Positions 1 to 64,000 of a stretch of DNA of 64,000 bases are shown piece after piece. Position 1 is the first letter of the stretch. Every line of letters starts with the position of its first letter. The position numbers were made by a program, and so were the translations under genes. Source of the stretch: Fodinibius sediminis (GTDB taxonomy: Bacteria; Bacteroidota; Rhodothermia; Balneolales; Balneolaceae); the NCBI RefSeq assembly GCF_900182555.1, contig NZ_FXTH01000005.1, forward strand, positions 1-64,000. The letters run 5' to 3'. The notes below the pieces were generated by a model. That model saw only the letters and a program-made list of their open reading frames with translations. It was not told the origin of the DNA and ran no database searches.

Positions 1-123
1 GCGCAACGAAATTCCGGTCAATTCGGCCGTTTCAGTCGCGGTTAAATCCAACGAAAAACATCGAATTAAATGCCGAAATTTGGCCTCAGAAATTCTTGAA
101 CGCTTGTAATACTTGTTATTCAT
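1..123 (-). CDS. IS1595-family transposase, N-terminal fragment (cut by window edge)
   Basis: Reading leftwards from an ATG at 121-123, an open frame of 41 codons runs without a stop to the first base of the window. It begins MNNKYYKRSRISEAKFRHLI and continues through LDLTATETAELTGISLR. Recall of the IS1595 transposase family places this segment at its N-terminus, which carries an N-terminal zinc-ribbon/HTH-type region ahead of the DDE-like nuclease domain. Only the start is present, so activity cannot be judged. The element lies directly upstream of the symporter gene at 298, so its outer end must fall between about 160 and 297. Confidence rests on motif recall, not alignment. Confidence 0.72.
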   Translation of the reverse strand, partial: MNNKYYKRSRISEAKFRHLIRCFSLDLTATETAELTGISLR

Positions 124-124
124 T

Positions 125-163
125 GTATAGCAATATGTTACAAACTTTTATAACATGCTATAC
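125..163. repeat. Inverted repeat just upstream of the transposase start
   Basis: GTATAGCA (125-132) is matched exactly by TGCTATAC (156-163), with a second inner pair TGTTA (136-140) and TAACA (151-155). It sits between the transposase start and the symporter gene. It could be part of the insertion-sequence terminal region or an operator; the sequence alone does not decide. Confidence 0.5.
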
Positions 164-297
164 TTCATAAGACCCTACCAATTTTAAAGAAGTATGCAAA
201 TATACAGTTGGTTTTGATATAAAAAATACGTTTGTTTTTGAAGCTCAGCATCTTGGAATATTAACCCTCAAATGTTCGTCTAACAGGATTATCGTTT

Positions 298-2115
298 ATG
301 GAACTTGCACCAATTGACTGGACCATAATTGGAGCTTATATGCTCTTTTCACTTCTCATCGGCTTTGCGGTAGCCCGGAAGGCCGGTAAAAATTCCGACC
401 AGTATTTTGCTGCAGGAAAGAATATGCCCTGGTGGCTGCTGGGTATTTCCATGGTTGCCACCACCTTCTCCACGGATACCCCAAACCTGGTTGCCAATAT
501 CGTTCGTACGGATGGCGTGTCGGGGAACTGGGTATGGTGGGCTTTTCTGTTAACGGGCATGCTCACGGTCTTTGTCTATGCTCACTTGTGGAAGCGCTCG
601 GGCGTACTCACCGACGTTGAATTCTACGAACTTCGCTACAGTGGCAAGATGGCTGCCTTCCTTCGGGGGTTCCGGGCGGTTTACCTGGGCTTTGTGTTCA
701 ATGTAGTGATTATGGCAACGGTATCGCTGGCGGCCATCAAGATTGCCGGGGTGCTGATGGGCCTGTCGCCGGTAGAGACGGTGGTGATTACGGGCGTTGT
801 AACGGTAATTTACAGTTCGCTGGGGGGGCTGAGAGGCGTCCTGCTGACCGACTTTTTCCAGTTTTTCCTGGCAATAGGGGGGAGCCTTATTGCGGCCTAT
901 GTGGCGCTTAATCACCCGCAGGTCGGGGGCTTTGAGGGATTGCTGAGCCATGCTGAAGTGGTGGGCCAGCTCAATATTTTACCCGACTTTACGGATCCGG
1001 CACAGGCGCTGGGTGTCTTTATTATACCGCTGGCTGTGCAGTGGTGGAGCGTCTATTATCCCGGGGCAGAGCCCGGCGGAGGCGGTTATATTGCCCAGCG
1101 TATGTTTGCGGCCAAGGATGAGAATAATTCCATAGCGGCCGTCTTCTTTTTCAATGCCGCACACTACGCTCTGCGCCCCTGGCCGTGGATTATCGTGGGG
1201 CTGTGCTCTATTATTGTGTTCCCGGATGTGGCGGCCATGCAGGAGGCCTTCCCGGATGCCGCCTCGGTAGCGGATGATGATATGGGATATGCGGCCATGC
1301 TGACGTTTATCCCCACCGGATGGCTGGGGCTTGTTGTGGCATCGCTGACCGCGGCTTATATGTCAACGATTTCAACGCACCTGAACTGGGGATCGTCCTA
1401 CCTCGTGAATGACTTCTACAAGCGGTTTATAAATCCCGAGAGCTCGGAAAAAGAATTGGTGATGGTGGGACGGCTTTCTACGGTTGTACTTATGATCGTT
1501 GCGGGGGGGCTGGCGCTGCTCATGCAGAATGCCCTCGACAGTTTCCAGATTCTCCTGCAGATCGGGGCGGGAACGGGACTCTTGTTTATCCTGCGCTGGT
1601 TCTGGTGGCGCATCAATGCCGGAAGCGAAATTGCGGCCATGGTGATCTCTTTCGTGGTAGCCGTCTATTTTCAGTTCTTCCACTCCTATACGGGCCTCCC
1701 TCAGCTGAGCGGCTGGGAAGAGATTGTCATTGGGGTGATCCTGACGACGATTGGCTGGGTCTCTGTTACCTATATGGTCCGTCCGACCTCTCAGAAGACG
1801 CTGCTGAATTTCTATGAAATTGCACGTCCCGGCGGACCCGGCTGGCAGAAAGTGCTGGATGTCGCCGAGAAAGCAGGCAGGGAAGTGCAGGTGTACAAGG
1901 ATGAAGCCTGGCGGGTGCCCCAGGGTATTTTCTGTATGCTGCTGGGCTGCTTCGCTGTGTACGGGACCTTGTTTGCCACCGGCTACTGGATTTATGGACA
2001 ATGGATCCTGGCTGGCACATTCACCGTTGTTGCCCTGGTATCCAGCGTGATGCTTTTCAAGGCCTGGCGAAAGCTGATCAATATCGGTCCCTCGGAGCAG
2101 GAACTCTATAAGTAA
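298..2115 (+). CDS. Sodium:solute symporter (SSS family)
   Basis: A 605-residue inner-membrane protein with about 14 hydrophobic segments and the SSS-type N-terminus (IGAYMLFSLLIGFAVARKAG, then a YFAAGKNMPWW stretch that fits the family's first re-entrant region). Family members couple Na+ influx to uptake of sugars, sugar acids or other small organics. It is the first gene after the insertion-sequence end and is followed on the opposite strand by fucose-catabolic genes, so a role in importing fucose, a fucose derivative or another product of the same glycan is plausible. It would be the second importer of the locus beside the FucP-type permease at 27513. The substrate is not readable from sequence. 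The C-terminal 100 residues contain a soluble stretch (about 505-540) followed by two last membrane segments. Confidence 0.85.
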   Translation: MELAPIDWTIIGAYMLFSLLIGFAVARKAGKNSDQYFAAGKNMPWWLLGISMVATTFSTDTPNLVANIVRTDGVSGNWVWWAFLLTGMLTVFVYAHLWKRSGVLTDVEFYELRYSGKMAAFLRGFRAVYLGFVFNVVIMATVSLAAIKIAGVLMGLSPVETVVITGVVTVIYSSLGGLRGVLLTDFFQFFLAIGGSLIAAYVALNHPQVGGFEGLLSHAEVVGQLNILPDFTDPAQALGVFIIPLAVQWWSVYYPGAEPGGGGYIAQRMFAAKDENNSIAAVFFFNAAHYALRPWPWIIVGLCSIIVFPDVAAMQEAFPDAASVADDDMGYAAMLTFIPTGWLGLVVASLTAAYMSTISTHLNWGSSYLVNDFYKRFINPESSEKELVMVGRLSTVVLMIVAGGLALLMQNALDSFQILLQIGAGTGLLFILRWFWWRINAGSEIAAMVISFVVAVYFQFFHSYTGLPQLSGWEEIVIGVILTTIGWVSVTYMVRPTSQKTLLNFYEIARPGGPGWQKVLDVAEKAGREVQVYKDEAWRVPQGIFCMLLGCFAVYGTLFATGYWIYGQWILAGTFTVVALVSSVMLFKAWRKLINIGPSEQELYK

Positions 2116-2422
2116 TTCCCTGCTCCATAAACGGGGGCAAGCCGGTGGTTCAATAAAGTGCCCGGGACGGGCACGCCCATGCGGCGGAAAGAGGGCCGGC
2201 ATCCGCTATATACCCTCAATACAATGAAGGACACGCTATTTATTCTCCTTTTTCCGGATGCTGAGCTTTATGAAAGGGAGCATCAGTCCGCTTTAAACAG
2301 AGAGGTGAACGGTGGGGCGCTTGTACCTGTATAAACGCTCGACGGACCCGTGGGATACCGAGATTGAAATGGAAGTCAAGCTCCGATGGAACCGGATGGG
2401 ATCCCGGATAATCTGATATGAG
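2116..2422. other. Intergenic region between convergent symporter and SDR genes
   Basis: About 300 bases between two converging genes. A perfect 6-bp hairpin (GTGCCC 2158-2163 / GGGCAC 2169-2174) lies 43 bases after the symporter stop but has no T-run. A 36-codon open frame at 2224-2334 has no recognisable product. Nothing else was identified. Confidence 0.5.
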
Positions 2423-3208
2423 TTATGAAATAGCCCGGTCCAGGTGCACATAGCCACCGTCAACATGAATGAACTGACCGGTGGTATGCGAAGAGCGGGG
2501 GGAGAGCAGAAAGAGGGCCGTGTCGGCAATTTCGGCAGGCCGGGTCATGCGTCGGCCGAGGGGAATCTTGTCAGTGATTGTTTTTTTCTTCTGTTCCGGC
2601 TGGTCGAAGGTACTGAGCCACTCTTTGTAGCCGGGAGTGAAGGATTCGGCGATGATAATAGCATTGACACGGATGTCCGATTCCCGCAGCTCGAGGGCCC
2701 ACTCGCGGGTCAATGCCAGCACCCCGCCCTTGGCCGCGGCATAGCCGGAGGTGCCTCCCTGTCCTGTCAGTGCAACTTTGGAGGCGATGTTGAGAATGGG
2801 TCCTGATGATTCTTTCAGGTGGGGAAGGGCTGTTTTCGTCACCTCGAAAAAATGGACGAGGTTTAGTTTCAGGGAATCCATGAAGGCCTCGTAGGAATCT
2901 TCAAAGCCCACCCCGTCGTTGATACCGAGGTTGTTAACCAGCCCGTCTACGCGGCCGTATTTGTCAACAGCCTGAATGACAGCTTGTTGGCAACCCTCCC
3001 TGGAAGTGAGATCGGCCTGTACAAACAGGCTTTCCTTTCCCTGCCTGGAAAGCTCGGATGCCAGGTCGCGGCCCCGGTCGCTTATATCAATGATGACCGG
3101 GATGCCTCCTTCGTTTGCGATATGCCGCACGATGACTTCCCCGATGCTGCCTGTGAGGCCCGCGCCCCCGGTAACCAAAATGACCTTGTCATTGAGTTCC
3201 AGATCCAT
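2423..3208 (-). CDS. SDR-family L-fucose dehydrogenase (probable)
   Basis: A 262-residue short-chain dehydrogenase that would oxidise L-fucose to the fuconolactone with NAD(P)+. Visible features are a glycine-rich loop TGGAGLTGSIG near residue 14, NNLG near 90, a catalytic Ser in NIASK, the Tyr-x3-Lys pair in GYAAAKG, and a C-terminus IPLGRRMT...GGYVHLDRAIS. That last stretch matches what I recall of bacterial L-fucose dehydrogenases. The start is set at the ATG at 3206-3208 (MDLELNDK), because the 22 residues before it in the longer frame do not look like SDR sequence. The loop fits TGxxGxxG, seen more in extended SDRs, rather than the classical TGxxxGxG. It lies 94 bases downstream of the FAH-family gene on the same strand, probably one transcript. 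Confidence 0.75.
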   Translation of the reverse strand: MDLELNDKVILVTGGAGLTGSIGEVIVRHIANEGGIPVIIDISDRGRDLASELSRQGKESLFVQADLTSREGCQQAVIQAVDKYGRVDGLVNNLGINDGVGFEDSYEAFMDSLKLNLVHFFEVTKTALPHLKESSGPILNIASKVALTGQGGTSGYAAAKGGVLALTREWALELRESDIRVNAIIIAESFTPGYKEWLSTFDQPEQKKKTITDKIPLGRRMTRPAEIADTALFLLSPRSSHTTGQFIHVDGGYVHLDRAIS

Positions 3209-3302
3209 AGCTGCTGTAATTGAAGAGTTGGAGTATCCGGCCAGCCCCGGCGGTTGACATGACGGGGCCGCCAAAATAATCTTCCAGAGGGAAACGGTGC
3301 AA

Positions 3303-4148
3303 TCAGATTTCCTTCACCGGGTTATTGAGTTCGCCGATGCCGCTGACCCAGGTCCGTACGGTATCACCCGCTGTCAGGTAGATCGGTGGTTTCCGGCTGA
3401 AGCCCACACCCTGCGGGGTCCCGGAGGCAATGATGTCTCCTGCTTCCAGGGTAAAGGAATGGGAGAGGCTGGATACGAGCTCGGCGACACCGAAAATCAT
3501 ATCCCTGGTATTGGCTTCCTGCAGGGTTTGTCCGTTGACGCTGCATCCGATGTCCAGATTTTGCGGATCGTCGATCTCATCGGCTGTTACAATAACGGGC
3601 CCCAGGGGACAGAAGGTATCGAGGGATTTTCCGCGGACCCACTGTTCGTCACTGAACTGAAGATCCCGCGCAGAGATATCATTGATTACCGTGTAGCCGA
3701 AGACATGAGACAGGGCTTCTTCCGGGCTGATATTCTTGGCATTCTTGCCAATGACAATACCCAGCTCAACCTCGTAATCCACTTCCCGGGTCAGGTCTAC
3801 CGGAATTTCTATAGTGTCGGTTGCCGAGATGATGGAACTGGAGAATTTGGTAAAGACCAGCGGCGTATCGGGCACATCCATCTGCGACTCCGAGGCGTGA
3901 TCCAGGTAATTGAGGCCGATGGCCACGATTTTGGAAGGGGTGCTGACAGGGGCGTCATAGTCTTCTTTTTTCACCGGCCGTCCCTCGCCTGTATACTCTT
4001 CCAGCGTTTTTTTGACCTGCTCGATATTACTGGGTTCGCTTTTTATTAAGTCCATTAGTGAGCCTCTGAAGCCCAGGTCATTTAATGAAATGCTTTGTCC
4101 GTCAACAATGGCGGTGGCGGTGCCATCTTTTAAAGTTGTAAGTTTCAC
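3303..4148 (-). CDS. FAH-family hydrolase, probable 2,4-diketo-3-deoxy-L-fuconate hydrolase
   Basis: A 281-residue fumarylacetoacetate-hydrolase-family protein. In the non-phosphorylating fucose route this family cleaves 2,4-diketo-3-deoxy-L-fuconate to pyruvate and L-lactate. The family's metal-ligand pattern is visible: a Glu-x-Glu in DYEVELGIVIG near residue 127 and an Asp in ISARDLQ near 160. The C-terminal stretch GDIIASGTPQGVG is also typical. The start appears to be GTG (4146-4148), with no in-frame ATG just upstream. It heads a two-gene minus-strand unit with the SDR gene and is divergent from the aldo/keto reductase at 4501. Family assignment is firm. The substrate is inferred from neighbours; other FAH-family acids are possible. 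Confidence 0.82.
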   Translation of the reverse strand: MKLTTLKDGTATAIVDGQSISLNDLGFRGSLMDLIKSEPSNIEQVKKTLEEYTGEGRPVKKEDYDAPVSTPSKIVAIGLNYLDHASESQMDVPDTPLVFTKFSSSIISATDTIEIPVDLTREVDYEVELGIVIGKNAKNISPEEALSHVFGYTVINDISARDLQFSDEQWVRGKSLDTFCPLGPVIVTADEIDDPQNLDIGCSVNGQTLQEANTRDMIFGVAELVSSLSHSFTLEAGDIIASGTPQGVGFSRKPPIYLTAGDTVRTWVSGIGELNNPVKEI

Positions 4149-4500
4149 GGGATAGCTTGTTTAGAGTTAGATAATTATGGTTATGGAATAAGAGTGGCTG
4201 CCGTCATGGAAGCCGCACCTTTCCGGGTGCCGGCCAATGGGTCCCTTATCACCGACAATAGATGTTCATGATCTGCCTCTGCCTGCAACAACAGGTGCCG
4301 CAGACCCCGGGAAAGTAAAAAAGATCATCATTTATTTAAATAGCCATCCCCATGATATCAAAACTTTTGGGGACAGCGAAAAGGTTTTTCAGTTATTTGC
4401 AGATAAATGGTATGTTGGCTGACGCAGGAACTCGACAACAGGGCCTGTTGTTGCTTTTCCTGGATGTAAATGCTATTCAAAATTATATCATTGACTGACT
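4149..4500. other. Divergent intergenic region between FAH hydrolase and aldo/keto reductase
   Basis: About 350 bases that must hold the promoters of both flanking genes. A 61-codon open frame (4237-4422) shows no family features and is judged non-coding. No palindrome like the one in front of susC (18050-18086) was found here, so these genes may not share its operator. Confidence 0.5.
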
Positions 4501-5499
4501 ATGAAATATCGAACGCTTGGGAATACTGATCTTAAACTGTCTGCTGTTACCTTTGGCGCTTGGGCAACCGGCGGCTGGATGTGGGGAGGAACCGAACAAA
4601 ACAATTCTGTGGATGCCATTCGGGCCGCTTTTGATCACGGCGTTACCTCTATTGATACGGCTCCGGTGTATGGGCAGGGGCTAAGTGAAAAAATTGTGGG
4701 CGAAGCCATCAGCAGCATTCCGAGGGAAAAGCTTCAGATACTCACTAAATTCGGTTTGCGCTGGGATACGGACAAGGGGCATTTTCGCTTTGCCAGTGTC
4801 GACAACGATGGAAATCCCATAGATGTGCATGAGTATGCTGCCAAAGAAAGTATTATCAGGGAGTGTGAACAAAGCCTCCGACGGCTGGATACCGATTATA
4901 TCGATCTTTATCAGATTCACTGGCCCGACCCGACGACGCCCATCGAAGAGACGATGGAAGCAGTGAGTCGGCTCAAGGAGCAGGGCAAGGTGCGGGAAGC
5001 AGCGGTTTGCAATTACAATGTGGAGCAGATGAAGGAGTCAGACAACTATATTAATATCGCTTCCAACCAGGTGCCCTACAGCATGCTGCGGCGCGACATT
5101 GAAGAGGATATTGTACCCTACTGTGTAGAACACGGGAAGGGGATCCTGGCGTATAGTCCCCTGCAGCGCGGGCTGTTGACTGGAAAAATGGAGGCCGGTC
5201 AGGATTTTGCGGAAGGCGATGCCCGGCCCGAGAGTCCATACTATTCGGATGAAAATATTCGCCGGACCAATGCTTTCCTGGACAATATCCGTCCCATTGC
5301 CGAAAAGCACGATGCCACACTGGCCCAGCTTACCATCCAATGGACGATACAGCAGCCGGGAATTACCATTGCGCTGGTGGGGGCCCGGAATGTAGAGCAG
5401 GCCACCCAGAACGCCGGGGCGGCTGATATTGAACTGACTGAGGAGGAGATCACAGCCATCAACAGCGAACTTGACAAGCTGGAACTCGATCTGAGCTGA
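4501..5499 (+). CDS. Aldo/keto reductase
   Basis: A 332-residue (alpha/beta)8 NAD(P)-dependent oxidoreductase. The AKR tetrad is visible: Asp and Tyr in SIDTAPVYGQG (about residues 51-60), Lys in ILTKFG (about 83), and His in QIHWPDP (about 140). The C-terminal cofactor region LVGARNVEQATQNAG is also typical. It is transcribed away from the FAH/SDR pair and followed by a candidate terminator. Members of this family include sugar 1-dehydrogenases, so it could oxidise L-fucose or another aldose released from the same glycan, in parallel to the SDR at 2423. That is inference from position; the family is too broad to fix the substrate. Confidence 0.85.
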   Translation: MKYRTLGNTDLKLSAVTFGAWATGGWMWGGTEQNNSVDAIRAAFDHGVTSIDTAPVYGQGLSEKIVGEAISSIPREKLQILTKFGLRWDTDKGHFRFASVDNDGNPIDVHEYAAKESIIRECEQSLRRLDTDYIDLYQIHWPDPTTPIEETMEAVSRLKEQGKVREAAVCNYNVEQMKESDNYINIASNQVPYSMLRRDIEEDIVPYCVEHGKGILAYSPLQRGLLTGKMEAGQDFAEGDARPESPYYSDENIRRTNAFLDNIRPIAEKHDATLAQLTIQWTIQQPGITIALVGARNVEQATQNAGAADIELTEEEITAINSELDKLELDLS

Positions 5500-5525
5500 T
5501 AACGGTTGCCATGCTTTTATATCTG

Positions 5526-5558
5526 CCCATCCCCGGCGTCCGTCCGGGGCTGGGTTTT
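5526..5558 (+). terminator. Candidate rho-independent terminator after aldo/keto reductase
   Basis: CCCCGG (5531-5536) pairs with CCGGGG (5544-5549). The stem extends across a 2x2 internal loop by CCC (5526-5528) / GGG (5552-5554), and is followed directly by TTTT. It starts 27 bases after the stop codon. Confidence 0.55.
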
Positions 5559-5560
5559 GT

Positions 5561-5902
5561 CACATTCATAAAGGAGTAATAAACCTCCGGCCTAACGAAA
5601 GGTGAGGGGCCCGTTTCATCGTGGCGAGTGGGAGCGGCCATAAATCATTTCCTGTTTGACGACCAGCGGGAGGAGCTAAATGATTTTAGCGACGGGAGCC
5701 GCGGTGGGGCGCCGAAGCTTTCTCAGCCGGTGAGTTTTTTTGGTTCCTTTTTTGCTCATTCAAAAAAGGAACAACTATTTCCACGCCTCACCAGCTAAGG
5801 CCGGCTGTTTGGGGGAAATTGATTCACGACTTTCAACCTTTAACATACAACCTGCAACAAAACTAACTCTATATGGGACGTGTCACTTTCATAAGGAAGT
5901 AT
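5561..5902. repeat. Dispersed intergenic repeat, composite copy 1
   Basis: Three blocks recur elsewhere in the window. The first (about 5568-5600) matches 54029-54062 almost base for base. The second (about 5723-5774) contains a perfect 12-bp hairpin, GTTCCTTTTTTG (5743-5754) / CAAAAAAGGAAC (5761-5772), and matches 54198-54276. The third (about 5780-5902) matches 6321-6447 and 54349-54450. No gene is credible here. Confidence 0.75.
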
Positions 5903-6017
5903 CAGGGGTTTGGGGAAGAGCCGGGAAACATTATTTAGTTCAACTACTCCTGTGGAAGAGCGATCCATGAGGGAAAGGTTTTAGCCCTTACAACATCTTG
6001 CTCTTCCCCAACACTTT

Positions 6018-6166
6018 TTTTCGTTCCAGCTTGCTGGCCCCGGCTTGTACGGGGTTTAGCGATAAAAAATGAACAGCACATAAATTACCTGTTGCCCTCT
6101 CCTTTAATTTAAATCTATCTTTTTTTATTTAACCCCTTTTGAATGGTCAAAAGGGGCGTAAAAACC
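6018..6166. repeat. Dispersed intergenic repeat with paired hairpins, copy 1
   Basis: Two adjacent perfect hairpins, CCAGC/GCTGG (6026-6037) and CCCCG/CGGGG (6038-6054), are followed by TTTAGCGATAAAAAATG. The hairpin pair recurs at 54224-54251, the trailing stretch recurs at about 54281-54297, and the downstream block (about 6088-6158) recurs at 53848-53918. The blocks are in a different order at the second locus. Confidence 0.7.
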
Positions 6167-6310
6167 ACCGGCGAAGCAGCTTCGGCGTCCGGGACCGTTC
6201 GCTGCGGAAATAAATGTAGATATTGGTTTTTCTGTAACTTCAACTCACCTATTGCCCCGGATCACTTGCTGCCTTTACCCCTGCTTTCCCCATTTATTTC
6301 GTTATCGCAG

Positions 6311-6447
6311 CTCCCGTTCCCTTTCCACGCCTCACCAGCCAAGGCCGGCTGTTTGGGGGAAATAGATTCACAACCTTCAACCTTTAACATACAACTTGCA
6401 ACAGATCTTTATCTAGATGGGGCTTCTCGCTTTCATAAAGGAACATC
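6311..6447. repeat. Dispersed intergenic repeat, third-block copy 2
   Basis: This is a near-identical direct repeat of 5779-5902, with shared words CCACGCCTCACCAGC, AAGGCCGGCTGTTTGGGGGAA and TTCAACCTTTAACATACAAC. It ends about 150 bases upstream of the asparagine-synthetase-like gene. Further copies are at 53494-53572 (partial) and 54349-54450. Confidence 0.75.
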
Positions 6448-6595
6448 CCTTTGGTGACAAAAATGAATAACTCAGAACGTACCCTTTTCCGTAAATAAAT
6501 CAGTGCATGTCGAGTTACACCATTTTCTAATACTCTCGTTTTCCCCTATATTTAGACAGTGTTTCCAACCGTTCTGCTAACCTAATTTTTTTCGT

Positions 6596-7924
6596 ATGGC
6601 TGCATCTCATCATTATGTGGAGGATTTTGAAAATCTTCTTGACCCCGATCTTAACATCATTTTCAATATGTCGCTGGAGGAAGCGGAAGCAGCGGTGCTT
6701 TCGGAGGATCCACGGCGCGTTCGCGAAATCGACGGGTCTTTTGCAATCGTAAAAAAGAAGGGCAGGGAAGTTTTTATGGCCCGGTCCATCGGCCGTCCCA
6801 TGCGCTATTTTTTGGCCAAGCAGGCTTCCGGGCCCCTGCTGATTGTGGCCGAGCGTATTGATGAGATCTACGACTATCTCAAGCAAAAGGGACTGCACGA
6901 GCAGTTTCATCCTTCGTATACGCGGATGGTGCCGGCGCATCATCTGACCCGCCTGCAGCTGATAGGCTGTCCGGACCCGAGTCCGGAGTACAAACGCTAC
7001 TTCGACCCGCGGCAAAATGTGCTGGATGGCGATTTGGATGCTATCGGTGCCCGCTATATCGGGGCCCTGGCTGCTGAATGTCAAAAGTGGTTGAAAGGCC
7101 TCCCCGAAAAGGAGCCGATCGGGGTTCTTTTTTCAGGCGGTATTGACAGCGGATCCGTTTTCCTGGTGCTTTACCACCTGATGCTGGAGATGGGGATGTC
7201 ACCGCAGCGCCTGAAAGCGTTCACGTTGTCGGTAGAGGGGGGCAAAGACGCGCAACAGGCCGCCCGGTTTCTGGATCAGCTGGACCTGTCGCTGTTCCTG
7301 GAGGTTGTTGATGTTCCCGCGGAGGAAATAGACTACAAAAAGACCATCCGCATTGTGGAAGATTATAAGTCACTGGATGTGGAAGCCGCCACCATGACCG
7401 AAGCCTTGTGCCGTAAAATTCGGGAGCGGTATCCCGACTGGAAGTACCTGGCCGATGGCGACGGCGGCGATGAAAATATGAAGGATTACCCCATTGAGGA
7501 AAACCCGGAGCTGACGATCCGCAGTGTGCTGAATAATCAGATGCTCTATCACGAGGGGTGGGGCGTGGACAAGATCAAGCACTCGCTTACCTATTCGGGG
7601 GGGCTCAGCCGCGGGCATGTCCGGACGTATGCGCCGCCACGCTACTATGGATTCACCTCTTTTAGTCCCTATACGCTGCCCAACGTGATAGAAGTGTCGG
7701 AAGGCATCCCGTTTATTCAGCTCACCGACTGGGACCATGAAGAGCTTTATGCCCTGAAAGGGGAAATTGTACAGCGGGGCATCAAGGCAGTGACGGGGAT
7801 GGATATGCCTGCTTTTCCCAAGCGGCGGCTGCAGCACGGGGCCGCACCGGAAGAGAAGACGGAGGAGCTGTTTGCCGAGGATGAAATGGTCTATCGGCGC
7901 TATTTTTCCTCCCTGTACGGGTAG
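6596..7924 (+). CDS. Asparagine-synthetase-like ATP-dependent amide/amidine ligase
   Basis: A 442-residue protein whose C-terminal two thirds match the PP-loop synthetase domain of class B asparagine synthetases. The pyrophosphate loop SGGIDS is at residues 180-185 and GDGGDEN near 286-292. Such domains adenylate a carboxylate and join it to an amine. The N-terminal part (residues 1-140) resembles the AsnB N-terminal fold but begins MAASHHY and has no Cys at position 2. The glutaminase nucleophile is therefore absent, and the nitrogen donor must be ammonia or an amine substrate, as in beta-lactam-synthetase-like relatives. It is the first gene of a three-gene unit, 40 bases before the radical SAM gene. 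The acceptor is unknown; a route to ordinary asparagine is unlikely given its partners. Confidence 0.8.
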   Translation: MAASHHYVEDFENLLDPDLNIIFNMSLEEAEAAVLSEDPRRVREIDGSFAIVKKKGREVFMARSIGRPMRYFLAKQASGPLLIVAERIDEIYDYLKQKGLHEQFHPSYTRMVPAHHLTRLQLIGCPDPSPEYKRYFDPRQNVLDGDLDAIGARYIGALAAECQKWLKGLPEKEPIGVLFSGGIDSGSVFLVLYHLMLEMGMSPQRLKAFTLSVEGGKDAQQAARFLDQLDLSLFLEVVDVPAEEIDYKKTIRIVEDYKSLDVEAATMTEALCRKIRERYPDWKYLADGDGGDENMKDYPIEENPELTIRSVLNNQMLYHEGWGVDKIKHSLTYSGGLSRGHVRTYAPPRYYGFTSFSPYTLPNVIEVSEGIPFIQLTDWDHEELYALKGEIVQRGIKAVTGMDMPAFPKRRLQHGAAPEEKTEELFAEDEMVYRRYFSSLYG

Positions 7925-7964
7925 CGCTGTCGGAAGATGAGATTAAAAATTGCCGCCTGAAATC

Positions 7965-8897
7965 ATGCTGGAAACATCCGAAATCATAGCTTTGCGTCCG
8001 GATAAGAACGAGGTGCGTCGCGACCGGCCGTATCACTTTCTGCATGAACGGGAGCGGGGAAACGACGGCGAGCTGAAAGCGGTCAATACCATTTTCCTGA
8101 CCAACAGCGAATGCCCGTTCAAGTGCGTAATGTGTGACTTGTGGAAAAATACGCTCGACGAACCAGTCAAACCGGGGGCGGTGCCTGCACAGATATCGTA
8201 TGCCCTGGAACGGCTTCCGGAGGCACAGGTCGTCAAACTCTATAACAGCGGCAATTTTTTTGACAGGAAGGCCATCCCCCCCGCCGATTATCCCGCCATC
8301 GCCCGGCTGCTGGACTCCTGTGAGCGCGTCATAATTGAAAATCATCCCAAATTGTGCAGCGACGCCTGTCTTGATTTCAAGCAGCTGCTGCAGGGCGAGC
8401 TCGAAATCGCCATGGGACTGGAAACCATCCATCCGGAGGTGCTGCCGCGCCTTAACAAACAGGTTACAACGGAGATTTTTGCAGAAGCGGCGGATTTCCT
8501 GGCCCGGCATGAGATTGAATCGCGCGCCTTCGTTCTTCTGAATCCTCCTTTTCTGACGGATCCCCGGGAAAATGTTGAGTGGGCGGTCAAAAGTGTGGCG
8601 TTCGCCCTCGAATGCGGGGTTACGGCGTGCAGTATCATCCCAACGCGAGCGGGAAACGGCGCGATGGAGAAATTGCGCAGCCAGGGGGCTTATGTGCCTC
8701 CCACTATCAATGCCCTGGAAGAAGCATTTGAGCAGGCCCTTCGACTTGGAAGGGGGCGAATTTTTGTGGACTTGTGGGATATTGAACAGTTTGCCGATTG
8801 TCCCCACTGTCTGGAAGCACGCAAACAACGATTAAAAAAGATGAACCGGGAGCAGCAGGTCCGACCTCCCGCAGTATGTTCCTATTGTAACGGATGA
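7965..8897 (+). CDS. Radical SAM protein (RaSEA/Elp3-like type)
   Basis: A 310-residue radical SAM enzyme with the 4Fe-4S motif CPFKCVMC (Cys-x3-Cys-x2-Cys) near residue 50. Further landmarks are KLYNSGNFFD, IIENHPKL and MGLETIHPEVL...LNKQ. By recall these follow the layout of the TIGR01210/archaeosine RaSEA-like group (SGSFLD, VESRPE, IGLET, LNKG). The C-terminus has two further Cys pairs (CPHC near 286 and CSYC at the end), which could bind zinc or a second cluster. The ATG at 7965 is preferred over an upstream TTG at 7950. Its last four bases overlap the start of the flavoprotein gene (ATGA, 8894-8897), so translation is likely coupled. The reaction is not predictable. Confidence 0.82.
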   Translation: MLETSEIIALRPDKNEVRRDRPYHFLHERERGNDGELKAVNTIFLTNSECPFKCVMCDLWKNTLDEPVKPGAVPAQISYALERLPEAQVVKLYNSGNFFDRKAIPPADYPAIARLLDSCERVIIENHPKLCSDACLDFKQLLQGELEIAMGLETIHPEVLPRLNKQVTTEIFAEAADFLARHEIESRAFVLLNPPFLTDPRENVEWAVKSVAFALECGVTACSIIPTRAGNGAMEKLRSQGAYVPPTINALEEAFEQALRLGRGRIFVDLWDIEQFADCPHCLEARKQRLKKMNREQQVRPPAVCSYCNG

Positions 8898-10408
8898 AAA
8901 ATAAAGAGTATGATATAGCCGTGATCGGCTCGGGCTTTTCCGGCTCACTGATGGCCCTTGGGCTGGATAAACTGGGTTATAGGGTGATCCTTATTGAAAG
9001 AGGATCCCACCCGCGTTTTGCGGTAGGCGAGTCGTCCACGCCCATAGCTGATATGATCTTGCGTGATATTGCCGACCGTTATGATTTGGATTGGCTGCAC
9101 CATTTTTCGCGCTATGGAAGCTGGCAGAAGCATCATCCTGGAATAACCTGTGGACGCAAGCGGGGGTTCAGCTACTATCGCCACCATCCAGGCGAGTCCT
9201 TTAGGACGGATGAGCGGCATGCCCGTGAGTTACTGGTGGCTGCCAGTACGGACGACCAGCAGTCTGATACGAATTGGTACCGCTCGGAGCTGGACGCATT
9301 TCTCGTCTCGAAAGTGCAGGAGGCGGGCATTGATTATGTGGACCAGACAACCATAACGTCCCTGGATCGGACAGACGGGTTCTGGAAGATGAAGGCCTAC
9401 TATCAAAAAAAGCTGAAGACCTATAGCAGCAACTGGATTATTGATGCGACGGGCAACGGCTCGCTGCTTTGGCAGCTGGGGGTTCGCTCCTCAGATGAGC
9501 ATTTTAAGACCCACTCTTCGGCCGTCTATTCTCATTTCACTGATGTGAAGCCCTGGCAGTCGTGGCTGGATGACCATGGTATTTCCAGCAGGGATTATCC
9601 TTATGATCCCGACTGGTCAGCATTGCACCATCTGCTGGATGAGGGTTGGCTTTGGATGCTGCGTTTTAATAATGGTATCACCAGTGCAGGACTTGTCCTC
9701 GATGGTAATCAAGAGTCCCGCTGGTCAGGCAATAAAGAGATGATCTGGCAAGAGGTAGTCGGACGCTATCCCTCATTGACCGAACTGTTTGAAGAGGCCG
9801 CTTATGCTGAACAGCCCGGCAGCTTGACGGCGACCCAGCGATTGCAGCGGCGAGCAGATCGCATATTCGGTGAGGGATGGGTGGCCCTGCCGCATACAGC
9901 CGGCTTTGTCGATCCACTGCACAGCACGGGCATTGCCCATACCCTGTCTGGGGTCGAGCGTCTTTTGTACGCGTTTGAAAACAGGTCGTTAGGGTCTGCT
10001 TCCAGGAATGAGTACCTCTTCAGCTATGAAAAAGCCGTCTTTAATGAGCTCCATTTTATTGATCTACTGGTCGATGGCTGCTACAAGGCCCGGGGAAACT
10101 TTGAGCTGTTCAGCACCTATGCCATGCTCTATTTTATGGCGGCCGTCTGTTATGAGAAGAAACGGATCAGCGGATCCTTCGATATTGAAGCACACGGGTT
10201 CCTGTCGGCCAATCATCCCCAGCTGCCGACACTGATCCGAGAGTGCCACCGGGAGCTGGAGCAGCTTGTTTCAGCATCTGACCTCACAGGGAAAATGGTC
10301 CGGTCATTTCGCCAGAAAGTTCAAAAGGCCATCGAACCCTATAACACCGTCGGTCTGCTGGATCCGGCCACGCCCCATATGTATGAACATACCGCCGCTG
10401 ACATATAG
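8894..10408 (+). CDS. FAD-dependent oxidoreductase, tryptophan-halogenase-like
   Basis: A 504-residue flavoprotein of the flavin-dependent halogenase/monooxygenase superfamily. Visible are the dinucleotide loop GSGFSG (residues 12-17), ERG at 35-37, GESSTP at 45-50 as in halogenases, a candidate catalytic Lys89 in GRKRGFSYY, and DATGNGS at 184-190. The halogenase signature WxWxIP is only partly kept (WLWMLR at 252-257), so halogenation is uncertain and another flavin oxidation is possible. It overlaps the radical SAM gene by four bases and closes the three-gene unit. No reductase partner or small precursor peptide gene was found beside it. Family confidence is good; the chemistry is open. Confidence 0.8.
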   Translation: MKNKEYDIAVIGSGFSGSLMALGLDKLGYRVILIERGSHPRFAVGESSTPIADMILRDIADRYDLDWLHHFSRYGSWQKHHPGITCGRKRGFSYYRHHPGESFRTDERHARELLVAASTDDQQSDTNWYRSELDAFLVSKVQEAGIDYVDQTTITSLDRTDGFWKMKAYYQKKLKTYSSNWIIDATGNGSLLWQLGVRSSDEHFKTHSSAVYSHFTDVKPWQSWLDDHGISSRDYPYDPDWSALHHLLDEGWLWMLRFNNGITSAGLVLDGNQESRWSGNKEMIWQEVVGRYPSLTELFEEAAYAEQPGSLTATQRLQRRADRIFGEGWVALPHTAGFVDPLHSTGIAHTLSGVERLLYAFENRSLGSASRNEYLFSYEKAVFNELHFIDLLVDGCYKARGNFELFSTYAMLYFMAAVCYEKKRISGSFDIEAHGFLSANHPQLPTLIRECHRELEQLVSASDLTGKMVRSFRQKVQKAIEPYNTVGLLDPATPHMYEHTAADI

Positions 10409-10410
10409 AT

Positions 10411-10447
10411 GGATAATTGGAGAATGAATTTTCTTTAATTATCCTTT
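10411..10447 (+). terminator. Candidate terminator after the halogenase-like gene
   Basis: GGATAATT (10411-10418) pairs exactly with AATTATCC (10437-10444), with an inner AGAA/TTCT pairing and a short TTT after the stem. It begins three bases after the stop codon at 10408. The T-run is weak. Confidence 0.38.
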
Positions 10448-10563
10448 GATAGGTATTTTCACATGCTTCGGTATAGAAGTTCAGCTTTCCTGCACGACCA
10501 CGGCCTGTGATTTGCCATGGACAAAGCTCTGTGATCAGTAACTGAGATTAAATTTGATGATCG

Positions 10564-12150
10564 ATGAAAAAAAATAGCCTGTTCTTTTTGTGCCTGCTTT
10601 TGGTGACGGTTATTCAACTTTCCTGCAATGATTCTCAGCAAAAGGAAAAGGAGAAGAAACCCAATATCATTCTATTCCTGGTGGATGATCTGGGCTGGCA
10701 AGACACCTCGGTTCCTTTCCACAAGGAGGAGACCCCGTTTAATGAGCGCTATGAAACGCCGAATATGGAACGGCTGGCCGAGCAGGGGATGCTTTTTACC
10801 AATGCCTATTCTGCCAGTCCGGTCTGTACGCCTACACGCAGCAGCATCATCACGGGAAAGAATCCGGCCAACACCAACATTACAGACTGGACACTGCGCA
10901 ATGATGTACGGGCAATGGACCGGGTAAAGCCGGAATCGGACTTTCCCCTGTTCGCTCCCGAATGGCGGGTGGAAGGGGTGCAGCCGGATACTCTTCTGCT
11001 TACCTCGCTTTTGAGAAAACAGGGGTATCGGACCATTCATGTGGGGAAAGCTCATTTTGGGGCACTGGAAACGGCGGGAGCCGATCCCGAAAATCTTGGA
11101 TTTGATGTGAATGTTGCAGGGCACGCTGCGGGGGCCCCGGGCAGCTACTGGCCGGAAGACAGGTATGGTAACAGCGAAACAGATTCCATTTGGGGGGTGC
11201 CCGGCATGGAACAGTATTATGAAAGCCAGGCCAACCTGACGGAAGCCCTGACGATAGAAGCCAACAAGGCCATTGATGAAGCTGTTGCCGATGACAAGCC
11301 TTTCTATATTAATATGGCTCATTATACGGTACATGCACCGATCATGGCCGATCGGCGTTATTACCAGAAGTACCTGGAGGCAGGTATCGACAGCGCCGAA
11401 GCAAAGTATGCATCCATGATTGAGGGCATGGACCGGAGCCTGGGTCAGCTGTTGAAGCATCTTGAAGAGGAAGAGGTGGCAAAAGAGACCATCATATTGT
11501 TTATGTCGGACAACGGCGGACTGAGCGTTCATTCCCGCGGCTCAACGCCCATGGGGACAGGGGGCAATACGCATAACAAACCTTTGCGAAGCGGGAAGGG
11601 ATCGGCATATGAAGGGGGCATTCGGGTTCCCATGATAGCGGCATGGGCTGAGGAAGCAGGGCAGCTGCCGCTGCAAAAGCACTTCCCCATTCAGCCCGGA
11701 AGCCGAAATGATACCCCCGTCATTTCAGAGGATTTTTATCCGACAATCCTGGAGCTCGCCGGGCTTGGTTCGGCGCACCGGGCCTATCGAGCCACAGATG
11801 GCCGCAGCTTTCTCCCGTTGCTGAAAAATGCAGAGGCTTCGGGAGAGGACCGCCTCTTATTCTGGCATTATCCGCATAAATGGGGACCCGACGGCCCGGG
11901 CTATGAACCTTTTACCGCGGTTCGGGATGGGGCATGGAAGCTGATCTATTTCTACCGGAACCAGGAGTGGGAGCTCTATAACCTGGACGAGGATATTGGG
12001 GAGACCCGGAATCTGCTTGACGAGCGAAGAGAGGTAGCCCGGAGACTTGCTGAAAAAATGACTCCCCGGATGCGGACAGCAGGGGCCCAGACACCGGTCT
12101 CGAAGGTGACGGGGAAACCCGTTGGATTACCGGTGCTGGCAGAGGAATAG
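10564..12150 (+). CDS. Secreted type I sulfatase (lipoprotein)
   Basis: A 528-residue arylsulfatase-family enzyme that would remove sulfate esters from a glycan at the cell surface or in the periplasm. The formylglycine site is Cys88 in SPVCTPTRSS (C-x-P-x-R), so it needs an anaerobic or FGE-type maturase not seen in this window. Metal-site residues are visible in LFLVDDLGW (about 37-45), in MSDNGG (about residue 315), and in the GKAHFG region. A signal peptide ends at a lipobox (IQLSC, Cys21). It is the first of three plus-strand degradative genes (sulfatase, GH95, GH31) with short spacers. A sulfated fucose-containing polysaccharide is the natural inference; the sulfatase subfamily and position specificity cannot be read here. 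Confidence 0.88.
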   Translation: MKKNSLFFLCLLLVTVIQLSCNDSQQKEKEKKPNIILFLVDDLGWQDTSVPFHKEETPFNERYETPNMERLAEQGMLFTNAYSASPVCTPTRSSIITGKNPANTNITDWTLRNDVRAMDRVKPESDFPLFAPEWRVEGVQPDTLLLTSLLRKQGYRTIHVGKAHFGALETAGADPENLGFDVNVAGHAAGAPGSYWPEDRYGNSETDSIWGVPGMEQYYESQANLTEALTIEANKAIDEAVADDKPFYINMAHYTVHAPIMADRRYYQKYLEAGIDSAEAKYASMIEGMDRSLGQLLKHLEEEEVAKETIILFMSDNGGLSVHSRGSTPMGTGGNTHNKPLRSGKGSAYEGGIRVPMIAAWAEEAGQLPLQKHFPIQPGSRNDTPVISEDFYPTILELAGLGSAHRAYRATDGRSFLPLLKNAEASGEDRLLFWHYPHKWGPDGPGYEPFTAVRDGAWKLIYFYRNQEWELYNLDEDIGETRNLLDERREVARRLAEKMTPRMRTAGAQTPVSKVTGKPVGLPVLAEE

Positions 12151-12225
12151 GAATGGCCGGCCGCTGGCGGGCAGCTGCGAGAACAGGCTGGTAATGGATT
12201 TAAATGGGAGAAAAAGCTTTGCATT

Positions 12226-14595
12226 ATGCACTTCATGAAAACATACGGTTGCATCCTAACTCTATTGCTCTTTAACCTCTCTGCACTGAAAGCCCAGGAG
12301 CAGGACCTGCAGCTTTGGTATGAATCACCGGCCCGGGCGTGGACCGAAGCGCTGCCGGTGGGCAATGGCAGCCTGGGCGGGATGATCTTCGGAGGCATCG
12401 ATCGGGAGCGAATCCAGCTGAATGAGGAAAGTGTGTGGACGGGACATCCGATCGATCGGGGAAATCCGGAGGCCAGGGCACACCTGGATTCGGTTCGACA
12501 GCTTTTGTTTGCGGGTGAATATACGGAAGCCGAGCGGCTGGCACAGGAAAAAATCATGGGTAGAAGACTGGAACAGGGCGAGCATACCTATCAGACGCTT
12601 GGGAATTTGTATTTGAATTTCCCGGGGGCGTCCAAAACAGAAGACTACCGGCGAGCACTGGATCTAAGCACAGCGGTGGCATCAGTGCATTACGAGCAGG
12701 AGGGCATCCGTTATAAGCGGGAACTGTTTTCCAGCTACCCTGATCAGTTAATGGCCCTGAATCTTTCAGCTGACCAACCTGGTGCATTATCTTTGGAACT
12801 GCAGCTCAATCGACCGAGTCAGCATGAAGCGGTAACCTTGTCGGCCAATGAAATCGTCATGCGCGAGCATACCGGCAACGGAGACGGGGTGCGGTATACG
12901 GCCCGTTTGAGGGTTAATGTCAGTGGGGGATCTGTGAACGCCGCCGATTCAACACTTCATATTTCCAATGCCGATGAGGTAACGCTGCTGCTCGCAGCTG
13001 CGACAGATTATCAGAATAAGAATCCGGATGAGCTCACCCGGCAACGACTGGACCACGCCCAGGCCTTCACCTACAAACAGTTGAAACAGCGGCACATCAG
13101 GGACTATCAGCAATTGTTCAACCGGGTGTCCCTGGATTTAACCCCGGACAGGGTAGGGGATACGGCAACCGACCGGCGGCTTGAACGTCTGAGGCAGGAG
13201 GGAGGGCCGGCTCCCCATCTTTCAGAACTTTATTTTCAGTACGGCCGTTATTTGCTGCTCAGCAGTTCCCGCTCCGGTTCGCTGCCCGCCAACCTGCAGG
13301 GAATATGGGCCGAAGGCATGGCTCCTCCCTGGAATGCCGATTATCACATCAATATTAACCTTCAGATGAACTACTGGCCGGCGGACCTGACCAACCTTTC
13401 GGAGACCTACGGCCCTTTCTTCGATTTTGTGGAAAAGCTGAGACCGCGAGGCAGGGAAACAGCCCGCCAGACCTATGGCAGCAGGGGAGCGGTAGCTCAT
13501 CATACAACCGACGTCTGGCATTTTACAGAGCCTATTGGCAAAACATACTGGGGACTCTGGCCCATGGGGGCGGCCTGGCTGACGATGCATTTCTGGGACC
13601 ATTATCAGTACACGGGAAGTGAGGCCTTTTTGCGAGAGCGGGCGTATCCTCAGATGAAATCTGCCGCCACCTTTTTTATGGATTACCTGGTGAAAGATCC
13701 CGAGACGGGGTATCTGGTCACAGGTCCCTCTATGTCGCCGGAGAATCAGTATATCACCCCGGAGGGCAAGCAGGCCAGCATAGCCATGGGGCCTGCGATG
13801 GATATGGAGATACTCCATGAATTGTTTGAAGCAACGATAAAGGCATCCCGGATGCTGGAGCTTGATGCCGCTTTCCGGGATACGCTTCAGCAACTGAAAA
13901 ATGATCTTGCTCCTGTAAGAATCGGGGCAAACGGAACGATTATGGAATGGAACGAGGATTTTGAAGAGGCCGAGCCGGGCCACCGTCATATCTCTCACCT
14001 GTATTCACTCCATCCCGGCAAGGCCATTAATGCGAATGACACCCCCGAATTGTTCCGGGCGGCCCGAAAGACCATTGACCGGAGACTGCAGCATGGCGGG
14101 GGACATACGGGATGGAGCCGGGCCTGGATTATCAACTTTTTTGCCCGCCTCAAAGATGGGGAAAAGGCCCGTGAGAATATACTGGCACTGTATACCAAAT
14201 CAACGCTGCCCAACCTTTTTGATACGCATCCGCCTTTCCAGATTGATGGTAACTTTGGCGGAACGGCGGGGATTGCGGAAATGCTGCTGCAGTCGCATGC
14301 CGGCTATGTTGAGCTGCTGCCTGCCCTGCCGAAGGCATGGAAGGAGGGGCGGGTTCGTGGCCTGAAAGCCCGTGGCAACTTTATCGTTGACATGAGGTGG
14401 GCCAAAGGTCGGCTGACCGAGGCCGTTATTACCTCCAATTCGGGAGGAACACTGCGGCTGAAAACACATTTCCCTGTGCAGGAGTCAGATAGCAGCCTGG
14501 CCGGAAGAGGGCAGCCGGTCAGCGGGCCGGGAGGGGCGGTCTACATCTATGAGCTTGAGACCAATCCGGGAGAGGTCATTACCTTGATGTTTTGA
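12226..14595 (+). CDS. GH95 alpha-L-fucosidase
   Basis: A 789-residue secreted glycoside hydrolase. It opens, after a signal peptide ending near LKAQ, with LWYESPARAWTEALPVGNGS and GGMIFGGI, the hallmark start of GH95. The (alpha/alpha)6 domain contains NADYHININLQMNYWP (about 370-385), SPENQ (about 504, the likely acid Glu) and DGNFGGTAGIAEM (about 673, the likely base Asp region). The enzyme would release L-fucose (some members release L-galactose) with inversion. A second ATG nine bases downstream (12235) is an equally good start. It lies between the sulfatase and GH31 genes and supplies the sugar fed into the fucose-oxidation genes of the locus. Confidence 0.9.
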   Translation: MHFMKTYGCILTLLLFNLSALKAQEQDLQLWYESPARAWTEALPVGNGSLGGMIFGGIDRERIQLNEESVWTGHPIDRGNPEARAHLDSVRQLLFAGEYTEAERLAQEKIMGRRLEQGEHTYQTLGNLYLNFPGASKTEDYRRALDLSTAVASVHYEQEGIRYKRELFSSYPDQLMALNLSADQPGALSLELQLNRPSQHEAVTLSANEIVMREHTGNGDGVRYTARLRVNVSGGSVNAADSTLHISNADEVTLLLAAATDYQNKNPDELTRQRLDHAQAFTYKQLKQRHIRDYQQLFNRVSLDLTPDRVGDTATDRRLERLRQEGGPAPHLSELYFQYGRYLLLSSSRSGSLPANLQGIWAEGMAPPWNADYHININLQMNYWPADLTNLSETYGPFFDFVEKLRPRGRETARQTYGSRGAVAHHTTDVWHFTEPIGKTYWGLWPMGAAWLTMHFWDHYQYTGSEAFLRERAYPQMKSAATFFMDYLVKDPETGYLVTGPSMSPENQYITPEGKQASIAMGPAMDMEILHELFEATIKASRMLELDAAFRDTLQQLKNDLAPVRIGANGTIMEWNEDFEEAEPGHRHISHLYSLHPGKAINANDTPELFRAARKTIDRRLQHGGGHTGWSRAWIINFFARLKDGEKARENILALYTKSTLPNLFDTHPPFQIDGNFGGTAGIAEMLLQSHAGYVELLPALPKAWKEGRVRGLKARGNFIVDMRWAKGRLTEAVITSNSGGTLRLKTHFPVQESDSSLAGRGQPVSGPGGAVYIYELETNPGEVITLMF

Positions 14596-14631
14596 TATTT
14601 TAAGAATTGTAATCTCACCAAAACCCATCAA

Positions 14632-16782
14632 TTGATGAGCATACACAACCTTCTGATCTGCTGTATTGCCGTTGTCCTGTCCGCTGCTCCGGCCAGAGCC
14701 CAGAATCTGTCCTGGCAGCAGGTGGAACCCGGCATCTGGAAGGCAAAGGCAGGCAAACCGGAAGCATACGATCTGTTAACCGCCTCGGGGGCTGAACCAC
14801 GCGAGGAAGGATTGACGGAGATGGGGGATTCCTCATTTCCTCTGCCCGCTGATGAGATAACCGCCCGGGTCGTCGACGGTCAGACCTACCTCCGGTTTCC
14901 GTTGGACCGCAAAGAGCAGCTTTACGGTTTTGGCCTTAATTTTAAGACGGTACATCAGCGCGGCCGGATTCTGCGACTGCATGTCGATCATTATGGAGGT
15001 GAAGATAATGGAAGGACACACGCTCCCACTCCTTTTTATGTCTCTTCAAAAGGATACGGGGTATTTATAAATTCGGCACGGTATATAAAGGTGTATGCCG
15101 GTACTGCGGCTCGAAAAGACAGCGAGGACCCTCCGGTTGCAAGAGACCGCAATACCGACCCGGACTGGACTTCTCGTCCGTATTCGGATAGCGTGGAAAT
15201 GCTGGTGCCGGCGGAAGGGGCCGAAGTCTATATTTTCGGCGGGCCCACCCCTCTTGATGCGGTGCGCCGGTATAATTTGTTCAACGGGGGCGGTCCACTG
15301 CCGCCCCGGTGGGGGTTGGGGTTCACCCAGCGTGTGCACCGTTTATATTCGGCTGAGGACATCAGGCAGGAAGCAGAAGCTTTTGCAGAGAGGGGATACC
15401 CGCTTGATTTCATTGGGCTTGAGCCGGGCTGGCAAAGTAAATCGTATCCCGGCACCTTTGAATGGGATGGGGGACGATTTCCTGAGCCTCGGACATTTGT
15501 CCGCGAGATGCTCGACAAGGGGATTCGGCTGAACCTTTGGATTAATCCCTATGTGTCTCCGGATGCTTCATTTGCCGATTCCATAGCCCCCTACACCGCC
15601 TCCCATACCGTCTGGGCTGGGATGGTTCCTGATTTTAACACGAGGGAGGGACGAAATATATTCTTTTCACAACTGGAGGAGAACCAGGTAGATAGGGGAG
15701 TGAGCGGCTATAAAATTGATGAGGTGGATGGGTATGACCGGTGGGTCTGGCCGGATGTGGCAACATTCCCCTCCGGGGTGACAGCGGAACAGATGCGCCA
15801 GACATACGGCTTGCTTGTTCAGCGCTACAGCGAGGATATGTTTGAAAAACGAAATCGTCGTACGTTCGGGCTCGTGCGGGCATCCAACGGGGGAGGTACC
15901 TCTTTTCCCTATGTCATCTATAATGATTACTATAATCACCGGAACTTCATCACAGCGCTTATCAACAGCAGTTTTTCCGGGGTGCTCTGGACACCCGAAG
16001 TGAGGGCATCCGAGACGGGGGAGGAGTGGCTTCGGCGTGTACAGTCGGTGGTCTTTTCACCAATGGCCATGATCAATGCATGGTCAAGCGGAACAAAACC
16101 CTGGTCTTTTGCCGAGGTTGAGCAGGAGGTAAGAGAAATGTTTCGGCTTCGCATGCGCATGATGCCCTACTGGTACAGCGAATATGCCAAATACCATTTC
16201 AAGGGCATCCCGCCCTTTCGCGCCATGAATCTGGAGGAAGGATTTCGGTCGGGGCTGAAGATGGAGGCCACAGAAAAGGGGCTTGAAGAAAATCCCTATG
16301 CCGAAGCGGTCAGAAAGGAGATTAATGACCAGTATATGGCAGGGGAGTACCTGCTGGTGGCGCCCATGTTTGAGGGGCAGGAGAGCCGGGAGGTCGTGCT
16401 GCCCGACGGTCGCTGGTACGATTTTTATACCGGTAATTACGTAGGAGAGAGTGAGATTATTACCGTGTCTCCGGGACTGGATAAAATACCGGTTTTTGTA
16501 AAAGACGGAGGCATTATTCCGATGATGCCGGCTAGGATGCACGCCCCCGGAGCCGGCGAAAAAGTGAATATTCAAGTGCGCCACTATGGGGAGAAAGCAG
16601 GATCGTATCTGCTCTATGATGATGACGGGCTGACGTACGACTATGAAGACGGGGAGTACCAGTTCAGGGAAATCAGGGTGGAAAAAGCACAGGATGGCCG
16701 GTGGGAGGGAACGATTGCTCCTGCCGAAAAGAATAAGCCCAATACGGTCGGTGAGGTGAGCTGGAGATTTATGCCCCCCTAA
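14632..16782 (+). CDS. GH31 glycoside hydrolase
   Basis: A 716-residue secreted enzyme (signal peptide ending near RAQN) with the GH31 N-terminal beta domain, a catalytic barrel and C-terminal beta domains. The nucleophile region reads GYKIDEVDGYD, with the Asp at about residue 362 in the family's KxD position. The usual acid/base segment (W-x-G-D) instead appears as LWTPEVRAS near 452-460, which suggests a subgroup with specificity other than alpha-glucose. It follows the GH95 gene by 36 bases and converges with the LacI gene. In this locus it may remove alpha-linked galactose, xylose or another side sugar; that is inference. Confidence 0.85.
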   Translation: MMSIHNLLICCIAVVLSAAPARAQNLSWQQVEPGIWKAKAGKPEAYDLLTASGAEPREEGLTEMGDSSFPLPADEITARVVDGQTYLRFPLDRKEQLYGFGLNFKTVHQRGRILRLHVDHYGGEDNGRTHAPTPFYVSSKGYGVFINSARYIKVYAGTAARKDSEDPPVARDRNTDPDWTSRPYSDSVEMLVPAEGAEVYIFGGPTPLDAVRRYNLFNGGGPLPPRWGLGFTQRVHRLYSAEDIRQEAEAFAERGYPLDFIGLEPGWQSKSYPGTFEWDGGRFPEPRTFVREMLDKGIRLNLWINPYVSPDASFADSIAPYTASHTVWAGMVPDFNTREGRNIFFSQLEENQVDRGVSGYKIDEVDGYDRWVWPDVATFPSGVTAEQMRQTYGLLVQRYSEDMFEKRNRRTFGLVRASNGGGTSFPYVIYNDYYNHRNFITALINSSFSGVLWTPEVRASETGEEWLRRVQSVVFSPMAMINAWSSGTKPWSFAEVEQEVREMFRLRMRMMPYWYSEYAKYHFKGIPPFRAMNLEEGFRSGLKMEATEKGLEENPYAEAVRKEINDQYMAGEYLLVAPMFEGQESREVVLPDGRWYDFYTGNYVGESEIITVSPGLDKIPVFVKDGGIIPMMPARMHAPGAGEKVNIQVRHYGEKAGSYLLYDDDGLTYDYEDGEYQFREIRVEKAQDGRWEGTIAPAEKNKPNTVGEVSWRFMPP

Positions 16783-16823
16783 TCAGGTGAAGCTCAAGGT
16801 TGTGGAACTGTCGTTCTATGATG

Positions 16824-17903
16824 CTAATGCTGACCGTTTAAGAAGGAAGTGTGGTTCTGGCGTGTAATGATTTCGAGCGGCAACAGGTCGGATGAGGGGA
16901 CCTTCAGGTGCAGCAAAAGATGGTTTACCAGGTAACGAATACCCTGCAGGGCCTGATGATAGGGATCCTGATTGATGAGAAAGTTAATGGTGCCCTTTTT
17001 GAGGTAATGGATATTCTGTTCCAGCAGGTCGTATCCTATAAGCTGGGTCTGCTGTTGTTTCTGGTGTTTTTCAAGAGCCTTGGCGGTCAGGTAGGTTCCT
17101 GATGAAGTGGGAACAAATATGCCTTTAAAGTCATTTGCCGCAATACATTGGCTTATTTGCGATTCAAAGGACTCGCTTCCATCCAGGAAGGAGTAGGTCA
17201 GGACTTCGAATTCCGTATTGCCAAGTTCATTAAAATAACTGCGGAAGCCCTGTTCTTTTTCCTTGAGATGTATGGAGCGCTCGATATTCTCATGGATGTG
17301 CATAACCGCCAGCTGTCCCGGTTCGTGCTGCGCAATATGCGTGAGCTCTGCGGCTACCCGGCCACTCTGGTGATGGTCCTGTCCGATGATACACAGCGGG
17401 TCCAGCTTATTTAGCTGCGAATCAATCTCGGTATTGACAAGTATATACGGGATGGCGGCCTGCTTCAGTGTCTGGTAAAACGAAAGCGATTCCTTGTAAA
17501 AAATGGGGGCTGTCAGTATCGCATCCGGCTTTGACTCCATCACTTCCGCTGATACCTTCGAAAAGGATTCCGGTTTATCAAGATTAAAAGTGTCAAGGGT
17601 AATGTGCATATGGTAGGACTCCCATTCCCTTTTTGCCTCAAGCACTCCTTCTTTTGACAGGTTCCAGTATTCATCCTGCTCCGGGTGCGGAAGGAGGACG
17701 GATATCTGGTATTCCTTTTTTTTCCCAAGGCTCTGGGCAATGGGATTGGGTGAATAGTTCGTTTTTTTAAGAACGGCTTTGACTTTCTGTTCTGCTTCTT
17801 CGGATACGTTTCCCCGTTCATGTATAACCCGGTCAACGGTTCCCACCGAGACTCCGGCCATTTTTGCGATATCCTTGATACGAATATTTTGTCTTTTGCC
17901 CAT
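16824..17903 (-). CDS. LacI-family transcriptional regulator
   Basis: A 359-residue regulator. Residues 7-60 form the LacI helix-turn-helix (IKDIAKMAGVSVGTVDRVIH, then a YSPNPIAQSL hinge), followed by a periplasmic-binding-protein-like sensor domain. It is divergent from susC. Two strongly palindromic sites of LacI type (central CG) lie in the 274 bases between them, so it very probably controls the susC/susD genes and perhaps its own. By context the inducer should be fucose or a fucose-pathway acid. It converges with the GH31 gene, leaving about 41 bases between their stops. Confidence 0.9.
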   Translation of the reverse strand: MGKRQNIRIKDIAKMAGVSVGTVDRVIHERGNVSEEAEQKVKAVLKKTNYSPNPIAQSLGKKKEYQISVLLPHPEQDEYWNLSKEGVLEAKREWESYHMHITLDTFNLDKPESFSKVSAEVMESKPDAILTAPIFYKESLSFYQTLKQAAIPYILVNTEIDSQLNKLDPLCIIGQDHHQSGRVAAELTHIAQHEPGQLAVMHIHENIERSIHLKEKEQGFRSYFNELGNTEFEVLTYSFLDGSESFESQISQCIAANDFKGIFVPTSSGTYLTAKALEKHQKQQQTQLIGYDLLEQNIHYLKKGTINFLINQDPYHQALQGIRYLVNHLLLHLKVPSSDLLPLEIITRQNHTSFLNGQH

Positions 17904-18049
17904 AATTTATGCCAACTAAAAGCATCTGCCCTTCTCTGTTAAGCAGAAAGAAAAACCGAAAGCTATTGCCTTTCCTTATATAATAAGGGATAAAAAACTA
18001 ATTTTTCTCTTTGAATTAAAGGAGTTTTTTCTAGAAAGGTATTTTTTTG

Positions 18050-18063
18050 TGTGTGCGCACACA
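18050..18063. promoter_or_regulatory. LacI-type operator 1
   Basis: A perfect 14-bp palindrome, TGTGTGCGCACACA, with a central C-G step as in LacI/GalR-family operators. It is placed between the divergent lacI-type gene and susC. Its centre is 21 bp from that of operator 2, two helical turns apart. Confidence 0.75.
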
Positions 18064-18068
18064 TATCA

Positions 18069-18086
18069 TTTGTGTGCGCACACAAA
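18069..18086. promoter_or_regulatory. LacI-type operator 2
   Basis: A perfect 18-bp palindrome, TTTGTGTGCGCACACAAA, sharing its 14-bp core with operator 1. The short spacer between the two sites reads TATCA (18064-18068); together with operator 2 it gives TATCATTTG, one base off the Bacteroidota -7 element TAnnTTTG, so binding could block the promoter directly. No third copy was noticed elsewhere in the window. Confidence 0.75.
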
Positions 18087-18177
18087 GGGAGATTACTCTT
18101 GTTTCTGCTTTTTATTATTTCTATGTTCATTTCGTACAGATACCATCCACAATAAACCTAAAGAGTTGGAATTGCTT

Positions 18178-21100
18178 ATGGGAAAACAGATACAGAAGCT
18201 GAAAACAGGAATGGGGGTAATGCTTGTATTGCTCCTTGGTACAGCCGTCAACCTCTACGCGCAGCGGACCACCGTTACGGGTACGGTTACGGATGCAAGT
18301 ACGTCAGAAACCATGCCCGGCGTCAATATCCTGGTGAAGGGGACGACGACGGGAACATCGACCAATGCAGATGGAAATTATGAGCTTTCCGTCTCCTCTT
18401 TGAGCGACACGCTGGTTGTGTCTTTCATCGGCTATCAAACCGTGAATGTCCCCATCAGCGGTCGGGAACAGGTTGATATTCAGCTGACGCCAGCAGCGGT
18501 AAGCGGTGAAGAGGTGGTTGTTACTGCGCTCGGTATTAACCGGAATGAACGCCATCTCGGCTATTCTGTTACCAACGTCGGGGGAGAGGATCTGGCGGAA
18601 GCCAACGCCATGAACCCCATTGAGGCACTCCAGGGTAAAGCTGCCGGGGTTAACATTTCGAGCACGGACGGCGGTATCTTTGGAGGCAGCAAGTTTTCTA
18701 TCCGCGGTGCTTCCACACTGGATCCCAACAATATGCCTATCTTTGTTGTTGATGGCGTGATTCTGGAAAATGAGACTTCCGGAGGTTCGGAATGGTCGGG
18801 AGCGCCCGCCGACTGGGGCAACCAGTTGCGGAATCTGAATCCCGATAACTTTGAATCGGTGTCTATCCTCAAAGGCGCCGCCGCAACAGCGCTTTATGGA
18901 TCTCGTGCCATAAACGGGGCTGTAGTCATTGAGACCAAAGAGGGCACCCAGGGAAATGGCATTGGCATTCAGGTGAGCCAGCGAACGGGGGTCAACTATG
19001 TATATGATACGCCCGATCTGCAAAATGAATTTGGCCCGGGAACGATTGCTGGTTATGTCAGCTATGGTGAACAGGACGACAATGGCGACTACCACCGTTT
19101 CGATACCGGACAGTTCAACTACCGTTCCGTCGACGGAGAGCGGGTGCCTTCTCTCATCGGGGCCAGTGGTTATAACTTTGGGCCTCGTTTTGATTCCCGG
19201 GACCAGATCCAGGGCTATGATGAGCAGATGACCTCCTACCAGGCCTATCCCGACAACTGGAAAAATGCCTACGACACGGGGGTAAGTTCACGGACGAACA
19301 TTACGCTGAGTGGTGGAGCGGATAAGCTTTCGTTCTATGTAAACAGCTCTATTGATCTGAACAAAGGTATTTATCCGCGCCAGCAGCTGAACAAGTATTC
19401 CGGATTGCTGAAAGCCAGTTATGAATTTACCGATTACCTTACCGTGCGCGGATCCATGAACTACACGCGGTCACGGCCCCAGAATCCACCGGAAAACTTC
19501 GGGGATGACTATACCGCCTATGCCTTTAACCGTGCCTATTCAACGGAGAAGTACCGGAATTCTGATGTATACGTAGCCGATCACGGCGGCGTTCCCAGCA
19601 CCTCGTTCAATGATGATTATGCCTATGTGCCGGGCAACTCCCTGTGGTTTGGCATCTATAAGAATACAACCCGGCGCATTGAAAATACCTGGCGTCCGAT
19701 TCTTACCGTAACAGCCGACGTTACCGACTGGCTGAACCTGACGCTTGAAGGGAATATGAATGTGTTTGAATATACATCGGAAGAGGAAAATCTCGGCCAG
19801 GGCTATCGCAACGAAGGGGGATATTACCGGCTTGCTCATCACTACGAGCAGCAGGAGACCGTCAAGTTTACGGCCCGGATGGCCCAGAACGTTGGCGATC
19901 TTGGCTTCAATGGAACCATCGGTGGAGAAATCTTCCACACAAAAACCAGCGAATCGGGAGCCAATACCAATGGCGGCCTCATTGTGCCGGGACGCTTTTT
20001 CCTTGAGAATAGCAAGGATCTCAGAAACAACTGGGCATGGATTGGTAATGAGAAACAGATTTCATCGATCTATGCCCTGTTGAGCTTTTCATGGAAAGAT
20101 CAGCTTTTCCTGGATTTGACCGGGCGTAACGACTGGTCATCAGCACTTGTATATGCCGATGGAGCCGGAGATTATTCCTTTTTCTATCCGTCGGTCAGTG
20201 CCTCCTGGATATTCAATGAAACCCTCAATTTACCAGACTGGGTGTCCTTTGGTAAACTGCGGGCATCCTGGGCTCGTGTAGGAAACGATACCAACCCCTA
20301 CAGCATCAACCAGGGATACAGTATCGGCAATATTCAAACCGAAGGTGGACTCATCTATACCAACAGCTTTAACCAGCGGGTCCTCATCAGTCCCACCTTG
20401 TCGCCGGAGCAGAAGCGGGCCTATGAGCTGGGTGCCAATGTTCAGTTCCTGGATCGCCGTCTCGGCCTGGATCTTACCTGGTACCGGGAGAACACCTATG
20501 ACCAGATTCTGAATATCGATGCACCGATGAGCAGTGGCGTGAGTGCTCAGAAAATCAATGCCGGTAATATTCAGAATCAGGGAATTGAGGCGAGTCTGAA
20601 CATTACACCGGTGCGAAACAGCGATTTCAACTGGGATATGACGCTCAATTATACCCGGAATCGCAACAAGATCGTATCGCTTCATGAAGACGTTGGAGAT
20701 TATCAGCTGCTGGCCGGAAGTCCTGCCTATGGCAACTACCGCATCGGCAGCGCCGCCTATGTGGGGGGCGACTACGGCGTACTTCTCTCGGATATTTTGC
20801 CTGCGAGATACCAGGCGACAGACGAAGAGGGGAATGCCGTCGATCACCCGAACAACGGCAAGAGAGTGCTGAACTATGACAATACCAGCCGCAGCGCCTT
20901 CTACAAGCGAAGCGGGGATGTGCAGAAAATCGGTTCTATCCAGCCTGATTTCCTGGGCAGCGTTTCCAATACGTTCCGGTATAAGAACTGGTCGTTCTCC
21001 TTCCTGGTTGACGGCCGATTCGGGGGACATGTAGCTTCCTTCACCAACCGCTATGGAACGGCCTGGGGTTACCTGGAAACCTCCACAAAGAACCTGGATG

Positions 21101-21609
21101 CAGAGCACGGCGGCTTAACATGGACCAGCGGCTATGCGGATACGGACGGAAGAACCTATGATGACGGAGTCATCCCCGAGGGTGTTTTCGCTGACGGAAC
21201 GGTGGTTACCACGCCCCAGGGGAATGATCAGAATGTAGGAGGAATGACGTTCCGGGAGGCGTATGAGGCCGGCTACGTAGAACCTTCGCATGCCTCTTCT
21301 GTCACCTATTTCAATAACTCGTGGGGCAACGGCACCATTAATGACAACTGGTTCTATGAACTCAGTTATGTGTCGTTACGTCAAATTGGACTGACTTACC
21401 GTATTCCGGGTTCCTTTACGCAAAAGATGGGGGTTCGGAATCTGACCCTGGGCGTACATTCCAGGAATGTGCTTTACCTGTATAATTCATCGCCCAACAA
21501 TATGAATCCGGAGACTTTTCGGGGCAATCAATCCGATTACTCTTATTTCGAGCGGACCCCCGCCCCGTATTCACGGTCGGTCTTCTTTACGCTTGACGTA
21601 AGCCTTTAA
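18178..21609 (+). CDS. SusC/RagA-family TonB-dependent outer-membrane transporter
   Basis: A 1143-residue outer-membrane receptor that would import glycan fragments with TonB energy. After a signal peptide (ending VNLYAQ) come a carboxypeptidase-regulatory-like domain (TVTGTVTDAST...GVNILVKGT), a plug domain (EALQGKAAGVNIS...SIRGASTL) and a long barrel ending in an aromatic-rich strand (SVFFTLDVSL). The start is set at ATG 18178 because the longer frame from 18049 would begin inside the operators and puts unrelated residues before the signal peptide. It pairs with the SusD-type gene 25 bases downstream and is preceded by twin LacI-type operators. Confidence 0.93.
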   Translation: MGKQIQKLKTGMGVMLVLLLGTAVNLYAQRTTVTGTVTDASTSETMPGVNILVKGTTTGTSTNADGNYELSVSSLSDTLVVSFIGYQTVNVPISGREQVDIQLTPAAVSGEEVVVTALGINRNERHLGYSVTNVGGEDLAEANAMNPIEALQGKAAGVNISSTDGGIFGGSKFSIRGASTLDPNNMPIFVVDGVILENETSGGSEWSGAPADWGNQLRNLNPDNFESVSILKGAAATALYGSRAINGAVVIETKEGTQGNGIGIQVSQRTGVNYVYDTPDLQNEFGPGTIAGYVSYGEQDDNGDYHRFDTGQFNYRSVDGERVPSLIGASGYNFGPRFDSRDQIQGYDEQMTSYQAYPDNWKNAYDTGVSSRTNITLSGGADKLSFYVNSSIDLNKGIYPRQQLNKYSGLLKASYEFTDYLTVRGSMNYTRSRPQNPPENFGDDYTAYAFNRAYSTEKYRNSDVYVADHGGVPSTSFNDDYAYVPGNSLWFGIYKNTTRRIENTWRPILTVTADVTDWLNLTLEGNMNVFEYTSEEENLGQGYRNEGGYYRLAHHYEQQETVKFTARMAQNVGDLGFNGTIGGEIFHTKTSESGANTNGGLIVPGRFFLENSKDLRNNWAWIGNEKQISSIYALLSFSWKDQLFLDLTGRNDWSSALVYADGAGDYSFFYPSVSASWIFNETLNLPDWVSFGKLRASWARVGNDTNPYSINQGYSIGNIQTEGGLIYTNSFNQRVLISPTLSPEQKRAYELGANVQFLDRRLGLDLTWYRENTYDQILNIDAPMSSGVSAQKINAGNIQNQGIEASLNITPVRNSDFNWDMTLNYTRNRNKIVSLHEDVGDYQLLAGSPAYGNYRIGSAAYVGGDYGVLLSDILPARYQATDEEGNAVDHPNNGKRVLNYDNTSRSAFYKRSGDVQKIGSIQPDFLGSVSNTFRYKNWSFSFLVDGRFGGHVASFTNRYGTAWGYLETSTKNLDAEHGGLTWTSGYADTDGRTYDDGVIPEGVFADGTVVTTPQGNDQNVGGMTFREAYEAGYVEPSHASSVTYFNNSWGNGTINDNWFYELSYVSLRQIGLTYRIPGSFTQKMGVRNLTLGVHSRNVLYLYNSSPNNMNPETFRGNQSDYSYFERTPAPYSRSVFFTLDVSL

Positions 21610-21634
21610 CAGTTAATAGTTTAAAACAAGTATT

Positions 21635-23521
21635 ATGAAACGATTAGCAATAGTATTAATCACGCTTGGCATCTTTGTTAACGCTTGTGACCGGGGCAAT
21701 TTTGCCGGAATAAACCAGGATCCTTCTACCGTTGTTGAGCCTGATTTGGTCTATCAGTTTACCGATGCGCTCAGGCAGATGGAGAACGGGCCGGACCATT
21801 ATACCCAGTGGTTTTACGATAATGCCCAGTATATGCTGCCCTGGACCCAGGTTTCCGTACGCCCGGGCGGAAACGGCAGTCAGCTGAACCTGTTTCAGGC
21901 ATCCGGCAACAGGGTGAGCAAATGGTACCGCCTTATGGAACCATTATTTGATATACGCAAGCATATTGATGAAAATCTTTCCGGCAAGGAGCAGGCAAGT
22001 TATCAAAAACTGAGGGCGATAACGTATGCCATCCAGATATATTACGGCATACGAGTGAGCGATGTCTACGGGGCCCGCGCCTATACGGAAGCCATGCAGG
22101 CCCGGTATACCAACCCGCCCATGCTGACGCCTGAATGGGACACCCAGGAAGAACTCTTTAATACCTGGCTCTCTGAACTCAATGGTGCACTTGAAGCGCT
22201 GGCCTCTACCCATGAGCATGAGGGGGAGACTGTCAGCCAGGTCAACCTCGGCGAACAGGACTTTGTCTATGGCGGCGACTGGACCAAGTGGGCTAAATTT
22301 ATGAATTCCCTGAAGCTGCGCATTGCGGTACGGCTGCTGCACCAGGATAGAGAAAGAGCCCTGGCCATTGCCGAAGAGGTGACCGGCAACCAGTTTGGTC
22401 CCATCACCTTGACCAGTGATAACTTTAACTGGACCGGAAGCGTGCAGTATTACGGTCCTTCCGGTGGAAACTCGGTCACGGTAGGCCCGGGTGCCCGTAA
22501 CCTCGTCAGCTTCCTGCGAGACAACCAGGACCCGCGGCTCCGGTTTCTTTTTGACAAGAATGATTTCAACAGCCGGGTTATTCAGGCTTTTTATGATGCC
22601 GGCAAAGAGGAAGACATCCCATCCTATATCCGGGAATATATTCAAAGTTCGGTAGTGGACGGGCAACGGGTATTTGAAGGATGGAACCCTCCGGGCGAAC
22701 CATGGGTCCGCTACCACGGCGCTCCTGTGGCCCCGGACAGCGCCCGTTCCGGAACGGTAGCGGAGGAATATTTCCAGTCCCAAAACTGGCAGCTGGGCAG
22801 CAAAACGTACGAACCCAAGTCTGCCTATAAAATGGAGATGTACGCTACTAATATGGACATTACCTACCCGGATATCCCCGAGCGAACCGTGATCAACCAG
22901 GAGGACCACCCCTATCACAATACCCTGTTCTCCGCGGCTGAAACCAATCTCTACCTGGCGGAACTTGCTGTTTTGGGTGCTGAACTTCCCAATACGGCTC
23001 AATATTATTTCCAGGAGGGGGTTCGTCAATCTGTTGAAACCTACGACTGGCTGGCCAGTAAAAACGGCATCCTCTATTACAATGAGCCTTATGATACAGA
23101 GCATGGCGCTCCTGTGAAGCTCAAGCCGGGTGAGGTACAGGAGCTCTTGTCCCAGCCGGCCTATTCGCTGAGCGGCGGCATCCGGAGTGAGCAGCTTGAA
23201 AAGATCTACATTCAGCAGTTCATCCACTTTATTGCCAAGCCCACTCAGCTCTATGTAACGGCCCTGCGCACTGGTGTGCCCCAGACCGACAGCCGGTTTA
23301 TGGAGCTCGAAGCGTTTGAGGATGGTCCGGGCGCCCTGGTGATTCCCCGTCGATTCGGCGTTGATGAGCCAACCCAGGATAATATCAACTATCAGAATAT
23401 CCTGAATGCCCTCGAAGCCCAGGGGTTCACGCCGGGGAGCAATAACCCGCAGGTGCTCCACGACGAGCGTATCTGGTACGATCAGGGAGCCCCCGACTGG
23501 GGTGAGGGACCTTCGTACTAA
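21635..23521 (+). CDS. SusD/RagB-family glycan-binding lipoprotein
   Basis: A 628-residue surface lipoprotein that caps the SusC-type channel and binds the glycan. The signal peptide ends at a lipobox (FVNAC, Cys18), followed by the family's short N-terminal FAGINQDPSTV stretch (N-x-DP pattern). The rest is helix-rich with TPR-like segments, as in SusD homologues. It is co-transcribed with the upstream SusC gene and closed by a strong terminator at 23540. By context the ligand is a fucose-containing oligosaccharide, but SusD sequence does not show specificity. Confidence 0.9.
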   Translation: MKRLAIVLITLGIFVNACDRGNFAGINQDPSTVVEPDLVYQFTDALRQMENGPDHYTQWFYDNAQYMLPWTQVSVRPGGNGSQLNLFQASGNRVSKWYRLMEPLFDIRKHIDENLSGKEQASYQKLRAITYAIQIYYGIRVSDVYGARAYTEAMQARYTNPPMLTPEWDTQEELFNTWLSELNGALEALASTHEHEGETVSQVNLGEQDFVYGGDWTKWAKFMNSLKLRIAVRLLHQDRERALAIAEEVTGNQFGPITLTSDNFNWTGSVQYYGPSGGNSVTVGPGARNLVSFLRDNQDPRLRFLFDKNDFNSRVIQAFYDAGKEEDIPSYIREYIQSSVVDGQRVFEGWNPPGEPWVRYHGAPVAPDSARSGTVAEEYFQSQNWQLGSKTYEPKSAYKMEMYATNMDITYPDIPERTVINQEDHPYHNTLFSAAETNLYLAELAVLGAELPNTAQYYFQEGVRQSVETYDWLASKNGILYYNEPYDTEHGAPVKLKPGEVQELLSQPAYSLSGGIRSEQLEKIYIQQFIHFIAKPTQLYVTALRTGVPQTDSRFMELEAFEDGPGALVIPRRFGVDEPTQDNINYQNILNALEAQGFTPGSNNPQVLHDERIWYDQGAPDWGEGPSY

Positions 23522-23539
23522 AAGACAGGAACTGACACA

Positions 23540-23568
23540 GGGGGGACGTTCAAAGTCCCCCTTTTTTT
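23540..23568 (+). terminator. Rho-independent terminator after susD-type gene
   Basis: A perfect 7-bp stem, GGGGGAC (23541-23547) / GTCCCCC (23555-23561), with a 7-base loop followed by seven Ts. It separates the susC/susD transcript from the fucose-catabolic genes downstream. Confidence 0.9.
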
Positions 23569-23803
23569 ATTTGGCCCTGTGCTGAACCGGCAATATACAG
23601 GGGACTGGCCAAGACCCGGCCGGCAGCAAGGGGGAGTGGGATATGGCAGCAGCGAAAACACTACTGTTCAAAGACAGTTTTGAAAATTTTGAATTTCCCA
23701 TTATATAGATTCTTGTATATCGGGCTTTGGCTCCTGTGTCCCGAAAGCATAATATTAACGATAGTTTGCGAAATGAATCCGGCCTTCATACTGGAGATGC
23801 CCT

Positions 23804-25117
23804 ATGACGGACCTTGCGATAACTGAGATTGAAGTTAAAGATATCCGCTTTCCAACCAGTCAGAATCTGGACGGTTCGGATGCGATGAACCCCGATCCGG
23901 ATTATTCGGCGGCCTATGTGATACTGAAGACCGGCAGCGAGCTGGAAGGCCATGGACTCACCTTTACCATAGGTCGGGGTAACGACCTGTGTGTGGAGGC
24001 CATCAGGCAGCTGGGGGACCATGTGCTCAATCGGCCGCTCGAGGATATCAAAAATAATTTTGGGGCCTTTTGGAGGCAGCTCGCGCGTGACAGCCAGCTG
24101 CGCTGGCTGGGGCCGGAAAAGGGGGTCATTCATCTGGCGATGGGCGCCCTGGTGAATGCGCTGTGGGATCTGTATGCCAAAATGGAAGGCAAGCCTCTGT
24201 GGAGGCTGCTGGCTGACATGTCTCCGGAGGAAATTGTGAATTGTATTGATTTCAGCTACATCACGGATGTTCTCACGCCGGATGAGGCCCTGCAAATACT
24301 TCGCCGCAGGGAGGCTGCTAAAGGAGAACGGATTAAGGAACTGATGGCCGATGGGTATCCCGCTTATACGACTTCCGCGGGATGGCTGGGCTATTCCGAT
24401 GAAAAGATTCGCCGGTTATGCGCTGAAGCGGTGGAGGAAGGCTGGGGTGCCATGAAAATGAAGGTTGGCAGTGACCTGGACGATGACCTCCGGCGCGCAG
24501 CCCTTATCCGTGAGGAGATCGGCTGGGATCGAAAACTGATGATGGATGCCAACCAGAAGTGGGGAGTGGAGGAGGCCATCAGGAATATGGAGGCCCTTTC
24601 TGAATTTGATCCCTGGTGGATCGAAGAGCCGACGAGTCCCGACGATATTCTGGGGCATGCCCGTATTGCACAAGCAATAGCACCCGTACAGGTGGCCACC
24701 GGCGAACATGCTCAGAATCGTATTATCTTTAAACAGATGATGCAGGTTGAGGCACTGGATATTTGCCAGATTGACAGCTGCCGGGTGGGGGGCGTCAATG
24801 AGAACCTGGCGATTATGCTGATGGCCGCCAAGTTCGGGATCCCGGTGTGTCCGCATGCCGGTGGTGTTGGTCTGTGTGAATATGTGCAGCATCTTTCAAT
24901 GTTCGATTATATTGCCATCAGCGGCACCACCGAAAATCGCATGATAGAATATGTGGACCATCTGCATGAACATTTCCTGCACCCGGTGGTGATAAGTGAG
25001 GGCTGTTACCAGGTACCGGAGCAGCCGGGCTTCAGTATCCAGATGAAAGAGGAAAGCCTGGAGAAGTACAGCTACCCCGGCGGCCCCCGGTGGCAACAAA
25101 TTGCAAATCTTACTTAA
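23804..25117 (+). CDS. L-fuconate dehydratase (enolase superfamily)
   Basis: A 437-residue member of the mandelate-racemase branch of the enolase superfamily that dehydrates L-fuconate to 2-keto-3-deoxy-L-fuconate. The KxK base motif lies in AMKMKVGS (about 216-222). Metal ligands are in MDANQKW (about 247), WIEEPTSPDD (about 273) and TGEHAQN (about 300). The late catalytic His lies in CPHAGGVGLCEYVQHLS (about 350). The N-terminus FPTSQNLDGSDAMNPDPDYS and the late GVGLCEYVQHL segment are what I recall of fuconate dehydratases, so the assignment is specific rather than superfamily-level. It heads a plus-strand run with the downstream SDR, 19 bases apart. Confidence 0.9.
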   Translation: MTDLAITEIEVKDIRFPTSQNLDGSDAMNPDPDYSAAYVILKTGSELEGHGLTFTIGRGNDLCVEAIRQLGDHVLNRPLEDIKNNFGAFWRQLARDSQLRWLGPEKGVIHLAMGALVNALWDLYAKMEGKPLWRLLADMSPEEIVNCIDFSYITDVLTPDEALQILRRREAAKGERIKELMADGYPAYTTSAGWLGYSDEKIRRLCAEAVEEGWGAMKMKVGSDLDDDLRRAALIREEIGWDRKLMMDANQKWGVEEAIRNMEALSEFDPWWIEEPTSPDDILGHARIAQAIAPVQVATGEHAQNRIIFKQMMQVEALDICQIDSCRVGGVNENLAIMLMAAKFGIPVCPHAGGVGLCEYVQHLSMFDYIAISGTTENRMIEYVDHLHEHFLHPVVISEGCYQVPEQPGFSIQMKEESLEKYSYPGGPRWQQIANLT

Positions 25118-25136
25118 ACCAAAGAGTTGGAAAACC

Positions 25137-25916
25137 ATGGATATTCGATTTGAAGGGAAAACGGCAGTCGTAACAGGTGGCGGCAGCGGCATCGGGCGTT
25201 CTATTGCCCTGCAGTTTGCCGAGTCCGGTGCCGAAGTGTGTATTGTGGATTATGATGAAGAGGCCGGCCAGTCGGTCACTGATGAGATTCGCGGCCGGGG
25301 ACAGTCCTGCAGGTTCTATGCCTGTGATGTGAGTGACCAGCAAGAGGTTCACCAGGTCTTTGAAGAGATCGCCGGGGATCATTCCACCACAGATATTCTC
25401 ATTAACAATGCCGGCATCGCACATGTGGGGAATCTGCAGCATACCAGCGAAGAGGATTTTGACCGCGTCTACGAAGTCAATGTCAAAGGGGTATACAACT
25501 GTATGCATGCGGTCATCGACCAGATGCTGGATCAGGGGGGCGGCGTGATTCTGAACCTGGCATCGGTGGTTTCGTCGGTGGGTATTGACGACCGGTTTGC
25601 CTATACCATGAGCAAGGGGGCCGTACTGACAATGACGCGATCGGTGGCCAAGGATTACATCAATGACAACATCCGGTGCAATTGTATCTCCCCGGCCCGG
25701 GTGCATACTCCCTTTGTCGATGGGTACCTGAAGGAAAATTACCCGGGACAGGAGAAGGAGATGTTTGAGAAGCTTTCGAAAACCCAGCCTATTGGCCGCA
25801 TGGGACAGCCCGATGAAATCGCCTCCCTTGTTCTTTACCTGTGCTCCGACAAGGCAGCATTCATAACGGGCAGTGATTATCCTATTGACGGCGGTTTTAT
25901 CAGGCTGAATACCTGA
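25137..25916 (+). CDS. SDR-family 2-keto-3-deoxy-L-fuconate dehydrogenase (probable)
   Basis: A 259-residue classical short-chain dehydrogenase: TGGGSGIG loop at about residues 13-20, NNAG near 90, a Ser in LASVVSS, and Tyr-x3-Lys in YTMSKG. Directly after L-fuconate dehydratase it is the natural enzyme to oxidise 2-keto-3-deoxy-L-fuconate to the 2,4-diketo acid, the substrate of the FAH-family hydrolase at 3303. The start at 25137 (MDIRFEGK) is chosen over 25101, because the extra 12 residues overlap the upstream stop and are not SDR-like. The family is certain; the substrate comes from neighbours. Confidence 0.82.
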   Translation: MDIRFEGKTAVVTGGGSGIGRSIALQFAESGAEVCIVDYDEEAGQSVTDEIRGRGQSCRFYACDVSDQQEVHQVFEEIAGDHSTTDILINNAGIAHVGNLQHTSEEDFDRVYEVNVKGVYNCMHAVIDQMLDQGGGVILNLASVVSSVGIDDRFAYTMSKGAVLTMTRSVAKDYINDNIRCNCISPARVHTPFVDGYLKENYPGQEKEMFEKLSKTQPIGRMGQPDEIASLVLYLCSDKAAFITGSDYPIDGGFIRLNT

Positions 25917-26030
25917 TTCCGGATCAGGGATGGTTGCTGACTGTGGTGTTGGAAACCGGAAGGGAAAGAATATTGCAGGGAAGGATTGTATTGACAGACA
26001 AGCATAAGCATATGCAAGGAATGGGAATGT

Positions 26031-27401
26031 ATGAAGGGAAAAAATAATCGGCCGGACAATCCCTATGTGTTAACGGAATCCGGCATAAAGGAACCTCCCG
26101 ATACTTTTTGGGAGACTATCAGACATCTGGGGCCGGGTTTCATATTATCGGCTGCCATCGTCGGATCTGGCGAGTTGATCGCCACCACCACGCTGGGGGC
26201 CAGGGCCGGCTTTGTTACGTTCTGGGTGGTCATCCTGAGCTGCCTGGTAAAAGTGACGATCCAGCTGGAATTCGGAAAGCACGCCATCAGTACCGGCGAA
26301 ACGGTGATGAGTGCTTTTAACAAGCTGCCGGGATGGACCTTCCGGGAGATCAGCTGGTCGGTCTGGGTCTGGCTTTTCATCCAGTTTTTTAAACTGCTGC
26401 AGGTTGGCGGAATCATCGGTGGAGTGGCAATTACCCTGAATATTGTTTTCCCTGCCGTTTCTGTGGTACTATGGACTGCACTGGTAACAGTAGCGGCCGC
26501 TCTGCTGGTGTATCGGGGGTACTATCGCTTTGTGGAACGGTTTTCGCTGCTTATGATCGCTTTTTTTACTGTTTTTACCTTTCTGTCGGTCTATTTTTTG
26601 CAGTTCACCGACTATGCTTTTACCTGGCAGGACATCGCCTCGGGCCTGGAGTTCAACCTGCCAGCGGCCATGGCGGGGGTGGCGATTGCAGCTTTTGGCA
26701 TAACCGGGGTGGGGGGAGATGAAATTATGTATTACAACTATTGGTGTCTTGAGAAAGGGTATGCCGCCTATACGGGACCGGCTGTAAATACGGAAGAATG
26801 GCGAGAGCGTGCCAGGGGATGGATCCGGGTCATGTACTGGGACGCCATTCTGTCTATGGTCGTCTACACGCTGGTCACGGCTGCTTTTTATGTGCTCGGG
26901 GCGGCGGTACTGCATACCCAGAACCAGGTGCCCCAGGGATACCAGATGATTGAAACGCTCTCGGGCATGTATACCCAGACCATGGGAAGCGGTGCCCGCA
27001 ATGTGTTTCTGCTGTGTGCAGGCATTGTGCTGTTTTCGACGCTCTTTTCGGCCCTGGCAAGCTGGACACGTATTTTTGCCGACGCCTTTGGTCAGCTGGG
27101 GTTCTTTGATTTTTATAATTCCGATGAACGGGAACGGACGATCTCCATTCTGGCGTGGGTGTTCCCGATCTTGTGGGCGCTGCTGTTTCTGTTTTTACAG
27201 CTGCCTGTTACCATGGTCATTGTAGGAGGGTTTTTTACTTCCATTCTGCTGCTGGTGGTAGTGTTTGCCGCTGTCCATTTCAGGTATGTGCGCCTGGACC
27301 GGCACCTTCGGCCCGGCAAATTGTACGACGTTGCGTTCTGGCTGAGTATTCTGGCAATTATCCTGGCCGGTGTTTACGGGGTGATTAAATTTTTCTGGTG
27401 A
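26031..27401 (+). CDS. Nramp-fold transporter lacking the metal-site motifs
   Basis: A 456-residue membrane protein with about 11 segments and the Nramp/LeuT-like start GPGFILSAAIVGSGELIATT. In metal-transporting Nramps, helix 1 carries DPGN and helix 6 carries MPH. Here the matching places read VGSG (about 43-46) and TGVGGDE (about 223-229), so ordinary Mn/Fe transport is doubtful. Its place between the fuconate genes and the FucP-type permease suggests that it moves an organic solute or exports a product (for example lactate), or that it has some auxiliary role. The protein is full length and not degraded. Annotation pipelines would call it a divalent metal transporter. Confidence 0.75.
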   Translation: MKGKNNRPDNPYVLTESGIKEPPDTFWETIRHLGPGFILSAAIVGSGELIATTTLGARAGFVTFWVVILSCLVKVTIQLEFGKHAISTGETVMSAFNKLPGWTFREISWSVWVWLFIQFFKLLQVGGIIGGVAITLNIVFPAVSVVLWTALVTVAAALLVYRGYYRFVERFSLLMIAFFTVFTFLSVYFLQFTDYAFTWQDIASGLEFNLPAAMAGVAIAAFGITGVGGDEIMYYNYWCLEKGYAAYTGPAVNTEEWRERARGWIRVMYWDAILSMVVYTLVTAAFYVLGAAVLHTQNQVPQGYQMIETLSGMYTQTMGSGARNVFLLCAGIVLFSTLFSALASWTRIFADAFGQLGFFDFYNSDERERTISILAWVFPILWALLFLFLQLPVTMVIVGGFFTSILLLVVVFAAVHFRYVRLDRHLRPGKLYDVAFWLSILAIILAGVYGVIKFFW

Positions 27402-27512
27402 ATCCGGTATGGGAAGGAAGTGAGGTTTTGCACCGTTTCACTTCCCGCTGGGAGAACGGGGATGTTACCGGATGGTAATCGATAACAAATACAACAGAAC
27501 TTATATCGATAT

Positions 27513-28823
27513 ATGTCTGAAAATAAATCAACACGGGGTGGAAGCGCAGAATCAGACGGTATCAGGGCGCCGCTGTTACCGTTTATACTGATTACAAGCC
27601 TCTTTTTTATGTGGGGACTGGCAAATAACCTGACGGATACCCTGCTGGCCGCTTTCAAGCGGATTATGAGTATGTCGGACTTCCAGACCTCATGGATTCA
27701 GATTGCGTTTTATGGCGCCTATTTTTGTCTTGCCCTGCCCGCCGCCGTTTTTATCAAACGCTTCACCTATAAGTCGGGGGTATTACTGGGGCTGGGAATG
27801 TATGTGGTTGGCGCCATGATGTTTTATCCCTCGAGCATAACCATGCAATACGGATTCTTCCTGGGCTCTTTGTACGTACTGGCCGGCGGACTGGCTGTCC
27901 TGGAGACGTCCTGTAACCCCTACATTATCGCGATGGGGGAGGAAGCCAGCGGGACCCGGCGGTTAAACCTGGCGCAGTCGTTTAACCCGATCGGTTCTAT
28001 TTCGGGAGTGGTCATCAGCAAGTTTTACATCCTGTCGCAGCTGAATGTGACCGGGGCTGAGGAGCGGGCAGCGATGTCGGCTTCGGAACTTCAGGCAATT
28101 CAAAAAGCCGAGCTGGATGCCGTCATGGGGCCCTATGTTGCCCTTGGATTCGTGCTTCTGACCATTTGGATCACTATTGCGGCCGTCCCTATGCCCAGGG
28201 CATCCACGGAGTCTGCGACCGTCGATTTACGGGCAACCATCAAGAGGCTGCTTAAGAAAAAGAATTACGTGGGAGGGGTTGTGGCCCAGTTCTTTTATGT
28301 GGGAGCACAAATTTGTGTCTGGTCGTTTACCATTCGATACGTTATGGAGGAGCTTGATCTGACGGAGTCGGGGGCTTCGAACTACTATATTGCAGCACTG
28401 ATTGTTTTTACCCTGTTCCGGTTTATCAATACCTACCTGATGAAATATATCCGTCCCACAAACTTATTGATGGGATCGGCTTTGCTCGGCAGTTTATGTA
28501 CCTTCGTGGTTATTGCCGGAAGCGGCTACGTAGGGGTGATTGCCCTGGTGGCCATTTCCGGCTTTATGTCGCTGATGTTTCCAACCATCTTTGGATTGGC
28601 TTCGGAAGGGCTCGGAGAAGATACCAAGATCGGCAGTTCAGGCCTGATTATGGCCATCGGCGGCGGGGCGCTGCTGCCCGCTCTGCAGGGGGTGCTCTCC
28701 GATGCAACCGGAAGTATCCATATTTCCTTCTGGATTCCGCTCCTTTGTTTCCTGGTTGTTGCATTCTATGGTTTTATAAGCAGGCAATACAGCCTGACCC
28801 CGGCGAAAGTGCAGGGAAAATGA
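27513..28823 (+). CDS. fucP: FucP-type L-fucose permease (MFS)
   Basis: A 436-residue major facilitator protein of the fucose:H+ symporter family (about 12 helices). The typical N-terminal segment FFMWGLANNLTDTLLAAFKR holds the proton-linked Asp of helix 1, followed by MSMSDFQTSWIQ. A second landmark is GSLYVLAGGLAVLETSCNPYI with FNPIGS. FucP relatives also carry glucose, galactose or N-acetylglucosamine, so the fucose assignment leans on the neighbouring fuconate and mutarotase genes. It is 61 bases upstream of the mutarotase gene and probably co-transcribed with it. Confidence 0.85.
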   Translation: MSENKSTRGGSAESDGIRAPLLPFILITSLFFMWGLANNLTDTLLAAFKRIMSMSDFQTSWIQIAFYGAYFCLALPAAVFIKRFTYKSGVLLGLGMYVVGAMMFYPSSITMQYGFFLGSLYVLAGGLAVLETSCNPYIIAMGEEASGTRRLNLAQSFNPIGSISGVVISKFYILSQLNVTGAEERAAMSASELQAIQKAELDAVMGPYVALGFVLLTIWITIAAVPMPRASTESATVDLRATIKRLLKKKNYVGGVVAQFFYVGAQICVWSFTIRYVMEELDLTESGASNYYIAALIVFTLFRFINTYLMKYIRPTNLLMGSALLGSLCTFVVIAGSGYVGVIALVAISGFMSLMFPTIFGLASEGLGEDTKIGSSGLIMAIGGGALLPALQGVLSDATGSIHISFWIPLLCFLVVAFYGFISRQYSLTPAKVQGK

Positions 28824-28883
28824 CCACAGGTCCAGCCGTCTGATACTATTGAACTTTCTTTTAACTTATAACTGATAACAATA

Positions 28884-29282
28884 ATGAGTCACCAGTTCAA
28901 GCGTTACTGCAAGACGTTAACCCTGAAAGATGATCCAGAGCTGATTGAAAAATACAAGGCAGCACATGCCCGTGAAAATTTCTGGCCGGAAATTACCCGC
29001 GGAATGAAAGAAGTGGGGATCCTGGATATGGAGCTCTACCTGTTGGGCAATCGGCTGTTCATGATCATGGATACCGTCCCCGATTTTGATCATGAGAAAG
29101 GGATGGAGGCCCTGGCTCAGAAACCACGCCAGGGTGAGTGGGAAAGCTTTGTCTCCCAATTCCAGCAGGCGGGGAAAGACAATTCAGCCGGGGACAAATG
29201 GCGGCTTATGGAACGGATCTATGAAATGGAGCAGCAGCAGGAATATGCACCGGAGGAGGGACAGCTCAAGGAATGCCCGTGA
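28884..29282 (+). CDS. L-rhamnose/L-fucose mutarotase family protein
   Basis: A 132-residue protein of the small RhaM-like mutarotase family, which flips the anomeric centre of deoxyhexoses so that the next enzyme sees the right form. Visible are YKAAHARENFWPEI (about 25-38) with the active-site His, GILDMELYLLGNRLFMIMD (about 46-64), and a WRLMERIYEME segment. The usual length is about 105-115 residues; here there is an extra acidic tail. In this locus L-fucose is the likely substrate, feeding the SDR dehydrogenase at 2423, although family annotation will say rhamnose. Confidence 0.85.
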   Translation: MSHQFKRYCKTLTLKDDPELIEKYKAAHARENFWPEITRGMKEVGILDMELYLLGNRLFMIMDTVPDFDHEKGMEALAQKPRQGEWESFVSQFQQAGKDNSAGDKWRLMERIYEMEQQQEYAPEEGQLKECP

Positions 29283-29316
29283 AATCACTCTTCTCCGGGA
29301 GGGAAGGTTCCCTGGT

Positions 29317-29345
29317 GTGGATTGCCGGCCATCCACGGTGATTTT
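29317..29345 (+). terminator. Weak candidate terminator after the mutarotase gene
   Basis: GTGGAT (29317-29322) pairs with ATCCAC (29331-29336), with TTTTT starting six bases later. The gap between stem and T-run lowers confidence. Confidence 0.3.
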
Positions 29346-29443
29346 TAAATAAATTACTGGCACATTAGCTTTGAAATCGTTTTTATAAACAGCACCCGTC
29401 CAGGGTAATATTGCGTTTGATAATCGATAAATAGAGGAACAGG

Positions 29444-30250
29444 ATGAGAATAACAGTAATTGTTGGAATGATAGGGCTGGGGATCCTCTCGTGGAGCCCG
29501 CTTTGTGCACAGGATACCCTGACCGTGATGAGTTACAATATTTATCATGGCGAACAGCCCTATAATGAGGGACAGAACAATCTGCAGGAGGTTGCTGACC
29601 TTATCAAGGAGATTCAGCCGGATTTTGTGGCGCTGCAGGAAGTGGATGAGATGACTGAACGGGTGGCCGCCCTCAACCAGGGACAGCCGTTTAGTCTGGC
29701 GGACAGCCTGGCCGCATTGACCGGGATGCATGGCTATTTTGGCAAGGCGATTGATTATGCGGGTGGGGGATACGGCGAGGGGCTGCTGTCTAAGGTTCCC
29801 CTGGAGACACAAAAGATAATGCTGCCCGTCCCGAAGGGAGGGGAAGACCGGGCCTTGTTGTTTGCGAAGGTGCAGACCTCCTCGGGGCATCACCTCATTG
29901 TGGGCGGCACCCATCTGGGGCACCAGTTTTCCGAGAACCGGCTGGCTCAGGTAGTACGGATCAATGACTATTTTTCGGATATGGATGTGCCCATCCTTCT
30001 CGGGGGTGATTTCAATTTTACACCGGAATCCGAATCATACAGAACAATGCAGGAGCAGTGGATTGATGCCGCCCTTTTGTCCGGCGTGGAGCCGGGGCCG
30101 ACCATTTCTTATGAAAATCCTCAAAAGCGGATTGACTATATATTTTTGTCCAGGGAGTTTGATTGGGAGGTGCTGGATTACCGGACGATCAAGGTGGGAT
30201 ACTCTGATCACATGCCGGTAGTAGCCACCATAGTTATGCATGCCCGATGA
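29444..30250 (+). CDS. Secreted endonuclease/exonuclease/phosphatase-family hydrolase
   Basis: A 268-residue protein with a signal peptide (ending LCAQ) and the EEP fold. Motifs are VMSYNIYHG (Asn, about 29-37), ALQEVDE (metal Glu, about 66-72), GGTHLGHQ, GGDFNFTPES (about 185) and YSDHMPV (last His, about 255). Such proteins hydrolyse phosphodiesters or phosphomonoesters: nucleic acids, sphingolipids or inositol phosphates. It sits at the right end of the sugar locus after a weak terminator and may be unrelated to glycan use. The substrate cannot be read. Confidence 0.85.
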   Translation: MRITVIVGMIGLGILSWSPLCAQDTLTVMSYNIYHGEQPYNEGQNNLQEVADLIKEIQPDFVALQEVDEMTERVAALNQGQPFSLADSLAALTGMHGYFGKAIDYAGGGYGEGLLSKVPLETQKIMLPVPKGGEDRALLFAKVQTSSGHHLIVGGTHLGHQFSENRLAQVVRINDYFSDMDVPILLGGDFNFTPESESYRTMQEQWIDAALLSGVEPGPTISYENPQKRIDYIFLSREFDWEVLDYRTIKVGYSDHMPVVATIVMHAR

Positions 30251-30308
30251 TAGGTGAGGGTCCAAGGGTTGGGCAAGGCCGGAATGAAGACGGTTGCAGG
30301 TGACAAGA

Positions 30309-31259
30309 CTATTCAGCCTGCTGTTCCTTTTCTTTTTCGCGCAGTACCCAGTTCACAAAAAGGAACTCAAGGGCAGCCGCCTCGTAGCCGTCCCACTTGG
30401 AGGTCATTTGCTGGAACTCTTCTTCCGTGGTCGTATCGGGCTCTTCTCCATAGCTGCTGATAATCCACCGGCGGTGTCCTTTTTCTTTTCCTTTGCTCTT
30501 GTGACTGGGAAAAATAGCATCGGTCCTGTTTCTAAAGAGCATAAGCTGTTGGGCAGAGGTCGGACCTATGCCGCGTACTTCGGTAATGGTGTCGTAAAAA
30601 GTCTGGGGATCACATTGTTCCAGCATGTCGAGATCCTGTTTGCCAGAGAGCAGATCTTCGGCAAAACCGATGATAAACTCCCCCTTGCGCCTGGTCGGTC
30701 CCAGCTTGCGGATACTCATCGGGTCAGCCTTCACCAGCTGATGGGGATGGGGCCAGGAGGGGATGTTTTTGCCGCCGGCCGTTAGCAGGGAGCCGTAATT
30801 TTTACGCACCTCATATACCATTTTCCTGGCGGTGGGCTTGTGTGAGAGGCGCATTTGTATGATGCGGTTGATGGCATCTTCAAACAGGTTGGCGCGTGCC
30901 ATGCGTTTAAGACCGTACAGTTCTGTGAGCCTGGGACCCAGAACGGGGTCAGAGGCCGCCTGCTCATAGAACGGGCGCAGATCAAGGTCCGTACCCAGAA
31001 TGCGGCTCAGGCTTTTGTTGGCCTGCTCGATTTCGGATTTGTCGAGCGATTCCGGGCTTTCGAAATGAAATTCCGGCTGCTCCGTATCTCCATTGAAAAA
31101 GGTAGTTACCAGTACATCACGATTTCCGACGGATATGGGGCGGGTGAACCCATCTTCGAACATCTGTTCGGGATTGTGTTCGTGGTCAAAATACTGGTCG
31201 ATGTCAAGGCATAGAAACCAGTCGTGGGGCGGGATGGATGTAAGCGTCCAGCTGCTCAT
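30309..31259 (-). CDS. HhH-GPD DNA glycosylase (AlkA-like), atypical active site
   Basis: A 316-residue base-excision-repair protein of the DNA-3-methyladenine glycosylase II type. The segment RANLFEDAINRIIQMRLS is the start of the HhH-GPD domain, and VRGIGPTSAQQLMLFR (about 222-237) is the hairpin-helix-hairpin motif. In AlkA-like enzymes the catalytic Asp follows about 20 residues later in a P-x-x-D-type context. Here that place reads IFPSHKSKGKEKG with no Asp. Catalysis may use another acid (the preceding RTDA Asp is a candidate), or activity may be altered. It is the last gene of the repair operon, 17 bases after the DNA ligase gene. Confidence 0.75.
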   Translation of the reverse strand: MSSWTLTSIPPHDWFLCLDIDQYFDHEHNPEQMFEDGFTRPISVGNRDVLVTTFFNGDTEQPEFHFESPESLDKSEIEQANKSLSRILGTDLDLRPFYEQAASDPVLGPRLTELYGLKRMARANLFEDAINRIIQMRLSHKPTARKMVYEVRKNYGSLLTAGGKNIPSWPHPHQLVKADPMSIRKLGPTRRKGEFIIGFAEDLLSGKQDLDMLEQCDPQTFYDTITEVRGIGPTSAQQLMLFRNRTDAIFPSHKSKGKEKGHRRWIISSYGEEPDTTTEEEFQQMTSKWDGYEAAALEFLFVNWVLREKEKEQQAE

Positions 31260-31276
31260 GGGATATTGATTGGTTG

Positions 31277-32995
31277 TTAGTTGCTGTTTTGGTATACAAA
31301 AGATGGCGTGCTGTGCTGTCCCAGCTGATGGCCTTCAAGATTGTCGAGATAAAGCTGTTCAACTCTTTCCAAAGAATCGGTATCGGAGGGGGCAAGTTCC
31401 CACCGGATGGTGCTAAAGCGGGGCTTGTACAACACATAATTGGCTTTCGTCCGCTTGTTTACCTGAATATCATCATATTCCAGCTCTACCACAATCTTGG
31501 GAAGGAGTCCCAGGGTTGGCCCGTATTTTTCAACAGCATATTCCTTGACCTTACGGTTGAGACGGCTTCGAACCTTTCGGGCAAGGTTGCCTCGCGCTTT
31601 TCCGATCGGGATGAACTCCTCTTCGTAGCGATCATCGGTGTCTACACGAATACCCAGGGTGAAGGCGGAATAGGTACGGCCTCGTTTCCGCCTGTCGGTA
31701 TGAGCATACATAATCACAGCCTGCAGGGATGCGGGAGGCTTTTCCATCTTAAGCCAGGAAGCGTCGCGCTGGCCGTATTTATAGGAACTGTCTTTTCTTT
31801 TCAGGATCAGCCCCTCGTTTCCGCGGGCCAGCGCCTGGTCGTAAAGTGGTTTTATTTGGTGCCTGCTGGGTATGTTAAACTGGTTGGTGATGGGAAAGGC
31901 GTACCGGGCAGCCCGGCGTTCCAGGAGCTTGCGGCGTTCGGAGAAGGGAAGATTCAGGGTCAGTTTTTGATGGTCAAAGAGGATGTCGAAAGCGATAAAC
32001 AGGACCGGGTATTTCTCTGTTATATCGGGATTGGAGCCTTTGCTCTTCAGTCGCTTTTGGATCAGGGAAAAAGGCAGCAGCTTGTTATTGCGGAAGCTGC
32101 AGAGTTCACCGTCGAGCACCGTGCCGGGGAGGCCCAGGGAAACAAAGAACTGTACGACATCCGGGAAACGCTGGGTGATGTCGCCGTGGTCTGGAGAATA
32201 CAGCCGTACCTGGCTGCTCTTGATGTGAACCTGTGTGCGAAGTCCGTTGAACTTTTCTTCAGCTACAAAGTTCGAGGAATCAAACTCCGAATGGGCTTGG
32301 AAGGGGGAGGGAAACATGAGGTCGAGGGGAGTGAAGGGCGAGAATGTGGCCTCTTCAATGCGGCCATTCTTGCAAAGGATGGCTGTCCGCCCCCAGCTGC
32401 CGGTAATCATGCGGGTATAGTGCACCCTGCCGGCGGGCAGGTCAAAGGCACAGGCCAGGGCTTCGGTCATATCCTCTGAACCGAAATGAATTGGAAGGGG
32501 ATGCGACTGCATGATCCGGATAAAATATTTAATTTCAAGCGGTGTCATAGAAGCCCAGCTTTCCCGCAGGATTTGCTGTTTCCCGCGGCGGGACGACTGC
32601 TGGTAGAGCATTTCGTAGCGCGACTGTATCTCGGGGAGTGTCAGGGAGGCGGGATTCCGCTTGCGGCGGGCATCCTCAATATTGGCCATGAGTTTTTCAA
32701 TGGCCTCAACCGCATCGCCCAGGGCCTTTTTGCAGGGTTTGAATACCTTTTCGTAGTCAATGTTGCAAAAAGCTGCCGCACAGGTCGAGTAGGTGCGGCT
32801 TCCCACAGACAGCCGGGTTCCCGAAGAGGCCGGGAAAGGGCCTTCTGTGAGAAACTGGGCTGAGAGTTCGAGGTCGCGATCGGTCTGCAGGGATCCAAGA
32901 TAGGCGGAACACAGCAGGATTTTATCACGCCGGTAAGGGGCATCGTCCATGTTTTGGACGGTCTCCGCAAGTTCAAGGAAAGGGGTTGAAGCCAT
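31277..32995 (-). CDS. ATP-dependent DNA ligase
   Basis: A 572-residue archaeal/LigB-like ATP-dependent ligase, additional to the NAD+ ligase bacteria use for replication. An N-terminal DNA-binding domain (1-220) precedes the adenylation domain with nucleophile Lys248 in EEKFNGLR. Later motifs are DGELC (about 297), FIAFDIL, EGLILKRKDS (about 396) and SWLKMEK (about 416), followed by an OB-fold domain. It lies 43 bases downstream of the ligase-associated exonuclease gene. This pair belongs to a known repair set that often also contains an Lhr-type helicase and a metallophosphoesterase; neither is present here. Confidence 0.9.
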   Translation of the reverse strand: MASTPFLELAETVQNMDDAPYRRDKILLCSAYLGSLQTDRDLELSAQFLTEGPFPASSGTRLSVGSRTYSTCAAAFCNIDYEKVFKPCKKALGDAVEAIEKLMANIEDARRKRNPASLTLPEIQSRYEMLYQQSSRRGKQQILRESWASMTPLEIKYFIRIMQSHPLPIHFGSEDMTEALACAFDLPAGRVHYTRMITGSWGRTAILCKNGRIEEATFSPFTPLDLMFPSPFQAHSEFDSSNFVAEEKFNGLRTQVHIKSSQVRLYSPDHGDITQRFPDVVQFFVSLGLPGTVLDGELCSFRNNKLLPFSLIQKRLKSKGSNPDITEKYPVLFIAFDILFDHQKLTLNLPFSERRKLLERRAARYAFPITNQFNIPSRHQIKPLYDQALARGNEGLILKRKDSSYKYGQRDASWLKMEKPPASLQAVIMYAHTDRRKRGRTYSAFTLGIRVDTDDRYEEEFIPIGKARGNLARKVRSRLNRKVKEYAVEKYGPTLGLLPKIVVELEYDDIQVNKRTKANYVLYKPRFSTIRWELAPSDTDSLERVEQLYLDNLEGHQLGQHSTPSFVYQNSN

Positions 32996-33038
32996 GGTGG
33001 ATCAGGTTGGTTGTATCAGCCTTGAAAATTACACAATT

Positions 33039-34004
33039 CTACTCCAAAAGCCGTGAATCAATATTTAGCTCGTCCAGGTAGTGCCGGACGACGTCAGCAT
33101 TGGGCGTATGGGTGATATGAACCATCTTCGGATGCAGCTCCCGGCACAGGTTGATAAGTTCAAAAAAGTCCAGATGGTCGGATAACGGGATCCGCCTGTT
33201 GATTGATCCTCGGCCCCGGCCTCTTGATCCGGCAGCCCACCCCGAGCAGTATGCAATGCGTTGGGCTCGTATATGAGGTGACAACTTATGCCTGAGGGTG
33301 CGATGGGTGGCGATGAGGATTTTTTCACTGAAGTTGGTCTGGTCGTATGGTTCATAACGGCCCAGCTCAAAGCCCGCATCTTCATAGACGCTGCAAAACT
33401 GAAAACAGTCGTCAGAAATCTGGACCGTCCGGTTGAGGGGAGCCAGCATATACATGACTTCCTGGGCTTTTCCAAGGTCATAGGCTAAAAAGACAGGCGT
33501 ATATCCCTCTTCAAGCGAAGAGGAGGCAAAGGTCCGAACATCATCGGCCAGGCTGCTGTGCGGGGCCCACCGGTAGATGGGGAGTGCAAACGTAGCTTCA
33601 GTGATAAAATGATCAATGTTTCGGCTGGGCAATTCGAATCCCTCGGATGCGGGGGAGGGGGGCGTACGGTAATCGCCGGTGTAAAGTACCGAACCGTTAT
33701 CACTTTCCACAAAAGCCATCGCCGACCCCAGGATATGTCCCGCCGGGTAGAGCGTTATCCGGGCGCGATCGGTTTCCAGGGGCGCCCCGTACGCCAGCAC
33801 GTCGGCGGTCCCTTCGAATCCCCGCTTCCGCATCAGCTTATAGGTCGGTTCGGTGCAGTAAACGTGGCTTTCCTTGCTGCGGGGCATGTGGTCGGCATGA
33901 GCGTGGGAAATAAAGGTATGCCCCTCTGGGGTGCCGCTGCAGTCAAACTCAAGGTTAAGATCCGGTAGCAAAATCCCCTGGGATCCCGCTTTTACAATGT
34001 TCAT
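33039..34004 (-). CDS. Ligase-associated DNA exonuclease (metallo-beta-lactamase fold)
   Basis: A 321-residue beta-CASP/metallo-beta-lactamase protein, by recall the family known as ligase-associated DNA exonuclease. The metal-binding His/Asp cluster is FISHAHADHM (about 32-41). Later landmarks are PAGHILGSAM (about 88), YTGDYRTPP (Asp, about 108) and a C-terminal PLSDHLDF (His, about 274) with HITHTPN. It would process DNA ends before sealing by the downstream ATP-dependent ligase. Its ATG overlaps the upstream gene's stop (TGATG), which indicates coupled translation. Confidence 0.88.
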   Translation of the reverse strand: MNIVKAGSQGILLPDLNLEFDCSGTPEGHTFISHAHADHMPRSKESHVYCTEPTYKLMRKRGFEGTADVLAYGAPLETDRARITLYPAGHILGSAMAFVESDNGSVLYTGDYRTPPSPASEGFELPSRNIDHFITEATFALPIYRWAPHSSLADDVRTFASSSLEEGYTPVFLAYDLGKAQEVMYMLAPLNRTVQISDDCFQFCSVYEDAGFELGRYEPYDQTNFSEKILIATHRTLRHKLSPHIRAQRIAYCSGWAAGSRGRGRGSINRRIPLSDHLDFFELINLCRELHPKMVHITHTPNADVVRHYLDELNIDSRLLE

Positions 34005-34498
34005 CAGCCTGTGGCTCGGTTAACAACTAAATACGCTAACAGGAATATAGCAAAGCCGACTGACATCATTATGGCACCACCCTTCCGGATCGTTTTAGCC
34101 AGTGATTCCGGGTTATGGCGGATGAGCATCCGGCTTTGTTTCCAGCGCACCAGCTGCGCTCCGGCAATATACAGCAGGATCAGGCTCCAGACGGTAAACA
34201 GCAGTTCGACCCACGAAAAAGGGAAAAAGGAGAGTGCAAGACCAGGGAGCGTAAAAAGGATCAGGTATTTGAGAATACGAATAAGAATAACGGGCGGTTT
34301 CTCCCGCTCGGCATAAACCATCAGGCGGCCGGCGATCTTGTCAGGGCGAAAGGTGAAGAAGGCCCCGCTCACCAGGAGCAGCAAGCCCAATATGCTGTAG
34401 TAGACCAGGAACCATTGGGTGGCAAAAGGCATAGGCAAACGTAATTGACTGAGCTTAGGGGCTCGTTTTTTCGGGACTTCCTTCGACAAGTTCCTCAT
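34004..34498 (-). CDS. Small integral membrane protein of unknown function
   Basis: A 164-residue protein not assigned to a named family. It has four hydrophobic segments (around residues 31-50, 72-90, 93-113 and 138-158) joined by basic loops (REKPP, RWKQSRMLIRH). The long form overlaps the end of the terC gene by 44 bases. An internal ATG at 34430-34432 (MPFATQWF) would remove the overlap and is a credible start. The stop overlaps the next gene's ATG. By position it belongs to the TerC-exonuclease-ligase-glycosylase operon; nothing in the sequence shows a catalytic site. Confidence 0.65.
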   Translation of the reverse strand: MRNLSKEVPKKRAPKLSQLRLPMPFATQWFLVYYSILGLLLLVSGAFFTFRPDKIAGRLMVYAEREKPPVILIRILKYLILFTLPGLALSFFPFSWVELLFTVWSLILLYIAGAQLVRWKQSRMLIRHNPESLAKTIRKGGAIMMSVGFAIFLLAYLVVNRATG

Positions 34499-35408
34499 CC
34501 TCCTGTGGATACAGGATGGAGGCTACGATGGAAATAGTCAGCGAAGCGGCCACAAATCCCAGCGCATAGGGCGTAGGGATATGGTAAAACTCCTCGATCA
34601 GCATCTTGACCCCGACAAAGATGAGAATAAGCGACAAGCCGTAATGCAGGTAATGAAACAGCCGCATGATGCCCGAAACAGCAAAATAAAGAGCACGCAG
34701 CCCCAGGATGGCAAAGGCATTGGAGCTGTATACGATAAACTCGTCGCGTGTGATTGCCAGGATGGCGGGGATGGAGTCCAGGGCAAAAACGAGGTCTGTA
34801 GTTTCAATGACAATGAGAACGATAAACAGCGGTGTCGCCACCAGTTTCCCCATCCTGCGCACGAAAAACTGGGATCCGTAATAATCCTTGATGGTGGGAA
34901 TAAACCGCCGCACCAGTATCAAAACCGGATTGCGGTTGGGATGTACTTCCTTATCTTTTTCGAAAGCTAGTTTAATGCCGGTGAAAACCAGGAAGGCGCC
35001 GAAAATGTAGATGATCCAGTGGAACCGCTCGAGAAGGGCCACCCCGGTGAAGATGAACAGCAGGCGCATCACCAGTGCGCCGAAGATCCCCCAGAATAGG
35101 ACTTTATGCTGGTATTTAGCGGGGACTTTGAAGTAGGAAAAGACCAGGAGGAAAACGAAGATGTTGTCAACACTCAGCGACTTTTCAATGAGGTAGCCCG
35201 TATAGTAGTCCAGGGCGGTCTGAGATCCCATGAAGTAATAGACCCCCACACCGAAGACAAGTGCCATGGCGATCCAGACGCCCGTCCAGATCAATGCCTC
35301 CTTGATCCCCTCCTCTTGATCTTTTTTGTGGAAGACGACCAGGTCGATGATCAGCATCGACACAATAAAAACGTTGAAAATGCCCCAAAGTAAAAAGGAA
35401 TGATCCAC
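34455..35408 (-). CDS. TerC-family membrane protein (probable metal exporter)
   Basis: A 317-residue protein with about nine membrane segments. TerC landmarks are TGYLIEKSLSVDNIFVFLL (about 70-88) with the conserved Glu and Asp-Asn, and VIETTDLVFALDSIPAI (about 200-216). TerC relatives export Mn2+, sometimes to load secreted enzymes, and give tellurite tolerance. The start appears to be GTG. It is downstream of oxyR on the same strand with a 196-base gap, and is the first gene of the tightly packed repair operon. No yybP-ykoY-type manganese riboswitch was recognised in the gap. Confidence 0.85.
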   Translation of the reverse strand: MDHSFLLWGIFNVFIVSMLIIDLVVFHKKDQEEGIKEALIWTGVWIAMALVFGVGVYYFMGSQTALDYYTGYLIEKSLSVDNIFVFLLVFSYFKVPAKYQHKVLFWGIFGALVMRLLFIFTGVALLERFHWIIYIFGAFLVFTGIKLAFEKDKEVHPNRNPVLILVRRFIPTIKDYYGSQFFVRRMGKLVATPLFIVLIVIETTDLVFALDSIPAILAITRDEFIVYSSNAFAILGLRALYFAVSGIMRLFHYLHYGLSLILIFVGVKMLIEEFYHIPTPYALGFVAASLTISIVASILYPQEDEELVEGSPEKTSP

Positions 35409-35604
35409 GAAAACGGTTTTTATAATTGAAGAATAAGCCCCAAAATTATGGAAGCATTTATAGAATTACTAAGTATTTTTAAGGGTTCAGCAGCGTGCTC
35501 CGTAGATCGGGGATGAATAGTGATTTTTGTACAGCTTTAATCCAGCCGCAGGTTTCACGGCAGCGGCCGGACCCGCTGACCATGAAACAGCTAAGTGATG
35601 CCGG

Positions 35605-36543
35605 CTATTCCACCAGCACCCCGTCCTCTTTCTGTTTCAGCTCAGGGGGAATAGCTTCCAGGATTTCCTTTTTAAAGGCCTGGATGATATTTTGCTTCAG
35701 GTACTCGCGGCCATAAATCATGCGAACCTTGCGCTGCGGCACCGGTTCCTCGAAATACCGGATGTGCGCTTTGGCGCACTGCTCGTTGATCTGGTTTTTG
35801 GCCAGGTAGGGCAACAGGGTCATTCCGAAATTTTGTTCCACCAGCTGTTTTAACGTTTCCAGGTTGCCGCTTTCAAACTCAATGTCGGGATCCTCCAGCT
35901 TATTTTTCCTGAATTTCTTGCACAGCTTTACAGTCTGATCACGGAAGCAGTGCCCTTCATTCAGCAGCCAGAGATTGGTCACATCAAGATCATCGACTGT
36001 GAGGGTCTCTTTTTCAGCCAGGGGATGGGTTTCGGATATGTAACCTATAAAGGGCTCATAATACAGATCCTCCTCAAAGATATTGCCCCGCTCCACGGGG
36101 GTGGCAATAATACCGATATCCAGGTAGTCGTCATCAAGCAGGTCGAGGAGTTCCTCTGTGACGACTTCTTCAAAAACAAGGCGGACATCAGGATAGCGCT
36201 CTTTGAAATTTCGGAGAAAGAGCGGCAGAAGGTAGGGAGCTATGGTCGGAATAATTCCAATGCGGAAGGTTCCCCGGAGCTTTTCATCGCTCAGGGAGGC
36301 CAGGTCTTCAATATGTTTGGCCTGCTTGAGAATGATTTGAGCTTCGGCAACGATTTTTTCACCAATTTCAGTGGGAACCACAGGCGATTTTGACCGGTCA
36401 AATATGGTAATGCCCAGCTCGTCCTCGAGCTTGTGGATTTGCATGCTCAAGGTGGGCTGGGTGACATAGGATTTTTCTGCGGCGGTAGCGAAATGACGGT
36501 AGCGATCCACGGCTACAATGTAGGACAATTGCGTGAGTGTCAT
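35605..36543 (-). CDS. oxyR: OxyR-type LysR-family peroxide sensor
   Basis: A 312-residue LysR-family regulator. The N-terminal HTH (residues 1-60) reads TQLSYIVAVDRYRHFATAAE, and the effector domain follows. The peroxide-sensing cysteines fall at Cys199 and Cys208 in GHCFRDQTVKLC. The E. coli OxyR redox pair has the same numbers and spacing, so peroxide sensing through a disulfide is a strong call. It is divergent from the acylphosphatase gene (175 bases between starts), which leaves room for autoregulation. Downstream on the same strand are terC and the DNA-repair genes, an arrangement that fits an oxidative-stress response. Confidence 0.93.
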   Translation of the reverse strand: MTLTQLSYIVAVDRYRHFATAAEKSYVTQPTLSMQIHKLEDELGITIFDRSKSPVVPTEIGEKIVAEAQIILKQAKHIEDLASLSDEKLRGTFRIGIIPTIAPYLLPLFLRNFKERYPDVRLVFEEVVTEELLDLLDDDYLDIGIIATPVERGNIFEEDLYYEPFIGYISETHPLAEKETLTVDDLDVTNLWLLNEGHCFRDQTVKLCKKFRKNKLEDPDIEFESGNLETLKQLVEQNFGMTLLPYLAKNQINEQCAKAHIRYFEEPVPQRKVRMIYGREYLKQNIIQAFKKEILEAIPPELKQKEDGVLVE

Positions 36544-36644
36544 CGAAAAATAAGGTCTTAGCGGTATAAAAGTTCAATTTGCATAGGTGAATTATACAAA
36601 CTTTATGGTTATAAATTGTTGAAAGTTAGATATTTCCTCATAGA

Positions 36645-36674
36645 TTGGTACCTTTGACGCTAACGCGATATAAT
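36645..36674 (+). promoter_or_regulatory. Candidate promoter for acylphosphatase/thpR
   Basis: TTGGTA (36645-36650) and TATAAT (36669-36674) are 18 bp apart, 45 bases before the acylphosphatase start. The -10 hexamer is perfect, the -35 moderate. The classical sigma-70 pattern is less typical in Bacteroidota-like genomes. Confidence 0.35.
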
Positions 36675-36718
36675 GGTTATACTTTTAGATCAACAGAGAT
36701 AAACAGGAGACAATTGAT

Positions 36719-36994
36719 ATGCAACAAGCGCACATATTTGTAGAAGGTCGAGTACAAGGGGTCGGCTTTCGTCATTTTGCAAAAGTTAATGCCGAGGAGA
36801 TAGGCGTCTTCGGATGGGTTAAAAACCTTCCGGACGGACGTGTAGAGGCTGTTTTTGCCGGACCCATGGATCATATTCGCGAAATGGTCAACCGATGTGA
36901 GAGCGGCCCCGGGGCCAGCAGGGTTGATAACATCGATGTTGAGGTGGAAGAAGCGGACGAGGGATATGATACCTTTGAAGTCCGTTATCACTGA
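36719..36994 (+). CDS. acyP: Acylphosphatase
   Basis: A 91-residue cytosolic enzyme that hydrolyses acyl phosphates. The two catalytic residues are in place: Arg18 in GRVQGVGFRHF and Asn36 in GWVKNLPDGRVE. The length is normal for the family. Its last base is shared with the start of the thpR gene at 36994 (TGATG overlap), so the two are translated together. Confidence 0.93.
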   Translation: MQQAHIFVEGRVQGVGFRHFAKVNAEEIGVFGWVKNLPDGRVEAVFAGPMDHIREMVNRCESGPGASRVDNIDVEVEEADEGYDTFEVRYH

Positions 36995-37530
36995 TGCGAC
37001 TGTTTATCGCCATCCCGTTGCCGGAGGATGTTCGGCAGCAGCTGGCAGCTTTGAGGGGGCCCATCGACGGGGTTCGGTGGCAGTCCGGGCATCAAATGCA
37101 CCTGACGCTTAAATTCCTGGGTGATACCAGTGAAAGGGATCTGCCGCCGCTTATTGAGCAATTAAATGGTATTCATCAACAGGCATTCAAGCTGGTGATT
37201 AAGGGATTCGGCTGCTTTCCAAGGAGAGGGCGTCCCAAAGTATTATGGGCGGGTGTCTCAAAATCAACAAAACTGCGTAAGCTCCAGCGCCGTGTGGAAG
37301 AAACAACTATTGCCGCCGGATTTCAGGCTGAGAACCGTCCCTATGTACCACATATTACCATTGGACGGACCAGGGGCGGTAATAAAAGAGAGGTCATGTC
37401 ATTTATTAACCAGCACAAAAAGCTGATGATTCCCGGCGTACCGGTAAGTGAGTTCGTGCTCTATGAGAGCAGGCTTAATGCCGGGGGAGCCACTCATGAA
37501 CAAATAAAACGGTTCCCGCTTGGCACGTAA
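36994..37530 (+). CDS. thpR: RNA 2',3'-cyclic phosphodiesterase (ThpR/LigT)
   Basis: A 178-residue 2H phosphoesterase that opens 2',3'-cyclic phosphate ends of RNA. The two H-x-T/I-x signature motifs are visible as HLTLKF (residues 36-41) and PHITIGRTR (about 115-123). It overlaps the acylphosphatase stop codon by one base and is convergent with pruA. Confidence 0.9.
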   Translation: MRLFIAIPLPEDVRQQLAALRGPIDGVRWQSGHQMHLTLKFLGDTSERDLPPLIEQLNGIHQQAFKLVIKGFGCFPRRGRPKVLWAGVSKSTKLRKLQRRVEETTIAAGFQAENRPYVPHITIGRTRGGNKREVMSFINQHKKLMIPGVPVSEFVLYESRLNAGGATHEQIKRFPLGT

Positions 37531-37656
37531 CACAATCCGCCGGACCACCAGTGAACAGGTACCCGAAGGGGTTGGGAAGGATGAGAGGGACAGAAACCGG
37601 GAGATAACACCATCTTGGGAGGGGGTTATCCCCGATATCGCCCGTTCCACTTTGCA

Positions 37657-39288
37657 TCACTCCTCGCGCATGTAGGGATAGGTCCAGTCTTTTGCCGGTA
37701 CGGTTGTTTCTTTGATAGAACGCATCGACATCCAGCGCATCAGGTTGGCTGCACTTCCGGCTTTGTCGTTTGTGCCTGATTTTCGGGCTCCCCCAAAAGG
37801 CTGCTGGTTGACGATTGCAGCCGTCGGCTTGTCATTGATATAGAAATTGCCGGCGGCCTGTCGCAGTTTGTCGGACATTTTTTTGAGCACATACCGGTCG
37901 CGGGCGAAAATAGCTCCTGTTAGTCCGTATGGAGAGGTTGTATCACAGAGTTGCAGCGTTTCCTCGAACTGATCGTCCTCATAGACATAGACGGTCAGAA
38001 CCGGTCCGAAGATCTCCTCTTCCATGGTCTTGAAATGGGGATCGCGGGCCAGCACCAGCGTTGGTTCGATGAAGTACCCTTCAGAATCATCGTAGTTGCC
38101 GCCGAACAGGATCTCGCCGTCATCCGACTCCTGAACATAGTCGATGTAGGAGGTAATAGTATTGAAAGCCTTCTGGTCAATAACAGCTCCCATGAAGTTG
38201 CTGAAATCTTCCACATCGCCGTATTTCACCTTTTGTACTTCCTCCAGGAACTTCTCGCGGAACGAGCCCCAGATGGATTCCGGGATGTACATTCGGGAGG
38301 CGGCCGAACATTTTTGTCCCTGGTACTCATAGGCGGCCCGGATGGCGGCTACCACCAGCGCATCGACGTCGGCGGATTCATGCGCAAAGATGAAATCCTT
38401 TCCACCGGTTTCTCCCACTATGCGGGGATAAGTGTTGTAAGTTTCAATGTTGTCAGCAATGCTTTTCCACAGATGCTGGAAGGTGCCCGTTGAGCCGGTA
38501 AAGTGCAGCCCGGCCAGATGCTCACTTTCAACGACAGGGTTCCCGACATCGGCACCGTTGCCCGGCAGGAAGTTGATGACGCCTTCCGGCATTCCGGCCT
38601 CGTGGAGAACCTTCATGATGAAATAGCTGGAGTAAATTGAAGAGGTTGCCGGTTTCCACAGGGAAACGTTTCCACAGAGGGCGGGGGCCAGCGGCAGGTT
38701 CCCGGCAATAGCCGTGAAGTTGAAAGGAGTGACAGCGAAAATAAAGCCTTCGAGTGGGCGGTACTCCATGCGGTTCCACATTCCGTCGGGCGAGTAGGGC
38801 TGTTCCCGGTAAAGCTGCTGCAAGTAGTAGGCATTAAACCGCAGGAAATCGGCCAGTTCGCCGACGGCCTCAATTTCAGATTGGTGAGGGGTCTTGGACT
38901 GTCCCAGCATGGTCGCCGCATTCATGGTGTAACGGTAGGGACCCGTAATGAGGTCAGCGGCTTTCAGAAATATCGAGGCCCGTTCTTCCCACGGCAGATC
39001 GGCCCATTCCCGGCGGGCTTGCTGGGAAGCCTCAATAGCCATTTCTACTTCTTTCTCACCGCACAGGTGGACGCTGCCCAGGGTATGCTGGTGGTTATGG
39101 GGCATCACCACATCCTGCTGGTGGTCGGTTTTAATCTTTTGGCCGCCGATAATAGCCGGAATCTCAATTTCCTGGCCCTTCAGGCGGTCAATTTCTTCGC
39201 GGAGTTTCTTGCGTTCGGGAGTACCCGGGGCATAAGAATTATAGGATTCGTTTTCCGGTTCCCGAATTTCAAAAAAAGCATTAGCCAT
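37657..39288 (-). CDS. pruA: L-glutamate gamma-semialdehyde dehydrogenase (delta-1-pyrroline-5-carboxylate dehydrogenase)
   Basis: A 543-residue aldehyde dehydrogenase that oxidises glutamate semialdehyde to glutamate in proline and arginine breakdown. Active-site landmarks are the Glu in GETGGKDF (about 298) and the Cys in GQKCSAASR (about 330), with the cofactor segment FTGSTGTFQHLW (about 265). The N-terminal NESYNSYAPGTPERKKL stretch is typical of the monofunctional P5C dehydrogenase branch. No proline dehydrogenase gene is adjacent. It is the only gene on its strand between convergent thpR and the protoporphyrinogen oxidase gene 102 bases upstream. Confidence 0.92.
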   Translation of the reverse strand: MANAFFEIREPENESYNSYAPGTPERKKLREEIDRLKGQEIEIPAIIGGQKIKTDHQQDVVMPHNHQHTLGSVHLCGEKEVEMAIEASQQARREWADLPWEERASIFLKAADLITGPYRYTMNAATMLGQSKTPHQSEIEAVGELADFLRFNAYYLQQLYREQPYSPDGMWNRMEYRPLEGFIFAVTPFNFTAIAGNLPLAPALCGNVSLWKPATSSIYSSYFIMKVLHEAGMPEGVINFLPGNGADVGNPVVESEHLAGLHFTGSTGTFQHLWKSIADNIETYNTYPRIVGETGGKDFIFAHESADVDALVVAAIRAAYEYQGQKCSAASRMYIPESIWGSFREKFLEEVQKVKYGDVEDFSNFMGAVIDQKAFNTITSYIDYVQESDDGEILFGGNYDDSEGYFIEPTLVLARDPHFKTMEEEIFGPVLTVYVYEDDQFEETLQLCDTTSPYGLTGAIFARDRYVLKKMSDKLRQAAGNFYINDKPTAAIVNQQPFGGARKSGTNDKAGSAANLMRWMSMRSIKETTVPAKDWTYPYMREE

Positions 39289-39390
39289 AATATTCGGATC
39301 GTTTTTTCAGTGGTTGTCACTACCTGTTCGTTGTATAATCAGCTCGTAAGGTACTAATTTTTTCGTGGAAAATAGAGCCCTCCCACCGAA

Positions 39391-40758
39391 CTATTGGGAG
39401 CCTGCTGATTGCAGCAGGCGTGCTGCCCTGTCGGCGGTGGCAAATCCCGAGGAGATACAGTCCGGAACGGAGACGCCGTGGCGGTAATTTCCATTCAGCA
39501 AAAGGCCCGGATGCGTATTTTCAATCGTATCCATGGTTGCGAGATGCCGGTCGAATCCCACTTCGTACTGGGGTATGGCGCGTTTCCAGAAGGTGTGATG
39601 AATAAACACAGGGTCTTCCCGGATTCCCAATAGCTCATTCAGTTCAGGAAGAAGCAGTTCCAGCAGTTCTTCCCGGGATTTATGGGCCAGTCCGGGCTGT
39701 CGGGCACCGCCGATGAAGCAGGTAATCAGATGGTGCCCGCGGGGGGCGCGATCGGGAAAAAGGGTAGAGGAGAAGAGCATGCCGAGCGCACGGCGCTTTT
39801 CAACCTTTGGGATGAGCATCCCGAATCCATTGAGCGGGTGCTCGACCTGCTGTTTGCTGAACCCCAAAGCCAGTACGCTCAAGGGGACATAGGGAATATC
39901 CGAAAGCTGATTGAAATGGTCGGATGCAAAAATAGAGGGAAGCGCATGGACCGGAAGTGCCAAAACAAGCAGCTCATGGTCGGTCTGGAATGGCTGGCCC
40001 GCCCTGCGACCGCTGATTTGCCATCGGCCACGATGCTGCCGGGCCGATCTGATTTCGCAGGAAGTCTGTACCGGCTCAGTCAATGTTTGGGCCAGGGTCT
40101 TGGGGAGTACCTGGTTGCCGTTGGTAAAAGAGATGAGCGCTTTTCTGACGGACTTCCCGGTTCTTTCTTTCTGGAAGGCTCCTTTCAACAGGGAGCCGTA
40201 TTGTTGTTCAAGCTTCCAGAGCGTGGAAAAGGTATGCTTCATGGAAAGCTTCCGTGGATCGCCCGCATAAACCCCCGAGACAAAGGGATTGACCCCGTAA
40301 TCCAGGGGCTGTTTGCCCAGTCGACGCTGTATGAAGGAGGCAATGGATTCGTCATCGCCTTTGGCTGGAGCCACAAACGGTTCCTTAAGCAGACGAAGTT
40401 TGGCCCCGGCTGAAAGCAGAGGGGTTGTCAGAAAACGGCCCGGGGAGGAGGGCAGGGCCACCGGCCGCCCCTCCTTGAGGATAAAGCGCCGTTTGGCCTG
40501 GCTGTTGGCTTCGATAATATCATCCTCCAGGCCGAGCTCCTCCAGCAATTCCCATACCTCCTGCGATTTGACCATCAGCGTATTGGGCCCTTCTTCAACC
40601 AGCCAGCCATCTTTTTGGCTCGTCCGTATAGCTCCCCCGACGTTCCCGCTCTTTTCATAAACGGTGGCTGTAATGCCCTTTTTTTGTAGAATATAGGCTG
40701 TCGTAAGGCCTGAGATGCCGGCGCCAATTACTCCAACAGGTGATTTTTTTTTGGTCAT
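39391..40758 (-). CDS. hemY: Protoporphyrinogen/coproporphyrinogen oxidase (HemY type)
   Basis: A 455-residue FAD-dependent oxidase of late heme synthesis. The FAD loop GAGISGLT is at residues 11-18, with EKSGNVGGAIRT (about 35-46) and VEEGPNTL (about 54-61) after it. A C-terminal GNYRHGVSVPDCISSG segment is the usual end of the FAD site. Whether the substrate is proto- or coproporphyrinogen cannot be told from this. It is divergent from an iron-binding lipoprotein gene, with a strong inverted repeat in the shared 133-base spacer, so iron control of heme synthesis and iron uptake together is plausible. Confidence 0.9.
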   Translation of the reverse strand: MTKKKSPVGVIGAGISGLTTAYILQKKGITATVYEKSGNVGGAIRTSQKDGWLVEEGPNTLMVKSQEVWELLEELGLEDDIIEANSQAKRRFILKEGRPVALPSSPGRFLTTPLLSAGAKLRLLKEPFVAPAKGDDESIASFIQRRLGKQPLDYGVNPFVSGVYAGDPRKLSMKHTFSTLWKLEQQYGSLLKGAFQKERTGKSVRKALISFTNGNQVLPKTLAQTLTEPVQTSCEIRSARQHRGRWQISGRRAGQPFQTDHELLVLALPVHALPSIFASDHFNQLSDIPYVPLSVLALGFSKQQVEHPLNGFGMLIPKVEKRRALGMLFSSTLFPDRAPRGHHLITCFIGGARQPGLAHKSREELLELLLPELNELLGIREDPVFIHHTFWKRAIPQYEVGFDRHLATMDTIENTHPGLLLNGNYRHGVSVPDCISSGFATADRAARLLQSAGSQ

Positions 40759-40786
40759 TGTGTAATAAATTCGATACTTTCCCTCC

Positions 40787-40811
40787 CTTAATTAGAATTG
40801 GTCTAATTAAG
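40787..40811. promoter_or_regulatory. Perfect inverted repeat, candidate iron-regulator operator
   Basis: CTTAATTAGA (40787-40796) and TCTAATTAAG (40802-40811) are exact inverted repeats around ATTGG. The core TTAG-n7-CTAA resembles DtxR/IdeR/MntR-family operators more than Fur boxes. It lies between divergent hemY and the iron-binding lipoprotein gene, 81 bases before the latter's start. Confidence 0.6.
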
Positions 40812-40891
40812 CGTTATGGATAATCATGCTGCGAGCGTTACGTGCTGCACAGCATACGGTTTAAATATAAATGACAAGTGAAGATTTGTTT

Positions 40892-41956
40892 ATGAAAACA
40901 ATTAAAAAGGTTTCAAGGTTAACAGCGGCTGTGGCCGCTGTGTTACTACTGGTATCGTGCTCCGAACCTGCTACTGATCAGCTGGTAATATATTCGGGAA
41001 GAAGCCAGGCGCTGGTGGATCAGCTGGTTACCGATTTCAAACAGCAGACAGGTATTGATGTGGAGGTGCGTTACGGCAACGATGCGGAGCTGCTTGCCGT
41101 AATGAATGAGGAGGGGGGGCAAAGTCCCGCCGATCTGTACTGGGCGAATACGATGGGAGCCATGGCCATTGCATCGAAACAGAATCTTCTCAAGCCGCTT
41201 CCCGATTCCCTGCTCAATAAACCGGCCGCTTTTAAATCCTCATCCGACGAATGGATTCCGGTTACAGTGCGATACCGGGTGCTTGCCTATAATGCCAATA
41301 ATGTCGACTCAACCCAGCTGCCCACCTCAGTGATGGATCTTCCGGGCATGTCGGAGTTTGAGGGGCGGGTTGGATGGACACCCACCTATTCCAGTTTTTA
41401 CGATTTTCTTACGACCGTGCGCCTCACCCAGGGCGATGAAGAGGCCAGGCGCTGGCTGCTTGGCATGATGCAGCTGGATCCGAAGAGCTATAGCTCAAAT
41501 ACCCCCATGGTCCAGGCTATTGCCGCCGGAGAAATTGATATCGCCCTGACCAACCACTACTATATTCTCCGGTTGAAATATGGTGGAGGCGAGGGAGAGT
41601 ATGAAGATCATGAACACTATGGAGAGGCCGAACCGAATGCGAATGCTCCGATTAAAACGTATCACTTTGAAGAGGGAGATCTGGGAAATCTGGCCTTGGT
41701 TACGGGGGCTGCCGAACTGCAGACCTCACAGGATTCCGAAGCGGCTCAGAAATTCCTTGGTTTTCTGCTCTCCAGGCAGGCTCAGGAGTATGCAGCAGAG
41801 TCTGTACATGAATATCCGGTTATCGATGGCGTAACACTTCCCGACTACATGCTGAATCTGGAACGCGCCTTTAAGCTGAGTCCGGAATACGATTATGAAA
41901 AGCTGCAGCAACTCGAAGGAACACTGAACCTGCTGCGGGAAGTAGGGGTCATCTAA
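40892..41956 (+). CDS. Iron-binding lipoprotein, FbpA/FutA-type substrate-binding protein
   Basis: A 354-residue periplasmic-binding-protein-like lipoprotein of the ferric-ion ABC class (LVIYSGRSQALVDQLVTDFKQ is the family's N-terminal lobe start). The lipobox is LLVSC (Cys23). The tyrosines expected to ligate iron lie in WTPTYSSFYDF and in LTNHYYILR. The start is set at ATG 40892 so that the signal peptide begins MKTIKK; an upstream ATG at 40871 adds seven residues. No permease or ATPase gene follows. Instead a porin, an FMN-binding protein, a membrane protein and ApbE come next. The iron partner is inferred from family and context. Confidence 0.85.
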   Translation: MKTIKKVSRLTAAVAAVLLLVSCSEPATDQLVIYSGRSQALVDQLVTDFKQQTGIDVEVRYGNDAELLAVMNEEGGQSPADLYWANTMGAMAIASKQNLLKPLPDSLLNKPAAFKSSSDEWIPVTVRYRVLAYNANNVDSTQLPTSVMDLPGMSEFEGRVGWTPTYSSFYDFLTTVRLTQGDEEARRWLLGMMQLDPKSYSSNTPMVQAIAAGEIDIALTNHYYILRLKYGGGEGEYEDHEHYGEAEPNANAPIKTYHFEEGDLGNLALVTGAAELQTSQDSEAAQKFLGFLLSRQAQEYAAESVHEYPVIDGVTLPDYMLNLERAFKLSPEYDYEKLQQLEGTLNLLREVGVI

Positions 41957-42013
41957 AGAACTATTTTACAATTATATATCATTAACTCAAACAGAAACAA
42001 CAGCTTCATAACA

Positions 42014-43135
42014 ATGCGCTTTACTAAACTATTAAGTCTTACATTTTCATTTACTTTCTTGCTGTCCATGGCGGCCTTTGCCCAGCAAAATCAGGGTGCA
42101 ACTATTGGTGGTTACGGAGAGCTCCACTACAACGATGTAACCTATAATGCCAACGGTGATCAGACACCGGGCGAATTCGATTTTCACCGGTTCATCCTCT
42201 ATGCAGGGTATAACTTTAATGAGTGGATTACCTTCCGGTCCGAATTGGAAGTAGAACATACCTATGTCAAGGACGGGCATGGAGAGGTCGCCCTTGAGCA
42301 GGCCTATATTGATATGCGTTACCAGCCGGCGCTCGGCGTTCGTGCGGGTATCATGCTGGTTCCCATGGGCATAGTTAATCCTGTTCACGAGCCGCCCACA
42401 TTCAATGGAGTAGAGCGTCCCAACGTAGAGAAATACATCATCCCTTCCACCTGGAGAGAAGCCGGGGCCGGAATCTACGGAAAATCAAGATCCGGACTGA
42501 GTTATGAATTGTACCTGATGGCCGGCCTGGACGCCTCCGGTATAACCGGGAACGAGGGCATCCGGGATGCCCGTCAGAAGGCGTTTGAAGCCTCCACCGA
42601 CAACTGGGCCGTTGCCGGACGACTGGATTACCGCGCGAACCTGAACCTGACGGTGGGTACCTCGTATTTCTTCTCTGATTTGTCTACCGATGCCACCTAC
42701 GGTGATGCCATGGATGGAGTGAATATGCATATGATCGACGGTCATGCCATCTACACCAACCGCGGCTTTGAGGCACGCGGGTTATTTGTCTACAGTCAAA
42801 CGGCCAATGTGGAGGATCTGAACGCGACCTTCGGAAATGCGGCCGGCGAAAGCCAGTACGGTGGGTACCTCGAGCTGGCCTATGACCTGCTGCGGCTGAG
42901 CGATGCAGAAACAGAGCAGCAGCTCAACCTCTTTGGCCGCGGTGAGGTGTACGATACGCAGGCCTCAACCGTTACGATACCGGACAACCCTGAGAATGAA
43001 CGCTATGAGTATACTTTCGGCTTAACATACAAGCCCGCTCCGCAAGTGGCTTTCAAGGCCGACTACCAGCTGTTGAAATCTGAAGGGATCAAGGATATTC
43101 AGCAGTTCAACCTTGGCGTCGGATATAATTTCTAA
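42014..43135 (+). CDS. Outer-membrane porin-like beta-barrel protein
   Basis: A 373-residue secreted protein with a signal peptide ending MAAFAQ and a barrel-like alternation of strands, finishing in an aromatic terminal strand (LGVGYNF). It starts GYGELHYND and has FDFHRFILYAGYNFNEWITF, a pattern seen in phosphate-selective-porin-like and other outer-membrane proteins of this phylum. It follows the iron-binding lipoprotein gene by 57 bases and is followed by a hairpin at 43152. In context it may be the outer-membrane entry for iron or an iron chelate. The barrel assignment is good; the solute is unknown. Confidence 0.75.
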   Translation: MRFTKLLSLTFSFTFLLSMAAFAQQNQGATIGGYGELHYNDVTYNANGDQTPGEFDFHRFILYAGYNFNEWITFRSELEVEHTYVKDGHGEVALEQAYIDMRYQPALGVRAGIMLVPMGIVNPVHEPPTFNGVERPNVEKYIIPSTWREAGAGIYGKSRSGLSYELYLMAGLDASGITGNEGIRDARQKAFEASTDNWAVAGRLDYRANLNLTVGTSYFFSDLSTDATYGDAMDGVNMHMIDGHAIYTNRGFEARGLFVYSQTANVEDLNATFGNAAGESQYGGYLELAYDLLRLSDAETEQQLNLFGRGEVYDTQASTVTIPDNPENERYEYTFGLTYKPAPQVAFKADYQLLKSEGIKDIQQFNLGVGYNF

Positions 43136-43151
43136 AAAATCAGTATCACCA

Positions 43152-43181
43152 AAGGGGAGGAATGATTAAATTTCTCCCCTT
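43152..43181 (+). terminator. Hairpin after the porin gene (terminator or attenuator)
   Basis: AAGGGGAG (43152-43159) pairs exactly with CTCCCCTT (43174-43181), followed by a T-rich but broken tract. It begins 16 bases after the porin stop and 14 bases before the chosen start of the FMN-binding gene, so it may reduce readthrough. Confidence 0.55.
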
Positions 43182-43194
43182 CATTTATGTTGGT

Positions 43195-43758
43195 ATGAAA
43201 AGAATTTGGCTATATATAACAGTCTTTGCCGTTCTCCTGCTGGCGGGCCCACGCTACCTTGCAGCTCAGGTAGATCCCGGTCAAATAAACAGCAAACTGA
43301 TTGCCAGGTCGGTACAGGCTGTACTGGGTACCGATCAGGAGGTGAATTGGCGGAAAGTGACGGTCCCGAAGGAAGTCCGCCCAAAAATGAAAAGCCGACT
43401 GAAAGCCAAGTCTACTATCCCCGATACGCTTTTCATCGGCACGGTGCCGGAAGGTGATGTCACTCAGTATATTCTGCCGGATATTGCTCCGAGCCGGTCA
43501 GAAAAATTTTCCTATTTGCTTTATTTTAATGAAGAAAGGGAAGTTACAGGGGTCGACGTGCTGGAGTACCGGGAGAATTACGGTTATGAAATTGATTATT
43601 CGTATTTTCGTGATCAGTTCAAGGGAAAAAGCAATCCTGAGAAGATTGTCTTTGGACGAACCATTCAGAATATCAGTGGGGCAACGATCTCGGCACGTTC
43701 CCTGACCAATTCGGTTCACGACTTAATGTCAATAATAAAAGATATTGAATTGCCGTGA
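43195..43758 (+). CDS. Extracytoplasmic FMN-binding domain protein (ApbE target)
   Basis: A 187-residue protein with an N-terminal membrane segment or signal peptide (LYITVFAVLLLAG) and an FMN-binding domain of the NqrC/RnfG C-terminal type. The flavin attachment motif is SGAT in NISGATISARSLTNSV (about residues 160-175), where FMN is joined to the Thr by ApbE. An ApbE gene follows two genes later. The start is set at ATG 43195; the earlier ATG at 43162 lies in the loop of the upstream hairpin. The stop overlaps the next gene's ATG (TGATG). It is probably an electron carrier outside the cytoplasm, here perhaps reducing Fe(III). Confidence 0.85.
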   Translation: MKRIWLYITVFAVLLLAGPRYLAAQVDPGQINSKLIARSVQAVLGTDQEVNWRKVTVPKEVRPKMKSRLKAKSTIPDTLFIGTVPEGDVTQYILPDIAPSRSEKFSYLLYFNEEREVTGVDVLEYRENYGYEIDYSYFRDQFKGKSNPEKIVFGRTIQNISGATISARSLTNSVHDLMSIIKDIELP

Positions 43759-44258
43759 TGGAATCACTGCCCCCTTTGCAAAACTGGCCGGCACCTGTCA
43801 GAAAATTGATTTTCACTTTTGTGCTGGTTTCATTTATTGGAGTGGTTGTCGGCGGAGTGATGATTGAAGTGACGACCCACCTGACCCCCACCGGGGTTGT
43901 GGAACAGTACAAGGGAATCAGCAAGAGCAAAATCGATACCGCCGATGAGCTGAAGTTCCCGAAACCGGCCAAGGAGATGTTAATCACAACCCACAATCAT
44001 ATTCTGGGGCTTTCGTCCCTCTTTCTGATTGTGGGACTGCTTTACCTGGCAACCGGCAGAGATTCCTGGCTTCAGATCTCCATAGCGGTAGAGCCACTGA
44101 TCTCCCTCATTGTTACTTTCGGGGGCTTGTGGGTCATGCGCTACCTGTGGTCGCCCTTTGTATATGTGGTCATCCTGAGTGGCACCCTGATGGTTGGGAC
44201 CTATGCCTGGATGAGCCTGGTGGTAATGAAATCTTGTCTATCAAAACAGAATAATTGA
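43758..44258 (+). CDS. Small membrane protein with paired histidines, unknown function
   Basis: A 166-residue protein with four hydrophobic segments (about 18-38, 82-100, 108-128 and 133-155). A periplasmic-looking loop after helix 1 has THLTPTGVVEQYKG, and TTHNHILGLS opens helix 2. By recall similar proteins with GITP/LTP-G-x-x-x-x-Y(R/K)G and T-H-x-H motifs occur in many bacteria near redox genes. The histidines could bind heme or metal, which would make this the membrane partner handing electrons to the flavoprotein. That role is inference. ATG at 43758 overlaps the upstream stop, and three bases separate it from apbE. Confidence 0.7.
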   Translation: MESLPPLQNWPAPVRKLIFTFVLVSFIGVVVGGVMIEVTTHLTPTGVVEQYKGISKSKIDTADELKFPKPAKEMLITTHNHILGLSSLFLIVGLLYLATGRDSWLQISIAVEPLISLIVTFGGLWVMRYLWSPFVYVVILSGTLMVGTYAWMSLVVMKSCLSKQNN

Positions 44259-44261
44259 CGT

Positions 44262-45242
44262 ATGGCTATTAATCGGAAACAGTTTTTGGAGATTGCCGTT
44301 ACAGGCGGGATGGGCGCATTTCTGGGTGGAGCGGCCCTGCTGCCCGGCCGATGGAGGGAAAAGGGTGTTTCACTTACATCCGTTCATCGCCGGAGCCTGG
44401 TGATGGGGTCCATCATCTCATTTCAGGTTATCGCTGAAAGCGAAGAAGAGGGATACGAGGCCATCCGCCGGGCTGAACAGGCTTTCCGTACCCTCGAAAA
44501 AACGTTTTCGATGTACGACAGCGACAGTGAGATGGCGAGGCTGACCCGGCAGGCGGGACGGGAAGCGATGACGGTGACGGAAGAAAGCCGGAGGCTATTG
44601 CACTTTGCCAAAGAGGTACATCAGGCATCAGAAGGACGTTTTGATATCACCATTGAGCCTGCCATGCGGCGATGGGGATTCCGCGAAACTCCTTCGGAGC
44701 CGGTGAAACGTCCGGGGGACCGCGAGCTCAGAAAAATTGAGCGCCTGATCGGTTCTGAAAAGATTGAGCTGGAAGGAGGCCGGGTGATGCTTGCCGAAGC
44801 CGGAATGGCCATCGATACAGGAGGCATTGCGGGCGGATATGCGCTTGACAAGGCCCTGGAGGTCATGAAGCAGACCGATGTTGCTGCAGGTTTCATCAAT
44901 TTCAGTGGCGATATTCATTGCTTTGGAAAACCACTCGACCAGCAGAAGTGGACCGTCCACCTGTTGAATCCGGAAACCAAAGAGCCGGTGCGGGAACCGG
45001 TGGAACTGGTTAATGAAGCACTAAGCACCAGCGGGGCCTATCAAAATCGCCGATATGATGAGTCGGATCATTCATGGGGGCACCTGCTGCTGCCTGACAG
45101 GGCGAAGCCTGCTGAACCGGTGGGATCTGTGACGGCTGTTCATGCCTCAGCCATGGTTGCGGATGCCTGGTCGACGGCCGCTTATCTGGGGGCCGCTGCT
45201 CCTGAAGAGGTCAGAACAATTGTGCTCACCGACAGGGGATGA
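44262..45242 (+). CDS. apbE: FAD:protein FMN transferase (ApbE)
   Basis: A 326-residue exported flavin transferase that moves FMN from FAD to Thr/Ser of target proteins. The N-terminus has a signal sequence without the usual twin Arg. Landmarks are MGSIISFQVIAES (about 47), EGRFDITIEPAMRRWG (about 124-139), DTGGIAGGYALDK (about 186-198), LSTSGAYQNRRY (about 249-260) and AVHASAMVADAWSTAAYL (about 292-309), which hold the Mg and FAD ligands of the family. Its obvious substrate is the FMN-binding protein encoded at 43195. It is the last gene of the run. Confidence 0.92.
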   Translation: MAINRKQFLEIAVTGGMGAFLGGAALLPGRWREKGVSLTSVHRRSLVMGSIISFQVIAESEEEGYEAIRRAEQAFRTLEKTFSMYDSDSEMARLTRQAGREAMTVTEESRRLLHFAKEVHQASEGRFDITIEPAMRRWGFRETPSEPVKRPGDRELRKIERLIGSEKIELEGGRVMLAEAGMAIDTGGIAGGYALDKALEVMKQTDVAAGFINFSGDIHCFGKPLDQQKWTVHLLNPETKEPVREPVELVNEALSTSGAYQNRRYDESDHSWGHLLLPDRAKPAEPVGSVTAVHASAMVADAWSTAAYLGAAAPEEVRTIVLTDRG

Positions 45243-45339
45243 AGAGGGTAGCATTCTCATTTAAGGTACCGGGTCGGGGGAGCGCTCCGCCGGAGGTTGG
45301 TTTACCAAAGGATTGCTGTTGCGGGCCCGCATGTGTTGG

Positions 45340-46851
45340 TTAGCCCCCGGGGTCGCGGGCAGAGAATATTTTCATCAGCTGGTTTAGCAGGCCATTGCCT
45401 GCAATAGACAGTTTCTGCTGGCGGTCGAGCGATAGGAAACGCAGCAGCCCCCGCAGCTCTACAAGCAGGTAAGGGGGATCCGTGACCAGGGTATCATTCG
45501 AGATGATGTGGTTCCAGTTCAGGGGCTTGTCAAATGTGATCCCATGCTCTTCCATGGTCTTCTTGTACAGGTGTGCAATCAGTCCATAGCCGGTGGTTGT
45601 TGGATGAATGCCGTCCAGGCTGAAAATGCCTCCCTTGTACACCTTGCCGCTGTCATGGTTGATGCGCAGGTAGTCGGTGCTGAATTTGGGATTTTTGGGG
45701 TCTTCAAACAGGTGATCGGTCATCGGGTGCTTGTTCATCGCCTGCACAAAATTTTCAGGAAAGGGGATGCGCAGCTTTCCGCCCAAGCGCCGGCGGGCAA
45801 AACCGCTCAGATAGCGGTTCAGTGGTACGACGATCCAGCCGTATTCCTCGGCAATTTCCCTGATGATCACGTTGTATTCATCCACATGCTGGTCAAGCGA
45901 AATGGCCTGCTCCTTGGTCAGGTGCGGGTGCTTGTCCGGGTTGAAGTCCTCGTCCCATATCCAGAAACGGGTGTAGTAATCAAAATAGCCGGTGTGGCCG
46001 TGTCGCGATTTATCCGCATTGACGCCCCGGGTGACGGGTGGAATGGTCACATAGGGAATGGTCTGTGTGATGATTTGTTCGGCACCGATGGCATTGACTT
46101 TTTCTGCAAGTTTCCGGTATTCCCGTTCAAAATGTTCCGGTCGGTATACCGTATAGTCCCGCTTGGAGGGGAAATCCTCCAGGTCATCGTCGGTGGAAAA
46201 GACAAATTTCAGATCCGATACGGCCCCGATAATATTGTTGTGGCCCATGGTCACGATAAGGTTCTCAATTCCCCCGTCCTCCTGCAGCTGCTGAATGTTG
46301 TCTACCTGCGTGGAGTGGCCAAAGCGTTGATTGAAGGTGGGATTTAGCACCAGACTGGCCGTTACATACATGGCGTGATCAGGCAGCATGTCGAAAATGG
46401 AATAGGTTTCCGGCTGTGTTTCAATAAACCGTCGGCTCAGGTGTTCGGTTACCATCCAGGCGTCGTTCATGGCAAATCCCCAAACCGACTGGTTGTGATA
46501 GGGCGAGGTTTGTTTCGGTCTGTTCAGGGGTTTCATCTCACCCTCCCAGTAGCGTTTGACCCGGCGCAGGGTGGAATACAGGTAGGAGAGGGCAGGCAGG
46601 TATTCATCCCATTCAATACTTTCACCGTACTCGTCCGATAACCCCCGCAGCAGCATCTCAAGGTTAAGCGGAATGCCGGCCTGGGCCGTAAATCGCGGTT
46701 GATTGAAGGAAGGGGCGGGCTCCCAGCATTCCGCCAGCAGTGCGGGAAAATTGAGGTCGGTGCGATAGATACCCCCATTATTGAATCCTTGGCTAAGACT
46801 GTCTCCTATGACGGCCAACTTATGTTTGGGCTGAGTGTTTCTTCTTTTCAT
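45340..46851 (-). CDS. SGNH/GDSL-family hydrolase
   Basis: A 503-residue protein with the GDSL/SGNH layout: GDSLSQGF (Ser, about 17-24), MGHNNIIG as the Asn block (about 203-210, GHNN in place of GxND), and DGIHPTTTGYG (Asp/His, about 433-443). Family members are esterases, lipases or carbohydrate acetyl-esterases. It is longer than usual, with an insertion between the first two blocks. No export signal is evident. It is convergent with apbE and divergent from the AhpD-like gene. The substrate is unknown. Confidence 0.75.
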   Translation of the reverse strand: MKRRNTQPKHKLAVIGDSLSQGFNNGGIYRTDLNFPALLAECWEPAPSFNQPRFTAQAGIPLNLEMLLRGLSDEYGESIEWDEYLPALSYLYSTLRRVKRYWEGEMKPLNRPKQTSPYHNQSVWGFAMNDAWMVTEHLSRRFIETQPETYSIFDMLPDHAMYVTASLVLNPTFNQRFGHSTQVDNIQQLQEDGGIENLIVTMGHNNIIGAVSDLKFVFSTDDDLEDFPSKRDYTVYRPEHFEREYRKLAEKVNAIGAEQIITQTIPYVTIPPVTRGVNADKSRHGHTGYFDYYTRFWIWDEDFNPDKHPHLTKEQAISLDQHVDEYNVIIREIAEEYGWIVVPLNRYLSGFARRRLGGKLRIPFPENFVQAMNKHPMTDHLFEDPKNPKFSTDYLRINHDSGKVYKGGIFSLDGIHPTTTGYGLIAHLYKKTMEEHGITFDKPLNWNHIISNDTLVTDPPYLLVELRGLLRFLSLDRQQKLSIAGNGLLNQLMKIFSARDPGG

Positions 46852-46949
46852 TGATCCGAACCGCTTGAATCAATTATGGAATTCCTTGTTCGAGTTCCTG
46901 AGAATATGTGGTATCTTGGAATGCATCTAATCAACGTGAAGGTACCAAA

Positions 46950-47324
46950 ATGATGAGCAAAATAGAAAATAATCGACTGGAATCATTTCGACAAGCCCGC
47001 GAGCAGGGGAATCAGAAGGTCCTTGATGCGGATCATCTGGGAATCAAACGGTTTTTTAACCTGGATACCAACACCTATAAAGACGGGGCTTTGCCCGGTA
47101 AGACGAAGGAGCTGCTGGGGCTGGTGGCTTCAGCCGTGCTGCGATGCAACGACTGTATCGATTATCACCTGGAACAATGTGCCGGGGCCGGCTATACAAG
47201 AGATGAAATGGTGGATGCCCTGAATGTGGCCCTGGTAGTGGGCGGGAGTATCGTCATCCCGCATATGCGGCATGCCATGGAAACAATCGACCTGCTCGAG
47301 CAGGAGGGGAGCCTGGAATCATGA
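46950..47324 (+). CDS. Carboxymuconolactone decarboxylase/AhpD-like protein
   Basis: A 124-residue all-helical protein of the AhpD-like family. The redox Cys pair and His appear as LRCNDCIDYHLEQC (about 61-74), the pattern of alkylhydroperoxidase-like members. It probably helps remove peroxides; no AhpC gene is beside it. The start is placed at ATG 46950 (or 46953), because residues before it in the longer frame are low-complexity and lie in the intergenic region. The next gene begins seven bases after its stop. Confidence 0.85.
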   Translation: MMSKIENNRLESFRQAREQGNQKVLDADHLGIKRFFNLDTNTYKDGALPGKTKELLGLVASAVLRCNDCIDYHLEQCAGAGYTRDEMVDALNVALVVGGSIVIPHMRHAMETIDLLEQEGSLES

Positions 47325-47331
47325 AACGCCG

Positions 47332-48477
47332 ATGATTATAAAAAAAACGCTTTTACTGTTGGGTCTGATTGCAGCGACGTCAGCAACAACCCTGGCCCAG
47401 TCCGGCAATACCGGGGGCAATGCGGATTCGTTGAGCAGTGCCCTGGTGCCGGCCGCCGGTTATAGCTCAAATGAGGGAGTGATCGGAGGAATCATTTATA
47501 GCCGCTATGATTATAGGGGGGAGATGGAGCCTTTCAGGAGCCATGTCAAGGCATCGGCGCTTGCATCAACCAGGGGCTATGTGAAATTCAGGGGAGCATA
47601 TGAACAAACGGAAACCTTCGGACGCCCCATCCGCTCTACCTTGAATCTTTATTTCAATCGATTTACGTCCAACAATTTCTTCGGTATAGGCAATGAAGTT
47701 CCCTTTGATAAGAAGGGATGGGAGGAGGGGTTCTTTTATTTTGAATCAGTAGGCTTCGGGCTGGGCTATGAACTTCGAAAACCGCTTTATCGTCGCGGAA
47801 GAAGCCGGCTGGATCTTTTGGCGGGAGCAGAGACCGAATATCAAATTCCCTATGTATCCAGGGAACCGTCATCATTCAGCCGCCAGCAGCCGAGAGGCCG
47901 CAGGGGGGGATGGCTCAACTTTCTGAAGACGGGCTTTGTCTGGGAAAACAGGGACCGTGAGTTTGATCCCCAGCACGGCAATCGCCTGGCCCTGGAGCTG
48001 CGCTATGCCCCTGATCTGGTCAGCCGCTATGCGATGGGGACGGCCCGCGCCGAACTTCGTCAGTATTTCAAGCTGTTTGATGAGATAACGGTGGCCAACC
48101 TGCTGGAAGCCCGCCACGCCATGGGCGACGTCCCCTATTGGGAGCGATCGACGCTGGCTGACGGCAATACCCTCCGTGGCTATCCCCTCAACCGGTTCCA
48201 GGGGAATTCCTCAGTGGCCTATACGCTGGAACTTCGAAGCTGGCTATTTGAATTTCCCCAATTTTATCGGCTTAAACTGGGTATGCAGCTTTTTACCGAT
48301 ACCGGCCGGGTCTTTACGGAAGAGGATGATTTCGGGGATCTTTTTAAAGGATACAAGCAGACCATCGGGGTGGGCGGAGCCCTGTCAATACTCAACCCCG
48401 ATTTTATTCTGCGGGGAGAAATTGGTTTTTCCAGCGATGTGAGCCGCATTTACGTAGGGGTCGGCTACCTGTTCTGA
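47332..48477 (+). CDS. Omp85-superfamily outer-membrane barrel protein
   Basis: A 381-residue secreted protein (signal peptide ending TTLAQ) with the surface-antigen/Omp85 barrel signature: GNTLRGYPLNRFQGN (the LRGY loop, about 280-294), FTDTGRVF (about 320), and the terminal strand RIYVGVGYLF. It has no room for POTRA domains, so it resembles short barrel-only members such as those annotated as BamA/TamA-family surface antigen proteins. It follows the AhpD-like gene by seven bases. The role is unknown; some relatives are fused or linked to patatin-like or metallophosphatase domains, but none is here. Confidence 0.78.
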   Translation: MIIKKTLLLLGLIAATSATTLAQSGNTGGNADSLSSALVPAAGYSSNEGVIGGIIYSRYDYRGEMEPFRSHVKASALASTRGYVKFRGAYEQTETFGRPIRSTLNLYFNRFTSNNFFGIGNEVPFDKKGWEEGFFYFESVGFGLGYELRKPLYRRGRSRLDLLAGAETEYQIPYVSREPSSFSRQQPRGRRGGWLNFLKTGFVWENRDREFDPQHGNRLALELRYAPDLVSRYAMGTARAELRQYFKLFDEITVANLLEARHAMGDVPYWERSTLADGNTLRGYPLNRFQGNSSVAYTLELRSWLFEFPQFYRLKLGMQLFTDTGRVFTEEDDFGDLFKGYKQTIGVGGALSILNPDFILRGEIGFSSDVSRIYVGVGYLF

Positions 48478-48589
48478 TGGCCTGGCCTCGGGAAAACTGG
48501 TTCCTGTTATGGACTGTTTAGAGCCTGCCGTTATTTTTCCGTATTTTACATTGATCTTTTAACCTCAACAAAGTAGATATCTGTACGTA

Positions 48590-49351
48590 ATGAGCCTGTC
48601 TGTTTTATTGACCGCCGCCGAGGAAGACGCTGAGCAGTTTTGTGCATCACTGGCTGGAAAGCCGGTGTCCCTGCTTCACCACCCGCTGGAGCGCTATGAG
48701 GCCCTTGGAATGAATAGCACCATCCGTGATACCCTGAATCGCATGGAGGACTTTGAGAATATTGTCCACGGGAGCAAACGTAACGCTCGTTTTTTTATAG
48801 AGAAACTCAAGGAGCTGAATAAGCTAAAGGATGCCCGCCAGCAGCTGAACCTTGCCCTCAATCAGCCGACCGCCGACTATCTTGAGGAAGAAAATATTCC
48901 CGCCATTCATCCCCGGGCCGAGGGCAAGGCGATCAATCTGATGGAGTTTATGCTGCGTGTCCGCCGGCTGGGTACAACTCTCTACCCCTGTGGCGACAAA
49001 ACCAGCGAGGATCTGCCCGGTTTGTTGCAGGAGCTGGATATCCCGGTTGAGGAGCTGGTGCTTTTTAGGCTGGAGGGCCCGCGAGAAGAGGAGCTGCAGC
49101 AGAATAAAAACGTATTGCAGGATCAGCAGCCGGAGGTGGTCCTCTTTCATTCCCGCCGGTCAGTCAATCGTACGCGGGCAGCTTTCCCGGACCTGGATTA
49201 TGACGAGATCCGGGTAATTTCCGGGGACCAGGCAGTGACCGATAAGCTGGAGAGAGAGGGAATTCCTGTGGACCGGCAGGCAGCGGGAAGCTGGGAATCG
49301 CTGCTGGAAGAGCTGGAGGTCGAATTACCCCGGCCGTCTACCGGAAGATGA
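48590..49351 (+). CDS. hemD: Uroporphyrinogen-III synthase
   Basis: A 253-residue protein with the two-lobed HemD fold pattern: an N-terminal TAAEEDAEQFCASLAGKPVSLLHHP lobe, LYPCGDKTSEDLPGLLQELDIPVEELVLF at the linker (about 131-160), and VVLFHSRRSVNRTRAAF with VISGDQAVTDKLEREGI in the second lobe. It cyclises hydroxymethylbilane to uroporphyrinogen III. HemD sequences are weakly conserved, so this rests on segment order rather than strict motifs. The gene is isolated from other heme genes and its 3' end overlaps the convergent mutS2 gene by 14 bases. Confidence 0.72.
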   Translation: MSLSVLLTAAEEDAEQFCASLAGKPVSLLHHPLERYEALGMNSTIRDTLNRMEDFENIVHGSKRNARFFIEKLKELNKLKDARQQLNLALNQPTADYLEEENIPAIHPRAEGKAINLMEFMLRVRRLGTTLYPCGDKTSEDLPGLLQELDIPVEELVLFRLEGPREEELQQNKNVLQDQQPEVVLFHSRRSVNRTRAAFPDLDYDEIRVISGDQAVTDKLEREGIPVDRQAAGSWESLLEELEVELPRPSTGR

Positions 49352-51737
49352 CGACGGTACAGCCGGCACCGCCCTGCTCGATGGGGGCCATGTGATATTT
49401 CTTGACCTCTTTTCGCTTATCGAGGTATTCATGAACCAGCTTTTTCAGGATGCCCTCGCCCTTGCCATGGATAATGTTTACTTTCTGACGGCCGGCAGCG
49501 ATAGCGTCGTCGAGATAGTGCTGAACCTCTTTCATGGCTTCCCGCCCGCGCATTCCCCGTATTTCTAACTGGGGCGGCACCACCTTGTATCGGCTGCCGC
49601 CTTCAATATTTACCTTGATGCGCTGTTTGGGCTTCTGTTGCGAGGCATCCTCAACTTTGACCAGCTTGCTGAACTTCGTCTTGATGCGCAGTCCGCCGGC
49701 CGAAATAACGGCCGTGCTGCCATTGATCTCCTTGAGTTCCCCGGTTGTCTGGGCATCTTCCAGGCGAACCCGGTCGCCGACCTTGGGTTTTTCTGAAACA
49801 TCCTCAAAAGCGGATGCTTCATTCTCGACGGCTTCCAGATCGGCATCCACCTCGCTGCGAAACTCTTCGACGTCTTGCCTGGCCTTCCTGATAACCTCCT
49901 CGTCCTTCTGCCCCTCCTTTACAATACGTTCTACGGCCTGTTCAATCTTCTGGTTGGCTGAATCCATGATGGATTTGGCCTCTTTTAGGGCCTTTTCGCG
50001 GATGCTCTTTTCTTCTTTTTCTATGGCCGAACGCTTTTCCTCGTAGCGATGGCGGGCCTTCTGGGTCCTGGACTTGAGCTGGTCATATTTTTTCTTGAGC
50101 TGGTCTGCCTCCTGGGTTTTGGCTTCCAGCTCGGCAATCAGGGTCTCCATGTCTTTTTTGCCTTCGCCCAACAGTCGGCGGGCTTGCTTCAGAAGCTTCT
50201 CCTGGAGCTTCATCCGTTTGGCTATCTCGAAGGCGTAGCTGCTGCCCGGCACGCCCTTCTTGAATCGATAGGTCGGGGAAAGGGTGGCCTGGTCGAACTC
50301 CATGGACCCGTTGACGGCGGAAGGATGATCATGGGCAAATACCTTTAGAGAGCCATGGTGCGTGGTTACCAGTACCTTGGCCCTGCGTTCGATGAGTAAT
50401 TCAATAAGTGCCTGGAACAGTGCGCCTCCCTCTTCGGGATCAGTGCCCGCCGCCGCTTCGTCAATGAGGGCCAGGCTGTGGCGGTCGGCGCGGGCAATGG
50501 TGTGCTTCATCCATTCCAGCCGTGAGGAGAAAGTACTTAGGTCGTTTTCAATGGATTGATCGTCGCCCATGTCCACGAATATGCTGCTGAAGACCGGTAG
50601 CTCCGAGCTGTCGCGGGCGGGGATGGCAAAGCCCGACTGCACCATCATGGCACACAGTCCCAGCGTCTTAAGTGCCACGGATTTTCCACCGGCATTGGGA
50701 CCGGTTATCACCAGGCATCGTTCTTCCGCCGTGAGCTCCATGTCCAGCGGAACGACCTGCTCCTGTTTATTTTCCGGTAGGGTCTGGTTTTTTAACAGCA
50801 GCAGCGGATTGTAGGCTTCTCTGAGGTACAGATGCGAACGTTCCGAAAGAACAGGTACAAAGGCATCCAGGTCAATACTGAGCTGTGCTTTCGCTGCTAC
50901 GACATCGATGGTGGTCAGTACCTCCAGGTTCTGCCGGATGGTATCGCGGTTGCGGCCTATTTCTGCCGTGAGTTCACGCAGAATCCGTTCAATTTCACGC
51001 TGCTCCTCCGATTCCAGCTGCCGTATTTCATTGTTGATGTTCAGGGCTTCCACCGGCTCCAGATATACGGTCTGCCCGGAGGAGGATACGTCATGTACGA
51101 AGCCCTGAACCTTGCGCTTGTATTCGGCCAGTACGGGAATAACCATGCGGCCGTTGCGAATCGTGGGTCCTTCATCGGAGGCCCGGCCCTGCTTGGCAAC
51201 ACGGCTCATTACCCGGTTGATGGTGCTGCGAAGGTCGTTGCGCTTGTTGTTCAGTCGCTTCCGTATTGACTTTAGCTGATGACTGGCATCGCTGCGGAGC
51301 TCTCCGCTGTTGGTAAATTTATCTTGCAGTATTTTTTCAAGTTCTTCAAGCGGAATAAGCCCGATGCTGATTTCCTTGAGCTCCGGGTAGTGCTTTTCAC
51401 GGTCCCCGAGGTAGGACTTAATCCTGCGGGCGGTTACACAGACTTCCAGGATTTCTGTAAAAACAGGGAGGGGAAGCACCCGGTTGCCGGCACGCGACTG
51501 CTTGAGCGGCTCGCGGATATCGTGCAGGTTATTAAGCGGAAAGGCGGTATCATTCTGCAGAAGATCCATCATCTCCCTGGTCTGCTCGAGCCTCCGCTGA
51601 ATAACTGATCGGTCGGAAAAGGGCATCATCGTGGCAAGACGCTCGCGCCCCATTACGGAGCGACTTTTCTTCAGTACGGCCGTCCTGACGGTTTCAAATC
51701 CAATTTTATCACTTAAATGTTCAGGAAATAGATGCAT
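49338..51737 (-). CDS. mutS2: MutS2 endonuclease/ATPase
   Basis: A 799-residue MutS2 protein. It contains the MutS core and ATPase with Walker A GPNAGGKS (about 345), the DMGDDQSIENDLSTFSSRL segment (about 393), DEAAAGTDPEEG (about 425) and TTHHG. A long coiled coil (about 525-640) follows, then a C-terminal Smr nuclease domain with LEIRGMRGREA and IHGKGEGIL. MutS2 proteins act on branched DNA or rescue collided ribosomes, not in mismatch repair. The gene stands alone on its strand. Confidence 0.93.
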   Translation of the reverse strand: MHLFPEHLSDKIGFETVRTAVLKKSRSVMGRERLATMMPFSDRSVIQRRLEQTREMMDLLQNDTAFPLNNLHDIREPLKQSRAGNRVLPLPVFTEILEVCVTARRIKSYLGDREKHYPELKEISIGLIPLEELEKILQDKFTNSGELRSDASHQLKSIRKRLNNKRNDLRSTINRVMSRVAKQGRASDEGPTIRNGRMVIPVLAEYKRKVQGFVHDVSSSGQTVYLEPVEALNINNEIRQLESEEQREIERILRELTAEIGRNRDTIRQNLEVLTTIDVVAAKAQLSIDLDAFVPVLSERSHLYLREAYNPLLLLKNQTLPENKQEQVVPLDMELTAEERCLVITGPNAGGKSVALKTLGLCAMMVQSGFAIPARDSSELPVFSSIFVDMGDDQSIENDLSTFSSRLEWMKHTIARADRHSLALIDEAAAGTDPEEGGALFQALIELLIERRAKVLVTTHHGSLKVFAHDHPSAVNGSMEFDQATLSPTYRFKKGVPGSSYAFEIAKRMKLQEKLLKQARRLLGEGKKDMETLIAELEAKTQEADQLKKKYDQLKSRTQKARHRYEEKRSAIEKEEKSIREKALKEAKSIMDSANQKIEQAVERIVKEGQKDEEVIRKARQDVEEFRSEVDADLEAVENEASAFEDVSEKPKVGDRVRLEDAQTTGELKEINGSTAVISAGGLRIKTKFSKLVKVEDASQQKPKQRIKVNIEGGSRYKVVPPQLEIRGMRGREAMKEVQHYLDDAIAAGRQKVNIIHGKGEGILKKLVHEYLDKRKEVKKYHMAPIEQGGAGCTVVIFR

Positions 51738-51881
51738 AGATGGTGTTGAATCTTGGATCGTCCCGGCTGCTGCCGGAATTTTCTTTCAAAATATAAGCTT
51801 ATTTAGGCGGAATGATGAATTTGAAAAGAACAAAATATTTCTTTAACTCCAGATGCTATCAAACAACAGATATTCAGATCC

Positions 51882-52667
51882 ATGAACATTAGTCTCTACC
51901 AGGTGGATGCGTTTGCATCCGACGTCTTTGAAGGTAATCCGGCGGCCGTCTGCCCGCTGGATGGGTGGCTCCCGGATGAGCTCATGCAGCAAATTGCGTT
52001 GGAGAATAACCTCTCGGAAACGGCTTTTTTTGTGAAGGCCGGCCAGGGATACCAGCTTCGCTGGTTTACCCCCGCAACGGAAGTGGATTTATGTGGACAC
52101 GCTACGCTCGGTTCGGCCCACGTACTCTTTGAACACCTGGGCTATGACCGGGAGAGCATCGTTTTCGATACCAGAAGCGGGGAACTGGAGGTCTGCCGGA
52201 GGGGCCGGCAACTGGTTATGGATTTTCCTGCGGCCAGGCTTAATGCCTTTGACCCACCTGCGGCATTGGAAGAAGCCCTGCAGGTTTCCGCTGTTAAGGT
52301 TTACAGGGATATGGATATACTCTGTGTGGTTGAGGACGGAGAGCGGCTTCAGTCCATTGCGCCCGACTTTCAGCTACTTGGCACCATTGATACGCGCGGG
52401 GTGATTGTGACAGCGCCTTCCACGGATGAGAGATTTGATTTTATTTCCCGCTTTTTTGCCCCTGCGGCCGGGGTGAATGAAGATCCAGTCACCGGCTCGG
52501 CTCATACCATACTGGTACCCTACTGGAGCAGGACGCTTCATCAGAAGGAACTGGTGGGGCGACAGGTATCCGCCCGGGGAGGTACGGTATTCTGTGAAGA
52601 CAGAGGCCGGCGGGTACTGCTTGCAGGAGAAGCGTGTACGTACCTGGAAGGTCAAATTACAATCTGA
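51882..52667 (+). CDS. PhzF-family isomerase
   Basis: A 261-residue PhzF/YddE-family protein with the two-half epimerase-like fold. Landmarks are YQVDAFASDVFEGNPAAVCPL (about 6-26), LSETAFF with the catalytic Glu (about 45-51), WFTPATEVDLCGHATLGSAHVL (about 61-82), and GVNEDPVTGSAH (about 196-207). Substrates differ widely in this family, so none is assigned. Its stop overlaps the start of the TauE/SafE gene (TGATG). Confidence 0.9.
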   Translation: MNISLYQVDAFASDVFEGNPAAVCPLDGWLPDELMQQIALENNLSETAFFVKAGQGYQLRWFTPATEVDLCGHATLGSAHVLFEHLGYDRESIVFDTRSGELEVCRRGRQLVMDFPAARLNAFDPPAALEEALQVSAVKVYRDMDILCVVEDGERLQSIAPDFQLLGTIDTRGVIVTAPSTDERFDFISRFFAPAAGVNEDPVTGSAHTILVPYWSRTLHQKELVGRQVSARGGTVFCEDRGRRVLLAGEACTYLEGQITI

Positions 52668-53476
52668 TGGAACTGCTATTCTTGCTTTTGCTGGGGGTTG
52701 TTGCAGGTATGGTGGCCGGTCTTTTCGGCCTGGGCGGCGGTATCCTGTTTACGCCCATCCTTTTTGTAGTATTCAATGATGCCGGAATCGAAGACCCGGT
52801 GGTTCTGACCATTGGGAGCTCCCTTTTCTGTACCTTTATCGCTTCCCTGGGAAGTTCGATTCGCCAGTTTCAGCAGCAAAATTTTTATTGGTCAGAGGGC
52901 ATCCGTGTGGGACTGCTGGGGGCAGCGGGTATTTTTGCAGGGAAGGTCGTCATTACCTCCGGCTATTACAGTCAACAGGTATTTGTGATTTTTTTCAGCC
53001 TCCTGCTTGTCTATGTGGCTTACATGTTCTACCGCAGGGGATCCCGGAAAACGAAAAAGATCCGCCACGATCAGTGGCCCATCTCCTGGCGGCAGTCGGT
53101 GGTAACAGGGGGACTGGGGGGATTTGTGGCGGCACTGGCGGGGATCGGCGGCGGTGGCGTCATGGTGCCGCTGATGAACCTGTGGTATAAGAAGGGGTTT
53201 GTGAAGTCCGTCAGCGTCTCATCCCTGGCCATCGTTCTCATTTCCCTTTCCGGATGGGTACAGCTGGCCTTCTTCAACGGAACGACGCGGGCACTTACGT
53301 CCTATCATATCGGTTATGTGGATTTCGGTGCGGCCCTGCCGCTGGCCGCCGGCGGTCTGCTGGGCGGCTTTGTGGGAGCACTGTTTAATCTGAAGATAAA
53401 CCGTCAGTATTTGCAGTATGCCTTCGCCGTATTGGCGGTGGGCATGGCGATCAAGTTATTGACGGAAGTGTTTTAA
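52667..53476 (+). CDS. TauE/SafE-family (TSUP) membrane transporter
   Basis: A 269-residue protein with about eight membrane segments in two repeats. Each half starts with a Gly-rich motif: VVAGMVAGLFGLGGGILFTPI (about 11-31) and GGLGGFVAALAGIGGGGVMVP (about 145-165), typical of TSUP carriers for sulfite, sulfonates or organic anions. The start is set at ATG 52667, coupled to the phzF stop; an upstream frame adds 11 residues within phzF. The substrate is unknown. Confidence 0.88.
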   Translation: MELLFLLLLGVVAGMVAGLFGLGGGILFTPILFVVFNDAGIEDPVVLTIGSSLFCTFIASLGSSIRQFQQQNFYWSEGIRVGLLGAAGIFAGKVVITSGYYSQQVFVIFFSLLLVYVAYMFYRRGSRKTKKIRHDQWPISWRQSVVTGGLGGFVAALAGIGGGGVMVPLMNLWYKKGFVKSVSVSSLAIVLISLSGWVQLAFFNGTTRALTSYHIGYVDFGAALPLAAGGLLGGFVGALFNLKINRQYLQYAFAVLAVGMAIKLLTEVF

Positions 53477-53493
53477 ATTTAATCCTGTTTGTA

Positions 53494-53572
53494 TTTTTTC
53501 ATTGCCGCTCCCGCTCTCTTTCCACACCTTATCTGCTCAGGCCGGCTGTCGGGGAAACCCTGATCCATAACT
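53494..53572. repeat. Dispersed intergenic repeat, partial third-block copy
   Basis: This segment carries the CTCCCG...TTTCCACACC...CAGGCCGGCTGTCGGGGAAA pattern of the block at 6311-6447 and 5779-5902, then diverges. It starts about 20 bases after the TauE/SafE gene. Confidence 0.55.
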
Positions 53573-53606
53573 TTTTGATCTTAACGCAGGGTGCCCGGAT
53601 AATAGA

Positions 53607-53732
53607 GGATTTCTCACTCTAGGGTGTTCCGTTCGAAATGACGGGGGCTAGATTGATGCGAGTAGCCTTACAAATGATTACTCTTTCTTTATCTGCCCCA
53701 CAAAGTCATCTCGACCGAGAGGGAGAGATCTT
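53607..53732. repeat. MITE-like imperfect inverted repeat
   Basis: The segment 53607-53642 and the segment 53705-53732 are imperfect inverted copies: GTCATTTCGAACG against GTCATCTCGACCG, and GTGAGAAATC against GGGAGAGATC after a short gap. Motifs of this kind are recalled as widespread intergenic repeats in bacterial genomes. No coding content. Confidence 0.5.
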
Positions 53733-53818
53733 TTATTCTTAAGGCTAAAGGCTCGAGTTGTAGAAGACTTTCTTTCCAAGGTCCGAAACGATGTTAATAC
53801 GACATGCGGGTAGTCTTT

Positions 53819-53848
53819 CAAGTAATGCATTAGCTGATACATTACTTG
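53819..53848. repeat. Perfect 9-bp hairpin in repeat region
   Basis: CAAGTAATG (53819-53827) pairs exactly with CATTACTTG (53840-53848), leaving a 12-base loop. It directly precedes the block shared with 6088-6158. Confidence 0.55.
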
Positions 53849-53920
53849 TTGCCCTATCTTCTAATCAATATCATTTTTTATATAGACCACTTTTGGCTTG
53901 ACCCAAAAGGCTCATAAAAG
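53848..53920. repeat. Dispersed intergenic repeat, block shared with 6088-6166
   Basis: It shares TGTTGCCCT, a T-rich stretch, and ...CTTTTGgctTGaccCAAAAGG-type dyad sequence with 6091-6158. At the first locus this block lies after the paired hairpins; here it lies before them. Confidence 0.55.
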
Positions 53921-54012
53921 GTCAAGAAGAATTTAACTCCTCGGTGCTGATACCTATCTCAAACGCTGATCAAGGATTGGCGCCAGCCCCTCGTCAAACA
54001 GAAATTCTTCCG

Positions 54013-54302
54013 GTGGGCTTTGTCGCTTTCATTAAAGAGTAATAAACCTCCGGCCTAACGAAAAGTCAGGGATCATTTTTGGCGAGGACGGTACGGAGGA
54101 TAAACCCCGAACCATCGGGGGTGTCTGAAGCTCCGCGACCAGCGGAGCAAGTTAAATTATTTTCCAACGTACCGACGGAGACTGATTCCTGAGTTTTCTC
54201 AGCCGGCGACGTTTTTGGGTTCTCCAGCTCTGCTGGTCCCGCGCATGCGGGATGCGTCGTTCCAAAAATGGAACAATCACTTTAGCGATAAAAAATGGAC
54301 AA
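54013..54302. repeat. Dispersed intergenic repeat, composite copy 2 with hairpins
   Basis: It contains the block AGTAATAAACCTCCGGCC (54040-54057) also at 5575-5592, then CTCAGCCGGCGACG as at 5722, then hairpins CCAGC/GCTGG (54224-54236), CCCGC/GCGGG (54238-54251) and GTTCC/GGAAC (54259-54274). It ends TTTAGCGATAAAAAATG as at 6055-6071. The first two hairpins match the pair at 6026-6054 with compensatory base changes. It also has internal dyads around 54107-54121 and 54131-54148. Confidence 0.7.
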
Positions 54303-54348
54303 GAATAAAGCATTATTTCTAAATAAGAGACTAAATGCCTTAACTACA

Positions 54349-54450
54349 TAGCCGGCTGTTTAGGGAAAAAGATTCACAACCTTCAACCTTTGACATTCAA
54401 CCTGCAACTACAATTTCTCCAGGCGGAGCTTTCGCTTTTGGTAAGAAGTA
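54349..54450. repeat. Dispersed intergenic repeat, third-block copy 4
   Basis: GCCGGCTGTTTAGGGAAAAAG, GATTCACAACCTTCAACCTTT and CATTCAACCTGCAAC match the copies at 5779-5902 and 6321-6447. It ends near a gene-free stretch before the ftsZ terminator. Confidence 0.7.
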
Positions 54451-54566
54451 ATCAGGGAAATGTCGCGGGGTAGGAGCGATAAGGGTGTTCAGGTGAGCGC
54501 GAAGATACCTCGGGCCGGGCGCACCGGTGCCGGTTATTGGCGCCTTCCGTTATAAAAAGAAGAGTT

Positions 54567-54600
54567 AAAAAAAGGGAGTCCCGATCAAAGGACTCCCTTT
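54567..54600 (-). terminator. Strong rho-independent terminator of the division operon
   Basis: Perfect 11-bp stem AAAGGGAGTCC (54571-54581) / GGACTCCCTTT (54590-54600). Read leftwards, the stem is followed by four further Ts, making a seven-T run. It lies about 100 bases downstream of the ftsZ stop on the ftsZ strand. Confidence 0.92.
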
Positions 54601-54701
54601 GTATTTAGCAATCTATCCTGCATATAGCAGGATGGAGAAACTGATTGGAATATCAGTTTTGTGTCATTCAATCATAGCAATCGTCACAGAACCAGTGCGA
54701 C

Positions 54702-56036
54702 TTAGTCCATGATTTTACGGAGAAAAGCCGGCTGGTCGGAATCTGTTTTATCTATTCGTTCCCGGCGGTTGTTGAGCAGTTCATCACCCTTGCGCTGTTC
54801 TTTGGGCTGCTCTTTCTGCTCTTCATCCTTCTGGTCGAGAGAATGGATGTTTTTGAGTCCCCGCCGGTGAATAGCCGGCTGATCCATGTGCTTAAGATTT
54901 TTCTCGCCCTTGTAAAAAGGCTGATCTGCTGATTTTGAGTACCGGGTTTGTCCCGTAACCTCACTGGTTGTCGGCATCTTCAGATCATCCATGGCACCTT
55001 TCTTCGGTTGGGCACTGTTTTCCTGCTTATTTGGTGCCACACGGGCTTCGTTGCGGTTGTCGGCCAAATCGAAGCCTGTGGCGATGACGGTGACCCGCAG
55101 TTCATCATCAAAACTCTCGTCAAGGACGGTACCCAGGATGATTTCAGCATCTTCACCAGCTTCCTGCTGGATGATGCTGGTGGCTGTGGTGGTTTCTCTC
55201 ATTCCCAGGTTGGCACCGGACGAAATGTTGACCAGCACGTTGCGGGCCCCGCGGATGCTGACACCGTCGAGCAGGGGAGAGTTGATCGCTTCGCGGGCGG
55301 CAATTTCAGCCCGGTCTTCCCCAGTCGCATTGGCTGCTCCCATGATAGCCGCTCCACCGTCGAGCATCGTGGTGCGGACATCAGCGAAGTCAAGGTTAAT
55401 AAGACCTGGCATCAGGATGAGGTCCGAGATGCCGCGCGTTGCATTGTACAGTACCTGGTTGGCATGTTCAAAGGCTTCGAGCAGGGTGGTATCTTCATCA
55501 GCAATATTCATCAGCCGCTCGTTCGGAATAACAATAACGGTATCGCTGTTCTTTTTCAGCTCCGTGATACCTTCACGGGCATATTTCATGCGTTTGGGAC
55601 CTTCGCATTCAAAAGGCGTAGTGATGATGCCCACCGTCAGGATGCCTTTCCGTTTGGCAATGCCCGAGACGACCGGAGCTCCGCCGGTACCGGTTCCTCC
55701 GCCCATGCCGGCTGTGACAAAGACCATGTCGGCCCCTTCAATCGCTTCTTCAATTTCATGCCGGTTCTCTTCAACCGCCTCGCGCCCGATTTCGGGGCGT
55801 GCGCCGGCTCCCAGTCCGTTGGTAAGGTTCGCCCCAACCTGGATGGTGATGTCGGCCATGCTGTTTTTGAGGGCCTGAGCATCAGTGTTGAGCGCGATAT
55901 ACTCTACGCTGGTCAGTCCTTTGTGAATCATGTTATTGACGGCGTTTCCTCCTCCACCGCCAACGCCTACAACTTTGATCTTTGCGTTGTCTTGACTGTC
56001 GATGTCAAAACTGAAACGAGAATTTAAGTTACTCAT
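54702..56036 (-). CDS. ftsZ: Cell division protein FtsZ
   Basis: A 444-residue tubulin-like GTPase that forms the Z ring. VVGVGGGGGNAVNNM is at about 22-36, the tubulin signature GGGTGTG at 112-118, and NLDFADVRT with the synergy Asp region near 215. A variable linker (330-425) rich in Lys, Gln and Glu leads to the C-terminal partner-binding peptide QPAFLRKIMD, which docks FtsA and others. It is the last gene of the operon, 54 bases after ftsA, and followed by a strong terminator. Confidence 0.97.
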   Translation of the reverse strand: MSNLNSRFSFDIDSQDNAKIKVVGVGGGGGNAVNNMIHKGLTSVEYIALNTDAQALKNSMADITIQVGANLTNGLGAGARPEIGREAVEENRHEIEEAIEGADMVFVTAGMGGGTGTGGAPVVSGIAKRKGILTVGIITTPFECEGPKRMKYAREGITELKKNSDTVIVIPNERLMNIADEDTTLLEAFEHANQVLYNATRGISDLILMPGLINLDFADVRTTMLDGGAAIMGAANATGEDRAEIAAREAINSPLLDGVSIRGARNVLVNISSGANLGMRETTTATSIIQQEAGEDAEIILGTVLDESFDDELRVTVIATGFDLADNRNEARVAPNKQENSAQPKKGAMDDLKMPTTSEVTGQTRYSKSADQPFYKGEKNLKHMDQPAIHRRGLKNIHSLDQKDEEQKEQPKEQRKGDELLNNRRERIDKTDSDQPAFLRKIMD

Positions 56037-56090
56037 AATTGACTCCTTGTTTAGATTGCTTTGTTTTTGACTTGATTGCTATGATACTAT

Positions 56091-57356
56091 TTAAAGTTCC
56101 TTGAACCAGCTTTTCATACGATCCGCCAGCCGTTCCATGACTTTCTCCACGCTGGACCCCTTGGTGGAGGAGGGAACAATGGCCTGGTTCTGTGGACCGC
56201 TTCCTGTCTTGATGGCGTGCATGACAAGTCCCACGCCGGTGGCATAAATGGGATTGTTGACCTCTTCGGTCAGTCCTCCGCTGAGCCCCATGGGCTTGCC
56301 TACTTTGGCATCCATGCCGAGAACCTCGTTGGCGAGGGGACACACATTCTTGATCAACGAGCCACCGCCGCTCAGCACGACCCCCGCACTGAGGGCATCG
56401 GCGTAGCCGCTGCGCTTGGTTTCTATGGCGACAATTTCCAGGATCTCCTCCATGCGCGCCTGGATGATTTTACCTAAAATGCTTTTGGTAATCTCTTTCG
56501 GCGGCCGTCCGGCTATACCTGGTACCGTGATGGCTTCATCATCTTCAATGAGGTCGATGTAGGCCTCGCCATGCTCACATTTCAACTTCTCGGCCTGGTC
56601 GTCAAGTACGCTGAGGCCCATGCGAATATCATCGGTTACTTTTTTTCCTGCTATTGCGATAACCGCTGTGTGACGGATGGTATTGTCCTGGAAAATCGCT
56701 ACATCGGTGGTTCCGCCGCCAATGTCGACCAGCACCACACCGGCCTCTTTTTCTTCCTCATCCAGCACGGCATAAGAGGAGGCCAGGGGCTCGAGAATGA
56801 TGTCGGCCACCTGGTAGCCGGCGCGCTCCACACACCGATAAATGTTCTTGGCTGCCGAGACGAGGCCCGTGATAATGTGGACTTCGGCCTCCATGCGCAT
56901 GCCGCTCATGCCCACCGGGTCGCTGATGCCGTCCTGGCCGTCTACCACGAATTCCTGGGGGATGACGTGGAGGATCTGCTGGTCGGTGGGCAGCATGATG
57001 CGCTGGCAGTCTTCGAGCAGCCGCTCCACATCGTCCACAGTTATTTCGTTATCCTTGTTGTTGATGGTAATGACGCCCTTGCTGCGCATGCTCCGGATAT
57101 GATCGCCGGCAATGCCCACGTTTACTGAGTTTACCTCAATGCCGGATGCCAGCTGGGCCTGTTCAACAGCCGCTTTAATAGCGTTCACGGTTTTGTCAAT
57201 GTTGACCACAACGCCCCGGTTGAGTCCTTCATTCGCAGCTTTTCCCACGCCCAGAATATGGATTCTGTCCTGTGGGTCAATTGAAGCAACGACCGCACAT
57301 ACTTTGGTGGTGCCGATATCCAGTCCAACTACAATTCTATCTTCTTGCTCTTCCAT
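56091..57356 (-). CDS. ftsA: Cell division protein FtsA
   Basis: An actin-like membrane tether for FtsZ, 421 residues from the ATG at 57354-57356 (an upstream GTG adds four). The phosphate-1 loop is VVGLDIGTTKVCAVVA (about 9-24), with the SHS2-type 1C domain after it. VLVDIGGGTTDVAIF is phosphate-2 (about 202-216) and SGGGSLIKNV is the adenosine motif. The C-terminal amphipathic helix VEKVMERLADRMKSWFKEL binds the membrane. It is 18-30 bases downstream of ftsQ. Confidence 0.96.
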   Translation of the reverse strand: MEEQEDRIVVGLDIGTTKVCAVVASIDPQDRIHILGVGKAANEGLNRGVVVNIDKTVNAIKAAVEQAQLASGIEVNSVNVGIAGDHIRSMRSKGVITINNKDNEITVDDVERLLEDCQRIMLPTDQQILHVIPQEFVVDGQDGISDPVGMSGMRMEAEVHIITGLVSAAKNIYRCVERAGYQVADIILEPLASSYAVLDEEEKEAGVVLVDIGGGTTDVAIFQDNTIRHTAVIAIAGKKVTDDIRMGLSVLDDQAEKLKCEHGEAYIDLIEDDEAITVPGIAGRPPKEITKSILGKIIQARMEEILEIVAIETKRSGYADALSAGVVLSGGGSLIKNVCPLANEVLGMDAKVGKPMGLSGGLTEEVNNPIYATGVGLVMHAIKTGSGPQNQAIVPSSTKGSSVEKVMERLADRMKSWFKEL

Positions 57357-57386
57357 AATGTTATCCACGTACGGTTATATGATTAA

Positions 57387-58139
57387 TCATTGTTCGTGCG
57401 TCACGATCTGTCCCTGAAATCTCAAGTCGACAGATCGCATGCTCTCAATGCCTTTCTGTTTAATTATCTCTGCGTAAAAAGCTTCCCAGTTTCGCAGCCG
57501 GGTGCCAAAGTCCTTTTTACCAAAAATGAGTTTGACGCCGTGCTGGTTTGTCAGTGCTACGATACCGTTGTCTGTCCAGGCTATTTCACTGATCGTGGCA
57601 TCGCTGACCGGTTTCTCGCGGAGCTGGCCCAGGAAATTCAATGCAGCTTGCGCTTCCTGTCCACTCAGGGTGTCGCCGGCCGCCCCGGCATCAAACCCAT
57701 AGAGCAGGGGGACATTCACAGCCCGGTTTAAGACCACGGGAAGGCGAACTCCCTCTTCGTCCACATATCGTTTGGTATCGCCGTCGGCCAGCATGGCCAC
57801 AGGCTTCCGTTCTGAGATCCGGATCGTCAAATTTCCGCCGGGCGTTACATCTACAGCGGCCCGTTTGACATACGGAATCTGTTCAAACTGATCGATAATC
57901 TGCATGGTGTTCAGGCTGTCGGGATGGATCCCGGTTGGTATCTCAATTTCCCGGAGCTGTGCCTCGGAGACAAAGCTATGCCCTTCATAATAGACCTTCT
58001 GCACCTTCATGTTGGAGCTCCAGTAGAAGCCGGCAACAACAGCCAGTCCAAGTATAAAAAGGGCGGCTGCCACCCAGGGAAGAGGATTGCTCCTGCCTGT
58101 GGGGGCTTCCGTTGGGCTATGTTTCTTTTCGTTAGTCAT
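57387..58139 (-). CDS. ftsQ: Cell division protein FtsQ/DivIB
   Basis: A 250-residue bitopic protein with a short cytoplasmic tail, one membrane helix (about 23-45, WVAAALFILGLAVVAGFYW), then a POTRA domain (VQKVYYEGHSFVSEAQLREIEIP, about 51-73) and the FtsQ beta domain (VRLPVVLNRAVNVPLLYGF, about 131). It links early and late divisome parts. It lies 29 bases downstream of murC in the operon. Identity rests on domain order and position, since FtsQ sequence is weakly conserved. Confidence 0.88.
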   Translation of the reverse strand: MTNEKKHSPTEAPTGRSNPLPWVAAALFILGLAVVAGFYWSSNMKVQKVYYEGHSFVSEAQLREIEIPTGIHPDSLNTMQIIDQFEQIPYVKRAAVDVTPGGNLTIRISERKPVAMLADGDTKRYVDEEGVRLPVVLNRAVNVPLLYGFDAGAAGDTLSGQEAQAALNFLGQLREKPVSDATISEIAWTDNGIVALTNQHGVKLIFGKKDFGTRLRNWEAFYAEIIKQKGIESMRSVDLRFQGQIVTHEQ

Positions 58140-58168
58140 CCGGTTCGCAGTCTGCTGTTTAAATGCTG

Positions 58169-59593
58169 TTAGTGCAATTTTGAGATTCCTGTTTCCAGTT
58201 CTTTGACAAAGGCCTCGCCATAGGTATAGATGTCGCCGGCGCCCATTGTGATAATGACATCCCCGGCTTCCACAATTTCCTTGAGCCGTGCCGGCAGTTC
58301 CTTCTTGTCATTGACATAGTGAACCTGCCGGTGACCGTATTCCCTGGCCGCATCGGCGATAAGCTTGCCGTCAACCCCTGCTATGGGTTCTTCGCGCGAT
58401 GGATAAACATCGGTGATCACACAGACCTCGGCATCAAAGAAGGAAAGACCAAATTCCTTGTACAATTCCTGTGTGCGGGAATACAAGTGCGGTTGAAAGA
58501 CAGCAACCAGACGGCGGTCTTTCCATCCCTTGCGTGCTGCGGCAAGCGTGGCCTGTACTTCCGTCGGGTGGTGCGCGTAATCATCAATTACTATAACCCC
58601 GTCATGGTCAGCTTTGAGCTGAAAGCGACGGAAGACCCCTTCGAATCGCTCCAATCCCGATTTGATCTTTTCAAAACCGATATCGAGTTCAAGTCCGACG
58701 GCCACAGCTGCCAGGGCATTTCGCACATTGTGTTCACCGGGCGCCCTGAGCGTAATCGTTCCCAGTTCCCGGCCGTCATCAATGACCGTGAATATGCTGT
58801 TAAAGTGATCGGTCTCGATATTTGCAGCGCGCACCCTGGCCTGGGGGGTCAAGCCGTAACTAATGGTCCGGCGCTCGATGGACGGAATAATGCTCCGTAC
58901 ATTGGGATCGTCAAGACACAGGACCACGGCCCCGTAGAAGGGTACTTTGTTTGCAAAAGCTATGAACGCCTCTTTTACGTCGTCGAGGTTGCTGTATATA
59001 TCCAGGTGTTCAGCCTCGATATTGGTGATGACGGCCAGTGAAGGGCGCAGTCGTAAAAACGTCCGGTCAAATTCATCCGCTTCAACAATAATGATGTCGC
59101 CCTTGCCGACAACAGCGTTGGTCTCCGAGAAGCTGTGTACCTTGCCCCCGACAATGATGGTGGGATCAAAACTGCCGTCCTGCACTACGTGCCCGGTCAT
59201 GGTTGTAGTGGTGGTTTTGCCATGGGTACCGGCAACCCCGATACCGTATTTCATGCGCATCAGCTCGGCGAGCATTTCAGCCCGTTTGATAACAGGAATA
59301 CCCTTTTCAAGGGCAGCTTTGGTTTCAATATTATCCTGTGCCTTCACTGCGCTTGTGTATACAATTACATCGGCGCCCTCAATATTCTTTGCATCATGAC
59401 CAATAGCAACATCGGCGCCCAGTTCCTGCAGCCGTTCAACGGTTTCACTCATTTTGGCATCAGAGCCGGAAACAGCATAGCCTTTTTGCAGAAGAATTTC
59501 GGCCATCCCGCTCATACCAATCCCGCCGATCCCAACCATATGAATATGGCGGGTTCGTCCGAAAATGGGCTGTGTTTGAATCTTGTTACTCAT
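58169..59593 (-). CDS. murC: UDP-N-acetylmuramate--L-alanine ligase (MurC)
   Basis: A 474-residue Mur ligase adding L-Ala to UDP-MurNAc. The N-terminal loop is HMVGIGGIGMSGMAEILL (about 18-35), the ATP loop GVAGTHGKTTTTTM (about 114-127), followed by EADEFDRTFL (about 172) and the C-terminal DDYAHHPTEVQATL (about 333-346). All the usual MurC signatures are present and the length is normal. The gap to murG is 62 bases. Confidence 0.96.
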   Translation of the reverse strand: MSNKIQTQPIFGRTRHIHMVGIGGIGMSGMAEILLQKGYAVSGSDAKMSETVERLQELGADVAIGHDAKNIEGADVIVYTSAVKAQDNIETKAALEKGIPVIKRAEMLAELMRMKYGIGVAGTHGKTTTTTMTGHVVQDGSFDPTIIVGGKVHSFSETNAVVGKGDIIIVEADEFDRTFLRLRPSLAVITNIEAEHLDIYSNLDDVKEAFIAFANKVPFYGAVVLCLDDPNVRSIIPSIERRTISYGLTPQARVRAANIETDHFNSIFTVIDDGRELGTITLRAPGEHNVRNALAAVAVGLELDIGFEKIKSGLERFEGVFRRFQLKADHDGVIVIDDYAHHPTEVQATLAAARKGWKDRRLVAVFQPHLYSRTQELYKEFGLSFFDAEVCVITDVYPSREEPIAGVDGKLIADAAREYGHRQVHYVNDKKELPARLKEIVEAGDVIITMGAGDIYTYGEAFVKELETGISKLH

Positions 59594-59655
59594 TTAATAC
59601 GTGGTTTATGCGTTCATCGGGCTCCCAGGATGCTGAATGCGGTTCTGCATGATGG

Positions 59656-60816
59656 TCATGGGTGCTTTTTTTTCTGTATCAGTTCCAGGATTCCGGTTGC
59701 AATGGTCTCCGAGGCTTCGGGGCGGGCCAGTTTAAGGGCCGCCTTTTGCATCTTTTTCAGCTGCTGCCGGTCTGTGATTAACCGGCCGACCAAACCGGCG
59801 AGTGTTTCCTCCAACTGGTCATCGGCAATAAGTTCGGCTGCTCCTTCACTGACCATGGACTTGGCATTCTTGGTCTGATGATCCCCGGCTACATTGGGGG
59901 AAGGCACCAGGATGCTCGGTTTGCCGGTCAGCGCCAGTTCTGAACAGGAGAGGGCCCCGGCCCGGCTTATCACCAGGTCAGCCACTGCATATGCTTCCGG
60001 CATATCATGCAAGAAGTCCGTAAGCAGGAGATGATCATAATTTTCAGGATGAATGTCTTCCCGCAGGCGGTCATAGTACCGTTCGCCGCACTGCCAGATA
60101 ATCTGGAGCTGCATCTCATCGTGCAGGGTTGGCAGATGTTTGGCCATGGCTTCATTGATGCTTCGGGCGCCTCCGCTGCCCCCCAGGATAAGAAGAGTGG
60201 GGATATCCGGGGTCAGGCCAAACGCTTCGTAAGCCTGGTCGGTGTCAACGCTGGTCAGTGATTTCCGGGTGGGATTGCCCGCCAGGATGATCTTATCCTG
60301 CGGAAAGAATCCTCCGGCATCTCTGAAAGCGGTAAAAATGAGACTCGCGTGTTTTCCCAGCAGCCTGTTGGTGACGCCGGGAAAGCTATTTTGTTCCTGG
60401 ATAACCAGAGGAATTCCCTTGCGGGCTGCCACCCAGCCTACTGGTCCTGCTGCATAGCCTCCACAGGAGATAACCACATCGGGTTTAAAACTGCTGATAA
60501 TGCGCAGGCTCTGTACGAGGCTGGTAGCCAGTTTTACGGGAAAAAGAAGGTTTTTAACGGTCAGCCGCCGGTGGAAGCCGCTGATCCAGATACTCGTAAT
60601 ATCATGGCCGGCGCGGGGAACGGCTTCCCATTCCATGTGATTTTTGGTTCCCACAAAGAGAATCTGCGCGTCTTCACATTCCCTGTCCAGGGCATCCGCA
60701 ATGGCAATAGCCGGATATACGTGTCCCCCGGTGCCGCCTGCGGCAATGAGTATTCTGCTGCTGTTTCCGGCCGCAGAACCCGAACGGGATGATATGTGAT
60801 TAGCGTTTTTATGCAT
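59656..60816 (-). CDS. murG: UDP-N-acetylglucosamine transferase MurG
   Basis: A 386-residue GT-B enzyme that makes lipid II from lipid I at the inner membrane face. The first G-loop is LIAAGGTGGHVYPAIAIADAL (about 23-43). Other landmarks are CGGYAAGPVGWVAARKGIPLVIQEQNSFPG (about 115-144), LGGSGGARSINE (about 210-221), and SRAGALSCSELALTGKPSILVP (about 285-306). A 20-residue N-terminal extension precedes the fold. Its start overlaps the ftsW stop by eight bases. Confidence 0.96.
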   Translation of the reverse strand: MHKNANHISSRSGSAAGNSSRILIAAGGTGGHVYPAIAIADALDRECEDAQILFVGTKNHMEWEAVPRAGHDITSIWISGFHRRLTVKNLLFPVKLATSLVQSLRIISSFKPDVVISCGGYAAGPVGWVAARKGIPLVIQEQNSFPGVTNRLLGKHASLIFTAFRDAGGFFPQDKIILAGNPTRKSLTSVDTDQAYEAFGLTPDIPTLLILGGSGGARSINEAMAKHLPTLHDEMQLQIIWQCGERYYDRLREDIHPENYDHLLLTDFLHDMPEAYAVADLVISRAGALSCSELALTGKPSILVPSPNVAGDHQTKNAKSMVSEGAAELIADDQLEETLAGLVGRLITDRQQLKKMQKAALKLARPEASETIATGILELIQKKKHP

Positions 60817-61999
60817 AGAATACCGTGTTTTTACCGTTGCTGTATTTCGAAATGTTCATCAGGATTCCAATCATGAGACCCGAAAAAAGCGTGCTCGTAC
60901 CGCCATAGCTTACAAAGGGCATCGGCAAGCCCGTCACCGGCAGCAGTCCGCTGGCAACCCCGGCATTGACGAATCCATAGAGGACGATGGTCAGTGTGCA
61001 CCCAACCGCCATAAGCATGCCGAGGGTATCCGGTGCGTTTTTTGCAATTTTGGCGACGCCCCGGAATAAGATCAGCGTAAACAGCAGCAGCACCATAATC
61101 GAGCCTGCCATTCCGTACTCCTCGGCTATGATCGCGAAAATAAAGTCGTTGTAGGGAGCCGGCAGAAAGTCGCGCTGGGTACTTTTCCCGATACCGACGC
61201 CAAAGATCTCGCCTTGTGCAATGGCAATATGTGCCTGCTGTGCCTGGTAGCCTTCTTCAATGTTAAATTCATCGCTGTTGATCTGTATGATCTGATCAAT
61301 ATAGTGATCAAGGCGGCTTTGCCGTTCCGGCGATTGCCAAATCAGCACTGAGGCGCCCAGGGCCCCAACAATGATTAAAGTGCCCATCTGCAGCATGCTG
61401 ATACGTCCAACAAACATTACCAGCATGGAAAGACCCATAAGGATTGCAGCACTGCTGAAATCCTCGATGCCTATAAGTCCGCAGGTGATGACGACCCAGA
61501 ACATGATGGGGAGAAAGGACCGCTTAAAATCTTTGATATAGTCCTGCTTTTCATCCAGAAGCACCGCTACGTGGATAAGCAGTGCCACGGTGGCAAAAGA
61601 TGAGGGCTGGAATGAAAAGCCAACAATGTCGAGCGATCGTTTGGCTCCAAACACTTCGGTTCCAAAGATCATCACGCTGATAAGCAGCAGCCAGCTTATG
61701 ACCATCCCGAAGCGGCTGAATTTGGCCAGGGTGTGATAATTGATTTTTGAGGCGAGGAGCATACCCAGGAAGGCGATGCCCAGCTTCATAAGATGCCCCA
61801 AAACCATACTGCCGGCCGAAGTATGCTTGCTTTCGGCAAAAAAGGCAATGGCCGAATAAACCGCAAGACTCCCGAAAATCATCAGCAGGACCACCGCAAT
61901 CAGGAGGATGCGATCACTGCCTTGTTTGGGCGTGTCGATCTCATCCGGGCCGGTGCCCATGATGGAGGAGATATTTTTATTTGGCGTCGTATAGAGCAT
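60809..61999 (-). CDS. ftsW: Peptidoglycan polymerase FtsW (SEDS family)
   Basis: A 396-residue protein with about ten membrane helices. SEDS marks are AKRSLDIVGFSFQPSSFA (about 118-135) with the catalytic-loop region, GIGKSTQRDFLPAPYNDFIFAIIAEE (about 275-300), and LPMPFVSYGGTS (about 362-373). It polymerises lipid II at the septum with a partner class B PBP, which is not in this window. A later ATG (61960) could be the true start, because the first 13 residues are not hydrophobic or conserved. Position between murD and murG supports FtsW over RodA. Confidence 0.95.
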   Translation of the reverse strand: MLYTTPNKNISSIMGTGPDEIDTPKQGSDRILLIAVVLLMIFGSLAVYSAIAFFAESKHTSAGSMVLGHLMKLGIAFLGMLLASKINYHTLAKFSRFGMVISWLLLISVMIFGTEVFGAKRSLDIVGFSFQPSSFATVALLIHVAVLLDEKQDYIKDFKRSFLPIMFWVVITCGLIGIEDFSSAAILMGLSMLVMFVGRISMLQMGTLIIVGALGASVLIWQSPERQSRLDHYIDQIIQINSDEFNIEEGYQAQQAHIAIAQGEIFGVGIGKSTQRDFLPAPYNDFIFAIIAEEYGMAGSIMVLLLFTLILFRGVAKIAKNAPDTLGMLMAVGCTLTIVLYGFVNAGVASGLLPVTGLPMPFVSYGGTSTLFSGLMIGILMNISKYSNGKNTVFYA

Positions 62000-62070
62000 A
62001 TAAGTTGTTGATTATTATCCGGCTGAAAGCTCCTGTCTCAAGGGGTTTTTCCGGACAATGGATTCAATGG

Positions 62071-63444
62071 TTAAAGCCTGCTTACGGCTTTTTTGAATTC
62101 ATTGCCCCGGTCTTTATAGTTGTCGTACATGTCGAAGGACGAGCATGCCGGGCTAAGCAGTACTACTTCTCCCCGTTTGGCGCTGCGTTTACCCATCCGG
62201 ACGGCTTCATTCATGGTATCGGCGGTCTTAAAATGAGGAACCACTGTTTTAAGCTGTTCTTCAATCATGGGTCTGGCTTCGCCGATTGCAATAATGGTGT
62301 GAACCTTTTCGCGTATTTGCCCGGCCAGCTCACTATAGTCATTGCCTTTGTCGCGGCCGCCCAAAATCAGGGTGACCGGTACATTAAAACTGTCCAGGGC
62401 ATACCAGACAGCGTTGATGTTGGTCGCTTTGCTGTCGTTCACGTATCGAACGCCGTTGACAGTCCGAACATATTCCAGCCGATGTTCAACCCCTTCAAAG
62501 GTGCTGAGACTTTCGCGGATGACATCATTTTTGATTTCGGAAGCACGGGCGGCCAAAGCGGTGGCCAGGCCGTTGTTCAGATTGTGCTTTCCTGAAAGTT
62601 TTACATCGCTGATAGGCATTAAAACCTCTTCTTCTTGGTTAACTTTGAGTATTATCTTTTCGTCACGAACAAACGCCCCGCCGGATGCTTCAATTTCCTG
62701 CTGATTGGAAAAAGCCAGCAGACGGGGAGCATCTTCATTTTTTTTCAGGGTCTCAACATGTTCCCTTATGGTTGGATCATCATAGTTGTATATGAACCAG
62801 TCGCCGGCGGATTGGTTTTCTGTAATTCTAAACTTCGCCGCTGCATATTTTGCAAAATCGTTTTCATACCGGTCCAGATGATCCGGGGTGATGTTCAGCA
62901 GCAGGCTGATATGAGGATGGAAGCTGCTGATATGATCCAGCTGGAAGCTGCTGACCTCCAGCAAGACATCGCCTTTATGCTGCTCGGCATCGACATTGAT
63001 CGTTTCTGAAAAAGCGTGACCGATATTTCCGGCCGTCCGGTGTGCAAGGCCTGCCAGTGTCCAGGTATGATCCAGCCAGTTGGTAACCGTCGTTTTACCG
63101 TTGCTCCCGGTAACGGCCACAATCGAACGCTGGTTGAACCAACTGGCTACTTCAAGTTCCGAGAATACCGGCTTGCCCGACTGGACATAATGCTGTACGA
63201 CCGGTGCCTCGGTGGGTACGCCGGGACTCAAAACCACAAAATCGGCCTGTTCGGCCTCCCGGCTATGTCCCTTTTCCTCGAAAGGGATGGCCTGATCGGC
63301 GAGGGCCGATTTGACAGACGGAGTGATCGGGCCGTTATCCGATACAAAAAGATCGGCCCCCTGCCGCTTAAGCAGCAATGCAGCAGCCAGGCCACTGCGG
63401 GCGGCACCAATCACAACGATATGTTTATCCTGTACGTCTATCAT
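62071..63444 (-). CDS. murD: UDP-N-acetylmuramoylalanine--D-glutamate ligase (MurD)
   Basis: A 457-residue Mur ligase adding D-Glu. The N-terminal loop is [16 protein letters not shown] (about 10-25), then [10 protein letters not shown]. The ATP loop is [13 protein letters not shown] (about 111-123), followed by [12 protein letters not shown] (about 182-193) and [11 protein letters not shown] (about 336-346), the MurD signature. It overlaps the mraY stop by four bases (ATGA), so the two are translationally coupled. FtsW starts 71 bases after it. Confidence 0.96.
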
Positions 63445-64000
63445 CGAAGCTTGAGGGTTAACAGTCCGAGAATTCCAAGTAATACAGCGATAATCCAGAA
63501 TCGGACGACGATTTTAGATTCGGGCCATCCTTTTTTTTCAAAATGATGATGGATGGGAGCCATTAAAAAGATTCGTTTTCCCTCGCCGTACTTCCGCCGG
63601 GTATATTTGAAATAGGTAGTCTGAATTATGACAGAGATCGTTTCCATGAAAAAGATGCCACAGACAATAGGTAGCAGCAGCTCCTTATGCAGCATCAGAC
63701 CCAGGGCACCGAAGGCCCCGCCAAGGGCCAGTGATCCCGTGTCTCCCATAAAAACCGAAGCAGGATGGGTGTTGTACCACAGAAAACCCATGCATGCCCC
63801 CACCAGTGAAGCCGTAAAGATGGTAAGCTCGCCGGAGCCGGGGAGGTACATTATGTTGAGAAAATTGGAAAAATCGGTTCGCCCGGACACATAGGCAAAG
63901 ATACCCAGGATCAGCCCGGAAATAGCGGAAGTGCCGGCAGCCAGCCCGTCCAGTCCGTCCGTTAAATTTGTAGCATTGCTCACGGCCGTGATCACAAAAA
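63441..64000 (-). CDS. mraY: Phospho-MurNAc-pentapeptide translocase MraY (C-terminal part, cut by window edge)
   Basis: The last 186 codons or so of MraY, which makes lipid I. The catalytic [13 protein letters not shown] segment lies near the edge (about 63950-63990). [28 protein letters not shown] follows, with the catalytic Asp-Thr-Gly-Ser, and then [25 protein letters not shown], the family's C-terminal HHH loop. The frame stays open to base 64000, so the true start lies outside the window. It is the most upstream gene seen of the division operon. Confidence 0.95.

Follow-up and report, generated by a model that had tools for sequence, protein, structure and literature searches.

A three-gene set encoding a synthetase-like ligase, a radical SAM enzyme and a halogenase-like flavoprotein recurs in at least five bacterial phyla and may form a small-molecule pathway

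Three genes, here called AS, RS and FH, follow one another on the plus strand in the window, that is, the whole 64,000-nucleotide stretch of contig NZ_FXTH01000005.1 analysed here, which comes from the salt-loving bacterium Fodinibius sediminis. AS (6596..7924, 442 aa) encodes an asparagine/beta-lactam-synthetase-like ATP-dependent ligase with the PP-loop SGGIDS, the motif DGDGGDEN and an Ntn domain that is truncated and has lost the glutaminase Cys. RS (7965..8897, 310 aa from its ATG, with a TTG at 7950 as alternative start) encodes a distant RaSEA/Elp3-type radical SAM enzyme that carries C50xxxC54xxC57 and a C-terminal C279xxC282...C305xxC308, and FH (8894..10408, 504 aa) encodes a flavin halogenase-like protein whose nearest relatives are PltM and tetracycline 7-halogenase. 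AS and RS are separated by 40 bases, and the stop of RS overlaps the start of FH as ATGA (8894..8897, plus strand), which likely couples the translation of RS and FH; these ORF coordinates agree with the three-gene operon described in a first-pass annotation of this DNA. Both junctions consist of short gaps or overlaps in most linked relatives as well.

The downstream hairpin recorded in that annotation is real: it lies on the plus strand just 3' of FH (about 10411..10447), has a 14-bp stem and a folding energy of -18.5 kcal/mol over 10406-10470 (z = -3.9), and is a candidate operon terminator or mRNA stabiliser. It carries no T run, and a terminator scan made no call on it. Upstream of the trio, repeats are indeed present, but they form a pair of 126-nt direct copies (5778-5903 and 6322-6447, 85% identical) plus one partial third copy (5551-5575) rather than the array first described. 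The genes further out, namely an SSF symporter, an SDR, an FAH hydrolase and an aldo/keto reductase upstream and a sulfatase, GH95, GH31, a LacI regulator and a SusC-like receptor downstream, mark the setting, as judged from gene content, as a fucose/polysaccharide locus. A tie between the trio and this locus was considered and rejected, since the neighbours differ in all lineages except Fodinibius roseus (locus L044; AS 84% identical), which has the aldo/keto reductase, FAH and sulfatase flanks in common with the window. The earlier view that the trio is foreign to the fucose locus is thus borne out by the same three genes standing among different neighbours in other lineages.

The three genes occur as a set. 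Specifically, in a sample of 296 genomes from the phylum to which the window belongs, AS, RS and FH each occur in exactly the same 18 genomes and the other 278 have none of them, with RS-like matches falling from 1e-82 to 4e-11 at the next match; this all-or-none presence gives a Fisher p of ~4e-29, a value that is not corrected for phylogeny. All three genes likewise occur in the same 4 of 119 sampled Planctomycetota genomes, in each of which FH is unlinked (4/4). Additionally, among 26 genomes picked for having AS without the full trio alongside, RS is present in 24 and FH in 25. Of the 80 loci in the genome collection that match best, 50 have AS next to RS, usually separated by about -14 to +60 bases, and the order AS-RS-FH is found without a fucose locus in Bacteroidota, Balneolota, Rhodothermota, Planctomycetota and Verrucomicrobiota. 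In line with this distribution, pairwise distances among the three proteins correlate at 0.89-0.92, a level reached in 0 of 2000 permutations. Taken together, AS, RS and FH evolve together, and genomes in at least five bacterial phyla nearly always carry all three genes or none.

Since each gene belongs to a large superfamily with numerous other members, chance adjacency of three unrelated genes in one lineage would be conceivable. It is, however, refuted by the co-occurrence, which is all-or-none in 415 genomes of the two phylum samples with unlinked cases included, and the gene order is conserved in at least five phyla; we regard coincidence as highly improbable. The neighbourhood check set beforehand, which asked for the trio in distant lineages lacking a fucose locus, therefore speaks for an independent system, and the trio spans at least five phyla instead of being confined to close relatives. 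In the window's genus the trio is present in 1 of 7 genomes, yet it is found in 8 families; the AS tree suggests transfer between phyla. RS had no match in the viral contigs searched, and AS had none in the plasmids searched. Clustering of flanking genes in own-phylum, Planctomycete/Verrucomicrobia and pooled loci gave no constant fourth operon gene and yielded just lineage synteny and an FG-GAP/ASPIC system; the trio loci share neither a flavin reductase gene nor one for a transporter or a precursor. No description of the trio was found in the PMC literature searched, and an earlier description in subscription papers or preprints is possible.

AS belongs to PF00733 (45 bits; cut-off 21) and stays below the asparagine synthase model TIGR01536 (38.2 bits against 267). 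Its residues S180-G-G, D184, S185, D287, D292, E293 and K409 are kept in 99 of 99 relatives, and K409 sits where we take the catalytic lysine of the family to lie. The predicted structure best matches beta-lactam synthetase (Z 25.4 over 367 residues, rmsd 3.6), followed by asparagine synthetases at Z 24, and the alignment begins at residue 37-40 of ASNS/AsnB, so that the first ~37-40 residues, including the Cys nucleophile, are missing. Across AS relatives, the first 129 positions contain a single conserved Cys, C125, and there is no N-terminal Cys nucleophile. Judged by these residues, the ATP site is intact and the glutaminase nucleophile is absent. AS therefore resembles beta-lactam synthetase and asparagine synthetase B in the SGGIDS PP-loop and in the predicted fold over residues 5-442, and beta-lactam synthetase also in having no usable glutaminase site, whereas it differs from both in the lost Ntn start, in an identity of only ~16-19% and in its partners and substrate.

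RS matches PF04055 at a score below the cut-off, and its best-scoring known family is TIGR01210 (RaSEA; E 1e-24, 86.9 bits), again below the cut-off of 212. The CxxxCxxC cluster motif is found in 85 of 85 relatives and the C-terminal Cys in about 70-80% of them. Structure comparison indicates an Elp3-like fold, with Elp3 and queuine lyase (Z 17.2) as the best structural relatives. RaSEA shares the cluster motif with RS and also acts after a ligase-like enzyme, ArcS, a precedent for radical cleavage after a ligation step (PMC11298593); RS differs from it in being bacterial rather than archaeal and in its C-terminal CxxC...CxxC, which lies beyond the matched stretch. Neither ArcS nor ArcTGT was found in the trio neighbourhoods examined, and the operon contains no ArcS-like gene.

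With RaSEA as the best sequence relative of RS, tRNA-acting Elp3 and queuine lyase among its structural relatives and the ArcS-then-RaSEA precedent, the trio might modify nucleic acids or a free base resembling 7-deazaguanine, with RS serving as a RaSEA/queuine lyase relative, AS as an adenylating PP-loop modifier and FH oxidising or halogenating the base. AS does have a core in common with tRNA PP-loop enzymes, though at a Z of only about 10, while it is clearly nearest to beta-lactam and asparagine synthetases (Z 24-25). The structural ranking of RS carries little information, as queuine lyase, biotin synthase and Elp3 are tied within about 1 Z unit; PltM and tetracycline 7-halogenase, to which FH is closest among solved proteins, use small phenolic or polyketide molecules, and a core tRNA modification would not usually show so mobile and patchy a distribution. 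We consider modification of a nucleic acid or nucleobase quite unlikely. The nucleobase-like metabolite and the amidine formation suggested in the first-pass annotation are possible, with the distant RaSEA likeness as their sole support.

FH belongs to PF04820 Trp_halogenase (49 bits; cut-off 21) and is homologous over most of its length to PltM (E 1e-81) and to tetracycline 7-halogenase of the CtcP type (E 1e-72). Its Lys89, conserved in 70 of 70 members, aligns with the catalytic Lys87 of PltM, whose K87A mutant is inactive (PMC6424973). G12 and G14 of GxGxxG are found in 70/70 and G17 in at least 90%, W252 in 70/70 and W254 in 69/70, and FxDPxxSxG is kept. FH is thus like PltM/CtcP-type enzymes in GxGxxG, the catalytic Lys, WxW and FxDPxxSxG, yet it departs from them in WxWxIP, where IP is mostly replaced by LR (P in 3/70), and in the surroundings of its gene, which include no polyketide or pyoluteorin cluster. 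WxWxIP has been proposed to hold substrates off the flavin and so to favour halogenation over hydroxylation (PMC10696468). Because its IP is replaced, FH may oxygenate rather than halogenate, and the same small-molecule pathway would then be halogen-free, with FH acting as a flavin oxygenase or dehydrogenase. Against this stand the invariant Lys, both Trp residues (69-70/70) and the full-length likeness to two proven halogenases, and we hold the halogen-free variant to be credible but doubtful.

FH also matches the maturases QhpG, GoxB and LodB (E 6e-22, 1e-15 and 6e-11), at 78, 58 and 42 bits against cut-offs of 240, 400 and 400. QhpD, a radical SAM enzyme, and QhpG, a flavin monooxygenase, mature quinohemoprotein amine dehydrogenase. 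By analogy with QhpD/QhpG, the trio could mature a ribosomal peptide or install a cofactor or crosslink in a protein, such as the large TPR/FG-GAP/ASPIC lipoprotein that adjoins it in Bacteroidota and some Planctomycetota and that occurs in 18/18 trio genomes of the own phylum. The same lipoprotein is present in 11 of the 278 genomes without the trio, and it was rejected as trio substrate since none of its columns is fixed in genomes with the trio and clearly different in those without. A RiPP precursor was rejected as well, since no conserved small ORF of at least 25 aa accompanies the trio; the small ORFs that recur lie antisense at lipoprotein gene positions or, for the Planctomycete loci, where RS is encoded. 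The trio shares with the QhpD/QhpG and GoxB/LodB systems the partnership of radical SAM enzyme and flavin monooxygenase; it differs in its extra ligase, in having no conserved target peptide alongside and in FH being far nearer to PltM than to QhpG, with the halogenase lysine kept. Protein or peptide maturation is therefore unlikely.

The first-pass identities of the three products hold (PF00733, TIGR01210 likeness and PF04820), and no trio protein reaches an NCBIfam equivalog cut-off, so a separate well-matched function is indicated for none of them. Direct sequence support for a unit comes from the all-or-none presence, the AS-RS-FH order, the correlated divergence and the intact active sites. 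We tentatively propose, at a probability of roughly 0.45, that the trio is one functional unit, a mobile, self-contained three-step biosynthetic pathway unrelated to the neighbouring fucose locus, which probably builds and decorates a small, possibly halogenated molecule; stepwise tailoring of one metabolite, as previously suggested, fits the catalytic residues. Since AS and RS score far below the asparagine synthase and RaSEA cut-offs, their reactions are not readable from family, and the steps are drawn by analogy. Like beta-lactam synthetase, AS would adenylate a carboxylate and couple it to an amine from a source other than an internal glutaminase, giving an amide, and RS, like RaSEA after ArcS, would open or rearrange the joined product radically, for example by C-N or C-C cleavage of an attached amino acid. 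FH would use FADH2, O2 and halide to form HOX, which Lys89 would receive for halogenation of an aromatic ring in either the product or its precursor; alternatively, FH would oxygenate. The starting material would come from primary metabolism, as an aromatic amino acid or similar, given that the trio has no PKS or NRPS gene and no conserved gene for a precursor peptide alongside it. The likeliest sequence is amide formation first, radical cleavage or rearrangement second and aromatic halogenation or oxidation last, though another order may apply.

A three-enzyme pathway preserved as a complete gene set in five or more phyla, even when its genes separate, points to a useful product, and the trio is compact enough for whole expression in a host, where this product should be directly findable. 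If the proposed pathway is correct, it would extend a ligate-then-radical sequence of the ArcS/RaSEA kind beyond archaeal tRNA, and FH offers a test case of a halogenase-type enzyme without the IP of WxWxIP. Because the lipoprotein lies beside the trio in Bacteroidota, and UnbV/UnbU-like and MFS genes are found in some loci, the product is probably exported or active beyond the cytoplasm, which is the weakest point of the proposal. A fuller version, rather doubtful, is that the trio makes a new small molecule or cofactor with both a halogen and an amide, spreads as a block of three genes among aerobes of these five phyla and works with a TPR/FG-GAP/ASPIC and UnbV/UnbU-like envelope system. The UnbV/UnbU-like and MFS genes belong to some of the Bacteroidota trio loci, and the names UnbV and UnbU come from enediyne clusters.

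We rate three genes embedded in a fucose/polysaccharide locus as a compact biosynthetic cassette. They encode an asparagine/beta-lactam-synthetase-like ligase (AS; 6596-7924, 442 aa), a RaSEA/Elp3-type radical SAM enzyme (RS; 7965-8897, 310 aa) and a PltM-type flavin halogenase-like protein (FH; 8894-10408, 504 aa). All three are co-directional on the plus strand, and the tight packing described in the first-pass annotation, with a 40-base gap between AS and RS and an ATGA overlap between RS and FH, agrees with these coordinates. Of the proposed bounds, the downstream hairpin holds, lying directly 3' of FH and stable (z -3.9), whereas the supposed upstream repeat array is instead a pair of intergenic 126-nt direct repeats, at 5778-5903 and 6322-6447, which share 85% identity at a spacing of 544 bases. 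A further, incomplete copy lies at 5551, and the core 21-mer of the repeat occurs nowhere else within the window. The surrounding fucose/sulfated-polysaccharide locus (298-5499 and 10564-21609) contains an SSF symporter, SDR, FAH hydrolase, aldo/keto reductase, sulfatase, GH95, GH31, LacI regulator and SusC-like receptor. The nearest relative among the matches listed is Fodinibius roseus (Balneolaceae; AS, 84%), whose upstream and sulfatase flanks are in common with this locus.

Genome comparison shows that, at the level of sequence, AS, RS and FH form one unit. Separate searches with each protein across 296 genomes from the window's phylum hit the identical 18 genomes and none elsewhere (Fisher p 4e-29, a statistic that ignores shared ancestry), in one copy apiece, with the next match far off in E-value. 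Because these 18 genomes span eight families while only one of seven in the window's own genus carries the trio, gain and loss affect all three genes jointly. In Planctomycetota, the same 4 of 119 genomes have AS, RS and FH even though FH is linked in none of them; in two, for instance, it lies ~240-310 kb away. Among 26 genomes picked for an AS without the full trio alongside, RS is present in 24 and FH in 25. Across 47 loci, AS, RS and FH diverge in step, with correlations of 0.89-0.92 between their pairwise distances, a level reached by 0 of 2000 permutations. In many Planctomycete genomes (loci L080, L081, L095, L100 and L109, among others) AS, RS and FH are widely separated but all three are kept, which makes for an unusually strict functional linkage in the absence of gene linkage.

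The AS-RS-FH gene order is likewise shown, from sequence, to be conserved. A scan for AS relatives, with one genome per species, gave at least 521 candidate stretches. In 50 of the best 80 retained, AS and RS are neighbours, with FH usually next across short gaps or overlaps, bearing out across several phyla the conservation in distant lineages that the first-pass annotation had proposed to look for. By record title, these best 80 cover Bacteroidota (Chitinophagaceae, Mucilaginibacter, Dyadobacter), Balneolota, Rhodothermota, Planctomycetota and Verrucomicrobiota, together with single MAG records titled Gemmatimonadetes and Deltaproteobacteria that may be binning errors. The AS tree, in which one Rhodothermota group nests in Planctomycetota and another family of the window's class sits next to Verrucomicrobiota, both with starred or near-starred support, suggests transfer between phyla; paralogy and MAG errors are other possible causes.

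The predicted active sites of AS, RS and FH are shown to be intact. The AS model (pLDDT 85.5) is nearest to beta-lactam synthetase (Z 25.4, rmsd 3.6, 367 residues), followed by asparagine synthetases (Z about 24); the alignment begins only at residue 37-40 of these enzymes, and therefore the glutaminase nucleophile segment is missing. The ATP-binding SGGIDS, DGxGGDEN and K409 are essentially invariant in 99 sequences. RS is predicted to adopt a radical SAM fold (pLDDT 96.5); its top sequence family is RaSEA, the archaeosine radical SAM enzyme, at a score far under cut-off, and its best structural matches are tied between queuine lyase, biotin synthase, Elp3 and HydE. FH shows homology to PltM (E 1e-81), and to tetracycline 7-halogenase, over the greater part of the protein. 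Its K89 aligns to Lys87, which is essential in PltM (PMC6424973), and W252 and W254 of the WxWxIP motif are retained, with IP replaced mostly by LR.

AS would use ATP to convert a carboxylate to an amide, with the amine drawn from a source other than its own glutaminase, and RS would cleave or rearrange the product by 5'-deoxyadenosyl radical chemistry. A precedent for such a scheme is ArcS followed by RaSEA, in which lysine is ligated and archaeosine formed afterwards (PMC11298593). FH may halogenate or, failing that, oxygenate an aromatic ring. Since no PKS, NRPS or precursor peptide lies near the trio, the starting material is likely a primary metabolite. Each protein belongs to a known superfamily and none reaches curated function-level cut-offs; searches of the PMC literature found no description of the combination.

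A looser partner is a lipoprotein of ~1190 aa that combines TPR, FG-GAP and ASPIC domains and in Bacteroidota comes after the trio in convergent orientation; several of these loci also carry UnbV-like and NQR2/RnfD (UnbU-like) genes and an MFS transporter. UnbU and UnbV are linked to enediyne clusters. In three Planctomycetes, relatives of the lipoprotein stand head-to-head with AS. The lipoprotein occurs in 18/18 trio genomes vs 11/278 others of the window's phylum, and thus the trio is nested inside its distribution. In the window's own genome, it (~1158 aa; contig 7, 213907-217380, minus strand) belongs to a three-gene operon (211241-217380, minus strand; L178:8241-14380 in locus coordinates) with a ~602-aa FG-GAP/UnbV protein and a ~278-aa NQR2/RnfD (UnbU-like) membrane protein. 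None of its residues cleanly follows trio presence, which makes it less likely that the lipoprotein is a substrate than that it assists the trio in use or transport.

In Balneolaceae such as Rhodohalobacter (L028, L029, L030, L063, L067, L069 and L071), and in that lineage only, a ~495-aa opposite-strand gene occupies a 1.7 kb gap between AS and RS; its product is secreted-looking and possibly Wzi-like.
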